DNA of 64,000 bases. It comes from Agarophyton chilense. Lineage: Eukaryota > Rhodophyta > Florideophyceae > Gracilariales > Gracilariaceae. The notes under the pieces were generated by a model. That model saw only the letters and a program-made list of their open reading frames with translations. It did not search any database and had not been told where the DNA came from. Below are positions 1 to 64,000 of this stretch, piece after piece (position 1 is the first letter of the stretch; every line of letters starts with the position of its first letter). Made by a program: the position numbers and the translations under genes. The stretch lies in NCBI GenBank assembly GCA_030374765.1, contig JARGXX010000006.1, positions 620,001-684,000 on the forward strand, read 5' to 3'.

Positions 1-1140
1 CGCTATTCGATGGTACCTTCGCTCATCCAGGTAAATATGGACGCCTCATCGGTAACCTCTATGGCACACCACCAGCTGCTTTCATCTACGCCAATGCCCT
101 TCGAAACTACCTCAAGATCCACGGCTACGACACCACCTCAGCTGACCAAAACGCCATCTTCCACGAAAACCACCGGGGCAAACTCATATGCGCACTTAGT
201 ATGGACGACTTTCTAGTCACGGCGACCGACACACATATCATCACCGACCTTTACACCAAACTGTCCAAGAAGTACAATATTAAGCGCCTGGGCCACCCCA
301 CCAAATACCTGAACTGGATCGTCCATCGAACGGACAACGGAAACATACACATATCACAACCACACGTAATACAGGACATCCTTCAGACCAACAACATGAG
401 CGCATGCAACACGAAACCAACCCCACTGCCAAACCAAAAAATGCTCCTCACAACACAAAACCGGCCACTCTCCTCACAGGACACATCCGAATACCGCCAC
501 ACCTTAGGATCACTGCGCTATCTCGCCGATTCAACGCGGCCCTACATTACCTTTGCAACCAACTGCCTCGCCTGTGCCATGCAAAAACCCACTAGGAGCG
601 ACTAGCAGAAATTAAAATGGCTCCTACGGTATCTAGCTGGTACCCGCAACCTCGGCATCCTATACACCAGCAACCAACCCACAAAACACCCACTCTGATC
701 TTTCTCTGATGCAGACTACGCGAACGCAACAAACCGTCGCTCCTACAGCGGCTCTGTACACCTACTGTACGGATCCCCCATCTGCTGGTCTTCCAAGAAA
801 CAATCTATCACCGCACTCAGCACGTGCGAAGCTGAGTATATCGCCGCTTCTTCTACGGTCCAAGTCACCAAGTGGCTTAGTCGCCTACTCCAGGACATCG
901 GCATCGACCCAATAACACCATCTCCGCTTTTCATAGACAACTCCAGCACCCTCCAAATCATCGACAACACGGCTCCCACAAAACGACGCAAACTTATCGA
1001 TATCCGCCATCATCACATCGCCAACAACAGACAGCGAGGAGTTGTCACCTCAATACACGTCGAAAGCTTCCGAAACTCGGCCGACCCATTCAAAAAGCCG
1101 CTAAACCGCGTGGCACACCACAACCATCTCAAGCGACTGC
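1..1140 (+). pseudogene. Copia retrotransposon pol fragment (RT end plus RNase H)
   Basis: Decayed Ty1/copia polyprotein, cut by the window edge. Reading across frames, the reverse transcriptase C-terminal half is visible: the catalytic box reads SMDDFLV (about 200-220), followed by the copia-typical LGHPTKYLNW segment and LGSLRYLADSTRPYI near 510-550. RNase H follows with SDADYAN and CEAEYIA (about 705-845), and the conserved KRRKLIDIRHHHI near 980-1020. A stop near 603 and another near 698 interrupt it. Integrase and gag are absent here. It lies head-to-tail with a second, related copia fragment. The family assignment is secure; the start lies outside the window. Confidence 0.8.
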
Positions 1141-1309
1141 ACATGACCACGTCCGCCCCTCCATCAGCGCAGCAGCACCGGGAACTGACAGACCGTACAA
1201 GACCTCATGCTGCTGCGCCCAGCCAACACTGACAGACCGTACACGTTGCCTCCAGACCAAGGAATAGATAGTCCACCAGACGCCGACGTCGATCCAAGTA
1301 AAGAGAGAC

Positions 1310-2738
1310 ATCTTGTGCACTCCGTTACTCCGCGGCGACCTGGTGAAACCCGGTATACACTTCGATCCCAAGAAGACAATTACGTACACAGCGGATCGAA
1401 CCACATAGAGAATTGTCATCGCCCTCCATGCCATCATGAATATCCTGCTGGAGCATTTCGACATCAAGTCGGCGTACTTACACGAACAAAATCAACACGA
1501 TCGTCCCATATTCGTAAAACAAATGCAGCGATTAAATGGCACATATCGCCACAACAGCACGTATGGCAGACTCATAGGTAACCACCTATGGTTCTCCACC
1601 AGCAGCTTATTACTACAATCACGGGCTAAAAGGCTTCCTAGCTTCCATAGGCTACACATGCTCGGAAGACGACCCCTGCCTGTACTCACGAAAAACGAAC
1701 AAAGGCTTCATAATCGTCAGTACCACTATAGACGACTTTCTGGTACTAGCCTCCCAGCAATCTCTCATAAATGAACTGCATCAGCAAATGCTCAACAAGT
1801 ACCAAATCAAACGATTAGGATCGCCAACGCGCTTTCTCAGTTGGGCAATAACGCGCACAAACAACGGCACTCACATCTCCCAACCAGACGCAATCAACGC
1901 CATCTTACACGACACCGGTATGCAGGACAGCAATCCCACACTGACACCGTACAATAATCTCAAAGCAGTAGACCAACGTGAACCCACCAAGCTACTATCA
2001 TCCCAAGAAGCAACACGCTACCGCAAGATCCTCGGCGACATAATATAAGTGACGGACAGCACCCGACCTGATATTGCGTATGCCCCAAATCGCCTCGCTC
2101 AGCACATGTCCAAACCACAGGCCCATCACCAACAAGCCCCCAAGTGTCTACTCCGCTATCTGCAAGGTACTCGCACCCATGATATATTATTCACAAAACA
2201 AGAGACGCCAGGACCACATACTCACCCACTCGGAACATACAGTGACGCCGATTTTGCCAACGAGAAGAATCGCAAATTGATATCGTGCACCATTCATTGC
2301 ATGAACTCAACTCCCATCTCGTGGTCTTCTCGAAAACAAAACATCGTACCACTCTCCACGACAGAAGCGGAGTACATTTCCGACACAGGCGCAACGCAAC
2401 ACACCATCTGGCTATCAAAACTTTTGCAGGAAGCACATCATGCAACCACACAACCAACGCCGCATCGAATTGACAACCTCTCAGCCGTTCTGATAGCTGA
2501 AAACCAGGCCCCGACCAAGCAACGAAAGTACATAGACATACGGCACCATTACCTACAACACCAAGTCTCCAACAATTCTATTACTCTACACAGAATCCCA
2601 ACCGAACAGATGAAACCCGACATACTCACGAAACCTTTGCACAAGACCAGATTCCAACATCTTCGTCAAGAACTCAACATCATGCCCCGCCCGCAGCAAA
2701 AATGCAACGCATCAACCGGGGACTGTCAAAAAAAGTAA
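1310..2738 (+). pseudogene. Second copia pol fragment (RT plus RNase H)
   Basis: A second Ty1/copia relic in the same orientation as the first. It starts inside the RT domain; HFDIKSAYLHEQ near 1456-1490 is the copia first catalytic block. It continues with IDDFLVLA near 1730-1750, LGSPTRFLSW near 1815, then RNase H with YSDADFAN, TEAEYIS and KQRKYIDIRHHYL, ending at a natural stop at 2738. An in-frame TAA at 2046-2048 replaces one codon just before TDSTRPDI, and there are frameshifts upstream of 1790. Its protein differs at many positions from the first fragment, so this is a separate insertion or subfamily rather than a tandem duplication. Confidence 0.8.
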
Positions 2739-2966
2739 TCTATTGATGCATCACCTTTTAGCATTGTCAAACATTACAGTGCATAGACAGTACATAAGCT
2801 TGACCACGACGACGACGGTGAAGAAAAGAGAGTTAGTGCCTTCACTCACATCTAGCTCATATTACAGATCACTTTTGATCGAAGGACTCGTTGTGCGCGT
2901 GAGGTGCACACGTGGACACCCAGCACTGCTGGTTAGTTTAAATGGTTTATTATCAGCATTATTACA
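2724..2966 (+). repeat. Possible 3' LTR of the copia relic
   Basis: Directly after the copia RNase H comes a purine-rich run (CCGGGGAC, about 2716-2723), then a TG start (TGTCAAAA) and a possible end at TTACA (2966). The position and the TG...CA ends fit an LTR of about 243 bp. No second copy is in the window, so the boundaries are a guess. Confidence 0.3.
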
Positions 2967-3856
2967 AGGTTGAAAGTTCAACGCAGTGGTCTACACTATA
3001 GGCTCGGCGATCTTGCCTTGCTGCTCACTATATCATCCCCAACCGTTGTTCTTCCGGCTCTAAATCTTTTTTTGGTTGCCCGAGCTACGACTCTATTCGG
3101 AGGTTGTGCCGTGTTATCAACGATAATCGTACCTAATCGGCGTCTTCAAAAGAAGTACAGCCGACGTTGGCGTTCGTTTACTACTAAGTACGTATTGACT
3201 GCCCTCTATAAGGTTTCTCTACTTCTTTTACTTCGCCTTCCGTGCCCTACGCCACGCTCGCCCTACTGCGTGCTCCCTTTTCCCTTTCTCACTCTCGGGT
3301 GCTGATTGACTTCGTTGCACTAATATTATTTGATCTAATTCTTCCACTCAACTCTCTCGGCTTTTCGTGCAGGATTGTTTTAGGATTACACCCCGACTTG
3401 GTCGTACATTTTCGTAGGGACTCCGTTGCTATGCTACCCCTCCCTCAGAGTGGAAGACACCGAACGTCTTCGTAATGTTGAATATCCGGACCTTGCACCA
3501 CAAAGTGGTCTACTAACGTAGAAGTAGCTAAGCTCATCTTCGGTTTTTGGTCTACAACGAGGTCCCCACACTCGTGTGTGCGTTCTCTATGAGATTCTTT
3601 CCCGATTTCGTAGACAGTTAGCCCTTCGTGGAAGTATTCAGCTACCCGGATACCGGTGGAATTGTTGAATATGCTATGACGGCCGTTCGATGCTAGCCCA
3701 GCCCAGACGCAAAGCCGTTCCATCCCCAACGTGATACCCACCGCCTGTGTCCGTTTTCTGAAGAAATTCGTTGCTTGTCCCCTTCCTAAGATTAACTTGA
3801 AACACAAAGGTTAGGGCCCGGGCTTTTCGAAGAATTGACATCCACAGCCGAAGGCG
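2967..3856 (+). other. Degenerate LTR end and leader of an old gypsy element
   Basis: No convincing gene. The segment ends in CACCACA at 3502, followed by AAGTGGTCTACTAACGTAG. This lines up with the LTR-end/primer-binding-site junctions of the two young gypsy elements downstream (TGGTCTCCCGACTTAGAA at 42817). It is therefore read as the 3' end of an old 5' LTR, a primer-binding site near 3505-3523 and a gag leader. The left LTR boundary is not recognisable. Confidence 0.4.
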
Positions 3857-5545
3857 TTGCATGGAGGACCCATTACAGATGAGGAAACGAATTCTGCCGT
3901 AGATAACCACGTTCCCGTATATTCCACTACGCCACAAGAGGGGGGATTTCATACCGAAAATGATGCGGACCTGCAAAAGAAGTTCGATGAGATGCGCGAG
4001 TCTCATAATAACCTAGTGGAGGAGTTTGAATTCCTGCGTGTTAGGTTTGATACCACTTCTGTGAAGAATTTGTTCAAAGACCTCCGTCTTGTATGGGCGA
4101 ATTTCCACACAAAGTTTGAATGTTTCCGTGGTCCTTCCGTGTACGTGAAGAACATTAAAACACCGTTCGCTTGTGTCGTTTCCCGCCTATATACGGTAGA
4201 GCAAACCATCTTGATGGATTATAACGTCTCGGAGAAGTCGATAGCTGTCTCGAAAAATGTAAAGCACAAGAAGACGGATGATAACCACCGAAGAAGTACG
4301 AAGCAAGAAAATAACGATTCCGATTTCTCGAATTCCTTCCGGTCTTCACGGAACTTTCAATATTCGAATGGGTCGACCTTATCAGATTTTGCATCTGATG
4401 GCGATCATCGAAAGCATACGTCTGGTTTTAAACGGTCGCCTCCCACACAAGATGTAGTTGTTACCCGTACTAAGGTAAAAAATCACATTATTGTGAAGGA
4501 GGTGAGGCGCACAAATCCCTTTTACAGAAATCTGGTATCGTACCGACATTATCGGCTGGAAGAATTCTCGTTGAATCGTACACCCCGAGGCACTGCTAAG
4601 GCGAAGGACTGCATAAATCGTATGCAGCTTTCCCTCCGTAAAAATTCCTTCTCTGGGGACGATGCCATCTTGGTGTTCACTTTTCTTGCACGCTTTGTTG
4701 CGGAAGCGGACATTCTTGGTATGGGTGAGAGTGAGGTTTATATTGCGCTACCATGCTTTCTACGTGGTTTCTCTGAAGACCAGTACAACTCCGTAAGAGG
4801 TTCATCTCGAGCCTCCGAAGGAGAAGAAACGTGCTGGCTCGAAGCCATTCAATACCTCTCGCACTTCTATACCACTAATCAAGCGATTCAGTTGGCTATT
4901 CTCGCTCTTCGTGACACCAACCAGAAGCCTGGAGAACCAGAAACCCAGTTATTAAAACACCTCTATTAGGGTTTCCAGCGTTTTTGGTTATTTGTACATC
5001 GCTGGAAAGCGATTCACCATGCCAATCGATGGAATGGATCCCTCAATCCGTACTGTGGTGTCCAAAAATTGAGAAGATCGAAGGAAAACAAGTACTTAGA
5101 GTTAGTGTAAACTACGCAAGTGGAAGGCAATGCCCTCCAAGCCCGTATTCCTTTAGAAAAAATCTAGTTCGACAGGCGTTGATGATGCGAACAAATTCGC
5201 CATCTTTATCGTTGGTCGCGAGTGGGCACTCCCAAAAGGGATTTAGACAACGTCGATTCTGCTTGTTTGTTGCGACGACAGAACTCCCGTCTACTACGGA
5301 TATATCTTATGATAAGGCTCAGAAACAACCTCTGCTTTACACAGCTCCATTCCGTGTCCAAGGGATTATTTTTCCCTTTGCGAACTCGAGTACACGGCAA
5401 AATCGTGCAGGACGGAGGGATATCCGCCCTGCAGTGAGGTTTATAGTATCCGCTCTCTCGGTAAGAGCAAACACCTGCGACGGAGTTCAGACTCCCGATG
5501 TGCTGCTTGTGGCGAAGGGAAAAGGGGTTGTGGAGCTACAGCACT
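3857..5545 (+). pseudogene. Old gypsy gag relic
   Basis: Homologous to the gag genes at 42937-45048 and 58681-60711. The N-terminal coiled-coil-like part is followed by the strongly conserved capsid stretch: YRNLVSYRHYRLEE (about 4525), LSLRKNSFSGDDAILVF, VRGSSRASEG (about 4795) and ILALRDTNQKPGE (about 4900). The long frame stops at 4969, but homology continues with frameshifts: FTMPIDGMDPSIRTVVS near 5010-5070 and SFPFANSS-like sequence near 5370-5400. It is clearly dead. It probably belongs with the leader and primer-binding site just upstream; no pol follows it on this strand. Confidence 0.75.
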
Positions 5546-5935
5546 AGAGAGCTGGACGTGGGTTGAAAGGCCACTACTCGCCAGCGAGCGTGAAAAATAT
5601 ATTGTATAATGCGGATACATCGTGGTAAACGAGGCGGTTCGACAAATAGCTATAGACTTATTTTCTATTGTAGCTCTTCTGCATATTTAGTGAAGGAATC
5701 CTAAGCAAGTAACAGAAGGTTCATGATATCCATGTTGTCTTCATTGCTTGGAGTCCGCGCTCATCTCTGGTACCTTTAATACTTTGTACCAGGGTGAATG
5801 CCCAATTAATATATAAGTAATACCCTGTGGTCAGCCACTTAGCCATACTACTGTACAGATATACTCCCTAATAGAATTTTATCTGTAAAGGGAAATAAAA
5901 CCTGACACGTGGATCGCCACTATCTGTGCCTTTGC
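5546..5935. other. Intergenic, nothing recognised
   Basis: About 390 bp between converging gypsy relics. I see no coding homology, RNA gene or clear repeat boundary on either strand. Confidence 0.4.
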
Positions 5936-7790
5936 CAGTATGGCCCTTCTCTAAGAAGGGTCGCTAATGCGAGCGCGCCGTGACAAGCCGCTCGATCCGT
6001 TTCAACACGCTTTCCATTGATATATATTCTGGCTCTAGTCCCCCTATGCGGACGCCCCTCCATACCAAAGTACCGACTATACCGCTCAGTAATGAGTTCC
6101 ACACGCAACTTTGCGACAAACCAATCCTTGGAACGCTGAAGTGAAAGAATACTACATACCCTTCTCGCTAAGAGCGAACCATATGAGATGAAAGACAGGT
6201 GCAAGATCCAAGCGACAACCGGCCTTCCGGATACTCATCACTCCTATGAATTCTCTTCTGACAGTCAGTTTTCTGGTGTTAAGGCGCGAGCCAATTCTCC
6301 ACATCCCACGATGAATGACAACTGTTACAGCTGGTAAACAGTGACAAATATGTCTGGCCCTCACGGTTCCTTCATCCAGTGTGGCTTCGGGAAGCAGTCC
6401 ACTGCTGCGTACAACGTATAACGATCTTGGAAAACGCCACACCCGAGCCACAAAGCGATACAAATGGTACCGGTTGTTCTGGATTCAACGAGTTTTTGAA
6501 GTGAACGAAACGTATTTGCACGAAATGGGTCAACCATAAAACGCCACTGGATAGCTAGAACAAGTAAACAAATTCCAGAAATACGCCAAGAAGGTGGATA
6601 AAAACGAGCATCTCCCGAACACCATCCATGAAGAGGACTAAAATGGGAATCTTCAGGGATCTGAGTCACAGCACGACACTTCTCTGATGTAAAAGTCGAT
6701 AATCGACACACTAGCTCCTCGCATCTGATTTAGATGTGATCACGAATACAGAACCAGTCAAAAGAAACTTTCACTCTTCCATGAGCGGAAATTTCTGAGG
6801 TATTTCAGTATCCTGAACAAGAGAAGGTGAGGAATGAAATGGTGTATTAGAACGATTCGTAGACATCTCAGAATTGTTCTCAGTGCTTTTAGCAAAGAAC
6901 CTCACAAAAACTGAAGAGACAGAGAAAGCCTTCAAACAAGCAATATTATAGACGACGAAGGAACTCCGGATTTCCGAAACATGATCGGATTTGACGACCG
7001 AGTCATACAACGGTTTTTGGGATTCAAATCTGAAAATGGTCATAGGTCCCACAGTCGAAACTTCTCGAGCATCGAGTCAATTGCCTAATCAAAGTGTACA
7101 GAAACCTCCGGATGAGAGAGCACTTTCCCAATCGTTCGGGTTTTCATGATCATCATGTCTCACGGTGACGTGTTATCAATGAGAACTTTGAAAACCTTGT
7201 TGGGATCTACGTAAATAATTCCTTTCACATGAAGCAATCCTGGTTTATCAACATTTCGAGCACTCGGTGATATCACCATCTTACCAAATTGCTTGGTGGT
7301 AGCAATATACCGACGTTATCGAGCTAGCTGGAGTCAGCACTGTATTGAAACACCGAATCTAAACAGAAATCTTCAAATAGCGTAGGAATACTGCTGTGAC
7401 GGTGGTAGGTTCTATTCACCTGGGTTTTTGGTCGGCCTCTGAACAAGCAGAGTTGTGACACAAGCAGAGAGTCTCATACTCGGTTTTGAGTGAAGTATAG
7501 TCTGAATCCATTGATTACCGAACTCTTTTCAGAGTACAATCTGTGTCATTTGCTTGTCACATACAATAGATAACACTTCAGATTGCTCATTTCAACTGGA
7601 ACGCAGCACTCTGAAGTGTTATTTATCAATTGTTTCTGATTATTAACGTTGGCAACCATAGTATTAAGAAACAATCGGCCAGGAGCTCGAATCTCTCGAT
7701 TCTGTGACACACGTAATTTGGGACACGGTCTAAACCTCATACGAGGCATATCTTTATCAAGAGCAGACGATTGTTTCATGAATTCTTAAC
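5936..7790 (-). pseudogene. Old gypsy pol relic (protease region, RT, RNase H)
   Basis: Heavily mutated minus-strand copy of the pol whose better version is at 54146-58678. Order is preserved: the protease-upstream segment with RNREIRAPGR-like sequence (about 7760-7680), the linker with TTKQFGKMVI and VDPNKVFKVLID (about 7330-7170), an RT block starting CVDYRLLHQ (about 6715-6690), then RNase H-like remains ending in INGKRVETD (about 6010). Frameshifts and stops are frequent, and no catalytic YxDD is left. Assignment rests on alignment by eye to the young copy, block by block. Confidence 0.6.
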
Positions 7791-7990
7791 CGAATCCATA
7801 ATCCCGAAAACTTTTATGATTTCGTGTCTTCACTTTTCCATCTTCTCTTCGTCTCCACTTCTTGTTGAAGTCATCTCTTCACGTTGCCTTCTTCTCTTTT
7901 AGTTTTCGTTCCTTCTCGCTTCTGGAGCTTTTGTTACCTTTGCAGCCCATTATTAAAAATGGGTTATGTCCATGAGTCTGACTAACGAGG

Positions 7991-10900
7991 AGTCGATTTT
8001 CTTGAGGAGTAGTAGTCGCGCAAGATGACGGGATCGCACGAGCTGCGAACAAGGGATATGAGCTATAGTTTCTCATGTATTTGTTTCCGGAGGAAAATCA
8101 TACCAACGGATTCGGAACGTTACTTATCTGGTGTTTTTATGCTCACCATGTTCCAATATGCGATCCATACCATACTCCCGGGCATTCCCCAGTGCTTCCG
8201 CTGTTGGTCCGACACTCTTTTTAACAGGTTTGAAACACCATAGAGTGGACCTTATCGTCTCTTTGAAAGTAGTCTCAGCGCCGCTATGCGTTCGCTCATC
8301 GAATGACCGCCGTCTTGCCTGGAAAAACAGTGTTCTCACTCCTATAGAACCCTTCCAAGATAAAGAGATGCCCTCTTTGCCAGGTTCCATGGAAGTGTAC
8401 TCTTCTCTACTTCCTAATTTCGGTCGTGGATTCTATTCCTTCGGCTTGTCCAATTTTGATCCCTTTTCAGTGAAACCTCTGTCGCTGCTCGGTAGTAGTG
8501 GATTAAGAATAGGGGCTTTAGAACCATACAAACCAATACTGGGTTTGCCAGAGGATATAGGTTGACCACTTTGAACGACTCCGTCCGAGTCGGTGTCGAC
8601 TCTTTTTGGCTTCTATATCGCTTCTACAGTCCTCTGTTTCTTCCCAGCGGGTTCGTTCTTTCCACTCTTGGGAGTTGTAACCCAATTTTCTTTGATTACA
8701 AGCTTTCCTGACGAAGGTGCTTGCACCATGACAGGGGGTGATATCTCTTCTTCTTCTTCTTTCCCACGAGGGATGGGAGCCGATATTGGCAGAATAGCAA
8801 GTGGTGCATCACCTGACAGTTAAGCTTGACGCAGAAACGGCGGGTTATCGGGTCCACTGGTCTCCTATTCATTGATGCCAAATTCTAAAACATCTTTATT
8901 TCTTTTAGGTTCCTTTTCGGTTCTTACGGATGGGCGCATGCCATGGGCCATATACCGATACTTCGACGATGTCCGTGAATAACATACACAACCGCTAGCG
9001 GTAGTAGATGAGAAGCTTTATCCTCCACTCTAGCCACTGGTGGCGGTTTACTCTCCTCAGATGCATTTGGCCTGATATTTATCTGGGCCGCTGCATTTGC
9101 GTCATCAGATGCACCAAATACATGAAATTATGCATGCGAGTCATGCGGGATCTCAACTCGATAGCGCTATACACGTCCTACGCCCTCACTAATTTTGATG
9201 ACTGCAGTTTCTTCACTAAATTTCACCACCTTGAATGAGCCAGTCGCTATCGGCAGTAACTTATGAAGAGATTCTTCTTCCTTGCTAAGTCATTCGATGT
9301 GCAAGAAAACGTGACATCCCACTTGGATTACCGAATTTCCTTCGGCATTCTAGCGTTATAATTTCACTTTTACCGATTCTTCGTTTTAGATACTTTCTTA
9401 GTGAATTCACTCTCTCTGTTTTGAAATATATTTCTCCATTTCAGATGGTACTTATCCGGCGTTGGCGAGTTTAGTCCTGTCTTTTCGTACAGCACCACCT
9501 GTAAAGCTGGAGGTTTTCGTGGGAGCCCAAGTTTGAACAATGCTGTTGTCGCAGAGGTATGCATTTGTGTATTGTATACATATCACAAAGCATATGGAAA
9601 CATGTCCAAACCCTTCGGGTGGTCTGCGATTTAGTGCCTTCGTGCTGGTATCAGCGTGCGGTTGAAACCCTCCATCTGACCGTTCCATTGCGAATTGTAG
9701 GTCGTGGAAAACATATTGCGAATTCCTTTAATGCGGAAAACATTCCGAAAGATCTTCACAACGAATCATTTATCATAATATGGTAAGAGAACGTCTGGTC
9801 GTCCAAATACGAAAACCCGGTGTTTGCTGAACGCATGTGTGAGAACTTCCACTGTGAATTGCTTCAGAGACACAGTCTTCAATAGATTCGAGAAGTGGTC
9901 TGTGATTGCCAACAGGTAGCGATAGCCTCGTCTTCAGCGAATCAAATCACCTACGACTTCAATACTGACGTATTGTAGAGGCACTTGCTTCGATAAAAAC
10001 ATCGCCAATTTTCGCCTGCTGTGAAGCTTCACGCAATTCTGGGCACATTTCTTACAAAACCTTAAAATGGGTGGCATCGCAGTCCATTGCAAAGGTGAGC
10101 CAATAAAATCTCTTATAAGAGTCATAATCAACTTCGTTTCTTCTGAATGACCAGATTGTCTGATGTAGTGCGCCGGATGAAGAACTCGACTCTTCAAATC
10201 GTGTGGAAACACGATTTGATCATTCTTTTCGACATTTCCAAACAGTATTCTTCGTGTATCCAGTGAAAAACGGAGATGATTTCCGCCGTTAAGACGAAAG
10301 CCTATCGACGTGCACAACGTATCCATGGGCTAGTCATTGAGGAGCTCTCTGGACGTGACTCGCTGGACTTGATTTGAAAGGTCAGTATTTGTCAATGCAG
10401 GAATCGGATCTGCATCCGGACAATCACCAATTGTTTCTTGTCCCTCGTCATCCGATGATTATGGATGGGTATCCGTGCAAAAGTACGGTTTCTCTTTATC
10501 GACTTCTTCTCCGGTTTCGGGCATTGTAGTAAGTCGCGATAGCGCGTCGACTTCGGCATTGGTCAATCCTTTCTTGTACCTCCCTCCAAAATGGAATTTA
10601 CAGAAGCGTTAAGACCGTTGTGCATGACGAACGGATGGGTCTGCGATTTACAGTAACCATCGTATAATCGAATGATCAGTATTAAGGGTAAAAAGTTCTC
10701 CTTGGAGATACGGTATCAAAGTGGTTAGAGCCCTGACAACGGCAAGCCATTCCTTGGTCTGAAACTGAGTTTTTCTTCTCTGCTGTATTCAGTAATCTTT
10801 ACCAATAGCCTATGGGTTTTTGTTCTCCATTAAGGTGTGTTTGGAAAAGAGGACACCGTACTTGGTACTCGTTTTAGTCGCTATGCTCGGAATAGGGTAA

Positions 10901-13000
10901 GTTTGAGACGGGTAGCGCCAGAACTGGAGCATTAATATTGCTTGTCTTCAACATGTCAAACGCTTCACACTTAGCCGGTCCGAACTGTTTAAGCTGCACC
11001 GGCTGTCCTTCACGCAAAACACATTGAGTGAGGCCGTCATATGCGAGTATCGCGGTACAAATCGTCGGTAGATATTTCATAAGCCCAGGAATGATCGTAG
11101 TTGCGTCTGTGTAGACGAGGGTTGAGCTTCGAAGGGAGCCGCTGTTTGTTCCTCCTGAATTTACAAGCTTTTCCAGCTTGTTAAGGTGTTCCAAGAACTT
11201 TACGGTTGCGTCTAACTATTTGCACTTCTTGAACTTCAAGGTGATTCTTACCGTGCACAGTGCTTTCAGAATATCTTATAAATTCTATAAATGGCTTTCC
11301 ACGTATTTGGGACAGATGATCACATCGTCGAAATGGACCAAACAATTCTTCCGCTAATAGCTTGAGAGCAAGATGTATAAAGTACGCTGGAAAGTAGCTG
11401 TTGGGTTTATTAGGCGAGATGGATCCTTTTGAAACTGTAGGAAATGGAGTGGCATAAAAATCCATTTTCGCATTAGTCTCCTTCCGCTTCAGGCACCTGA
11501 AAATAACCGGAGTTCCCGTCCAACTAGGTGAAACTGTTTGCTTCTTTTAAGATGCCATCACATTGGTCCATTCTGAGCAACGAGTATGTACCCCGAACAA
11601 TAACTGCGTTCAGTTTTCGATAATCGATACACAAACTCAGGGAACCATCGGGTTTTGAAACCAAACCTATTGGTGAGGCCCAAGCAGATTGAGCAGCTTC
11701 TATGACTACTTTTTCCAGAAACTCGCCGACGTTGTTCTCCTCGAATTGAAGAGTTCGAGATACAGTTTTGTAGAGTGGTTGAGAGATGGGTCTAGACTCT
11801 GGAACCAAATCGATATGATGTTCTGTAGTGGAGATCCCTCCATAGCCATTAAGGCTTTTTCGTTTTTAGACTCAAAATCTGGTAGGTCCACCGTGGAAAC
11901 GAGTAAGTCCGGGTATTCTATCAAATGGATCGCTTTCTCATGTGAATTACTCCCTCGAAGTGCCATTGACGAATCTAGTGACTCTACTAGAGACTCCAGG
12001 TGTAGCAGTCTCCTGTGTGGGTTGGCTCTTGAGGAGCTCTTCTCCTTACCTGTAGAGGTAACCTCAACCACTGACGGGCGGGAGTGACCACACGCTCTTA
12101 CTGCGTCCCCTTCAGCTTTCGCAAACTGCATAAACTACAAACAGAGGACTCTTCCGTGCTTCTCTCTTTATCGAGTTATCAAAGACTTGATACTCGGGTC
12201 CCACTAGTCGATAAACAAGTTCATCTTGTCCTCGGTCGTTTGAACATTTCTGCAGCGGACAAAAGCTTTGTTAAACCTCGGGCTGTACTCAGCTTTGCCC
12301 TCTTCAGACTTATTGGTTACGTCCTTCAGGTCCAAGATCACCTGGCGTATCGCGTTTAAATCTGCATATTTCCTTAGGAATTACTGCACTGTCTCCCGCC
12401 GAGAGATAAAACCACCTTCATCGGCTGTCAGTGATCCGAAAACGGGAGAATACCGCTTCACATCCAAGCCCTCTGAAAAGTGTGGTAAACCACAAATGCT
12501 TGTGGGTCACTCATTTCTAAAGTGTTTGCTTCGTCCACGAATAGAGTCAGAAACTCGATAACGAGAACAGGCTTCTCCCAAGCAAAGGTCAAGTCTTTGA
12601 GGCCAATCTGAAATCGTCCGAAATGACTTTAACCTTCACGATTTTGCGTTCTGAACGCTTCTTGCTGTTCATTTTCAGACTGGAGTACCTGTAGTTTCGG
12701 ACCTTCCGATACAGCTACGAACCAAATGGTGTGTTGTCATTCTCGACAACGTTTTTAACTACGATTAATTCCGAAATTGCCGGAGGTGGCTCGATAAAAA
12801 ATGTGAAAGTTCGATTCCACTGATTTCCGGTATCTATATCAATTCCACATTCTAAGTACGAAATATTCATTGCAACTGACCACAGTGGTCTTAAGTCGGG
12901 AGACCACTCGTAATATACACTATTTCGGTAGGAGCAGACACCTACAACAGAGTTGGGACCGCCGATGGGGTGCTTGGGCCGATGGGGAAAGAGGTGGTAA
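7991..13000 (-). pseudogene. Old gypsy chromovirus relic with gag-RT deletion
   Basis: A near full-length but broken minus-strand gypsy element. Gag remains run about 12950-12060 and end in MQFAKAEGDAVRAC. This runs almost directly into the pre-RT region (MEGSPLQNI near 11840), so the gag C-terminus, zinc knuckle and protease are missing. RT follows with QSAWASPIGLVSKPDGS and LCIDYRKLN (about 11690-11600). Integrase has an H-H-C-C finger (HPAHYIRQSGH, CKKCAQNC; about 10170-10030) and EGFNRT-type core sequence near 9670. A chromodomain closes it at 8190-8010. Stops and frameshifts occur throughout. Confidence 0.7.
8010..8190 (-). pseudogene. Chromodomain of the old gypsy relic
   Basis: Reads EYGMDRILEHG, a stop, VTFRIRWYDFPPETNT, a stop, ETIAHIP. 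This matches the chromodomains at 47512-47650 and 53400-53580 (hydrophobic DRI start, RxRWYGF core, EPIEHLP end). Chromodomains at the integrase C-terminus target chromoviruses to marked chromatin. It contains two in-frame stops, TAA and TGA. Confidence 0.7.
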
Positions 13001-13715
13001 CGGACTTCCTCCTTGATGGCGAAAACATATCGCGTTTCTTAATACCCCCTCGGCACGAGACTGAGAAGTCTGTCAAATACTGCTTTGCGTCCGTGGAGTA
13101 CGGAGATCGATGAATAGGGCTTGGAAGTGTAGAAGCAATAGTACTACACCGCACGACCGCGATACTTTCCCGCAAGAGCATAGCTTAGTTCAACTGGGAG
13201 AAGTATGTATTGACTACACCCCTCCCTGGGACGCCTCGTAGGGACTAACAGCGCCGGACACTGAAGTGCGCAGATTTAGGTAGGTAATCAAATCGTACCT
13301 TACCTGGGGAGAGTAACAAGGATCCAGGAAATCATCCTTTAGGGTAACGGAGGTAGTTACTCACTCCAGTGCGCCCGCCTACCCCGAGCAAGTCTCGGTT
13401 TGTCTGTTTCGGGTAAGCCTTTTGCCACTGCCCGTGAGTATAATCCAAGCGTGGAAGCATCCAAGATCTGCTTATGATCGCGTACGAGACGCGCCTTGAT
13501 GAGCGTTGCAGTCTACGTCAAAAGTCTCCGCTGTGGTCTTCGCTGTCGATCGTTTGATTTGAGATACTCCGTTCGAGCAAGCTCGGCCACGAATTCAGCA
13601 CTGCTCGTGGCCCTTTCCTAACTTTTCTAAGCATTAAGTCCTTCACTCTGCTTCCTTCTTCTCATTATTTTCGTTTTGTTCCGTTTTATCTGCTCCGTGG
13701 ATAACAGACTGCAAC
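13001..13715 (+). other. Leader region before copia gag relic
   Basis: No coding sequence is recognised. By position this is the leader and possibly the LTR of the copia relic whose gag starts at 13716, but there is no second copy to fix any boundary. Confidence 0.3.
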
Positions 13716-15110
13716 ATGTCCGACACGGATATCAAATCAGAAACTGCTACCAGGATGAAAACTCTGCCCTTTCATGGAAGGCGTGGTGATGATTATGCCC
13801 TGTGGCGCCATCGCCTTCGTCCTGCATGCCGCGTTAAAGGTGTATAGAATGTCGTGAAATCCGATTCTGCAGAAACTACTGAAGCAACATTGGACAATGG
13901 TGTTGACAGCGCTCGCCTCATGGCCAAGCGCAAAAGGCTTGTGAAATCATCATTTTTGCTCGTGGTGAGCTCCACTAAGCGTGGTTATGGACCTCGATGA
14001 CGACCCGCAGCGCATGCTGGCTTTGTTAGATGCACGGTATGCGTCTATTCGTATCGTTTCTATAATCGCCGTTCAAACACAACTGTTCTGCATAGCGTAT
14101 AATGGACAAAATATTGCAAGTTGTTTGAACCAGTAAACAGCTCTGTTCTCTCAATTGGAGCGTATGGGAAAGGATGCGGCTATACCGGAATCCCACAAGG
14201 CGCCGATGTTGCTCGCTTCCATGGATCCCAACTGCGCTTTTGAGACCACGGCTGCGGCTTTTCGCACCAAGGATATCGCTGAGATCACATGGGACTATGT
14301 TCCTACTACGGTCATCGATGAGTATAATGCAAAGCAGGTGATCATGAACCCACCTGCGCTAAGATCTCGTTGGAAGAATAGTGGCAAGAACAAAGGCGGT
14401 CGAAATTTTGACAACATCGAACGCAACAAGTCTGTCTCAGGAAACCGTGGCGATGAGTCGGATGACCAATCTGACCTTGATTTTACCGATCGTGCGCTTC
14501 CTGTGGCCTTCAAGTCAATTCGTCGGATCGTTCCGGCAGTAGCAATGTTCACCATGGCACCTTCTGTGATCGTGATAGACACATTCAGGATCGCTGTTTC
14601 ATGAATCCGTACAACCCTGACAACCACCTACCGCAAAGAATCATGGACAAACTTTCATCTCATTCGAAGAAAGCCGGTGCAGGTTGTGGATCTGCCAAGT
14701 CGTCTGCTCAGTCTGTAAGGGTGAAAATCGCTGGTGCAGTAGTGTAAAAAACTACCGTAGTACTGCCAAAGGATTTGAAAACTTATGCTGATAGCGGTGC
14801 CACTGTGCATTGCTTCCAGTTAGAGATGGCGTTCATACCGGGTTTACTACACCTTTTTGACCGAAGGACGATTGTGCTCGTCTATAACACCACAGTGGTG
14901 GGAACCCGATGCGGAAATGCACTCCTTCCCATCCAGAGTAAAAACTTATGTCTGACGGCTGCACTGCTTCTACCGAGTTTGAAATACAACTTGGTGTCAA
15001 CTGGATGCTTGGCCAAAAAGGTATTGACTCGTACTTATTTCGTCTCAATGGGAGTTCGATGCAGTAGTCCAATGGTTCCGATTTGGATCGGGGTTATCGT
15101 GATGTGAAGT
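13716..15110 (+). pseudogene. Copia gag and protease relic
   Basis: Starts at an ATG followed by TLPFHGRRGDDYALWRHRLR, the classic N-terminal copia gag pattern (a short segment, then W-R-RL-AACRVKG). A frame from 14155 to 14604 covers the gag C-terminal part. A degenerate zinc knuckle, out of frame, lies near 14530-14600. The protease follows with YADSGATVHCF (DSG catalytic triad, about 14785) and LPSLKYNLVSTGCLAKKVL (about 14970-15020). Integrase, RT and RNase H are absent; after 15110 the sequence belongs to an opposite-strand element. Broken by stops at about 13846 and elsewhere. Confidence 0.7.
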
Positions 15111-16990
15111 CTGGCTTTTTCATGCTTCCGCAACCTATGGTACATACCTCTCAGGCTGTAGCATATCAGACGCTCGTCTCGAAGATAACGACGTTCGGAA
15201 ATATTGAGATGGGAGTCTACAATCTCTCTCAGTTTTTTGGCGTGATTGTCTAGCATGCCATTCTTCAATGCAGTTTCCATCATTTTGTCGGTTCCCTTGC
15301 GTATGGCGTCATGTTGGTCCGCGTTGATTGGGTCAAGGAGTGATGGGTCGGGAAAGGTTCAGGAAAGGTTCCTCTGCGTTCTTTGCATCGTTGTAGTTGA
15401 CGAGACGGCGGTCTGGTGGAGGCGGAGACTGAGTAGGTAGCGTGGTAGCTTCGCTAGTTCGGTTGACGCGTACTGTAATGAGTCTGCTGACGTGCCTTTC
15501 CGTGTTGGCCATGGTAAGCTTTCCAACTGAGGAACAGTCTGCACCTGGCAGAGCAAAACGATTCTTCTCGAAAAGAGTATGAGTTTCCACCCTGAGGTGT
15601 AAAAGAACTAGGCGACGAATGAGTAACTCGTCACAGGCAAGCTCGTTTTCGGCGACAAGATATGTAATGTTTGTGAGAGAGAGGTTTCCAGAGGATCGTT
15701 GCAAGATCGTGCGTGGGGCGATCCAAGTACTGGAAATCAAGAGTGTCTGGGGGTTGATGCCCTTGTTCAGGGCGACAGCAATTCTAACTGGCTTACTTGA
15801 AGAAATCTTCCGGATTCCTTTTAAGTGAAGCAAGTTCTGCTAGGAGGGGAGAAAAGATGCTGTCGTCGCTGCCATCATCACATCTTTCTGTAGTCTCCAT
15901 AGATTCCTGGCCGTCAGAGACGGTGATGATACATGCTGGAAAGGGCTCGAATGTTACAGGCTGGAGTCGTGCTACGGTTGCGCCAGTTCCACATGAATGA
16001 GAGTGGCTCTGTTTCGTCTGGGATCTAGTAGATATCGCATGTCCACCTACGGAGTTTAAGGCGGCAGGGTTTGCTTTAAGATCTTTCTTCTCGTCTTTGT
16101 TTGTCCGTGGACAGTCGTCAATCCAGCGGTAATGGTCTCCTGCTTTTCACGGTGAGTAGGGGGGGAGGAACAGTGGGCGCCCGGAACGCGCTTTCGCTGT
16201 GTGTTTCTGGTTTGGAAGACTTCGTGCACTGGTTCTTTGGTAGTCTGTGCTTTGCTAATAATTGTTCTGCCGGTTTGTTTTATTTCTGGACCTGGAGTTG
16301 CTTTGTCTCGAAACTGGCCCGTTCCCGACAATTTGAAATTCTTCGGCTATAAACGTTGTATGCGCCGTGAAACCCTTGAAGCCCTTCTTCAAGTGCGCAT
16401 ATGTCAATTCCAGGTCTGTCTCGAGAATGAGTCTTCAGTGTTTTGGGCTTGATTGCCGAAACAATATGAGCTATAGCCGTCTTGGGGTTGTCCTTATTTA
16501 TCTAAACTAGGCCATGTTTGTGCAGGATTGAAACGTAGGAGATGAACAGTTGTTTCATTCTTGAACGAAAAGAGGGGTACGCCATGTTCATCTGAGATCC
16601 TTCTCCATAATTGTGTCTAGCGGAGCAAGCGTCATCCCATCCTTGTCTTGTTCGGCTTCGGATTTCGAGTACATCCTTAATAGTGTTTTTGCAAGATTGG
16701 TAAGACTGTCTCCAACTCAGATGTTTCCCAGTTCTACTGTTTATTCGAGCCATTCAGGGTCAGTACACTAGCTGAGATTGATGGGTCGCACTGGTTCGGT
16801 GGTCGTCGAGTCAATGAATGCTAGTTGTAGGGCTCGCGCGATGACTTCCTTGCTATACTGGTCGTACTGTCGAAGGAAAAGAATGATGGAAAGAGGGTTC
16901 GGTCGGGTTAGCCGTGTGTGTCTGATTGAGAATGCAACGGACGATGACTGCGCGAGAGCGTGGCTCTCATCGTTTGATGAGTGGTGTGAC
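15035..16990 (-). pseudogene. Gypsy-like gag/protease relic of a different lineage
   Basis: Minus-strand remains unlike the chromovirus family in this window. A gag part near 16753-16500 reads SWRQSYQSCKNTIKDVLEI and MKQLFISYVSIL. The retropepsin-like part near 15833-15530 contains ISSTWIAP and ELLIRRLVLLHLRVET-type sequence. A pre-RT linker near 15300-15200 has NHAKKLREIVDSHLNI, resembling polyproteins common in oomycete and algal genomes. RT itself is missing. The family call comes from recalled similarity of these linkers and is moderate. Confidence 0.45.
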
Positions 16991-17399
16991 GCCAGTGTTA
17001 GCGATTAAATGTTGTCGATTGAATAGATTGGAGAGCTTCAACCGCAAAGGCTGAAGCAGGGATCACTGTGTGCAGCTCGCGGATGAGTCTGGCAGAAGAG
17101 TTGAAAGTTCAATGCCTCAGTTCACCAGCAGACTTGCTCTGTTGCGGTTTTTATGTAGTGTTATTCATCCTGAAGAGGCTGCACCTAAAGTAGCGTGAGC
17201 CTAACGGGGAGATACTGAAAGTAGCAACTACCTTGTTTGGGTCTGCAGTGTTTGGAGTCTGCATCCAGACTCCGAATGAGACCTGTGTTCTCATCACACT
17301 TCCGGTCCTTCCGCTGGGGACTTTGCCCTCGCCACTCGAAAGCGATCGGCATGATTTTTTCCATTTCTTTTAATCACTGGAACCACGAAACCTTCGTGT
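16991..17399. other. Intergenic, nothing recognised
   Basis: About 400 bp with no coding homology or repeat structure that I can support on either strand. Confidence 0.4.
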
Positions 17400-18190
17400 T
17401 TACGTAAGCTTATCTGCCAGGATCGCAAGTACATCTACCATTCGTTTACGCTCTTCCAGAGCTTCCCGTCTTTCTTTTATCTCTGTCTCGGCCTTGTTTT
17501 CGGCGAGTAGCAGCTTGCGCTCCTCTCTCTCTTGTACCTTCGAGTCTCGAGAGGCCATCCGTTCGTCACGCCCTTGCTCTATCTCAAGGCGAGTTAGTTC
17601 CATCCCCAAATGCTTCACCTCCAGGTCTCGGCACTGTTTTATGTCCTCTACTAGAAGTTGCTTATCTTCTTCGTCTGGTTCGTAGGTAACGCTGCACGTT
17701 TTTCCTCTCGGGGACGGCAAAGGTTTTGATGCTTGCAATTGGTTTTCGGTGACACCCAAGATATCATTACCAGCAGTGAGAGCGGTGCATTCGTACCTGA
17801 TTAACGCATTGTCGCGTATCTTCTGCCCACCTTCGACAAGGTGCTTCTCTCGTTTGGTCTTCTCGCCGCGCTCCGCCCTCGTTGCCTCATCATGTTCCCC
17901 TATTTCCAGTAGAAGATCATCCAACAAAACTTCTCGCTCTCTCCGTACTTCTGAAATATTTGAAGCTCCGAGATTGAACTCGTTCTCCTCACGACGATCG
18001 TCACAAATCTTTTTAAACCTATCCCTTTGAGACTGATACGTTGGAATGTGTATTCCTTCAAGGTTGGTGGGGGATGCTTGAATGAAAAAGTCAAGAGCTT
18101 TTTCGTACTTAGACGTGGCTGGTCCATAAATAGCAACGTTCGCGTTGCTGGTACTGAATGCCTTCAAGAAAAGAAGGTCCCATGGTTACG
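17400..18190 (-). CDS. Myb/SANT-like and coiled-coil protein, N-terminus broken
   Basis: Open frame of about 255 residues with no ATG at its upstream end; an in-frame TAA precedes WDLLFLKAF, which looks like the end of a Myb/SANT helix. Then comes QRDRFKKICDDRREENEF, a DNA-binding trihelix-like segment. After it is a long charged helix, probably coiled coil, rich in E, R and K (about residues 60-130 and 185-250). Proteins of this layout occur in many copies in oomycetes and algae, often beside transposons. It may be a Harbinger partner protein, but none of its neighbours shows that directly. Either the first exon is missed or the gene is broken. Confidence 0.45.
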
Positions 18191-18609
18191 TGTGACTTAA
18201 GCGCTTCAAACGACGAATGGTCTTTATGTCTTTTGATGTTTGCGGCTTAACCAGGATTTTGTGAGTGCTGGTTGTGATAAAGAGGTGTCGATGGCAGGTG
18301 AGGAAGGGCGGTATGAATTTGCACAAAATAAGGTGGGTATGGCGCTAGTTAGGGACCTCGGGGAAATGGGCGTAGCTTCCGCAATGGATGGAACTCTTTT
18401 GTTGAAAGTTTTGTGTCAAAGTGTTCTAGCAGGTGATGGGGTAGCCTTCATCCGAGCTTAGTTTGGCGACGGGCCCCATTTGGCGAAGAAAAATTTCCGT
18501 TTAAACTAGCACAGACCCCCTGACAAACTACTGACCTGAGCTTTCTCACCTTGTGTTCTTATGCCCGCGGTAGCACTCGCAACATCTATGAACAACCAAA
18601 AGAGCAAGA
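18191..18609. other. Intergenic, nothing recognised
   Basis: No supported gene, repeat or RNA in this short stretch; the small open frame at 18240-18461 shows no recognisable protein features. Confidence 0.4.
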
Positions 18610-20060
18610 CGCACAATGCCTTTATCCATCAAAGGATAAGCGGCCCGTTCGAAAGCTACACATAAAGAAAGAGCAGATGTAGAAAAAAGGCGCACACGCG
18701 CTGCAGATATGATCAAACATCAAGAAACGGTTGCCAATATCGCCACAGGAACCGATATTTGCGAGCCCACAATCCACTTCATTCGGAAAGCCATAAAAGA
18801 CAAACAAACCACGGCCCTAAACAAACTACTTCATCCTACCCAGAACCACCCCGGTCGCAAGCCTGTTCTCAAGACCACAGATGATAAACTGATTGTTAAT
18901 CTTCACAGCGAAGCGCGGGTTCTCTCTCGGTGATCACAAACTTATGTCTCTGATGGCACAACTGGCCAATGATGGACGCCCAACATACTGAAATGGCACT
19001 CCATAAGAATATGCACTGCAGTTGTTCCGAGTTCGTAAACCAGAAATAACGTGTCGCAACACAGAAAATATCGTCATAAATGAACTGGATGCTCCGAACA
19101 AAGAACACCTAAACGTGCTAGTTACTATTGTAGAAAAGATCCAATGGACGATGCCCCACGTACTTTGAGACCCTAAGAGGATATGGAATCCGGATGAAAA
19201 GGCATTCTGCGCAAAATTTGGTTGTAGGTACCGTGGATACTCCGCGGAAAATCTTATAAACGGATGCTTAAGTTTGAATCTGAAAGATATAGGTAAGCAT
19301 GTGACTGCTGTACTCACAACATGCGCTGCTGGCCCCATCGCTCCAATATTCGTGATCGCCCAAGCCAGAGGCAAAAAGCCTCTCCAAAACTGGTTCAAAC
19401 TGACAACGGAGTTTGTGACAGAGAAACTGCAAACAAAATACCAATGGCTTGACGTATTACGGTTGTGTTTTCATTGATACAAAAGTTTACACTAGTTCAA
19501 AAGGTTCAATGACATCTGATATTCTGGATATTGTTATAAATCACTTCAAAAGCTTCGCGTCTAAATTTTTCACCCAAGGCGAGACTATTATTAAAATTTT
19601 TGACGGTCATAGTTCTCGCAACGGGACGGAATGGATAAAAGTTGCCAAAAAGTGCAACATTGAAGAGATCCAACTACCAGCAAATAAGTCAGATATACTG
19701 GAGACATGTGAAGATAGAATCAAAAAAGTCTTCAACGATAACGTCCGTAATAAGCTAGATATGTCCTCATAGAGTGGCGCATAAATGAATTCCAACATTG
19801 CCGTCAAGTTGAAACTGGAAGCGAGTTCATTTCGGATCTTACAATCAACAAACACGGAGGAGAGCTTCTTACATTGCGGTCTGTGTCCCGTGGATTATGA
19901 GAAGATAATTAATTTAGCTACCGAACAAGCAACAATACGGCAAGATGGCAACGTGTTTCGAATTTATCCCGGTAAGAGCAGCTATGCGTCGCGGATCACA
20001 TTTTTTGTTGCAAGATTCGGGAGATCACTGAAAAAGTTCATGATTCATCATTGTGTCTAA
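18610..20060 (+). pseudogene. DDE_1 (pogo/CENP-B type) transposase relic
   Basis: Fragmented transposase in three shifting frames. A helix-turn-helix-like N-terminal part (KRRTRAADMIKHQETVANI, 18680-18740) is followed by HPGRKPVL. Then comes SLMAQLANDGRPT near 18940-18980, a first catalytic block WNPDEKAF near 19180, VTAVLTTCAAGP near 19300, and the second block IFDGHSSRNG near 19590-19620. The C-terminal signature IQLPANKSDILETCEDRI-like (about 19665-19720) matches the LPxxTSHxLQPxD end of DDE_1 enzymes. Stops and frameshifts make it non-functional. No terminal repeats were found. Confidence 0.6.
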
Positions 20061-20534
20061 GACAAATTGAAAACATTCTCCAGCAAAACTGTTTCACCAA
20101 TTGTGTTCATTTGAAGCCCCATTTTATAAGTACTCCAACAAAGGCTAACTTAAAAAAAATGCATGAGGTAAATTAGCAATCTGGGTTATTGAGAAAGAAA
20201 ACACTGGATCTGGTAGCAAAATATTATTGTTGTTAATAGTGAACATAGAAGCATTGATTGTCACTTATTTTCACACAACGTAGACCATCTTTCTATCGTC
20301 AGAATGCAAAATGCGTTGAAGCATAAAAATGATTGCAACAATTTAGATGACGTACCAATCGTGCGATGGAAAAAAAATGCGGGCGGTTGCGAGAAACCCT
20401 CGCACGACAGTCAGCGTTCAGAAGAAAGCAGCGACTGCGCTTCTCGTAATGAATCACTACCGTTAGGTGGTCTGGAAAGAGGCGAGGGCCGTTTGCCAAA
20501 TTGAGCCAGCTAGTGTCTACACGCCCGGAGGATT
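20061..20534. other. Intergenic, nothing recognised
   Basis: AT-rich stretch between two dead DNA transposons. No supported coding sequence. Confidence 0.4.
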
Positions 20535-20572
20535 GGCCTCACATGAGGCCCGCTTGGCCTCATATGAGACCA
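20535..20572 (+). repeat. Left TIR of mariner-type element
   Basis: Two near-palindromic boxes in series, GGCCTCACATGAGGCC (20535) and TTGGCCTCATATGAGACCA (20554). The pair is matched in inverted orientation at 22188-22223. Confidence 0.7.
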
Positions 20573-21054
20573 AAATTTCTCTTAAAAAGTAGCTGAAATT
20601 CATTCAAGATATGAATTTTCAAATGTAGAGCAGAAAAAAAGAAAACAAAAATAAAAACCATACATTTTTATCGTTGAGGAAAAGCCTCTGGAATCTAGTC
20701 CAACAGAGCTTTAATTCTCTTCTTTAAATCGATATACTTGTGGTGTTGCAAACTTAAGTAGTCGCAAAAAAAATCCAAATATTTTTGGCCTCAAAACATC
20801 CAAAAAAACATGTCAAAAGGATATATCTCTTTCAATCATCTAATAATGCATACTTCAAATCTTAAGACCATCAAAGGAAGAGTGTTCAGTAATACAGTGC
20901 GTTTCAAAAACATATCTCTTTACGAAAACTGCGCCGAAAAGACATTCCACTTACTGTAGAGCACATTTGACAGCAAATAAAAACCACTAAGTCAATAACA
21001 CTTTTTAAAAATTATAACCTTTATACAATCATTAACTCAATTATAGATCTTGGT

Positions 21055-22045
21055 GAGCCTCTGACACGTTCTGAACAGATTCAAATCATGGAATTAGTAG
21101 GTCAAGGTATGAGTCCAGCAGATATAGCCCGAAAACTGAGTCACAGCCCATAAACAATCAGCACCTTCATAAAAAACCCTGCTACATACGGAACAAAGCG
21201 TTCCACCGGCCGTCCTACATGAGGTTACCTGGACAATAAGCGTGGAATTAAGCGAGAACTATGCCGTAACACCTCATCTTGCGGATGATTGTCAAAAATC
21301 TAAATTTGTTTCTATCAAGATCTACTATGTGGCGTGAAGTTAGCGGTCATAATTTGTTCAAGTACACAAAAATGAAGAATGTTTTTTTAAAAGATAATCA
21401 CAAGAAGAATCCTGTGGAATGGTGTGCTTAGACTGATTATAAGAAAACGGAATGGAGTAATGTTATATTTTTCCAAGAAAGAAAATTTAACCTTGATGGT
21501 CCAGATTGCAATAAATTTTATTGGCATGATCTGAGGAAAGAAAAGAAAGAATTTGTGATCAAACATTCAGGAGTCGCATCAGTAATGGTTTAGGCTGGAT
21601 TATCTACGAAAGAAGTAACTGATATGGATTTCGTTAAAACTACTATGAACTATGAGAATTATGCTGAGGTTCAAGAACAATATCTTCTACCTTTTTTATA
21701 CTGTATGCAAGGAGAAGAATTCATTTTTCAGCAAGGTAATGCACCTGTGCATAACTATAATTCTATGTAACAGGGATTCAATTGTATAAATGTGTCGGTT
21801 ATGGAATGCCCTGCGCATTCTCTCGATCTCAACCGTCTCAAAAAATGGGGAATGTCGGTCCGAATGGTTTATGGGCAAAGAAGAAACTTTGATACAATTT
21901 TTCGTTTAAAAAATGTATCAGAGATTGCTGGGAAATCATTGACTGTAACGCTATCAATCCTTTTACAGAATCAATGCCAAAGCGTTTTATAAGTGTTATA
22001 CGGCTTATGGAGCAAAAATTGACTACTGAACTCGAGTTAGAATAA
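21055..22045 (+). pseudogene. Tc1/mariner transposase relic
   Basis: N-terminal helix-turn-helix is clear: PLTRSEQIQIMELVGQGMS with PADIARKL and a stop before TISTFIKNP (about 21060-21180). The DDE domain survives in pieces: FFQERKFNLDGPD and YWHDLRKEKK (about 21470-21545), GVASVMV (about 21575), and FIFQQGNAPVHN (about 21723-21757), where the expected catalytic D of QQDNAPxH is G. CPAHSLDLN near 21810 is the end of the last block. Many stops; certainly inactive. Confidence 0.75.
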
Positions 22046-22187
22046 AAAGGGTGCAATAAAGGTTATGTTTTTGAAACAGTATTTTTACTTCAAAATTTGT
22101 TCACTCTGATTTTGTTAGTTTTATTGTATCCAAAATGTTGATTTTTGGAAATTTTGCGCGAGGAATATGATTTTGAAACTTAAAAAA

Positions 22188-22223
22188 TGGTCTCATATGA
22201 GGCCAATTGACCTCACATGAGGG
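22188..22223 (-). repeat. Right TIR of mariner-type element
   Basis: TGGTCTCATATGAGGCCAA followed by GACCTCACATGAGGG, the inverted counterpart of the left end. The inner 19 bases are an exact inverted match. Confidence 0.7.
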
Positions 22224-22659
22224 TGCGCGTCAACACCGGGTCGGAAATTTTCGGATGGATTTTTGTGACAAAAACGGCGGGTGGTAACCCGCGACTACCC
22301 GAATAAATCAGAAACGTATCCGTTGGGAAGGGGTTCTTACAGATCCTCGTGCATACTTTGTATGCGTTCTGATCCTCTGGACCCGAAAGCATACAAAGTG
22401 TGCACGAAAATCTCCAGATTGATGAAACCGTCCAACAAAGAACACGTCGCCAGCTGCTGGCAGTTGCATTGCTGGACCTTTCGAGCTGCTGGACCTTTCG
22501 AGCTGCTGTGCCCGCCGGCGGCGGCTGTGCGCCGGAACGGCTCACAACAGCTTTATTTTTGGTTTGAAACCGGGGCTACAGCGTGCGGTCTTCACCTCTA
22601 GTAGATGGGGTGGGAGGTCTTCTCCGAGATAGAGAAGATCTTTCACTCCATTTCTTATC
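22224..22659. other. Leader of Harbinger gene with hairpin and short tandem repeat
   Basis: No gene. Contains an 18-bp inverted repeat (22348-22365 against 22389-22406, one mismatch, 23-nt loop) and a 17-nt unit, GCTGGACCTTTCGAGCT, repeated twice at about 22470-22504. It lies directly upstream of the Harbinger transposase, so it may hold the promoter or a transposon end. Confidence 0.5.
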
Positions 22660-23949
22660 ATGGACGACGAGGTACCTGATGTAGTCCTTGAGATAAGCGC
22701 TTCAGATTCGGAGTCTGAGCAAGACTCTCTCGTTAATTTCAGGAAACAATGGATCGCAACAAATAATGTGTTTCGAGCACGAACGGTAACTGCTTTTCAC
22801 GCTTATGTGACTGCTATTGTACTAACAATATCGGAGCTGGTCGAGCGACAAACCCCGAAGCCCTCTCTATTCCCTACTATTAAGCCGAATTTTGAAGATG
22901 TCACCGCGATACTATCTGACAGTGATTTTTCAAGGGCGTTTCGAATGTCTCGAACCGCTTTGAACGCACTACGAGAAATAATTGAGAGAAGTAATCATTT
23001 GAAGCCCGACACATTTGGAGACAGAATAAGAATACCTATTCCCGTCAAACTAGCAATTGGAATAAGAATTATGTCGGGTGCTAGTTTTCACGATCTCATG
23101 GTACTATATGGTGTAAGTGAAACTAGTGTCCGCAGGTGCTTCAAGCAGTTTATAACTGCAGTTCTAGATGTAATGTCGCTCCCGGGTCTACCAAAGAATG
23201 AAGAGGGTCTGCGTCAATTGGAATTTGGGTTTAAGACCTCGCGAAGAATTCCGAATCCTCTCTCTGGCTGTATTGGTGCTTTTGATGGGCTTTGTGTGAA
23301 AATCAGAAAGCCACCAAATGATGAGAATCCAAGTTCTTTTTACTGCAGGAAAGGATACTACTCGATTCCTGTGCAGGCTTTGGTCGACTCTGACTACCGC
23401 TTTCTTGACTTCTCTGCTCTTGCAGTGGGGTCTACTAACGATGCATTGGCTTTTTCTATATCCCCTTTAGCGCGGCACCTCGATGAGGGAAACATTCCTT
23501 TGGGCTACTACGCGGTGTGTGATGCGGCTTATACGTTATCTAACTTTTGTATAACCCCGTACCCAGGGAAAGATATTGACGCTTTCAAAGACGCTCTCAA
23601 CTTTTTTACTTCATCCATGCGAATTCATGTGGAACAAGCGTTTGGCATTCTTACAGGTCGTTGGAAGATATTTCGCAATGGTGAAATCAATTACAGCGTG
23701 AAGGACTGTGTCAACATCATTGCCGTTGGGATGATTCTAAACAATTACGTCATGGATTCAATGCCGGGAAATAGGTACGTTTACAATCCTCACGAAATTA
23801 ACGCTCTACAAACTGAATTAGATGATTGGCACTCAAGTATTCAGTCCATTGCGCCCCCAGATCTAGAAACAGACAGGGAGGTAATTCGGGAGAAACTACG
23901 TGAAATACTAGTGGAAAGAGGTTTGCTGCGTCCGACGAGTAACCTTTAG
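22660..23949 (+). CDS. PIF/Harbinger (HARBI1-like) transposase, intact
   Basis: Uninterrupted 429-residue protein of the DDE_4 superfamily, the nuclease of PIF/Harbinger transposons (cut-and-paste, usually 3-bp TWA targets). The catalytic triad is present: D209 in GCIGAFDGLCV, D288 in AVCDAAYTLS followed by the typical TPYPG, and E325 in RIHVEQAFGIL. A helix-turn-helix-like stretch (LMVLYGVSETSVRRCFKQF, about 147-165) precedes the nuclease core. Length is normal for the family. No clear TIRs flank it, so it could be an active element with unseen ends, a recently dead one, or a domesticated gene. A Myb-like partner, usual for autonomous Harbingers, is not adjacent; a broken Myb-like ORF lies 4.5 kb away. 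Confidence 0.85.
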   Translation: MDDEVPDVVLEISASDSESEQDSLVNFRKQWIATNNVFRARTVTAFHAYVTAIVLTISELVERQTPKPSLFPTIKPNFEDVTAILSDSDFSRAFRMSRTALNALREIIERSNHLKPDTFGDRIRIPIPVKLAIGIRIMSGASFHDLMVLYGVSETSVRRCFKQFITAVLDVMSLPGLPKNEEGLRQLEFGFKTSRRIPNPLSGCIGAFDGLCVKIRKPPNDENPSSFYCRKGYYSIPVQALVDSDYRFLDFSALAVGSTNDALAFSISPLARHLDEGNIPLGYYAVCDAAYTLSNFCITPYPGKDIDAFKDALNFFTSSMRIHVEQAFGILTGRWKIFRNGEINYSVKDCVNIIAVGMILNNYVMDSMPGNRYVYNPHEINALQTELDDWHSSIQSIAPPDLETDREVIREKLREILVERGLLRPTSNL

Positions 23950-24420
23950 GTTTAATAGGTGAGTTAAATCGGATCAGCGTTTACATATGATGCAGCGTTA
24001 TTACCATCTTTCTATATGTTTGGCAGGTTTTTGTTTTCCTACGAACGTTTCTTGCTGTGTGGGCTTGTTTTCGGTACTACACTTGTCGAGCTGGGGAGAT
24101 GTGGCAGCAGACTGTTGTGGAGATGGCAGTTACTTTTCAGCGATCTTCATCCGCGCACAAGCCAAAGCGTCGAGCTAAGAGCAAACAAGTTCGAACAATT
24201 TTCACAGTATTCCATACAACTACTCACAGCACTTTCGATCCTTGGTGATAGCCCCTTGGTGATGGTGGTGGTGGCGTGTTTATGGATGCAATTAGAGGTT
24301 TCTCAGATCCGGACACTGTTTCGTTATCATAAGACGGCCAAAAGCCAGCACATTCTTCGAAAAGAATAATGAGACGCGCCTGAGGAATCATTCGAATGCA
24401 AACAATCAGCAATTGAATGA
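23950..24420. other. Intergenic between Harbinger and COX18-like genes
   Basis: Short overlapping frames only, none with protein-like features. Presumably the COX18-like promoter lies in the right part. Confidence 0.4.
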
Positions 24421-25581
24421 ATGGCTTTAAAAAGCGCCTTGTTGTGGCGGAGATCCCTTTCCTCTGCCCACAACCCTTGCAGACGCATCCAACGTGACCA
24501 GAGTGCGAGGGTGATCAGAGTTCCTCTGACAAATTCTTTCATTTCTACCTCGAAGCGCAATCTATCTACATCAATGTCATTTGCGTCGAGAGTTGACGAG
24601 CTTTCGAGAGCTGCAGCTGACAATCTCCAAGCATTTCACGAAGCGATACCTATCCATTGTTCGTGGTCTCTCACAATCCCAGTGATTTCATTGGCGATCC
24701 GCGGTTTATCTCTACCTTTATTGTATCACCATCAACTACACCGCGGTCGTGCTCGTATTGCTGCAAAAGAAGATCTTCGGATTCAGCATTTCGTGCGAAA
24801 GTCGCCAGGAACTCTTCCGCAGAAGTATTACACTTATCGACATCTTCGCAGAATAGCGCTGAGATCTGCTAGCACATCGTCGTGGCAGCAGTTTAGATGG
24901 CACCTCGCAGTTCATCTACCGCTTATTGTATCTGCGTCACTCGGAATGCGCGAGATTTCAGTTCGAGCTGATAATGGATGGAGCGGAACGTCTTTGGCGT
25001 GGTTAACGGATCTGGGTGCCCCAGATCCAACCTTCGCGTTGCCGTTACTCACGGCTGGGTTGTGGTTGTGGAACTTGGAACCGGGGGCCGCGCCCTCTGC
25101 AAAGCTTCATCCTGTGCAGAAACTGCCAACAAATGCGGGCAGGTTTATCCTGAGGTCGTTTCAAGTATTTTCCGTAGTATCGCTATCGGTTACCACTCAA
25201 TTACCTTCAGGGCTTGTGCTCTTTTGGGCATGTAACGCGCTGTTGACGACTGGATTGCGCAACGCACTGGGGAACGACGCGCTTAGAAGACGTGTTGGTC
25301 TTTTAACGGAAGCTGACTTGAAGGAGATATCAGCGCCTCCTGTCATGAAGGCAACGGAGCAAGCCTTTGAGCAAATGAGAAAGGAACTGGGGACAATGCA
25401 GTCAGAACTGCTCTCGAGGTTCAAAGGTCGAAACGTGGACGACACCCTCGTCAAAGATGTCAATCGAATGTTGAAGCGGGAACGAATGAGCGGACGAATG
25501 ATCGCCGACTTTAAGGCTGTGATTCGGACAGATGATCGAGACGGGAAGAAATACTTGGCTGTCATTCCAAACAGCGCCTAA
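24421..25581 (+). CDS. COX18: Mitochondrial Oxa1-family insertase, COX18-like
   Basis: 386 residues, single exon, ATG start. The first 50 residues are rich in R and S with almost no acidic residues, a mitochondrial presequence. The rest follows the Oxa1/YidC/Alb3 pattern: a first transmembrane segment near 80-100 followed by a basic stretch (HHQLHRGRARIAA), a second near 157-180, DLGAPDPTFALP (about 198-209) leading into a third, and QLPSGLVLFWACNALL (about 260-275) as the last. PDPTFxLP and LPSGxxLFW are typical of the COX18 branch, which inserts the C-terminal part of Cox2 in the inner membrane. Choice of COX18 over OXA1 is moderate. The charged C-terminal tail may contact ribosomes. Confidence 0.8.
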   Translation: MALKSALLWRRSLSSAHNPCRRIQRDQSARVIRVPLTNSFISTSKRNLSTSMSFASRVDELSRAAADNLQAFHEAIPIHCSWSLTIPVISLAIRGLSLPLLYHHQLHRGRARIAAKEDLRIQHFVRKSPGTLPQKYYTYRHLRRIALRSASTSSWQQFRWHLAVHLPLIVSASLGMREISVRADNGWSGTSLAWLTDLGAPDPTFALPLLTAGLWLWNLEPGAAPSAKLHPVQKLPTNAGRFILRSFQVFSVVSLSVTTQLPSGLVLFWACNALLTTGLRNALGNDALRRRVGLLTEADLKEISAPPVMKATEQAFEQMRKELGTMQSELLSRFKGRNVDDTLVKDVNRMLKRERMSGRMIADFKAVIRTDDRDGKKYLAVIPNSA

Positions 25582-26195
25582 CCGCCGTACACTACGGCGC
25601 TTCTTCATTCGTTTAACTCCTGAAGACTGCATACAAGAAAATGGCTGCTCCAACCTGCTCAAAGTAAAAAGTCTGGAGCGTTCCAAGAGACAACTCCTAG
25701 ATATTGGCCCCTTTGAAAAGCGTTTTCCCTCGTGCATCATCATGCAGTCACGTGGACGCTTGCGGTTTCTTTTCTGCACTTCACATGGCACACAAGATTA
25801 CGCAGACGAGTTTGAACACAGCCTTGCCGCAATCTATGGCAACAATGTTTGTCTAGCCGTTAGAATTCGAGCTAAAAGCCAACGCAGTACGGTAGCACTG
25901 AGAAAGGAAAGGAAATTGGTCAAGTGCTTTTAACTTGACGAATGACATTGTTGAATGGACAATCACAAGAAAAAAGACAGATATTCAATCGGATGTACAC
26001 TGGTGTTCGCATATTTCAATCTATGGAGATAATGAGAGCGACGGGGTCCTTCGCTTGCTGCTATTGAAGGCAGTGTTCAAGCTGACATGACGCTTTCAAT
26101 GTCAGCATCCACTTGGATGTGTGTGCACTGAGACAAAAAGGTACACAGCACAACTTGAAATGGGATCGATGATTTTCAAAGCTGCGCAGCAGAGT
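25582..26195. other. Intergenic, COX18 and bS16m 3' regions
   Basis: Tail-to-tail spacer between the two mitochondrial-protein genes. An open frame overlapping the COX18 end shows no recognisable protein. Confidence 0.4.
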
Positions 26196-26641
26196 TCATT
26201 TCACGAGCTCTCCAAGGCCAGAGACATGCGATCTAGTAGAAAACGCTCTTTGGATAGTACTTGTACTTTGTTTTGTTCCCTTTGCGCTGCCAGCGATAAC
26301 TTTTGGAGAAAAGGGTAAAACACCGGCAGTACCCAGAAGTCTGGCGACTGTATGATTCTCAGGTTAGATGTTGATTTTGGCTGAAGGATTGTTCGCTTGT
26401 ACTACGTACCAGTATCTGACGGTTGAGCTCCAACGGAGACCCAATACTTGATTCTTTCCACGTTGAGACATACGCGTTTGATATTGCTAGCGGCCTCGCG
26501 TCGTGAGTGTGACATTGGGTTGTATGTACCCAACACTTCTATGAACCTTCCGTCTCTCTTTGCTCGCGCATCTGCAGCAACAATTCTGTAAAACGGACGA
26601 TGAGTTTGACCCCACCTTGCCAGCCGTATACGAACAACCAT
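26196..26641 (-). CDS. MRPS16: Mitochondrial ribosomal protein bS16m, two exons
   Basis: Exon 1 is 26641-26410 and exon 2 is 26347-26196, giving 127 residues. Exon 1 carries the bS16 core: [34 protein letters not shown] and [14 protein letters not shown]. The frame then hits a stop two codons later, but a GT-AG intron of 62 nt restores the universal continuation: the split codon gives V, then ARLLGTAG, matching the V-x-x-LL-G seen after QPSDT in this family. The ATG at 26641 is the only one placing M directly before the conserved VxIRLAR. Small-subunit protein at the mitoribosome body. Nuclear rather than plastid assignment is inferred: red-algal plastids normally encode their own rps16. Confidence 0.85.
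26348..26409 (-). other. 62-nt spliceosomal intron in bS16m
   Basis: Donor GTACGTAG, acceptor CATACAG, phase 1. Removing it keeps the frame open for 50 further codons and restores the conserved bS16 sequence. Confidence 0.8.
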
Positions 26642-27021
26642 GATGGCGGCTTTCACGAGTGAACAAGCGATCCTCTAGAGTGCAGGGAGATCGTTTACAG
26701 ATTACTGCCGCGCTGCAGAAGGCGCTCAAGGCTTTATAATGTGCACAGGGTGGCAAGCTGGTCGTTCGGCTGTTGGAGGGAGAAGGATGGAAAACCGATC
26801 CCCCCCCCCCCAAAATGGGATCAAATTGTGGATCACTCTTGAATTTGCCGCCGAACAAAACTTTTGCAGACATGTCTTGGAATTCTCTCCGCGAGTAGAT
26901 AGCAATTGCTAGCAATCCTAACCCTTGCAAAAGGGTTACAAACTTCACCTTTGCAACCGTCAGCAGACACGGACGTGCTGCTCAGGGATGTTTCACCGTC
27001 CAAGTTTCTACCATAAGCAGT
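26642..27021. other. Intergenic with poly-C run
   Basis: Upstream of bS16m and downstream of the bromodomain gene. Holds an uninterrupted run of ten or more C (about 26800-26811), otherwise nothing recognised. Confidence 0.4.
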
Positions 27022-28788
27022 TTAAGTTAGCTCTGCAGCGTTGGGGGACGACCGCAAGAAGGCTTTTCGGTTCCCCGTGACTGAATCGACGATGGAAGAT
27101 TCGCCAGGCACAAATGTGGGTTTCGCGGAGTGTGTCCACGCTCCATATGCGTCTGACTGTTCATGGATGCAGCCCATATTTTATTCACACAAAATCATAC
27201 AAGCCCACGCGAAGACGTGGCTTTCCGTCCCAGCCTCGTTCTTTCAACTTACCTAGAGCCGCGTAGACATGATGCGGCATCAACCCATCCGCTCGAGGTT
27301 GAAAATAAAACTTGCGAGCGTATGGTCGACTAATTAACGATCGAATCTCCCCCGCAAGTCTCGAAGCATGCACTTCAGGACAAGGAACGGTGACAGCCGT
27401 GCCAACGCCATGACCAAGAGCTTCCAGACAATGCCTGTCCTTGTTCCATGAGGGAGAACTGGAGCAAGGCAGTTGGGATTGAAGCTCGCCGTTGTACCTA
27501 CACAACAGAGCAGTTTGAACGAGCTGGCCAACCAATTCCCACGTAAGATGTGCCATGGCAGGTAGATCTTGCTCTGTGCAGGGCACTGCGAGCCATTCCC
27601 TGAAAAGAGCAACTCGCTCGACGCCTCGGATCTTGGGATCTGCCGAAAAGCTCTCGCTCCTGGCAAACGAAATGGATTTGCATCGTACCAAATGGGTAAA
27701 ATCAGCGGGCGACATGCTGAAGCGGAGCGACTGAAACAAGTGCTCGGACCAATACGTAAGCAAATCAGTAACGGCACCATCGGCAGATCGTCGTGTTGTA
27801 CTTCAAGTTCCATGACGATCGCGCTCTTCCGGCCGCGTTTCTTCTCCATGCCCTCTGTGGATACGAATGTAAAGGTCACTTCCCCAATTCCAGTGTCGTG
27901 TTCGTCACTACTCACGCTGCTGGTATTTACCAATGTGCCCCTTCTTTCTTTTCGTTGCTTCGCTAGCAGATCGTTGAGTGCTTCTTGCACTGCTCGAGCT
28001 TTTTCTTGTTTAAGACGTGCAGCCCACTCAGCCTCTTTCTTTCGCAACTCTTCTTTTCGCCTTCTTTCAGCTTCTTTCGCCATCCTCCTCACCTTTTCAA
28101 GCGCCGCCGCCGCTTTTTTCGCTTGGGAAGCTGCGAGTGCGGCCTCCTCTTCCGCTGCCTTGCGTCGTTTCCTTTCATTCTCACGCTTTCGCTCAATCTC
28201 GCGACGTTCTTTCTCCTTTTCACGTGCGATATGTGCTTCGTTTTCAATGATTTGTGAGCTTATATCATCCAATGGTGTCTTCCCTGTATCTTCCAACCCG
28301 CTACTAGGCTCGTTGTACTCCCTGCAGTTCTGAATTATCAAACGCAAGTCTTTCGCCATAGCTTTTCATTCGAATGCATAGGTAACGTTTTTCTTATCGT
28401 GGAGGATATACTTGTCGCCTTTCATGTTTCTCTTGACGGTTCCCAGGTCCATTGGATGCTTGATTTTATCCAGATAACCGGGAATACCCTCGAGGCTCAA
28501 AAGCGTGAGAACGGGCTCTGAAAAGTCCTGACATTCAGGCTTTTCCAAGAGTTCGAGTAACATGCCCTCATAGAATGCCCGTTGTGCAGTGCTGCGCACA
28601 GCGCGTGCGGATGTGAGAGACTCGCGTTCGGTGCGCTTACGTTTCTCGTTGGGGCGGTTTGAGGAAGGGGCCATGTCCATTCACTTCCCCTGCTCAATCA
28701 GCTCTTCATCGTCTTCCGGCGGGGAGGCTGCAGGTGGAGAAACAGAACACCCAGAGGAGGAACGACGGGACTTCCGGTTTCGTGCCAT
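27022..28788 (-). CDS. Bromodomain and coiled-coil nuclear protein, multi-exon
   Basis: Bromodomain in the N-terminal third: QRAFYEGMLLELLEKPE, IKHPMDLGTVKRNMKG and AKDLRLIIQNCREYNEP, which bind acetyl-lysine on histones. A long charged helix follows (about 28240-27960, E/K/R/A rich, coiled coil), then KKRGRKSA, a likely nuclear signal. Two introns are well supported: 27801-27731 and 27252-27153; removing them joins three open frames to a stop at 27022. The start is uncertain: ATG at 28680, or ATG at 28788 with a possible 93-nt intron (28684-28592) that contains an in-frame TGA. A TGA at 28368-28366 inside the bromodomain is not explained by any GT-AG intron I could find; the nine codons around it look inserted. 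The gene may be damaged or misassembled there. Confidence 0.6.
27153..27252 (-). other. 100-nt intron in bromodomain gene
   Basis: Strong donor AG|GTAAGT, acceptor CAGTCAG, phase 1. The last exon then encodes 43 residues starting DAYGAWTHSAKP and ending at a TAA (27024-27022). Confidence 0.7.
27731..27801 (-). other. 71-nt intron in bromodomain gene
   Basis: Donor GTACAACA, branch-like TTACTGAT, pyrimidine-rich CACTTGTTTCAG acceptor, phase 0. It explains the frame change between MELE and SLRFSMSPADF. Confidence 0.7.
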
Positions 28789-29271
28789 GTCGCTCTGGGC
28801 GGAAGGAAGGAGAGAAGGCCGGGGAGCCGAGAGAACGATGAGAGAAGTTGCGCCAATCGAATAGGCCGGAGGGGTGGGGATGGCTTGGACAAGTCCACTT
28901 GCCAGACTGTGACAAGACACGGTGTTTCTGTCGTGCTCAAAAACAGAAGAATGCAAACGGCCCATTGCACAGAAATAGGAACAACAACTTTCGTACAACC
29001 TGAATTCGACGCATGGGAAGGGAGAATTGTTTCTGGCAGTGTCGTTGTCTCCGGTTTCGTTATAAGGGGCGAAAGTGGTCACGAAACAGGAGAAAGGAAC
29101 TTACCGTAAAAGGTTCTCTATTGTTCTGGTCAAATCGAATCATGGAAGACAGAAGTACAAGTCTCGAGTGCGCTGAGATAACCGGTACCGACGAAAGGGA
29201 AGAAATGAAAAGTCAGCAAAAGATCACGCCTATACATTTCCGCCAATGAAAGAGCCAACTCAAACCTGGTT
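28789..29271. other. Intergenic upstream of bromodomain gene
   Basis: Promoter-side spacer. Open frames on the minus strand here are short and proline/serine rich with no recognisable domain. Confidence 0.4.
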
Positions 29272-30978
29272 TTAGTCTTTGTTCTTGGTAACGGGAAGTT
29301 CCTGCAACATATGATCAAGAGCAGTCTTAAATGCCCAATACACATTGTGTAGTGATTCAACATGAAAATCATCCTTGTTCGCATCCCTCGCTTTCAGATA
29401 CCTCTCGTAGGCCTCGTCCATTGTTTTACTCAGCTCGTTTATCCGGTTCGAGGTCTGCAATGTAGACTGCGAAGAATTTTGCAACGGTTGAGTGGAACTT
29501 TCGCGAGCTCTTCGGCGTTCTTCAAGATGCTTATCCCTTCCCTCCAGCATTTGCTGTTGCAAAATGATATGCTGCTTCTGCATAGCGTTAAATTCGTTCA
29601 TCGACGTTCCAAGCTCCGAGAGAGTGCTTTGAATTTTGTTGTCGTTGCTACTGCGGTTCGAACGAATCCGTTTGCTCGAAATAGAAAGCTCACCCGAACT
29701 CGCTCGACGTTTCACTACACTCTCGTCATGAAGCCTCTGTCTTATGCCTAGACTTCCCCCCGCATTATTAGGTATGTTTCGCGAGATGAAGCGCGCGACC
29801 ACCTTATCTGTATCCTCATAGTTGAGGCCAAACACAATAAACGTTAGATATGTACGCCTTCCAACAGCTGAAAGGCGATTGAGGCGTTGGTTTTTGTGGC
29901 AGAATTCTTTGAAAGGCATCTCACCATTATTGCCGCTCACGTCGTACTTAGCCAGCGTAGACGTCCACGCGCTTTTTGCTTCTCTCATTACCTGACATAA
30001 TTTATTTCCAGATCTTCGATTCAGTGGAGGACAACTCGGATCGAGATATTCAAATGGTGGATCAAAGGAGTAAGTAGGGCAAAAATCCATGCTGTTGAAC
30101 CGATCCGCCAGTAGATTCCAAAGATCAGGGCGTTTCAATCCAGCGTCTTGAGCTTCACGTGACAGTGCACTCGAAATCCTCTCCACCGTTCGTTTGGATT
30201 TAACATCATCTCGCAGCATTAGAAGCAACCTGGCGAACTCCTCCTCCGAGAAATCCGTTGAATTTTCTTTCCTCTTCTTTTCTAGATCCTTCGATAGAGA
30301 TTCCGCTTTAGAAACAACCAGGGTGTGGGAAATTTCATGACCGAATTTAGTTCTCTCCGCGACACCAGTAATCACTCGCAATAGATCAGGAACACCAGGC
30401 GGAGATTTGCACGACAGGAAGTCTATTGTGCGCATGTAGTTGCGACAATCATTCGGTACAATACTAAGTAGAAGCGAAAGCGGCATAATATTTCGGCGAA
30501 CTTCGGTGTGAATATGCAGCATCATTCGAGCGACGAGAACAGGCTTCGAGCCAGAAAGGTTACGCCGAACCTCACTGAGAACGGTTTGAAGTACCTTGGT
30601 CGTCCGAGACGAAAGGTAGTCGTAGGAAAACGCGAGCTCCATTTCCAGACTTTCAAGTTGAAGGGACTGAAAGTTTACTGCATCATGGTTTAGCTGAAAT
30701 GTATCTTCTGCAAGAACCACATTTGGTTCAGCGGCACTTGGTAGAGACGTTTGTGATTTGGGTCTCGTTGGTGAAAGAGGAGCAATCTCTTCCTGTACGA
30801 GCTCCGGGAACATCTGAAAACGCGATTGAAAAAGAGCGCGAGTAGAAGTTAGTACAAAGATACGCGATTTAAAGTTAGCGCGAGTAGAAGATAGTGGTGT
30901 AAGAGACGCTGGGAAGCAATGTAGAAGGGGAACGTTCAAAACCGTGCGGAAAGGAAGCGCAGTCTCAAAGGCAAACAT
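29272..30978 (-). CDS. Unrecognised 568-residue protein
   Basis: Single uninterrupted frame from an ATG. I do not recognise the family. The N-terminal 60 residues are basic and contain an internal repeat (R-A-x-F-x-S-R-I/F twice). The middle is mostly helical. Around residues 275-375 is a dense block with RPDLWNLLADRFNSMDF, FEYLDPSCPP, KLCQVMREAKSAWTSTLAKYD and a cysteine, which looks like a folded domain. A basic low-complexity patch (SKRIRSNRSSNDNK) and a coiled coil (about 455-550) end the protein, suggesting a nuclear location. Similar RPDLW-type proteins occur near transposons in algae, so a transposon-derived gene is possible. No transmembrane segment or signal peptide is apparent. Confidence 0.6.
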   Translation of the reverse strand: MFAFETALPFRTVLNVPLLHCFPASLTPLSSTRANFKSRIFVLTSTRALFQSRFQMFPELVQEEIAPLSPTRPKSQTSLPSAAEPNVVLAEDTFQLNHDAVNFQSLQLESLEMELAFSYDYLSSRTTKVLQTVLSEVRRNLSGSKPVLVARMMLHIHTEVRRNIMPLSLLLSIVPNDCRNYMRTIDFLSCKSPPGVPDLLRVITGVAERTKFGHEISHTLVVSKAESLSKDLEKKRKENSTDFSEEEFARLLLMLRDDVKSKRTVERISSALSREAQDAGLKRPDLWNLLADRFNSMDFCPTYSFDPPFEYLDPSCPPLNRRSGNKLCQVMREAKSAWTSTLAKYDVSGNNGEMPFKEFCHKNQRLNRLSAVGRRTYLTFIVFGLNYEDTDKVVARFISRNIPNNAGGSLGIRQRLHDESVVKRRASSGELSISSKRIRSNRSSNDNKIQSTLSELGTSMNEFNAMQKQHIILQQQMLEGRDKHLEERRRARESSTQPLQNSSQSTLQTSNRINELSKTMDEAYERYLKARDANKDDFHVESLHNVYWAFKTALDHMLQELPVTKNKD

Positions 30979-31867
30979 GTGGGATTAGACTGGCGCAGGA
31001 AATAATATCTGCACGTGGCTTGCGAACCAAAAAGTTTGGATGGAGTATCCGATAAAGGAAGAATATGCAGTATTTTTCTTATAATCTCTTACATCCTGAC
31101 AAACTTCTGCTGGGAGATCGGCGCTTTAGAGGCGCCGATATCCCAGCGATCAGCTCGGGATACCGAGGACTTTTGTAACGGCAGAAACCCAAGATTTTTG
31201 GTTCATGCCTGATTTTTTGCCATGCTGACGAGCGCCCTGAGGCCATCGGTTGTATAGACACTAGGATTGAGCTTCAAAATGTGAAAAAACACCCACTGCA
31301 ATATCGCCACTCTTGTGGTCATAGGGACCGCTTTGGGGGGCCTTGAATTTCTGCCAAATTGAGCCCGGATGAGGGTTAGCTATAGGTTTGGGCCTAGACT
31401 CTTTTGGCAGGAGAGTAAGTGCTCTTTGGGGCCTATTTCAGAGGGGTGCGTTTCACTATGTTTTTTCCCTTTTCTTCTTTTTTCGCTCCAGCTTGCTCAG
31501 AACGAAAAATGACAAGCGATATCGAGTGGTTTTTCACTGCGTGCACAGTTGTATCCAACGTGTACGAAAACTGGTGCCCGAACCACGAAGTTCGCTACTG
31601 CGTAAACTCTCTATTGGTTTACTAATTAAGGTTCCGGAGGGAGATATTTGCTTTTTAATGAAATACCACAACTGTATCTGGAACCTTGTACCTACTCTGG
31701 CAGAACTGACTGGATCCCCAGACCAACGAGCTCACTAGCTACCTAGCGCCCCTGCATCCATCCGGTGCTGTTCATATCGACATCTGTGAGTGGCCTCTGT
31801 ACGAGCGAATAGGCTTACTGGCATTGGTCAGCAGAGCGAAAGTTCACGAAAGTGAATCTGCAACGCT
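30979..31867. other. Intergenic between divergent genes
   Basis: Nearly 900 bp shared promoter space between the 568-residue gene (-) and the dehydrogenase (+). A GGCGCC-containing inverted segment lies near 31117-31145. No supported gene. Confidence 0.45.
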
Positions 31868-32836
31868 ATGGGTGGCGGAATTCTGCTTGAGTTGTCTCAA
31901 TGCGAGAACAGCGACAATTGCGATTGGATAGAAATTCTCTCCGAGCTTTTGCCTACGCACAGCACTGTTGTGTGGGAAGAGTGGAAAGCAGAAAACCCCA
32001 TCGAAAGAAGCAGCCTTGATCAAGTCGAATACGCAATTACATGGACAATACCATTTAAAGAGCTATCAATGCTTCCTAAGCTTCGGGCAGTGTTGCTTCT
32101 AGGAGCGGGCACCGATCATATAACGGACCTGCATGAACTTCCTGAACGGATTCCTGTGATTCGACTTGTAGACGGCGAGGTCGTTAGCAACATGGCCGCA
32201 TACGCCGTGCATTGGGTCACGCACTTTCATTTTTGTTTCGATCAATACATCCGCTTGCAAGTTACTCGCTCGTGGAAGCAATTTCCGGCGTACGTGCCGA
32301 GGAAGCAATTCACTGTCGGAGTGCTTGGTATGGGTCATATCGGCAAAGCTGTATGCAATTCATTTCTAGCGTTGGGCTATCGAGTTCAAGCTCTAAGCAG
32401 ATCTCGGCAATGCTACATGGGAGTCAAGATATTTGATCAAGACCAAATGCAGCCATTTCTTTCCGAATGCAATGCTTTGGTGAATGTACTCCCTCTGACG
32501 GATGAGACTAGCGGGCTGCTAGATGTCAACCTTCTGCAAATGCTTCCGCGTGGGGCGATTTTTATTAACATAGGTCGGGGAGCAACGGTAGTTGATGATG
32601 CAGTATGCCGTGCATTAGACAGCGAGCATCTCAAGGCTGCGGTTCTCGACGTGTTTCACGAAGAGCCGCTATCTCCAAGTTCGCCTTTCTGGACACACGA
32701 GAAAGTTGTCGTGACCCCTCATATATCGGGAAGACCTTTTGGACGATCTTCCGCGAAACATATCGTCGAGAATATCAAACGAATTGAAAGAGGCGACCAA
32801 CCATTCCCGGTTGTTGACAGAAAGAAACTATACTAA
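31868..32836 (+). CDS. D-isomer 2-hydroxyacid dehydrogenase, GhrA type
   Basis: Complete 322-residue enzyme of the D-2-hydroxyacid dehydrogenase family, closest in motif style to glyoxylate/hydroxypyruvate reductase A. NAD(P)-binding GMGHIG at 154-159; catalytic arginine in INIGRGATVVDD (R237); acid in DVFHEEPL (E265/E266); histidine in VTPHISG (H285). It also has LLGAGTDHI near 78-85, typical of GhrA. It would reduce glyoxylate or hydroxypyruvate using NAD(P)H; no targeting sequence is evident, so cytosolic is most likely. Bacterial-style family, single exon; horizontal origin is possible but cannot be judged here. Start chosen because the sequence aligns from the first residues and the next ATG would lose the first strand. 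Confidence 0.85.
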   Translation: MGGGILLELSQCENSDNCDWIEILSELLPTHSTVVWEEWKAENPIERSSLDQVEYAITWTIPFKELSMLPKLRAVLLLGAGTDHITDLHELPERIPVIRLVDGEVVSNMAAYAVHWVTHFHFCFDQYIRLQVTRSWKQFPAYVPRKQFTVGVLGMGHIGKAVCNSFLALGYRVQALSRSRQCYMGVKIFDQDQMQPFLSECNALVNVLPLTDETSGLLDVNLLQMLPRGAIFINIGRGATVVDDAVCRALDSEHLKAAVLDVFHEEPLSPSSPFWTHEKVVVTPHISGRPFGRSSAKHIVENIKRIERGDQPFPVVDRKKLY

Positions 32837-33493
32837 CGCGCTGGTTTTAACTCGAAGTGTTCCGTTAGCTAAGCATCCTTCCAACGACGATTATGGCGGA
32901 GTGTCACTACTTGAAGTGCTTTGGTAAGACAATGATTCCAAACGACTTTGGACAAATACAAACGACCGAATTCGCGTTTTGTCTGCAGCAATCGCTAAAA
33001 CCGTACATAGTGGTCCAAGTTGTGGGAAAGTCTCTCTTAGTTTCTTTCCTCTCTGCCGCGAGAAAAGGAGCTGAGGGCGCTGTACAGGCTGCGTCACGCA
33101 CTTACTGCCCGCCCCATCGGCCACGCTACTGCACCAATATCCTTTGCAGCTTTCGCTGGCTGTGCCGTCGCTGTGCTGTCGCCGTGAGCACCGCCGGATC
33201 GCCGTTCCTGTGCCGTTTGTAATGTATTCTTGACTGTTTCGGTTTCATTTTTCCAACACAGGGCGGAACACGTGGGGATGGCGAGAAAGCCTTTCATTTC
33301 ACGATTGGGTGGCTCTAGCTAGTGACGGGGGTGGAGGGGGGGAATGGTAAGCACATTTACAAACGGCTGGCGTGGACGAGGAAAAAGACAAGGAAGCGGA
33401 ACAGTAACCAAAACTATGCAGAATGCAGACTAATTACAAGAGAAGCACAGTAAACCAAAGCGTATTCGTTAGCAAAAAGAGCCGACGCGGTTC
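32837..33493. other. Intergenic, tail-to-tail spacer
   Basis: 3' regions of the dehydrogenase and LPMO-like genes. Contains short unsupported frames and a G-rich run near 33325-33345. Confidence 0.4.
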
Positions 33494-34606
33494 TTAGCGG
33501 CGGAAGGCACACACCGGACGCACATTGCCATGCCAACAAATATGCTGCTTGCTGCGATGTTTATAGCACATGCGACAGCACAGCATTTTGCATTGAGTGG
33601 ACTGCGCTCCGTTGTCGGAGCGGGCGCGACATGCGCCGCCACTCGCTCTGGCATGCCAATCGGAGCACTTGCGGCGCGACGCCAGGCATTGGCAGGCAGC
33701 GATGGAGGCAGCCCAATTGGTGCGAGGTGCTTGACGCGGCGGTGGGTGGTGTGAGGGAGGAGCTGCGCCAAAGTCGGCGGCGGTAAGGGCACGAGGGGAT
33801 CGGCCGTGGACAAAGGGGGCCGGACGGCGGAAGAAGGCTTTGATGCGGCACGGTTCTCTGGCACAGGGACCTGGTCGATCGGTGGACGACATGCAACCGG
33901 CGTTGGAGTACTGGCTCATGTCGTTTATGAAGCGAGGGCTGTATTTCGGGGTGTACACACCACCGCGGATGCGGACGAAAGAGCACGAATAGTAATCACC
34001 AAAATAGCCGACGGAATACGGGTACTGAGGTGAGGTTCCGCTCTTGAGGTCACCGCCTGTTCCGCCAAACCAAGCCCAGCCGAGCACGTAGTCGCCGTCC
34101 GGGACGGAGGTTGGAATGGTTACCGTTGTGGTGTAGTAGCCTTTCCCATAGCGGTGTTGCTCTCCGTCCGATCCAACCATGCTAAATCCAAATCGTTGTT
34201 TGCGCAGCTCATTTGGTGAGGCACGTACGGGATGAGCGCCCCAGCAACTGTAATGAAATGCATTTCGTGTGTGAACGTTGTGATGCATCATTTGTGAGGG
34301 TTTAACGAGTGAGAGACGGATGAAGCCGCCGGGACCATGGTTGTTTCTGCTGTATTTGATGAGAACGTTTTGTCCGCGGGAGTAGGAGGCGGCGGGATGG
34401 GCGGGAGACCAGAAGTTTGCGTAGCGATGACGCGCACGGATGGGACGTAGATCGCAGGGTCCTCTGCAAGTGTCGACGCCGAACGCCGGTTCACCACCGA
34501 GACGGCACGTTCTCGGAGACGTGGATTGCGGTTGGGTCATTTGCGAGTGTGCGCTGGCCAGCGCGGAAAGCGCGGCCAGCGAAAGCAGAAACGTGGCGAG
34601 CAGCAT
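33494..34606 (-). CDS. Secreted LPMO-like protein with Cys-rich tail
   Basis: 370 residues. The signal peptide MLLATFLLSLAALSALASA ends exactly before H20, the N-terminal histidine needed for the copper brace of lytic polysaccharide monooxygenases. The catalytic-like domain (20 to about 216) has paired cysteines, RGQNVLIKYSRNNHGPGGF, NAFHYSCWGAHP (H118 a candidate second copper ligand), VPDGDYVLGWAWFGGTGG and GDYYSCSFVRI, the usual closing strand with an axial aromatic. A proline/histidine linker (about 280-297) leads to a cysteine-rich C-terminal module (about 305-366, with CCRMC), perhaps a binding domain. Such enzymes cut crystalline polysaccharides oxidatively. The AA family is not one I can name, and activity is untested. 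The GC-rich upstream region holds the CACGTG array described below. Confidence 0.7.
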   Translation of the reverse strand: MLLATFLLSLAALSALASAHSQMTQPQSTSPRTCRLGGEPAFGVDTCRGPCDLRPIRARHRYANFWSPAHPAASYSRGQNVLIKYSRNNHGPGGFIRLSLVKPSQMMHHNVHTRNAFHYSCWGAHPVRASPNELRKQRFGFSMVGSDGEQHRYGKGYYTTTVTIPTSVPDGDYVLGWAWFGGTGGDLKSGTSPQYPYSVGYFGDYYSCSFVRIRGGVYTPKYSPRFINDMSQYSNAGCMSSTDRPGPCAREPCRIKAFFRRPAPFVHGRSPRALTAADFGAAPPSHHPPPRQAPRTNWAASIAACQCLASRRKCSDWHARASGGACRARSDNGAQSTQCKMLCCRMCYKHRSKQHICWHGNVRPVCAFRR

Positions 34607-35322
34607 TGCTTATGTTGGGCTGGTGGGCGGAGGGGATGGATTGGGGGGTTTACGGGCGGGTTGACGAGGGTGGGGGCGGGGGATGGGATGGAGTAGTGGA
34701 GATAGATGTAGACATAGGTGCAAGCGTCGAGGAGGTGGATGCGGGAGGCGTTCTTTTTGAGGCCAAGTGGGTTGGGCGAGATCTGAGCGCATGGTGACAG
34801 AGCGGCGGCGGGTGCTGACGCAAAAATGGGCTGTGGCGTCAGGCGACAGGTACGTGGAGGACGAGAGAGCGACGGCGGGCGCGAGGCGTCGAAAGTGGCG
34901 CCGACGACCAAGAGTGGACGTGAAACGTTTGGTGGCGTCGTCGCTTCACATGGCGTATAGTGTAGTAGTAGCAGGCACATCTCGCGGACAGCACACGCGC
35001 ATCGCCGTGGCTGACGCGTGCATGGCACGCGTCGCGGGCTGGCGCGCAACCATTGGTGTTCTGTCGATTCGTAAGTGCGTCTGCTCGAGCGCGTTGGGGG
35101 GGTATTCGACGCTCCGCGAGCGTGGCGGTTATAGCGCGGTGCGAAGAATCGCGCAGCAGCTAATGTGCTGCCCCATTGCTTCCTCCCTCTTTCGCTCAGT
35201 TCAGTTTGTTTTCCCGAGCGCCCCCGCCTGGGCGCGTGCATGCAACTTGCTCGGCAGATGCAACGTTGGCTACACGTGGCCAACCTTGCACAGCCTGAGC
35301 TCGCTCTGTGGCGGTTAGCACG
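34607..35322. other. GC-rich upstream region of LPMO-like gene
   Basis: Very GC-rich; long open frames on both strands are explained by composition (few stops) and have no protein-like features. CACGTGG occurs at about 35274. Confidence 0.5.
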
Positions 35323-35366
35323 GCGCTTGGGTGGCGCTTGGGTGGCGCTTGGGTGGCGCTTGCGCT
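35323..35366 (+). repeat. 11-bp tandem repeat, about four units
   Basis: Unit GGCGCTTGGGT repeated about four times, immediately before the CACGTG array. Confidence 0.75.
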
Positions 35367-35407
35367 CACTGCGTCACGTGGCGTGCAAATGGCTGTGCGC
35401 CGATGCG

Positions 35408-35484
35408 AAGGTGGCGTGCACGTGGCATGCACGTGGCGTGCACGTGGCGTGCACGTGGCGTGCACGTGGCGTGCACGTGGCGAC
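35408..35484 (+). repeat. 11-bp tandem array of CACGTG boxes
   Basis: Unit GTGCACGTGGC repeated about six times, giving CACGTG at 35419, 35430, 35441, 35452, 35463 and 35474, each one helical turn apart. Further copies lie at about 35379 and 35496. CACGTG is the G-box/E-box core bound by bZIP and bHLH factors; a role as a regulatory array for the LPMO-like gene about 0.8 kb away is inference. Confidence 0.8.
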
Positions 35485-35929
35485 TCTCCGCCGAGCACGT
35501 GGCGCGCGAGGCTGTCGTGACTGCTTGCCTCTTCGTTGTCCATCCGCCCCCGTCGCTCTCCGCCCTTCGCCGGCGTGTCGTCCGCCGCCGCGTCCGCCTG
35601 CCGACTGCGTCTGCTGCGTGGCCACTGTCGCCCTTCTACACTACTGTACTTTCAGTGACACTTGTCACTTGAGAACGCCTCCGCACCCACGCCGTCTTGC
35701 TAGACGCTATCGATAAATTCACCCTTCGTCACACCACCAAATCTTGCCAAAATGCCTTACTACTGTACTGTGTCCACGCTCGCGCACAACTCGTCTCTGC
35801 TTAACATCCCGTTGCTGTTTGTCTTTTGTCAAAACTGCTCTTGCGTGCCGTCATTCATAGGTCATTCCTGATCTTCAGTTTTCTACCCTCCTTCAACCCA
35901 TATACAGGCCGCTTGCAAATCGGATCGCT
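35485..35929. other. Transition from GC-rich to AT-rich, nothing recognised
   Basis: No supported gene or repeat on either strand. Confidence 0.35.
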
Positions 35930-36260
35930 TACAGTAAATCCGAAATTCCCCCAACTATGGATCTCCGCTGATCCGAGTTCACACGAAAGCATTTCCTAGA
36001 TCCTTGAGCCTCTCTGACCATCTCAGAGTCGGCTTTCACGCCAAACGCCAAACCGAAACACCGCATGGCCATCAGACACAAACCCTCAACATCCCCCTGA
36101 TTTGTATAGATAGCGGTAGCCAAGCACTGGAGAGCTTGGAAAAGCTCAGCGCACAATCTTACTTGCCGATTTCCATCCAGTTCGATTCGGGGTACCATCA
36201 ACCTCCCGAGATCATCATTCCAGAGCCGTCAACGCAGTTGTTTGCATATTTTTCGTAACA
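35930..36260 (-). pseudogene. Fragment of an unrecognised protein
   Basis: A minus-strand frame reading DLGRLMVPRIELDGNR, then LCAELFQALQCLATAIYTN and KCFRVNSDQRRSIVGG looks like genuine helical protein, but it is short, lacks a clear start and sits alone among AT-rich DNA. Probably a remnant or isolated exon; function unknown. Confidence 0.35.
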
Positions 36261-37689
36261 TTTGGCCGTAAACAAACCAAAATCCCAGCCGTGCTCCTCC
36301 CCAATCCAACAAAATCGTCAGCAAACCGTTCCCCGGGACAAATACCTTTCTTATTTGAAATTTCAGCACACACCAAAGTGGTCCGAATGTGAAAAAATCG
36401 ATTCGTCTTGAAAACTTTCCTTCTTCGACGTCAAAGTGTCGTTTAATGAAAAGTACGTTTCACTTTTATAGTGACGACAAACACAGCTTTAAAATTAGTT
36501 CTCACAGTACATACAGGCTATGGTTGTTGTAATCCTTCAGCACATATCTCAGCTATTTGGAGAAAACAAAGCTGAGCGTTCTCTATATCTATTTTGATGC
36601 TACTCCTAATCATGGGAACTCCTACATCGATGTTCGTGTTCGGTTGCGTGTTTCAGGTCGAGTGAAAAATATAAATGTTGTTGCTATTCCTTTGCATGAG
36701 CCACATATAGGTGACGCTACGTTTTTCGTGATACGGTCTATGTGGCAGGAATTTTTTTGTGCGCAGTGTTGTACATTTCAGATGTTGACTCTGGTTCCTA
36801 TCGTGACCAGTTATACAGTACCTTAACGCTCATAATTGCTTTTTTTACGCCGTAAAATCAACCTTTAAAATGATTTGAGAACATCGTGCCTCCATGTTGC
36901 TTAAACGCTGAATTATATTAGGAGACGTTTTTACCTTGCTCTACGAATAAAAATGTACTTTTTTACAATATTTTGGTACGGCATCTACGTCCCCAATTGA
37001 GTTTCTTACCGCTAATTGGTTGGTACTGTTTTCCGGTGTTTCTTGTTTCATGGACTGGGTAGCAATTAGAGTGCATATGAAATAGAATGATCGAAATAAA
37101 GGAAAGTCGATATATGGCACTCATAAGCTTTTCTTGGTACAGTACTCGGTAACGATTTTATGAAAAGAATAATTCAGGGAACGATTGTAAATTACAATTT
37201 ATTTAAAGCACTATACAACTGTACACTTGCACGATGTGATCACCTAAAAATTATTTCTTTTATTTTGGAAAATCACTTTGTAGCACACCACGGTGTACAC
37301 ATTACAGTTCATAAGCTGCTTGGTTTCTTGGGACAATAAACGGCGCTTTACCCTGAATAAAAAAGTCCAACGACCAGCTTACCACCATCTCGGTGTTCGA
37401 TAGGAATACCAAAGTCGTCATCGACTCAAAAGCACCTATACCCTCTTTGATTTTCTCTTTTAAGCTATAGCTTTTGTTCCGAAGATATTTTCTCTTTAGC
37501 GCTGTTTACCGTTTTCTTTACTTTTGATTTTTTGTACTGTTTTGTTGTTCTTTTTGCAGTTGCCCAAGCATTTTCGATCTGATATCATCTGTCTTACGTA
37601 CAACTGTGTCCAAAACCTTCTCTCATGTCCATAAGCATCTTTCTTTCGGTCAAGTTGTTTTGATCATCTACTTATACACATCCTTTTTC
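36261..37689. other. AT-rich intergenic, nothing recognised
   Basis: About 1.4 kb without a supported gene. Open frames are short and without protein-like features. Confidence 0.4.
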
Positions 37690-38608
37690 GTCTTTTAAGA
37701 ACAATCGCTGGCAAGGCGACATATGAATTTTACAATGTTTCTTGGGGACCTCTGTTCCCTCTATCAAGCCAAAGAATCTCTCGTGGAATACTACAGGCTG
37801 CGTTGTAGTCTTTCTTGTATTTATGAAGGATAATATCTCTTAAATATGTGATTCAATCAAGTCATTTGGCTACTTTGGTAAAAACTCAGAACCATGGAGG
37901 AAATATGTACATCATCATTCTCAATGAAAATTTTGGTAACGGTGAAAGAGGTTGACGTTTTTGCAGAGAGCTTTTAAGCAATATTACTGGGCTTTCAATT
38001 CGTAATTGTATTATGAATATTATATTGCAGATGGTGTAAGATTCTTGTGCTCTCTCAGATGCCAAAAACAGAATATACTCATCACTGTGAGAAGCTTGTT
38101 TTCATATTCTTTCCAGCAGATATCAAAGCTGACAGACGACGGCAATTTTCAAAATGCTCCCGCAGACTTCCGCGTTTCACCCATTTTCCTCCGGTAACAT
38201 GCCTGCTTACGCCTCATAGACTTTTACCACATCATCAATGCTCAGAGACTGAGACTTTTTTTCTCTCAAAAGGAAATCGTCGAAATAGAAGATTGATTTG
38301 TGGTATTCAAGGATAATATTGGTCTAGATTAGATTGCTTCGAGGCACTTGAAGCTTTTCAAATATTATGTTAAGTGCGGCAACGCTTTAAGTGAGTCGTG
38401 GAAGAATTTCATGCCTCGTTTTGCAAAACTCAGAGATTTTTGCGCTGGTCTTGCCGCAATTTTCCCTGAGTCTTCTACTCGGGAAAGTGAGTTCTCTATT
38501 TCATGATGGGAAAAAGGCGAAACTCGTCAGAAAATGACAGATATAAATATTAAAGAAGTGCTGCAGTCCAAGAATTGCGGCATATTGGAGACTTTGATCC
38601 GTGCTTAG
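37690..38608 (+). pseudogene. hAT-like transposase relic
   Basis: Broken plus-strand remains. The C-terminal part is clearest: FMPRFAKLRDFCAGLAAIFP then ESSTRESEFSIS, a stop, WEKGETRQKMTDINIKEVLQ (about 38408-38570). This matches the C-terminal dimerisation segment of hAT-like elements (S-x-x-S-E-x-x-FS ... LT-DF-LEGILQ). Upstream frames contain only short stretches of protein-like sequence with stops. No terminal repeats seen. Confidence 0.45.
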
Positions 38609-38929
38609 AACAACTTTTCTTTCTTTTTGAGATGTTTTTAGAAAACCGGGTTTCAAATGCATTGGAAGGTTCTTTAACCTTCTTAATAAGATCGGGTAAA
38701 GTTGAAATTATACAAAAATTCTAAAATGTTGAACTCGGTCATCAAACTCTCATCACAAGCAGAGTATTGACGAACTTCTTTCTCAATCAAATACACCAAT
38801 CCACAATCATCATCTGGAAAGAAGGGTGGCACCATAATTTCTGTTAGATTTCATATAAAAAAGAGTGGATCTGCCTATCCTCTGAACTTGACTCACGGAG
38901 ATCCTACTTTGGAATATAGTAATAAAACT

Positions 38930-39330
38930 TGCGGTAATAAGAAGGTCTGGATTTATATTTTTGCTGCGATTATAAGCCGTGCAGTGGCACGGGAGAGATT
39001 TATTACGCTGGGGGCAGCGTTTGAGGAGATATGAGCTGCGACAGAATGTGTAAATACGGCTGCTGCGACGCAAGCTGCAGCGGTGAAGGTTGATCAAGGC
39101 ATTATGATGGCGTGCTCGGGAATGTGGCTGCAAGGGCACTTGAACGTCGGGAAACGGGTATCAGAAGTTGGGTGGGCGGTGGATATCAAGTTTCGCGAGG
39201 GGAAAGGAGATGGAGAAAAAGCCAGTACAAAGGCGCAGCCGCGCGGGTTCGTAAGAAACGGGCTTCTTTGGGAGATAGTGAATGGCCTAGCACACTATGT
39301 AACAGCTTCAAATCCCCTGCTAGGGCATGA
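38930..39330 (+). pseudogene. Degraded unrecognised ORF
   Basis: A frame with one stop reads AVARERFITLGAAFEEI, stop, AATECVNTAAATQAAAVKV and continues to 39334. The alanine-rich helical character suggests former coding sequence, but I recognise no family. Confidence 0.25.
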
Positions 39331-40864
39331 ATAGGTAGCTAAATAGGTCCATTGCTCAAGAAAAGCGGAGTGGAGGGTAGGTGGTACTTTGCGCGACCGA
39401 ATTGACGGCGTAGTACGTTCTAAGAATGCACAGCTTTAGGATATCTCGTCGTTGGCGGCGCGGATGGCCACCAGAGATGAAAGCCAGCTAAAAATCTGCA
39501 GGATATTGGAAGTGGCGAGGGTGGACTGGTGCACCGCTAAAGCGGCACGCAGGACACAAGAGGCGGGTTTGACTGGTGATCTGTTAAAGCGGCGACGGTG
39601 GCACGAAGCCCAAAGTGCGGGTACAGATTGTTGGATATGGCAGCCTCGGCGACGTGGGTGACGTGGTGACGCAGCGATCATTTATTAAACTCTGGCATAG
39701 GGAGAGTGGCAAAAGGTCGAGCAGGGGTTGGCCGAAAACAGTAGCTTGAGACTCGTGTGGAGGAGAGAGTTGGTTAGCGATTTCGACGAAAACGGCTTCT
39801 GGCCGCACAATGGGGCCCCAGATCTTGCGTCATATGCTGGGGTCTACGGCTTCGCCACGCTAAAGATGAGCATAGTGGCAACTATTGAGAAAAGTCGTGC
39901 ACAGGGAGAGTGACCAGGTAGCGAGCAACTATGCGGTGAAAGCGACAGATTTTGACGCAAGAGGCTGTTGCCTTAGCACGGTTGGTGGGAAATGCCAGCA
40001 TGGGTGGCGGAGATGATGGAACGGGCCACTCTGCAAGTATTGAGAGCTGCAACGATGCTCATGTTGCGAAAAACGCGTTAAAAAGTCTGGATCTGGGTTT
40101 GGCCGAATTCGGCTGTGCATTTTTCTTCGAAAACTGCTTTAGTTCGGATCATTTAGACTCATCCAAATTGTAAGAAGCCTTGCCATATAGATACCGACAA
40201 TTAAGTTTTGAAAACATTCCAAAGTTATTCCATTGCGTCTTTTTGTTTTCGTTTTTCGTCCCCAAACCACCACAGTGGCGTCTCGGTGACTACTTCGCTT
40301 TCACAAAATGATCGTTGTTTAATTCCCATCTTTTGGCTAGTGTAATGCACTGGCACCAGCTCCATTGTATCTTCTCGTGCGGTTGCCGCTCTTTTTTGGC
40401 ACAGCAAAGCCTGTGGATAACCTTTTTGCACAGCCTATAGAGGCTTTATTCTTTGAAAATAATAAAAGTTTCACGTGAAAGCAATTTTTTTTTGGTTCCT
40501 TTCACAACCTGACCGTGTTTTTGCAAGTTTTATATCAGCTTAAAGCACGCCCACCAGTGCCTTTTATGCCACAGAATTTCTGTTTTGCCTAGACACCGTT
40601 GCCGCACCGAGCAAACCAATCAACGGCTTCACGGTACAGTCGGCGAGTTTTATATATCTCAGATCCTTTACTTTCAATATCTCCAAGACCAGCACAGATA
40701 GCAAAGTGTTTCGAACTGTAGTGGATAGATATAGCGAAGAATAACATGTATATAAAGAATACACTACCATTTAAAAACACAACAAGCCATAATAAATAAA
40801 CAAAACATGAAATCAATTTCTATCATTAAATTATTTTAACAGCAAAATAAAATAAATATTTCGA
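39331..40864. other. Intergenic, nothing recognised
   Basis: Mixed-composition sequence with short frames only, none with domain features. Confidence 0.35.
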
Positions 40865-40867
40865 TAA

Positions 40868-40885
40868 GGGCATCCCCACCGCGGC
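40868..40885 (+). repeat. Left TIR of split element
   Basis: GGGCATCCCCACCGCGGC, preceded by TAA. Confidence 0.55.
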
Positions 40886-41356
40886 TGTGATTTCCGAGCT
40901 AAAATCTAAATTTTAGGTTTTAGATTTCGGTGCAAGTCGTGTAGCCGACCGGGGTGAGCTCAACCCCGGCGCACATCTAAAAGTTTGTATGTATAAACCT
41001 TACCTAAAATTATCTTTAGGTGAGATATCTGATATAAACGATTTTGGTTTTAGCTCAGATTCTCTTCTAAAGCTTAAATTTTACATGAGACTATGTCGCC
41101 CAAAATTTAGAGATTATTTACATATGGCATGACTTTTCTAAAATATTTTGGTACCGTACGTCGCGACCAAGATGCACACTTCGGCAAGTACCCAGGCAGA
41201 AACAAAGCTCGGCTTCGTCCTAAACGCGCAAAATACATTCTTCGAACCCACCTTTGCTCCCATTGCCACACAGATAGATTAATCGAAGACCAATCAGGTC
41301 TCTCTCGTGTTGCGGAAGGATGTTGGGTACAAGCGATAGGGTTCAAGCAAAGCAAA

Positions 41357-41948
41357 TGTGGAGCAAAACCCGGCGACGGGAAGTGCTCTCAAGGTGTTCG
41401 AAGCCTTGCTCCCTGCGGGAGGCAGACTCAGAGACAGAGCCCTCTGTTCCACCCGTAGTGTGGGGTGTAACTCCCACGGGGGATTCCGGCAGTACCGACG
41501 GAGGTGAGGGGTAGAAACCGTTGGGTCGGGAATGGGTATGGGTATCCCAAAGAATGGGGGAAAATCCGGCGAAGAGGAAAAACGGGGCGAGGGTCGGGCA
41601 CTGACAGGCACCGGACCCAAGAACCAAAAAAGGGCGAAACAACAAAAAGAAACCCAATACAGGGGCGAAAACCTGTCTTCGAAAGGAAACACAAAAAGCA
41701 CGCAACAAGTAAGCAGAAACCCCACGGGGTATCGTGCACGCAGGTCGTCTGAGCGGTCCCAAGGGGGTGGATGCACGGAACCCAAACGTGGGCACTCTTC
41801 AAGTGGAGTCGTGTCCCTACGCAGGCGTTCCTAACCAGAGCCCGTTCCGGGTTGTAAGGCCGAAACGATGGCGACGAAGAACCTCTAAAGGTATCGAAAA
41901 CCAACCTTGGTTCCCCTTTACTCTGAGCTTCGGACTGTCAGATCTCGT
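41357..41948 (-). repeat. G2 3' LTR, distal part
   Basis: 592 bp matching 60939-61530. Interrupted after CTCGT by the G1 insertion; continues at 50744. Confidence 0.9.
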
Positions 41949-42813
41949 TGAAGAGCAACGTCCTCCAAGGAGGTTTCTCGGGACTTAAGTTTTTTCCGGA
42001 GCCTCCGGCGTGCAACCTCGTTATGAGTAGGAGTAATCCGTTTTCACGGCGACACCCGGAACGCCGGTGATGCACCGGCGGGACCGGGTGCCATACACGT
42101 GGCCGCAGCGCCCGCGCGACACGTGGCCGCGAGATTGGCCCCTTTTGTTAGACGGACATTTAGCTATTTAGGATAGCCTTTATTTATTCTATTCTACGGT
42201 GACTACAGTACTTAGGCCGCCGATCTCGCGGCCGCCGGTCCAGTAAAGTCTCCCCAACAAGGGTGATCTTGGTCTTCCAGATCTTGGCTCTGGGTCGAAC
42301 CGCCTGCGCGGATATACAACTCCTTACGGAGGGATTTTCCGTGGTGCACGGCTTCCCAACCCCCTTGGACGTTCAAGCAGCCTTCGTGTGTTGGGTACCT
42401 ATTCCCACTTTCGTGGTTCCGCCCGTGTATACGGTTTGCTACACCCGGCAGTGCCGGCTATTCTCGAGTCCCCTCTCAAGACTCGTGGTCAACCTTGCCC
42501 TCTTGCCTCCGTTCCCATTTTCCTTCCCTTTTCCTCCCCTTCATTGGGCAATTCCCGCTCTTGCGGCTCGCACTGACACCTGTCGTGCTCGCCACTCTCG
42601 TGGGTTTTGCCTCCTCAGAGGATACGCAAGCACCGCTTCGGCGGATATTCTCGGCTTCTTTCAGCCTCCCTGCGCCCGTCGCGACGGTTCGGCTCTGGCT
42701 TACACCCGGCATTGCGCGCCGATCCCTGGGAGGGCTCTACCGCGCCGGTTACCTCGTGAGAGGAAGATCCGGACGTCTTCGTAGGTTTTCCCCCTTGGGG
42801 GCATTGTCCTACA
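41949..42813 (+). repeat. G1 5' LTR, 865 bp
   Basis: Runs TGAAGAGC to CCTACA. Carries two CACGTGGCCGC copies (about 42097 and 42123), the first within GCCATACACGTGG, and an AT-rich TTTATTTATTC patch near 42180 as a possible TATA region. Confidence 0.92.
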
Positions 42814-42816
42814 AAT

Positions 42817-42834
42817 TGGTCTCCCGACTTAGAA
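42817..42834 (+). promoter_or_regulatory. G1 primer-binding site
   Basis: TGGTCTCCCGACTTAGAA, three bases after the LTR. It would pair with a tRNA 3' end reading GGGAGACCA; which tRNA is not determined. G2 has the same site with one change. Confidence 0.65.
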
Positions 42835-42936
42835 GTCAAGACCGTTTGTGTCCTCTCTGAGGTTGTTTTCCGTTTAACGGGTTTTCTCTGGTCTCACCGG
42901 TCTGCTTTCTATTCTTCTGTCGAGACGGTGTGGCCA

Positions 42937-45048
42937 ATGCCAAGGAAACCGCCTAGCATGGAGCCTCCTGCAACACGCAGCCGTTCCCGCCAAAGCGGTG
43001 ATGCCAGGGGCACTGATGTTCCACAGGCCCTGGCTCCAACACCGGCTTCCCGAGAGATACCGGTCACCGGCACTGAAGACCCGCAGCCCGATTCCGGGTT
43101 AACGACCGTCGCAACGGTGGTTTCTCCGCCTCCGCGGTTGGTCGACCAAGCGCGGATTGTACGCTTGGAAGAGCAGCTCCGCTCCCTGCGGGCTGCTCAC
43201 AATACCCTCTCGAGGGAGTTCACCTCTTTACGAGGAAGCCTCGCTAACCCCCCTACAAGTGAGTTAGCCGAGGATATCCGCGTATTGCGGTCGGACGTCA
43301 ATACACTACTCGAGTGTTTTGGCGCTCCGTCTTCCTTCGCAGAAGGTATGGAGAATCGCTTCGAGCGTCTCCGAAGCCGACTTGAGTCGGTCGAGAGGAC
43401 GTTAACCTCGCCCGCGAACGCGGCTAGACCGGTTGTCTCTCATAGAGAGACCCAGTCGCGGAACCGGAAGAGCCGAAAGAACCGGGATTCTAACCGTAAG
43501 CACGGACACCCGTCCAACTCATCATCTGAGTCGGACGGTAAACCGGGTGACTCGGAGAGTTCCGATTCGTCGGTGAGCGATGACCCACAGGATCTTTATG
43601 GGCGCTCTTCCCGCTCAAAGCGGTCCTCTGCCACCTACGGGGCCATCCGGTCGCGCCCCAAGGGTCGGCGACATCCGGGCCTCAAACCCTTGAAGCCCAC
43701 CAACCCTCTGTACAGGACACTCCGGTCCTACCGGTATTACCGGCTAGAAGATTCCTCTTTAGGTCGGACACCGCGTGACACGGGTAAAGTGAAAGACTGC
43801 ATCAAGCGGATGCAGCTTTCACTTCGTAACCAGTCATTTACTGGGGATGATCCAATTCTCGTCTTGGATTTCCTACACCGCTTTGTAGCGGAAGCCGATA
43901 TACTCGGAATGAAGGAAGGACAAGCCTACGTGGCGCTACCCTACTTTCTACGGGGTGTCGCTGAAGATCAGTTTTTGTCGGTTCGGGGCTCGTCGCGAGC
44001 CTCCGAAGGAGGTGTGACCTGCTGGCCCGAGGCCGTGCAGTACCTCCTGCGTTCCTACGCAACCAACACCGCGATACAAGCGGCGATACTCGCTTTGCGA
44101 GACACTCGACAACGCTCCGGCGAGCTCGAGACCGATTACTCGGTACGCCTGAAAAAGGCTTTCCACCGTTGTGGTAATGTATACCCCGCTGGGGAACGCT
44201 GTACGATGTTTCTTGATGGCTTGGATCAAGCCATCAAGACTCTTGTCGCCCGTTACAGGGAACAAGAGCCGAAGGTGACCTACCTTGAACTCGTACAGTT
44301 TGCCCGCGCAGAGGGAGATGCACTACGTGCACGCAATCCGGGAACCCGGTCGAAGGCCGCTAAGGCATTGCTGCTTGAGTCGGACTTTTCTTCACCGTCA
44401 TTTGCGACGGATGGCATCCCCAAACAGGGTTATGACAATATGAATGTCATCCATCACGATGGTTTATCTATTCCGACAACGGAATTACCGTCTACGATGG
44501 ATGGCTCGGTTGACTCAACCGCAAGGGACACGGAGAACGGGCAGGTCTTTTATCTTAATGACCGCCGCACTCTGGCCCCCCTTATGCCGTACTCGAACGG
44601 AATGACACGAAGTCAGCGCCCTGGATGGGTTGGAAACCGGGAACCCGGAAGATACACCGATGCTCGGAATGCCGTACCGCGAAACGCGGGAGTGACGTTG
44701 GTGTGCCACTTGTGCTACGAGCGCGGGCACACTTCCCCGCAATGCCTTTTATCGCTACGCGATATGGCGCGAGTGGTGGATAATTACGAAGCCCTCTCCC
44801 CGCAGGAGAAGGGCTCCGTGCCACTCACGTCATATCTCCGCGCGAAGACGGACTTCCCCAACGCATTAGCTCACACTCCGAATTCTCGGTACAAACCGGC
44901 TCAGCCGGCACGCGCCGCACCAGCGCCAAACCACGCTGATGGATCTCAACCCGCTCTTGCGGTAGCTACCATGCAACGGAATCATGCACTCGTTGCCGAG
45001 GAAGTCGGGCCTTCGCCCGACCAAGACCCTGTACAGGGAAAAGAATAG
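42937..45048 (+). CDS. G1 gag polyprotein
   Basis: 703 residues from ATG 42937; a GTG nine bases upstream is not needed. N-terminal low-complexity arginine/proline part, then a coiled coil (VRLEEQLRSLRAAHNTLSRE, about residues 75-100), a serine/acidic stretch, and the capsid-like region with RTLRSYRYYRLED, QLSLRNQSFTGDD and VRGSSRASEGG. A CCHC zinc knuckle CHLCYERGHTSPQC lies near residue 590. Forms the particle and packages RNA. Its capsid stretch is closely alike in G2 and in the old relic at 3857, so it is the best marker for the family. Ends at TAG 45046-45048 just after a slippery heptamer. Confidence 0.9.
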   Translation: MPRKPPSMEPPATRSRSRQSGDARGTDVPQALAPTPASREIPVTGTEDPQPDSGLTTVATVVSPPPRLVDQARIVRLEEQLRSLRAAHNTLSREFTSLRGSLANPPTSELAEDIRVLRSDVNTLLECFGAPSSFAEGMENRFERLRSRLESVERTLTSPANAARPVVSHRETQSRNRKSRKNRDSNRKHGHPSNSSSESDGKPGDSESSDSSVSDDPQDLYGRSSRSKRSSATYGAIRSRPKGRRHPGLKPLKPTNPLYRTLRSYRYYRLEDSSLGRTPRDTGKVKDCIKRMQLSLRNQSFTGDDPILVLDFLHRFVAEADILGMKEGQAYVALPYFLRGVAEDQFLSVRGSSRASEGGVTCWPEAVQYLLRSYATNTAIQAAILALRDTRQRSGELETDYSVRLKKAFHRCGNVYPAGERCTMFLDGLDQAIKTLVARYREQEPKVTYLELVQFARAEGDALRARNPGTRSKAAKALLLESDFSSPSFATDGIPKQGYDNMNVIHHDGLSIPTTELPSTMDGSVDSTARDTENGQVFYLNDRRTLAPLMPYSNGMTRSQRPGWVGNREPGRYTDARNAVPRNAGVTLVCHLCYERGHTSPQCLLSLRDMARVVDNYEALSPQEKGSVPLTSYLRAKTDFPNALAHTPNSRYKPAQPARAAPAPNHADGSQPALAVATMQRNHALVAEEVGPSPDQDPVQGKE

Positions 45049-45070
45049 AGGGAGTCTCCCCTTCGGGAGA
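45036..45070 (+). promoter_or_regulatory. G1 -1 frameshift cassette
   Basis: Heptamer G GGA AAA in the gag frame (45036-45042), one codon before the gag stop, then a hairpin TCTCCC-CTTC-GGGAGA (45055-45070). The protease frame continues at -1. Confidence 0.6.
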
Positions 45071-47718
45071 GGCGTCCTCAGAGTTGAGGCTGACGACGCC
45101 CGAGGCGCCGATGCCTCGCTTCCCGGTGAAAATCCTGACAAGGAAGGACACCGCAGACGCGGACTCTAAACACCTCGGTGTTTTGCGTCGACCGTGGATA
45201 CGGATTAGAAATAACCGGATCCCGGATAGAGTCTTGGTAATGGCCAAGCGTAACTACAAGGTTTACGCTGACCTTGGTCTGCACACGCAGTTTATGGTGA
45301 GATATCTCACGGTCCTGGATACAGGTGCCGGGCCGAACTTTATTGTGGAATCGGTTTTACCCCCCGCCATTGCGGTCACTCATCCGTTCTGAAACGGTAC
45401 CCGACGTCTCAGACGCCAATAACAACCCGTTGAAAACGGTTGGTGTGATCGATCTAATCGTCAGGCTAGGGCGGATGGTGGTTAAACTAACTTTTATTGT
45501 GTGCCGCTCTCGGGTCGCGCCAGTTATACTGGGATGTGACTACTGCCACAGGTTTGTCGACGCCATCCTCCCACGCCTTAAGCAGGTGGAACTTGAGGAC
45601 GGATCGACCGTCCCCATTGTTCGTCAACCGCTGAAGCGGGCATCGAGGAAACACGTTCCTCTACCTGCTGCGCAGGAACCCACACCAGCGAACCGGGATT
45701 CTACGAAGCTACGTGTCGACGAGTCGATTTGCATTCCGCCAAAGTCCCACTCTTTGGTGCGTGTCAGTTCTCGTCAGCACGGTACTCGAATCGTTCGACC
45801 GATACCATCACTGTCGAACAGGCATCAACTCGCTTTCGCGGATGGAATGGTTCACATTGAGCCCGACAAATCGTTTTGTGTATGTGTGTCCAACTCTGGA
45901 CAGAAACACCAGTATCTGGTTAGGAACCAAGTCATTGGAAGAGTTGGTCCTCACCCCATGTCTATCTTTACCATTCAAGGGGATCGTACCGGTTCAACCG
46001 GAATGGGTCACTCTGAGGAGGGAGATAATCTCGTCGGAGGTCCCCAGTCTACGCTGAACTTATCCACACTGCCGTGTGTGTCGCCACCAGCAGTACTGGT
46101 TAAGTTATCCAATGGTTCTTGGATTGTTGTCATCGACTACCGTCGGTTCTGTAAGACTGGCGTCGGAAAGATACCACCTGAGTTGGTGAATTTCAAAGCC
46201 CAACCATTGCTGGATGGGCTACCGAATTGTTCGGATCATGGGAGTTGCTGGAACTCGTGGCTTTCAGTAATGCCTTCCGCTGTTCAGCGTTCGATGGCCT
46301 GCATACGCCCAAGGGGCAGAGGAGGGCCATTTAACAGAACTCTGGATGCTTCAGCCCCTCGCAACGAGGACAGTTCTCAGAATCCCTCGCATATTGCGGA
46401 AGTTCCCGTTTCTACGGTAGGGCTAATCTATCCCATCCAGATGGTTGCTTTACCCGCCAATAAGCGATTCCCGCTCTATAACCCACCCGTGGGACTCTCT
46501 GATATACCGATTCCATCGGACGCTGGCCTGAATGGCCTTTCTTCTCTCACGCCACTGTGCGGTGTCTATCCCCGCCAGTTGGGCGCTTCTACCACTCTCT
46601 ATGTCGCTCCGTCTAAGGAGGGGGAGGGGACCCGCTCAATCGCGGAAGCATCGCCGTCGCAACGGAAGTTTATCCGGACACCACGGGCAAGGCCCCCGAG
46701 CGGGCAACCGGCATCGTCGCCGGACGCCAATCCGCTCCCGCGGGACGCTGCGGTCAACCCGACCGCCACGCAACCCCGCAAGGGGGACCAAGGCGCTCGA
46801 AGACCCGAAGCCGGGAAGCGAGACCCTACGGACGCTCCGCATCGCGTGGAAGCAACTGAGGGCTCCCCGCACATTCGCGGTCTCACACCGAGCGTTTCAG
46901 TCGATACTGGTACTCCGGCGGGCGCTGCGCAAGCAGGTTTAGCGAGCCACTCCGTTGAGAACGGTACGAACCCCATGGGGGAAAAGGGGCGCGACGACAA
47001 GTCGAAAACCGCCTCCCTTGCCGAACAATCGGAGCCAACCGTCCGCGACGGCCCGACCACCCGTCCTCAAGGTCACGTGATCCGGGCGGGAGATCGGACC
47101 AATGGGCACCCGGCATCCCGGTCATTGGCTGACAGCCACCCCGCGGAGGCGGATCGCCGGGACGGTGAACCACTCACCGCCCACGGCGCACCGCACAGCG
47201 GAAACTGCCCACCAATGGGAACGCAGCATGCCGCAAAACAAGCGGCGGCCTCCGGCGAACCGTCACCAAGACGGAAGGACCCCCGCAAACTCGCGGTAAG
47301 GGCGGACTTCAGGGAAGCCCCTACCGCCAAGCGGAAACACAACCCGGCCGCGCCGGCAACTTCCGCGAAGCGGTACGGCAGCCCTGGCAACCCGGCAACA
47401 ACCGCAGAGCGAAATGACAGACCGGGTGACCCGGAACAGGCGACGACGAGCCCAGCACCACGCGGCGCTGAGGCTCGGTTCACCACCACCCGGCCAGGCC
47501 GGCAAGTTTACGTGCAGGAGTACCTCCTCGACCGAATCGTCGGACATAGCTACGATGGGCACGGGGTGCTCCAGTACCGGACCCGCTGGTACGGATACGG
47601 GCCGGAGTGGGACACTTCGGAGCCCATCGAGCACCTCCCGCGCTCTGCGGTAATGCGATACCACCGCCTTGCAGGGACTGCACTCCCAGCCACGCTGATA
47701 AACGCCCAAGAGCGATAA
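45045..47718 (+). pseudogene. G1 pol remnant: protease region to chromodomain, no RT/IN
   Basis: Begins in the -1 frame. The protease part carries TVLDTGAGPNFI (catalytic DTG) and breaks at a C-run near 45360, where a one-base change moves the rest into another frame. That frame then stays open for about 790 codons: protease end and linker (GCDYCHRFVDAILP, DGMVHIEPDKSF), a tiny RT vestige (LVKLSNGSWIVVIDYRRF, about 46098), a proline/arginine-rich region, and a good chromodomain (VQEYLLDRIVGHSY, RTRWYGYGPEWDT, EPIEHLP; 47512-47650). No YxDD, RNase H or integrase core exists. Long openness after such a deletion suggests it was shaped as a shorter protein, or that the deletion is recent. Confidence 0.75.
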
Positions 47719-48051
47719 ACCGTGAACACGGAATGGAATGGTTGATGGCGCCACGCGCCATCTCCGTCCATGCGCCAACGCGGGGAAGGAAGCAACCGCT
47801 CACGCTATCCCAACGTCGTGGGTGGTCGTGCCAGTTACCTGGTCCGCGCGCGAAGCGCCTACCGTTAAACACGGAACTCCCAGCTAGGCTGGTTCCCTGC
47901 AACGCTGGAACCCCGGTAGAAGGCCGGTACTTCGGAAAGAAAGAAGCGGACTTTGGAAAGGGCGTCGGAAAGGCGACCCTCTTCTTTTTATTTCTCACTA
48001 CTGGCAAGGGCGCCCTAGTGGCGCCGCCCTACATTCTACCGGAAGCTCCGG

Positions 48052-49827
48052 TCATTCCTCCGCACGAGGTGGACCCCCGCCCAGGCGGTTGGCTAAGGCA
48101 TCCCGCATGGCGGCCACATCACCCGAGATCTCGGAAGGGCGAAGCCCCACCTCCCGAAGGAAGCGCGCGATGACCTCGCCCCGCTCCGCCCCAGCGGCGG
48201 TTGCGGGCGGGCCCGCCACCGATGGAGTCGGATAGGAATCCGTTCGCACGGCATCAGCAGCCCCGGATGGAGCCGCACCGCCGTATTCAACGGACTCCTC
48301 ACCGGCCTCGCCGTACTCGTCACCCTCCATCGGAGCATAACCCGGATCCTCCGGTTCGTTGTCGACCATCGGGTCACCATCCGCATAGTCGCGGTAATAG
48401 TCGGTCGAGTCGACATACACTCGCGGGTGGTCGGCCGGGACTTCACGCGGTGCATGCCGGTTGGCTTCCGCTTCCTCGCGGCTGATCTCGTGGTAGTCCC
48501 AGGGGTCGAAGTAGATGAAATCCCCCGCTAGCGCGGTATTCCTCCCGAATCCGGGGCCAGACCCGCGACGCGGTTGAATGCGTTGGGAGTTCTCCAGCGG
48601 GACCTCATCCCACTGGACCCCCTCGACAAAGTCGAGGAGGCCCAGCATCTCTTCTTCGTTCGCCTCGCCCCCGAGGGGGATGCGCATCTCCAAACGACGG
48701 ATCGCAGCCCGCGCACGCGGTGGCACGTACCACAATCGGTATTGGTCGTACGCCTCAGCGAGGATAAAAGCTGCAGTGCGGACGGCCCATTCGCTTACCA
48801 CGACGGACCACCACCCCGACTGGGGATCGTTCAAGAACGACGACCCTACATAGTTGAAGACTGGGGGCAGCTCAATGAAGCAACCCCAGCACGCCTCCAA
48901 GGAGGACCACCAGTCTGGGAGACTGACATACCGACCACGTCGGTGAGCAGGCGCCATGCGCTTACTCTCCGTGTTCTGGTACGTTACGAAATACCCGGTC
49001 CGGGCCCGCCAACGCCGCTCATCGCGGATGAAGTTCTGAGGGAAGTTCGAGCGCGACTGTCGCGGTTGGTAGCGGAACTCTGCCCGAAGAATCGGTCGTG
49101 CCCAGCAAAGGGCTTCTTGCCGAGCGATCGGTGTGCCCCTCCAAGCGAGGGTTTCCAATCCGTTAAGATGGTCACAGTACGACATTTCCCCGCGAGTGCG
49201 GTAAAGGTGGACGTCGAATTCGATCTTTGGCGGTATCGGGAATTCGAAAGGCGCCCGATGGTGCCTGAGGTAAGCGATCCGCACAAGCGCGGCCTGAGCC
49301 TCCGCAGAGGATTCACCGCGTCGGCGGAGTATGTGGTGTACCGGGATGGCGATGCGATTACGCCAATCCCAGGACATGGTCACCACGCCGGGCAGGTCGC
49401 CCGGGAGCATCTCCGAATGGTCGGTGTAGGATTGGATCAAATCCTCGTCGCGGACAGCCAATGGGTGAAACCAAGGCGCATACCGCAACATCGCGGAGCC
49501 ATGCCGAGTTCTCGGATTTGCACCCACAAGGGCGTCGAAGGTCGGCCACTGCGGTGGGTCCGCCTGTCCGCGAAAGCGGGCGCCAATACGGCGGTCTTCG
49601 TACGCGAGGTTGGTAACATCCCCAGGGTAGGGCGCGGACCGGAAGCCGGTGGAACCGCCAAGGGCGGGAGTCGCAGATGTGTTATGACGGTCGGGGTTGG
49701 ACATGGTGCGTGTTGGTGTGCTGTGGTTGGAATCGGATGCGGAGAGCGTGCGTGGGATCCTTGGTGAAGGTGTGTTGGTTTCCGGAGACCCGGTGTCAAA
49801 CGCGCTCTTATCATGACGAGCTGCCAT
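48052..49827 (-). CDS. G1 antisense ORF, unknown conserved protein
   Basis: 591 residues on the strand opposite to G1, intact, ATG at 49827 only 46 bp from the 3' LTR; its stop is 333 bp from the pol stop, tail-to-tail. No family recognised. The N-terminal 115 residues are serine/threonine/proline rich and look disordered. Residues 117-415 form a conserved core shared with 51627-52480: FHPLAVRDEDLI, RRRGES, YRTRGEMSYCDHL, RPILRAEFRY (244-253), WWSSLEACWGCFIELPP (306-322), DPQSGWWSVVVSEWAVR and RLWYVPPRAR. An acidic tyrosine-rich stretch (440-520) and a short C-terminal helix (GEVIARFLREVGL) follow. No signal peptide, membrane segment or metal-binding cysteine pattern. Comparable in position to antisense genes of plant Tat-type retrotransposons, but not recognisably related. 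Confidence 0.8.
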   Translation of the reverse strand: MAARHDKSAFDTGSPETNTPSPRIPRTLSASDSNHSTPTRTMSNPDRHNTSATPALGGSTGFRSAPYPGDVTNLAYEDRRIGARFRGQADPPQWPTFDALVGANPRTRHGSAMLRYAPWFHPLAVRDEDLIQSYTDHSEMLPGDLPGVVTMSWDWRNRIAIPVHHILRRRGESSAEAQAALVRIAYLRHHRAPFEFPIPPKIEFDVHLYRTRGEMSYCDHLNGLETLAWRGTPIARQEALCWARPILRAEFRYQPRQSRSNFPQNFIRDERRWRARTGYFVTYQNTESKRMAPAHRRGRYVSLPDWWSSLEACWGCFIELPPVFNYVGSSFLNDPQSGWWSVVVSEWAVRTAAFILAEAYDQYRLWYVPPRARAAIRRLEMRIPLGGEANEEEMLGLLDFVEGVQWDEVPLENSQRIQPRRGSGPGFGRNTALAGDFIYFDPWDYHEISREEAEANRHAPREVPADHPRVYVDSTDYYRDYADGDPMVDNEPEDPGYAPMEGDEYGEAGEESVEYGGAAPSGAADAVRTDSYPTPSVAGPPATAAGAERGEVIARFLREVGLRPSEISGDVAAMRDALANRLGGGPPRAEE

Positions 49828-49861
49828 GCCGACTTCCTCTTCGAGGTGTTCGCCCTGTCTT

Positions 49862-49873
49862 AAGGGGGGTATA
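49862..49873 (+). promoter_or_regulatory. G1 polypurine tract
   Basis: AAGGGGGG (49862-49869) just before the 3' LTR; the primer for plus-strand DNA synthesis. G2 has CTTAAGGAGGGGGAGA at the same place. Confidence 0.7.
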
Positions 49874-50738
49874 TTAAGAGCAACGTCCTCCAGGGAGGTT
49901 TCTGGGGACTTAAGTTTTTTCCGGAGCCTCCGGCGTGCAACCTCGTTATGAGTAGGAGTAATCCGTTTTTACGGCGATGGCCGGAACGCCGGTGATGCAC
50001 CGGCGGGATCGGGTGCCATACACGTGGCCGCAGCGCCCGCGCGACACGTGGCCGCGAGATTGGCCCCTTTTGTTAGACGGACATTTAGCTATTTAGGATA
50101 GCCTTTATTTATTCTATTCTACGGTGACTACAGTACTTAGGCCGCCGATCTCGCGGCCGCCGGTCCAGTAAAGTCTCCCCAACAAGGGTGATCTTGGTCT
50201 TCCAGATCTTGGCTCTGGGTCGAACCGCCTGCGCGGATATACAACTCCTTACGGAGGGATTTCCCGTGGTGCACGGCTTCCCAACCCCCTTGGACGTTCA
50301 AGCAGCCTTCGTGCGTTGGGTATCTATTCCCACTTTCGTGGTTCCGCCCGTGTATAAGGTTTGCTACACCCGGCAGTGCCGGCTATTCCCGAGTCCCCTC
50401 TTGCGACTCGTGGTCAACCTCGCCCTTTTGCCTCCGTTCCCATTTTCCTTCCCTTTTCCTCCCCTTCATTAGGCAATTCCCGCTCTTGCGGCTCGCACTG
50501 ACACCTGTCGTGCTCGCCACTCTCGTGGGTTTTGCCTCCTCAGAGGATACGCAAGCACCGCTTCGGCGGATATTCTCGGCTTCTTTCAGCCTCCCTGCGC
50601 CCGTCGCGACGGTCCGGCTCCGGCTTACACCCGGCATTGCGCGCCGATCCCTGGGAGGGCTCTACCGCGCCGGTTACCTCGTGAGAGGAAGATCCGGACG
50701 TCTTCGTAGGTTTTCCCCCTTGGGGGCATTGTCCTACA
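49874..50738 (+). repeat. G1 3' LTR, 865 bp
   Basis: Same length as the 5' copy. Its first bases read TTAAGAG instead of TGAAGAG. Ends CCTACA before CTCGT. Confidence 0.92.
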
Positions 50739-50743
50739 CTCGT

Positions 50744-51074
50744 CTCCCTAAGTAGGGCCCACTAACTAAACTCTACTAATTACAGTAGTGCACACCTGCT
50801 CAAGGCCATACACGTGGATATCCCACTGTCAGGGCCCAAAAGTTCAACGTTCTAACAAATATCCGAAAATCGGTGCCGAAATTAAGCCACGTGTATCACG
50901 CGGCCAATCCAACCATGGGCCATCCGAATTTTCACTTCATAGGCGAACTCTAACCAGAAAACAGTGCCACCTCAGCAGACCTTAGAGGGGATCATAGTCA
51001 TAACCCTCGGAGGGTTCAATCCTCATTCTATGAGTTGCATCTTCAAGTATTCCCTAACTGGGCGTTGCTCTACA
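50744..51074 (-). repeat. G2 3' LTR, proximal part
   Basis: 331 bp matching 61531-61861. Together with 41357-41948 it totals exactly 923 bp. GCCATACACGTGG at 50805-50817. Confidence 0.9.
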
Positions 51075-51090
51075 TCTCCCCCTCCTTAAG
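51075..51090 (-). promoter_or_regulatory. G2 polypurine tract
   Basis: Minus-strand CTTAAGGAGGGGGAGA directly before the 3' LTR start TGTAGAGC. Confidence 0.75.
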
Positions 51091-51155
51091 ACGAGGAAGA
51101 ACATTCCGAGCCGCGGGTGTCTCGCTTTCCGGTCACTATATATACTTCTCTCCCA

Positions 51156-53012
51156 ATGGGGTCCTTCACCACTTCTGAGGATCGCCACAAAACCGGCACA
51201 TCGGTACAACTTTCTTCTACTCCTCCGACTTCGGGCGATAAGCAACTTCTTGCAACAGCAGTCTCAACCAGCCCTCTCAAGGGAATGAACCCATACGTCA
51301 TCAACCCACTCTCGGGGCCGTCGGCCTCCGCGCCGGCGGACAACGAAGCTCCCCAGCAGGGTGGATATTTCTCCGGTTTTGATGCGGCTCCGTCAGGTAC
51401 CGAACCTTCCGCCTCGGCGAGCAACCGACATCCTCAGGAGGATTTGGACACTAACGCGGTGGCGTGGAACTCCGCTCATGCGATGCCCTTGGTAGCAAAC
51501 TCCAGAGGTTGGATCTCAAACGAATCCTTTCGAAGGTGGAGTCCCCTTACCGATCCGGTGATATATTCCCGCGCTCCGTAGTTCCATCCGACAGCGGTTC
51601 GCGACGATGAGCTCATCAACTCCTACGTGGAGGACGGCTTATTGCCGGGTGGCCTACCTATTGAGGTGGTACGTTCTCCCGATTGGAGGGCGCGGGTAGC
51701 CATAGAGCCTCAGTATCTATACCGCGGTCGCGGGGAGTCCCTGGACAAGGCGCGCGCAGCGATGGCGGCTCTGGCCTACCAGCGATTGGAGAGGTCATGC
51801 TTTGACCATCTGGTTCCCCCGGAGTACGGGTTCGATGTCGCCTATTACCGCACGTACGGTGAGGTCTCCTACGGGGATAACCTGGCAGCCTTTCCCGAAG
51901 CCGAGTTCCGCGGACCGGGTTTTCCTCTTCGAGAAGATATGCTCCAATGGAGTCGTCCCATCCTTCGGGCTGAATTCAGGTACCTTCAACGGCAGTTTAC
52001 CCAGTATGGGTTCGATCGATGCGTGCGCTTCGAGCGCCGCTCGCGCTCCCGTTTCGGGTTCCTTGTCCCATATCCTCACGTGGAACTGGAGCGTATCCGT
52101 AACACGGCGAAGGTTGGGCGATTCGTGCCCCTTCCAGCTTGGTGGAGTATGGTCGAGGTCCCCCGAGGGTGCTTTGCTGAACTGCCCCCGTGCATCTACT
52201 ACATCGGGTCTCGTTTGATGCACGACCCGAACTCGGGATACTGGGCCCTCGTTACAGCCGAGTGGGCAGCCCGCGTAGCGGCGCACCTCCTCTGGGATGC
52301 TCATGACTATTTCCGTATCTGGTATATTCCTCCGATGCTACGGACCATCATGCGTCAGATCGACCTTGTCCCAGCGTTGGGTTCGGTCAGCAACGTGCAG
52401 GACCTGCATCAAATCTTGGACGTGATCGACAACACCCAATGGGATCGAGTTCCAGTGGAAAATCAGCCCGCAGGGGAAGGATCCGCGCGAGACAAGTCTC
52501 CTGGCCGGTACGATCCGGGCTCCGGTAACTGGGTCTATTACAATCCCTTCGAAGGGGTTCGCGTCAGCGCGGCGCAAGCACGGGCGCTGATTGACTCGCC
52601 TCGACCGATGCCGGTGGGACACCCGACGGGGTTCATTTATACCGACGATTACGAGTACGAGCCTCCAGTAGACCTGGACGATCCAGCGTTGGATAACGAC
52701 GTGCCAGCTCCTAGTGGAGTACTCCCTGTGGAGCCATCTGCACCCTTCCAACCAGTGGGAATGACCTCAGCTGCGGCGGCGAATGCATCCGGTGGCGGTC
52801 CATCTGCTCCCTCCGGGTGGGGTGTGAACACCCTTGCGCAGGCGCCGGTTGCCACTCCGCAAGCGGATAGTGTGCGACAAGGCCTCGTGAACGCGGGCAT
52901 TCCGATTCCCCCGGGTATGACGGATGTGAGCCACATGTTGGCTTTCGCCTCGGCGTACAATCAGGGTCAGAATCCCAACGGTGGGGCGGGTCCCTCCTCG
53001 GGCTTTCTGTAG
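51156..53012 (+). pseudogene. G2 antisense ORF, one amber codon
   Basis: Homologue of the G1 antisense protein, also opposite to its host element. One frame runs from ATG 51156 to TAG 53010-53012, about 618 codons, interrupted only by TAG at 51579-51581. The next residues FHPTAVRDDELINSY align with FHPLAVRDEDLIQSY of G1, where the residue at the TAG is W119, so TGG became TAG. The core is well conserved: RGRGES, YRTYGEVSYGDNL, RPILRAEFRYLQRQ, WWSMVEVPRGCFAELPP, DPNSGYWALVTAEWAAR, FRIWYIPPMLR. The C-terminal helix (SVRQGLVNAGIPIPPGM) is also shared. The N-terminal part is serine/proline rich as in G1 but not alignable. Otherwise unbroken, so the loss is recent or the codon is read through. Confidence 0.75.
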
Positions 53013-53079
53013 TTCCGCCTTCGGGAAATTGTAGAGTCCATAGCTTGGCGACAATAGTAAACTTCTGATATTTGCATAA

Positions 53080-53190
53080 CTTCTTTTCTTCTTCCTTCTT
53101 AGGATCTTCTTCATCTTCGTCTTCATCTTCTTTCCTTCCTAGGGTCTTAACTTCTACTTCATCTTCTTCATTCCTTCTTCATCATAAACT
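53080..53190. repeat. CTT/CAT-rich microsatellite
   Basis: Polypyrimidine tract with repeated CTTCTT and CATCTTC units in the convergent spacer between the G2 antisense ORF and chromodomain. Confidence 0.7.
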
Positions 53191-53355
53191 GTCCCGATAA
53201 CCGGTGTTGTGTTCCCCGGTTAACGGCGCTAGGCCGAGGGCCAGTAGACATTCCCTCTCAATACGTGTTCTTCGGGATACTCTCCTCAATTCCTCTTCAG
53301 AGGTCCAACATCTTCCTCATTTCGAGGTCGCATCCACACCAGTTCCCGTGGTGGC

Positions 53356-53646
53356 TTACCCGACTTGGGCACGATCCAGACTTGGAGGCAAGGATACGCG
53401 AGCGCGTCGGTGATATGATAAAACCTTAGACATCGGAAGGTGCTCAATGGGTTCCACTGTATCCTCATCAGGCGAGAATCCGTACCATCGGACTTGGTAG
53501 CGGACTTCTCCCTCGGGGGTGTAGATGTGACGCACGATGCGATCGATAACGAATTCCTGCGGGTACACTTTTCCCTGTTCGGGCTTCTCTTCCATCTTGG
53601 AACGCTCTAGTTCCCTTGAGGGTGTCAACGTAGGGTCTAGACACAC
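53356..53646 (-). CDS. G2 chromodomain segment
   Basis: The C-terminal end of G2 pol, separated from the main frame by a frame change and stops between 54146 and 53646. Contains QEFVIDRIVRHIY, RYQVRWYGFSPDEDT and EPIEHLPMSKV, the aromatic and acidic pattern of a chromodomain. In chromoviruses it steers integration to particular chromatin. It could be expressed only if the intervening frame is intact in the functional ancestor. Confidence 0.8.
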   Translation of the reverse strand: MCLDPTLTPSRELERSKMEEKPEQGKVYPQEFVIDRIVRHIYTPEGEVRYQVRWYGFSPDEDTVEPIEHLPMSKVLSYHRRARVSLPPSLDRAQVG

Positions 53647-54145
53647 CCCGGTGGGTTTTTTTCCGTGTTGCGAGCGGGTCTCAGCACTTCGTCCAAACGG
53701 CGCCGAGTGGCCTGTGGGCTACGCTGTAACTTCCGTCTACGGAGTCATAACGGCCCAGTTTTGGGTTCTTCTTAAAGCTGAAATCTTTCCGATAACAACA
53801 GTGTTCTTAGATTCCGTGACGGTTGAGAACCCGCGACGCGGTAGCGTCTCCAATCTCAGGGGGGTAAGACTTCAACGTCAACCCGAGCTACGGGGGCGAA
53901 GGTTGCTCTTGTGCAACGCGCCGTGCGACGGAGGCAGTTTGCGCGACGGTTGGTCGTCAGAGCCTTTTGATTGGCTCGGTGCCATTCGACGTGTGCCACA
54001 TAAATGCGCGGGCGCCGGTTGCCACTCCGCAAGCGGATGTGAGGTGGCGCTTTCGACACGCGCTAGCACTCTCCTGAGCTGTCCCCGACGGGTCTCACTC
54101 ATTTCTTTCCCATTCCTGAGGGTTCCAGTGTCTCCATAAAAGTTC

Positions 54146-57100
54146 CTATTCCCATTCCATAACGGAGAGCCAAATTTGGTCAACCTCGTCGTCGAGATCT
54201 TCCCCGTGCGGGTCCGCTGACACAGCTCGTTCCCGAGAAAGCGGGGTTTGAGTGTGCGACACCTCAGTGTCTCGTCCGCGGCGGCGGGTGATCGTCGGCT
54301 CTGTAGGCGTTCCGGGTGCGGAGTTCTCCACACGACTCTCCCTAGGCGGTTTTTCGTCATCTTTTCTGACGTCGTGCTCGGCTGGGTCGGCGGTGATGTC
54401 GCTACCCATACGCTGGGGTTGTGACTTCTCGGTCGCGGGCTCGGTCCGGCTCGCCGTATCACTGTGAGAACTAGATTCCCTGTTAGGGCGACTGGCTGAC
54501 GCCGAAACATCGTGCTGCGAAGGAACTAAGTCCTCCTTCCCCTCCTTAGGCGGAGAGCCAGGAGCCTTGATTACCTCCGGTGGGGGAGTAACTCTGTAAG
54601 AGTTCGTTGACTGGGCCCTTGAGGGAGCGGGCCCAGGTTCGGGGGTATCCGAAGTTTCCGGTAGGTCGGTTAAACAACGTTCCGGGTGCGGAAGTATAAC
54701 GGGGCGGGTGTTCGAATCTCCGCCTGACGGGTTAACTTCCGTTGAATCATCCCCTGTGGAGGGCGTTGGTGCCGACACCACTTCCACATTTGGGTTGGGC
54801 GCTCGTGTGATGCGGTCCCTGGAGATCCGTTCGTGGCGGTTAGCGATATCCAATACCACCGTGTCCGGGTCTACAGAAACCACACGATAGGGTCCGTCCA
54901 CAATTGGCGAAAGCTTGTGCCTACGTTCCTTTTCAGGATTGTAGTATTCCTTTCGAAGGAAGACGAAGTCGTCGGGCTCCACCTGAGGTAGAGGTTTGCG
55001 AACCCGATGGTCAAAGTCCTTCTTGTAGGCGCGTTGAGCTTTGTCCATTGCTTTCCGGGCTATCGGCACCATCTTCGTAAGCCACTCCTTCCAGGCTTCT
55101 CGGTACAATCCCGGTGACGGGTACGTCGACAGCGTCGGTTGAGCCTCGATGGCGACCGGCGGCGGTGTCCTTGACAGTACCAGTTCGAATGGGGATAACG
55201 ATGTAACCCGATGTACCTGGGTGTTGTATGCATACGTGATAGCGTCTGTGTACAAGTCCCAATTTTTGGGGTGATCCGCAACATACGATCTCAAAGCGTT
55301 GAGTATCGTGCGGTTAAACCTCTCCACCTGGCCATTCCCCTAAGGGTGATACGTAGTAACAAATAAATTCCTTACATCAAGGATTCGACATACATCCTGA
55401 AAGAACTTTGATGCGAATTGCCCTCCGTTGTCGGATAACAACTGCACCGATGGTCCATATACAAACACCCAATGGGTCACGAACGCTTGCGCGACGGTAG
55501 CGGCGGTGATCCGCTTCAGCGACACAGTTCTCGTTAGCTTAGAGAATCTGTCAGAAATGACAAGCAGATACCGATGACCTCGGGGCGTCCTGATAAACTC
55601 CCCTAGGATGTCTATGGCCACGAACTCGAGTGGAGCCCGTGCCGGGAACAGCGTCAACTTCTTAGAGTGCTTCCGAAGTTTGACGTCATTCTTGGCGCAA
55701 TTGGCGCAGGCCCGTCTGACGGAGTAACAATCGAATGCCATTGCCGGCCAGTAAAAGTTCCTTCTCAACGTGAGGTACAGTTTTCTTCCCCCGGGGTGGG
55801 CGCCAACCTTCACATAGTGAGTGAGATGTAATACCCTCTGTTGTAGGGTGTGCGGCACCACTATCCTCGGGCGAGGTCCAACGGTCCTGATTAGGTAACC
55901 CTGATCGTCGTCCTCGAAAGGTAACTGAAATCCTCCGTTGAGGCGAGCCCGAATCTTTGTACAGAATGGGTCGAGCTGTTGCTCGCGTATCATCTCCTCT
56001 GGAGAGATAGGTATAAAAGAGCCGGTCGACGAATCCAGACTCTCGTTGACGAGTATATCGTCACAAACATCATCCGTCAGCGGTTGAGCTCCTCCCTCGA
56101 GGTCCGATACCATAAAACATGGGATGTCATCGTCCTCGTAGGGTTCCGTTTCCGCTGTGGTTCCCAAGCGGGATAGTGCATCAGCCTGAGTGTTCAGCTT
56201 CCCTTTATTGTACAGGATCTCAAAGTCGAATTCCGACAGTCGGAGACGCCAGCGCATAAGGCGGCCCGAGGGTTCGGAGATCTCCAGGAGCCAACGCAAG
56301 CATGCGTGGTCCGTATGGACTTTGAAACGAGTACCCATCAGATAGGGGCGAAGTGTAGCTAAGGCCCACACAACGGCTAAACATTCTTTCTCGGAGACCG
56401 AGTAGTTCCTTTCATGAACCTTCAGGGAGCGTGACCAGTACCCAATAGGGTGACGTTCACCATCCTCAGAGGATTGGAACAGTACACACCCTACTTGGTT
56501 TGCACTATCATCGGTGCCCACTTCGTAAGGGAGCCCAGGATTGGGTAGAGCCAAGATTGGCAGTGGTGTTACGGCATTCACCAGTGCCGTGAAGGCAGAC
56601 GCTTCCGCGTCGCCAAAAGGTTCCAGTTCAACTGGTTGTCCCTTCGTCAGGAGCCTGTTGAGGGGGGTGGAAATATCCGCAAAGTTCGGGACGAATCGGC
56701 GATACACGTTACACAGACCTAAGAAGGATCGCAACTCCGTTTGAGTTTTCGGGTGTTTTGCTTTCTTCAAGGATTTCACTCGTACTTCATCGATTGAAAG
56801 CTGTCCGGGACGGATGATATGACCCAGATACTTAACCGAATCGGTGAAAAACTCGCAGTTCTTGAGTTTCAAGGTGATTCCCGCGTCGCGGAGTATCTTC
56901 ATTACGTCCCTGACGTGTTCGAGGTGGTCTTCCAGGTTGTTGGAGAAGACAATAATGTCGTCTAAATACACTAGACACGTCCTCCACTTGAAGGGAGCCA
57001 ACAGAATGTCTATCGCCCGTTGAAACGTTGCGGGGGCATTTGTCAACCCAAAAGGCATCCTCCGGAATCGGAAAAGTCCTTGATGACACACGAAAGCCGT

Positions 57101-58678
57101 TTTGTCTCGATCTTCCTCCCTAATAGGGACTTGCCAGTAGCCCGAATTGGCGTCGAGGGTAGAGAAAACAGTAGCGCTCCCAAGGGAGTCGATGTATTCG
57201 TCCATCCGAGGGATCGGGTACACATCCTTAATGGTTACCTCGTTCAGGCGTCTGTAATCGATGCAGAAACGCCACGATCCATCCGGTTTCGGAACTAACA
57301 CCACTGGTGAGGCCCAAGCGGACTGGGCTGGTTCAATTACGCCCGCTTTAAGCATCTTCTCCACCTGAGATTTCTCCTCTTCCCGAGCTTTCGGTCCAGC
57401 CCTGTAAGGGTGTTGGGCAATAGGCCGAGTGTTCGGTAACAAGTCGATGCGGTGTTCTGTAATCCCAGTAGTTCCAGGGGAACCATCCCACATGGGGGTA
57501 AATTCACGAAGCATGTGCCTCAGCTTCTCCCGATGAGAGGCGGGTACATGGTTGAGATCCCATTTATCCAATTCCTGAACAGGATTCGTCTGGTCTGCTC
57601 CTGTGATAGGGGTCGTAACCTCCTGAGGTTTAAAGTTTTCAGCGTGTGGAGCTGCAGTCGTATGCTCACCGTCTTCCGCGATTTCGGCAGTGTCCTTCCC
57701 CTCCTTAGGGTCCGCCACACCAGGGACCTCTGCGATAGATATATTTGTAGGTTCGACCGCATGCGGGTGTGGAAGAACAGAACCCAGGATCTGGTGTTTG
57801 ACCAAATGCTGCGTTGTCTTTCCAAAGTGGGCTACCAAAACCTTGAAAGGTTTATCCGGTTCCACGGAGACAACCCCATTCGCAAGGGCAAGTTGACGCC
57901 GCGTATACAGAGACGGGTTTGGTTGTACCACATGCACACCAATTTGCTTGGTAACAACTGTGACCCAAACCTGGGTTTTTGGCGGGATAGCCACTGACTT
58001 CGCAACCTTTACCCGTGTAGACACCGGGTCCTTCTTCAAAGATTCCTGCGCGACAGGGAGAGGAACGCGTGTTCGCGCTGCTCCCTGTAAGGGTTTACGA
58101 ACGATTGGGATCGTAGACCCGTCTTCGAGTTCCACAGTTCTATTCCGAGGACGGATGGCTTCCACGAAGCGGTCGCAAAAGTCACAACCCAGTATGACTT
58201 GTGCTGCAAGTGACTTGCATGTAATAAACTCTAGCTGAACGAGATAGGAGCCTAACCTCACCATGAGGGAAATTGTACCCAGTGTCCGTAGCGGGTTGTT
58301 GTTCGCATCGGCGATATCCAAACGTGGACCGATACGAACTTGAACCCGGAGCAGCGGGGGTAACAATTCAACATGAATTAAGTTAGGAGCGGCTCCTGTA
58401 TCCAGGACAGATATTTGACGAACCATAAACTGGTTGGTCAGGCCGAAGTCGGCGAATACTTTATAATTCCGCTTGGCCATTACCATAACTCGATCCGGAA
58501 TACGGAGATTACGGGACCGTATCCACGGGTGACGGAGGACACTAAAGTATCCCGAGTTAACGTCGGTGTCAGCCGTTCTCCTTGAAAGGATAGTCACAGC
58601 TGGGGAGCGAAGCTGGAGCGCCTCGGGCGTCTTCAACTCCGGCTTAGAAGACGTCCCTCCCGCAGGGGAGACTCCCAA
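54146..58678 (-). pseudogene. G2 pol: protease, RT, RNase H, integrase; one amber codon
   Basis: About 1510 codons in the -1 frame relative to gag. Protease VLDTGAAPN (DTG at about residue 93). RT with LVPKPDGSWRFCIDYRRLN and catalytic YLDDIIVFS (571-574). RNase H with TDDSANQVG, SVSEKECLAVVWAL and TDHACLRWLL. Integrase with an HHCC finger (HYVKVGAHPGGRK, CANCAKN), core D in IDILGEF, D in LLSDNGGQFAS and E in QVERFNRT. The only stop is TAG at 55342-55340, in YHP-stop-GNGQVERFNRT, where a glutamine (CAG) is expected. The frame ends at 54146 in a low-complexity tail before the chromodomain. One repair away from coding capacity, hence young. Confidence 0.9.
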
Positions 58679-58690
58679 GTTTAGTTTTTC
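58655..58690 (-). promoter_or_regulatory. G2 -1 frameshift cassette
   Basis: Minus-strand G AAA AAC (58690-58684) immediately before the gag TAA, then a hairpin of the form TCTCCC-CTGC-GGGAGG (about 58671-58656). Pol is open in the -1 frame across the gag stop. Confidence 0.6.
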
Positions 58691-60711
58691 GAAGCGGACC
58701 CCACCGAATTCGGTGCAGCTGCCTCGAAGGGGACCGGTTGTTCCCCATTCGCGGGTACAAGTTCTGTATCCCTGTCAGCAAGGTGAGCTCGGAGTATCCT
58801 TTGTTCCTCATAGGACCTACTCGGGACTCGAGCTTTCTCCTCAGGGGTCAGAGTCTCGTACTGAGCGATAATTCGTGAACCCTCCTGCAGGGGAAATGTG
58901 CAGTCTGGTGCTTCGTGACCACGGAGGTAACACAAATAGCAAATCAGCTCTGCCGGGTTCGGTAGTGGACGTGAATCCACGCGACGTGGTGCTGTATCCC
59001 TCCGTCCGGGGCGAGAGAACCGAGCAGCGGTATTCGCAAAAGGTAGCGATGCGGCTGGCACCCTCCGTCCTTGGGTATAGAGCGCAGGGTCTTCATCCGT
59101 AGTCGGAGCGGATATCGACGGCAACTCAGACGTACCCATAGACTCGGGGTTACTTCCCATGAATTGAATGTTATCATTGACCCCCACAGGGGCAGGGCCT
59201 CCTGCGAGTGACAAAGACGAGTTACCTCCATCGGCGAGGAGTGCACGTGTCGGCCGACTCTTTCGGTTCTGCCGGGCACGGAGAGTATCCCCCTCAGCCT
59301 GGGCATACTGAACCAGTTCCAAGTAGGTCAGCTTGCGCTTCTCTTCCCGATGTCGGGCAACCAATGCCCTTATCGAGGGGTCCAAACCATCCACAAACAT
59401 GGTGCATCTCTCGTAGGCGGGGAATACATTCCCACATCGGTGAAACGCTTTATTCAAGCGAGTTGAATACACCGTTTCGGTTTCCATCGGCTTCTCCCGC
59501 GTATCCCTTATTGCAAGGATTGCTACCTGAATCGCATTTCCAGTAGCGTATGACCTCAAGAGGTACTGCACCGCTTCGGGCCAGCACGTGACTCCCCCTT
59601 CCGAGGCTCGGGATGATCCACGGACGGAGTTGAACTGGTCTTCAGCCATCCCCTTTAAGAAATAGGGTAATGCAAGATACGCTTGCGCTTCACTCATACC
59701 GAGGATGTCAGCCTCCTGGACGAACCTCGCAAGGAAATCGAGCACCAGAATTGGGTCTGTTCCTGTGAACTCCCTCTTCTGTAGGGTGATGCTCAGCCTT
59801 TTGATGTAGTCCTTGACCTTACCCGTTCCGCGGGATGTTCGATCTCCCGAAGGGTTATCCAACCGGTAATAGCTGTACGATAGCAGCTTCCGATAGAGAG
59901 GATTCGTCGGCTTCAGCTCCCTTAATCCAAGGTGTTTCCTACCCTTCTTCCGGGTACGGATTGCCCCTTGAGAGGTGTAAGTAGCATTCGACCGAGTCGC
60001 CCGGGATGACCGGCGTCCATCTTCACTATCCGAAGATTCGGAGGACGAACTCGATGACGAGCGATTGGGATCGGAATCCGATAAATCCTCTTGGAGGTGA
60101 ACCCTCTTCTTGGACTTGCAGCGGTCCCGTTTAGCGGAGCGGTGTTCTTCGTCTTCCGAAACGTCGGGTTTATCCTTCGAGGATTCTGTGTCTCCGTCCA
60201 TACGGATAATGGCCTCGAGGGTGTCCAGCCGAGCTCGGAAGCGTTCCGCTTGCACGCGGTGTTCCTCCACGAGGCTCCGGTACTCCTGGATAAAGACCCC
60301 AGGGGTACCAAAGCTTTCCAAAAGGAAGTTCACACCCCTCCTCAGGGTACGAAAGTCATCGGCGACTCCCCGCACATGGGCGTCCTCCACCTTGCGGCGG
60401 AGGGTAGTAACCTCCTGAAGGAGCTTGACGTGAGCCGCGTTGGCGATATCGATTCGAGTCTCCAGGCGCTGTAATTCAGGGTCGGCCCGACTTCGGGGTG
60501 CTGCTGAGGGGGTCTCCACCACTGGAGCTGGGCCCACAGCCACGACCTCTCGATGACCTGAAACCACTGAGGGTGCTTTCCGAGTGTCCGGATCGATACC
60601 GGAATCGTTCCGGACTTCGGGAATTGAGCTCCTCGACCTAGGCGGGGCCGAGGGCACTGAATCCGCTTGACGGTTCGATCCAGTCCTGGAACCACGGGTA
60701 GGCGGCGACAT
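58681..60711 (-). CDS. G2 gag polyprotein
   Basis: 676 residues, intact, ATG 60711. Low-complexity start, coiled coil (LQRLETRIDIANAAHVKLLQ and following), acidic/serine stretch, capsid region with RKLLSYSYYRLDN, ITLQKREFTGTDPILV and VRGSSRASEGG, and a CCHC knuckle CYLCYLRGHEAPDC near 591-604. Ends TAA 58683-58681 with pol in the -1 frame. Clearly related to G1 gag but diverged, especially at both ends, so the two elements are different subfamilies. Confidence 0.9.
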   Translation of the reverse strand: MSPPTRGSRTGSNRQADSVPSAPPRSRSSIPEVRNDSGIDPDTRKAPSVVSGHREVVAVGPAPVVETPSAAPRSRADPELQRLETRIDIANAAHVKLLQEVTTLRRKVEDAHVRGVADDFRTLRRGVNFLLESFGTPGVFIQEYRSLVEEHRVQAERFRARLDTLEAIIRMDGDTESSKDKPDVSEDEEHRSAKRDRCKSKKRVHLQEDLSDSDPNRSSSSSSSESSDSEDGRRSSRATRSNATYTSQGAIRTRKKGRKHLGLRELKPTNPLYRKLLSYSYYRLDNPSGDRTSRGTGKVKDYIKRLSITLQKREFTGTDPILVLDFLARFVQEADILGMSEAQAYLALPYFLKGMAEDQFNSVRGSSRASEGGVTCWPEAVQYLLRSYATGNAIQVAILAIRDTREKPMETETVYSTRLNKAFHRCGNVFPAYERCTMFVDGLDPSIRALVARHREEKRKLTYLELVQYAQAEGDTLRARQNRKSRPTRALLADGGNSSLSLAGGPAPVGVNDNIQFMGSNPESMGTSELPSISAPTTDEDPALYTQGRRVPAASLPFANTAARFSRPGRRDTAPRRVDSRPLPNPAELICYLCYLRGHEAPDCTFPLQEGSRIIAQYETLTPEEKARVPSRSYEEQRILRAHLADRDTELVPANGEQPVPFEAAAPNSVGSASKN

Positions 60712-60918
60712 GCAGCAGACACGACACCGACGATTCGGGGTAACGATGAAACTCGATCACGAGATTCCCGGAGAACGGATGACGTAACACAAAACAAAAA
60801 TAAAAACCAATTCCACCCTTTCCAAAGGGGACCACTACAACAAATCTTCACGACGGTGCTTTCTCTTCCAAGAGATATTACAACACGTGGATGACCAACC
60901 CAAAAGTCCGAGAACGGA

Positions 60919-60936
60919 TTCTAAGCCGGGAGACCA
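60919..60936 (-). promoter_or_regulatory. G2 primer-binding site
   Basis: Minus-strand TGGTCTCCCGGCTTAGAA, two bases after the LTR end; 17 of 18 identical to the G1 site. Confidence 0.65.
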
Positions 60937-60938
60937 CT

Positions 60939-61861
60939 TGTGGAGCAAAACCCGGCGACGAGAAGTGCTCTCAAGGTGTTCGAAGCCTTGCTCCCTGGGG
61001 GAGGCAGACTCAGAGACAAAGCCCTCCGTTCCACCCGTAGTGTGGGGTGTAACTCCCACTGGGGATTCCGGCAGTACCGAAGGAGGTGAGGGGTAGAAAC
61101 CGTTGGATCGGGAATGGGTATGGGTATCCCAAAGAATGGGGGAAAATCCGGCGAAGAGGAAAAACGGGGCGAGGGTCGGGCACTGACAGGTACCGGACCC
61201 GAGAACCAGAAAAGGGGCGAAACAACAAAAGAAACCCAATACAGGGGCGAAAACCTGTCATCGAAAGGAAACACAAAAAGCACGCAACAATTAAGCAGAA
61301 CCCCCACGGGGTATCGTGCACGCAGGTCGTCTGAGCGGTCCCAAGGGGGTGGATGCACGGAACCCAAACGTGGGCACTCTCCAAGTGGAGTCGTGTCCCT
61401 ACGCAGGCGTTCCTAACCAGAGCCCGTTCCGGGTTGTAAGGCCGAAACGATGGCGACGAAGAACCTCTAAAGGTATCGAAGACCAACCTTGGTTCCCCTT
61501 TACTCTGAGCTTCGGACTGTCAGATCTCGTCTCCCTAAGTAGGGCCCACTAACTAAACTCTACTAATTACAGTAGTGCACACCTGCTCAGGGCCATACAC
61601 GTGGAGATCCCACTGTCAGGGCCCAAAAGTCCAACGTTCTAACAAATATCCGAAAATCGGTGCCGAAATTAAGCCACGTGTATCACGGGGCCAATCCAAC
61701 CATGGGCCATCCGAATCTTCCCTTCATAGCCGAACTCTAACCAGAAAACCGTGCCACCTCAGCACACCTTAGAGGGGATCATAGTCATAACCCTCGGAGG
61801 GTTCAACCCTCATTCTATGAATTGCATCTTCAAGTATCCCCTAACTGGGCGTTGCTCTACA
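60939..61861 (-). repeat. G2 5' LTR, 923 bp
   Basis: Uninterrupted copy running TGTGGAGC to CTCTACA on the plus strand. Contains GCCATACACGTGG at 61592-61604, also found in the unrelated G1 LTR. Confidence 0.9.
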
Positions 61862-62540
61862 GCAAGAAGCAAGAACCTTGAGTAGGATGAAGATCAATGC
61901 CTTGCTTGGGGCAAAACAGAAGCGAAAGTATACAAAAAGCCTTCTTGAGGCGCCGCGCAAACATCTGCCACATTGCAACGTCAATTGCGAACCGATTTTC
62001 TACGCTCACATGATATACCGCGTGAAACCTGCAGCAAAGAGGGATGAAAGGGGGTATTGGACAAGCATAGATGGGTCACAAGTTCAGCTTTGGCATACGA
62101 AAACCAGTTTTCCAAGGTGAAAGCAGCGTGTATACAGTTCGAAAAAAACAAAGTCGAGATCAGAGTCGCTTGAATAGGCAATGTGTCCTTCTGTGTGTAC
62201 GGTAGTCTGTCTGTACCGAAGCATTACCGCGTGAAGAAAGATCATGCAGGCTAAATCACAGAGCCAATTTACAATGAGGTAGTACTCTATCCCCTTTTCG
62301 ATGACTTTGGCTTTGACCTCGTGATCGAGTCTTGGCACAACCGACAGAGATCGGGCAGACCAGATGAGATGAATTACAGTATTAGCTTCCCATCTCGCCC
62401 ATTGGAGTCGCTGTGGAATTCGGTCGATTTTAGATTTACTCCAAAACCGACTTTGCATGCAGGCTCATCTAAAGCACCCTGCGGCCAACAAAATCTTGCC
62501 ACTTGGCGCCTGATTCTTAGATTATAGGTTTTTCGCAAGC

Positions 62541-62558
62541 GCCGCGGTAGAGATGCCC
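62541..62558 (-). repeat. Right TIR of split element
   Basis: Reverse complement reads GGGCATCTCTACCGCGGC; followed by TAA. Confidence 0.55.
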
Positions 62559-62561
62559 TAA

Positions 62562-63106
62562 AGACATATTTCCTCTCATTGACTACATGACAGCTCGCTA
62601 CGCTCGTACTGTTACGCTTCGCATATTTTAACTAACTAATATTGTAGAGGGAAAAAGTAATTTTTTGACAACAAGATTTCAATTTTTAATACGATGCAAT
62701 AGTGTTTTAAACAACCTAGCGATGGCATCCGAGCGACTTAACCAAAAAAGAATTAAGTCCCAGCCAGCTCCTCCCCACTCTCCAAAAACCAATCCTAGAC
62801 TAAAACCCATTAAATTCCCACGACTAGGTCCACTAGTACTATCCAAACTAAACTTCCTTCTGATATAGGTTCGAAGCTCTAAGTTGATATTCCAGGAGAC
62901 AGTTTTCTGTTAAAAACATTTCTCAGAAAACTGATCCCGAGAGTCAGAATTCTGCGAGTCAGGTGCAAAATTCTAACGAACTGCCTTAAACGAAAAAGAT
63001 TTTCGGCTTAACTTTCCACATAATAATCCAAACCCACAGCCCAATATGGCGGCGGCACGTTGAAAGATATATATGCCCTGGTGTAAACCGCCTCAAATGA
63101 CTGACG
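62562..63106. other. AT-rich intergenic, nothing recognised
   Basis: No supported coding sequence. A short inverted TTTTCTGTTAA/TTCTCAGAAAAC motif lies near 62900-62930. Confidence 0.35.
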
Positions 63107-63982
63107 TTAGGCCCTGGATAATTTGTTGAGCGCTTGGCATAATTTGTGTGGTTGAGTATATCCCTTAAAATTTTTACCGCTTTGCCAACGTCCTCGGCAT
63201 TTAATATCCTGGTCGGCAAAACGAGCATAAAGCTCATCGGTGGTCGTCCCGCCGTATGTAAGTATATGTGGAGTAATTGCGAACGGAATCCCTAGACATG
63301 CGACGGCTCTTCGGAGACCGGCCCGAAACCGGGCCGGTTGATACGGAAAAAGATCTTTTGATTCTGCCAACTTCCTTCTTTTAACCAAATTGTTCAACAA
63401 AACCGCCAAAAATTACGGCTTTATCGTGACGGACTCGTTACGGCCACGTTTTACTATCGCAATATGTATCATCCCACAGTGCGGCCGCTTTTCGGTTAGC
63501 AGCAAAATGGCGACGTCCAATACTTTTAGCTGCAATAAATCCCCTGGCCTGAGATACCCATCAAACAGCAGCAACAATCCTACCCCCAGATCCGGATCCC
63601 CGTGCTTAAAAAGATCCAATGCCAATCCGTATAGAACGATTTCCGGACACACTCCAAAATGAAGGTTAGGGAGCGATGGTTTCCAGCCCTGTATACTTTG
63701 ATTCGCTAATACCAATTTCCCGCTGAGTTCGGGAAGAAAAAATTCCAACTCTGATTTTGCCTGAGCTACACCTCCTGCCTTCAATTATTGATTACCATGA
63801 AAAAGATCAATGCAATATCTAGTCAACACTTTAACAACATCTTCTGCGTTCCTACATCGACGCCGAGCGACTGGTTTTTGCGACAGAAACTCCAAGAAAT
63901 AACCAAGGTTCTTACGGTATACTTGCAGTGTTGCCGCTTTAACCCGTCGGTGAGCTAGATCAAAAAGCCCTTGACGGTTCAT
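63107..63982 (-). pseudogene. Tyrosine recombinase relic
   Basis: One frame from ATG 63982 across two in-frame TAA codons (63787-63785 and 63415-63413), about 290 codons; possibly longer upstream, beyond a start that is near the window edge. An N-terminal SAM-like segment (TLQVYRKNLGYFLEFL) is followed by the catalytic domain: DGYLRPGDLLQL holds the first arginine; PHILTYGGTTTDEL is the H-x-x-R box with the arginine lost; RCRGRWQSGKNFKGYTQ-like sequence has the final R-G-RW and the tyrosine. Layout fits recombinases of DIRS, Crypton or related algal elements; no RT lies in the window to decide. Dead because of the stops and the missing arginine. Confidence 0.55.
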
Positions 63983-64000
63983 CGGCTGGATTTTTCCCGC

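Follow-up and report, generated by a model that had tools for sequence, protein, structure and literature searches.

Introduction

Long antisense ORFs between pol and the 3' LTR have been described in Retand, a plant Ty3/gypsy lineage that includes non-autonomous members. These ORFs encode a TRP28 domain (PF04195), are kept across families and have no known function; TRP28 is reported from flowering plants only (PMC11963269, accessible text). Retand is a non-chromovirus according to the same text, whereas the red-algal ORF analysed here lies opposite chromodomain-like sequence. LTR retrotransposons can also carry env-like or extra ORFs on the sense strand, downstream of pol (PMC11963269, accessible text), and these resemble the present case in placing an extra gene between pol and the 3' LTR. 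The red-algal gene differs from them in being on the opposite strand, and a hydropathy scan of five of its proteins revealed no transmembrane-like segment.

Two further antisense genes, hbz and asp, are retroviral and are situated among sense genes or over them, whereas the red-algal gene has its own space. Both hbz (HTLV-1) and asp (HIV-1) are driven from the 3' LTR (PMC10186651, accessible text). The red-algal gene would likewise be read inwards from a 3' LTR, putatively, and a regulator is the proposed product; the likeness drawn here is one of arrangement. Chromoviruses have gag-pol in an order that includes integrase, with chromodomain-like sequence downstream. The red-algal elements share this layout, but add an antisense gene of about 500-620 codons.

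A first-pass annotation of a 64,000-nucleotide stretch of the Agarophyton chilense genome (the window) noticed this gene in two elements, G1 and G2, and knew of none described for algal chromoviruses. Our searches of the open-licence literature agree: the papers listed included none on an antisense gene in algal chromoviruses.

Results

Structure of the two elements

The features of G1 and G2 in the window are as follows.

41944..41948, no strand: target duplication CTCGT, left of G1 (5 bp)
41949..42813, + strand: G1 5' LTR, ends placed by eye from the flanks
42928..45048, + strand: G1 gag, 706 aa, 48% identity to G2 gag
45325..47718, + strand: what remains of G1 pol, namely the protease region and a chromodomain at the C-terminus (about 47530-47661)
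48052..49827, - strand: G1 antisense ORF, 591 aa, intact
49874..50738, + strand: G1 3' LTR; about 50 bp lie between its inner edge and the start of the antisense ORF, which is beside the polypurine tract
50739..50743, no strand: target duplication CTCGT, right of G1 (5 bp)
50739..51074, - strand: G2 3' LTR, common to G2 and a second, truncated tandem G2 copy
51156..53012, + strand: G2 antisense ORF from the first ATG, interrupted by a single TAG at 51579-51581 and open over 51627-53012 (461 aa)
53365..53571, - strand: G2 chromodomain-like stretch, 54% identical to the chromodomain region of G1; separated by about 350 bp from the 3' end of the antisense ORF
54146..55327, - strand: C-terminal part of G2 integrase, SH3_Tf2-1-like (E 0.14, below cut-off)
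55340..58678, - strand: G2 pol with RT, RNase H, and integrase zinc-binding and core domains
58681..60711, - strand: G2 gag, 676 aa
61526..61861, - strand: G2 5' LTR, from self-comparison

In both elements, a long ORF runs opposite to the sense genes, between the chromodomain region and the 3' LTR, as the first-pass annotation had it. The sense genes of G1 (gag, protease region, chromodomain) are on the + strand and its 591-codon antisense ORF is on the - strand, free of stops; G2 has the converse arrangement. The G2 antisense frame is open from about 51090, apart from the single TAG, and the length of about 618 codons given earlier agrees with that of the ORF from the first ATG in an intact G2 copy (L010, 618 residues). 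The G1 protein aligns to the open 461-residue part of the G2 protein over 367 residues with 40% identity (E 2e-78).

The LTRs of the two elements differ in length (about 865 bp in G1, 336 bp in G2), and self-comparison at E 1e-5 found no similarity between them. G2 pol matches the G1 copy in the window over pol residues 2-346 only, meaning that this copy lacks RT, RNase H and the integrase core while retaining the antisense ORF. A second G1 copy (L002 + L069) likewise gave no RT match. G1 is thus RT-less in both copies viewed over their length, and still occupies at least 74 genomic places; gag, the protease region, the chromodomain and the antisense ORF are all kept in the copies read. Comparison of the pol remnants of two G1 copies gave an anomalous pS (0.25), which carries no weight in the analysis.

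Both elements belong to Ty3/gypsy and, as judged by chromodomain-like sequence, are of chromovirus type. This assignment is provisional. Chromodomain-like sequence lies opposite the antisense ORF in all 14 loci compared (seven G1, four G2 and three G3, a third subfamily introduced below), and in G2 copies it is found downstream of integrase. The G2 and G3 stretches have 47-58% identity to the G1 region and are on the strand opposite to the antisense ORF. However, the Pfam Chromo match of G1, where the integrase core is missing, scores 21.1 (E 0.0003) against a curated cut-off of 25.1.

A gene family in three subfamilies

The antisense ORF is a member of a gene family rather than a chance frame, given that G1-type sequences are found at no fewer than 74 genomic places (92-100% identity; 48 of those listed have no internal stop) and G2-type sequences at 92 or more (60 of those listed have no stop within the 461-residue query), some of the listed places being near-identical tandem copies. 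A third subfamily, G3, carries the same ORF; two of its copies (L039, L040) have a stop in the N-terminal part. The placement known from Retand, antisense to gag-pol and between pol and the 3' LTR, recurs here: all 14 loci have the ORF on the opposite strand, and at the 11 from G1 and G2 an LTR also lies next to the ORF; no LTR was seen beside the ORF at the three G3 loci. Of the G2 pol copies listed (41), 19 are followed at a distance of 2.3-3.1 kb by a listed ORF, in every case on the opposite strand. The other 22 have no partner among the 118 ORF places compared, which comprise the 92 G2-type places among the matches listed and 26 picked from the matches listed in the search that revealed G3.

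Protein searches found relatives in Gracilariopsis chorda and A. chilense. The gene is probably old, because the tree places G. chorda proteins on the side of G1 (P0003 and P0005; support 100/100) as well as on that of G3 (P0016; support 100/99).

Selection on the protein

The first-pass annotation had proposed selection from retention across diverged subfamilies, and the comparison between subfamilies supports this. Protein identity is 0.34-0.35 (pN 0.47-0.48) despite synonymous sites near saturation (pS 0.73-0.78), in sequences that were chosen to be open in the ORF frame, with G3 taken only from behind its N-terminal stop. The wobble-matched opposite frame of this set has 13-20 stops.

Selection within G2 is more weakly supported. 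In 48 G2 copies, shared changes gave an omega of 0.55, a value as extreme being reached in 1 of 2000 simulations, but singleton changes were near neutral (0.91), and stricter subsets were weaker: 0.64 for changes in at least three copies (195/2000) and 0.67 for 18 copies fetched only via a distant query (150/2000). Outside the core, omega for shared changes was 0.73 in the N-terminal part (328/2000) and 0.71 in the C-terminal part (504/2000). All G2 copies had been selected as the best protein hits, a choice that biases these omega values downwards. Control frames gave 1.14 and 2.10. We rejected opposite-strand codon bias as the reason for the open frame, because the wobble-aligned sense frame contains 20-24 stops per copy in the 48 G2 copies; the stops between subfamilies and the control-frame omega values point the same way.

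An orphan protein

The earlier impression that the protein resembles no recognised family was borne out. None of 23 members searched matched a Pfam family above cut-off, and neither Pfam nor comparison with the gags of G1 and G2 revealed a known sense-strand retrotransposon domain (profile comparison with the gags, probability 0.1%, on which we rejected kinship). PF04195 (TRP28) gave no match in 12 members at E up to 10, nor in 23 at E up to 1. A scan of the genome for PF04195 was likewise negative, but carries no weight by itself, since the control genomes gave no signal either. Two weak Pfam matches were below cut-off and are taken as chance, at most as a lead: E3_binding in 8 of 23 members (best 0.029, partial profile, inside the core where inspected) and Ish1 in one of 23 (E 0.092, C-terminal module). 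PHROGs and plasmid sequences gave no match, none of 28 pattern matches in IMG/VR was confirmed, and searches of PDB sequences returned nothing significant (best E 0.53 and 0.44 in separate searches, none in another). AlphaFold models of two proteins were poor (pLDDT 36 and 46), and Foldseek against the PDB gave a best E of 1.6. Nucleic-acid binding is not obvious, since the G1 core, with a pI of 6.7 (5.6 for the complete protein), is not basic.

Discussion

The position and orientation of the ORF, the kinship within its family and the constraint on the protein are established. The antisense product probably serves to control or protect its own element. We favour, at a probability of roughly 40%, a real protein-coding accessory gene whose product would be a subfamily-specific regulator of LTR or RNA, read from the 3' LTR. 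Our best guess, by analogy, is a regulator working like the plant Retand antisense ORFs or retroviral hbz. The gene would have been gained by a red-algal chromovirus-type lineage before G1, G2 and G3 split, and then inherited with the elements. An antisense promoter in the U3 of the 3' LTR may transcribe it, because only about 50-165 bp separate the ORF start from the polypurine tract or LTR edge; a promoter scan of the LTR region was at chance level, using a bacterial-type model that is uninformative for an alga. The product would then act on the LTR or RNA of its own element, raising expression or blocking silencing, with RT and integrase core supplied to G1 in trans. Such specificity would account for the presence of a separate version of the gene in each subfamily alongside a separate LTR, and for the retention of the gene and gag by G1 despite its loss of RT and the integrase core.

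The protein might instead counter a host defence factor, as an anti-silencing or anti-restriction protein that does not act on its own LTR. Retention and diversification of the gene in each subfamily would fit, as would its lysine poverty, which could mean escape from ubiquitin tagging: lysine makes up 0-1.8% of all 18 family proteins (P0001-P0018, many of them close kin), whereas nine other ORFs in the window have 3.4-5.5%. Three representatives contain 14 lysines versus 32 predicted from base composition (Poisson p 0.0003 jointly; 0.006, 0.05 and 0.08 singly). However, GC-rich codons account for part of this deficit and the protein has no matched family or known partner, and we consider this role rather unlikely.

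A particle or structural accessory, associating with gag in virus-like particles, is also unlikely. If such a protein had to be made from the same element, G1 would keep its gene together with gag, as the G1 copies read do, and low-complexity ends flanking a single conserved core would be in keeping with a structural protein. Against this, the protein has neither similarity to the gags nor a transmembrane-like segment, and antisense expression would put it on an RNA separate from that of gag.

We regard as improbable a captured host or mobile-element gene that is now a passenger, selected for a host role or for nothing. Its source could be an unsampled gene, as no relatives outside the family were found, and copies decay nearly neutrally after insertion; but the gene is placed and oriented alike in three subfamilies and is constrained across them, and protein searches of limited reach found no host-gene outgroup. 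That the frame is open by chance or through opposite-strand codon bias has a negligible probability: the wobble-matched opposite frame has a similar pN/pS (0.44 in G1, 0.55 in G2), as any frame sharing wobble positions would, but it contains 20-24 stops per G2 copy, and neither gag nor pol of G2 matches the G1 ORF region.

Returning to the regulator that we favour, red-algal chromoviruses may, as a tentative reading of these sequences, have independently evolved an LTR-specific antisense regulator of an orphan family, kept even by RT-less parasites. The family is an orphan to which no fold is assigned. RT-less G1 is a natural experiment on the functions that such elements cannot borrow. If red algae provide a second, apparently unrelated and old case, then the antisense arrangement arises repeatedly and is worth keeping.

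Arrangement of the elements

The window contains two Ty3/gypsy elements of apparent chromovirus type, G1 and G2, each with a long ORF (the antisense gene) on the strand opposite to gag-pol, between the chromodomain and the 3' LTR:

~41949-50738, G1 element; gag, protease region and chromodomain on the + strand, 591-codon ORF on the - strand
50739-51074 and 61526-61861, LTRs of G2
minus strand, gag-pol and chromodomain-like stretch of G2
+ strand, ORF of G2, interrupted by one TAG

The 5-bp target duplication CTCGT flanks G1 on both sides. G1 sits in a further G2 copy, tandem and truncated (41357-41949, 50739-51074, 60939-61530), at the junction of LTR and primer-binding site. This copy has the LTR at 50739-51074 in common with G2; the same junction is visible without interruption near 61526. 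Remnants of more diverged gypsy sequence, pol (35% to G2) at 9694-11841 (-) and gag at 3857-5430 (+), showed no antisense-ORF relative next to them. Elsewhere in the window, a 429-residue ORF (22660-23949, +) is DDE_Tnp_4 transposase-like (Pfam E 1.1e-25), and a 370-residue ORF (33494-34606, -) without a Pfam match at E 0.01 appears by eye to open with a signal-like segment and close with a cysteine-rich tail.

The antisense gene family

The first-pass annotation regarded the G1 and G2 ORFs as related, and the G1 protein is indeed 40% identical to the open part of the G2 protein across 367 residues. The searched genome (79.8 Mb, 135 contigs) holds at least 74 G1-type and at least 92 G2-type ORF places, some of them near-identical tandem copies. 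A distant query brought out a third subfamily, G3, to which 24 of the 107 matches listed belong, at 37-39% identity; three of its loci were read (L039, L040, L063). At all 14 loci compared (seven G1, four G2, three G3), the opposite strand carries a chromodomain-like sequence past the ORF's 3' end. Among 118 ORF places (92 G2-type matches and 26 chosen from the distant-query matches), at least 19 of the 41 G2 pol copies listed have an ORF 2.3-3.1 kb downstream, in every case on the opposite strand. The named relatives among 17 proteins found come from the red algae Gracilariopsis chorda and Agarophyton chilense, with identity to a G3 copy reaching 91% for the latter; a Gracilariales red alga is accordingly the most likely host.

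Read from its N-terminus, the protein has a variable segment, a ~350-residue core, an acidic or low-complexity linker and a short C-terminal module. It had been said to resemble no recognised family, and profile searches agree: Pfam gave no family above cut-off with 12 and 23 members searched, PHROG none at E 0.1, and the PDB sequences no credible match (best E 0.44). AlphaFold models of family proteins have pLDDT values of 36 and 46, with a best Foldseek E of 1.6. There is no similarity to G1 or G2 gag, and no transmembrane-like segment in five whole proteins (highest 19-residue hydropathy, 0.80-1.45). Lysine makes up 0-1.8% of all 18 family proteins (P0001-P0018, many of them close kin), compared with 3.4-5.5% for a set of nine other window ORFs. 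Base composition predicts 32 lysines for three representatives together, and 14 are present; the arginine content of these three is at or above expectation.

Antisense ORFs are also found in plant Retand elements, which are non-chromoviruses and carry a TRP28 domain in 97% of clusters, according to PMC11963269. The red-algal gene has the same place and orientation, but it lacks TRP28 and, judged by its chromodomain-like neighbour, would belong to a different lineage. We found no account of it in the open-licence literature, the scope of our search, in line with the initial statement that none was known to be described for algal chromoviruses.

Selection on the protein

Between subfamilies, pS is 0.73-0.78 (near saturation), pN is 0.47-0.48 and protein identity is 34-35%. 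Each subfamily was represented by one sequence selected for an uninterrupted ORF frame; that of G3 is the open stretch of L040 following a stop. Codon bias of the opposite strand does not explain the openness: the wobble-matched opposite frame holds 13-20 stops in these representatives and 20-24 in 48 G2 copies, which have 0-2 in the ORF frame. These are the distinct copies from 57 loci (nine repeats dropped), and 22 of them are stop-free in the ORF frame.

Omega was assessed by re-dealing mutations to sites with the same triplet context in 2000 simulations. For G2, the outcome was divided: shared changes fell below 1 (omega 0.55; observed value reached in 1/2000 simulations), whereas singletons did not clearly do so (0.91; 362/2000). 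The shared signal was 0.51 in the core (12/2000), 0.73 in the N-terminal part (328/2000) and 0.71 in the C-terminal part (504/2000), and was weaker for changes present in at least three copies (0.64; 195/2000) and in the 18 copies obtained only via the distant query (0.67; 150/2000). Seven G1 copies (L006 excluded for its shorter match) gave 0.66 for singletons (13/2000) and 0.65 for 13 shared changes (582/2000). One G1 pair, with few changes, has pN/pS of 0.76 in gag and 0.40 in the ORF. Copies were taken as top protein hits, so that sampling favours conserved ones. The sequence comparisons point to selection on the ORF protein, as its retention had suggested; the main basis is the comparison across subfamilies, which the within-family result backs up.

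G1 without reverse transcriptase

The first-pass annotation held that G1 keeps the gene despite loss of RT and integrase, and this is what we find. In the G1 pol remnant (45325-47718), the match to G2 pol is limited to residues 2-346; RT, RNase H and the integrase core are absent, and the ORF is present. A second copy, on contig C111, is seen as two stretches: L069, whose first 4,653 bases match G1 and where the G2 pol match covers only residues 2-308, and L002, the rest of the copy, without a G2 pol match. Between L069 (2-1249) and the window (45355-46602), pS in the pol remnant is 0.25, a value that may include effects of indels or recombination, far above gag (0.03) and the antisense ORF (0.05).

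Because RT is absent from both copies seen over their length, and the other six G1 loci, of which only the 3' part was seen, agree with this structure, RT loss probably preceded the spread of the family, with gag, protease region, chromodomain and antisense gene kept. G1 thus appears to be an RT-less family, yet it occupies at least 74 places, so its mobilisation must come in trans; G2-like relatives, whose LTRs differ, are possible helpers.

Age and possible role

Of 23 family proteins, the 20 that reach 240 residues were placed in a midpoint-rooted maximum-likelihood tree; the three shorter ones were dropped. Gracilariopsis chorda P0003 and P0005 group with G1 (five rows, support 100/100), and P0016 of the same species lies in a 12-row group containing G3 (100/99); P0005 and P0016 fill less than half of the columns, and the G1-G2 join carries a long-branch warning. 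Since Gracilariopsis proteins fall on both the G1 and the G3 side, the subfamily split would predate that of the two genera, unless elements moved between species. Four Gracilaria species alone are dated to ~100 million years in PMC12502185.

In G1, ~50 bp separate the start of the ORF from the inner LTR edge, and in G2 ~80 bp; for G3 the distance was taken to a polypurine-like tract rather than the LTR and comes to ~165 bp. Transcription from an antisense promoter within U3 of the 3' LTR would be the simplest source of its RNA, as reported for asp; hbz is likewise driven from the 3' LTR (PMC10186651). On the leading reading, the product may regulate its own LTR or RNA, or act as a shield against silencing; a component of the particle or an antagonist of host defence is possible but less likely. 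Such a regulator or shield would have to be subfamily-specific, and could then account for the retention of the ORF in the RT-less G1.
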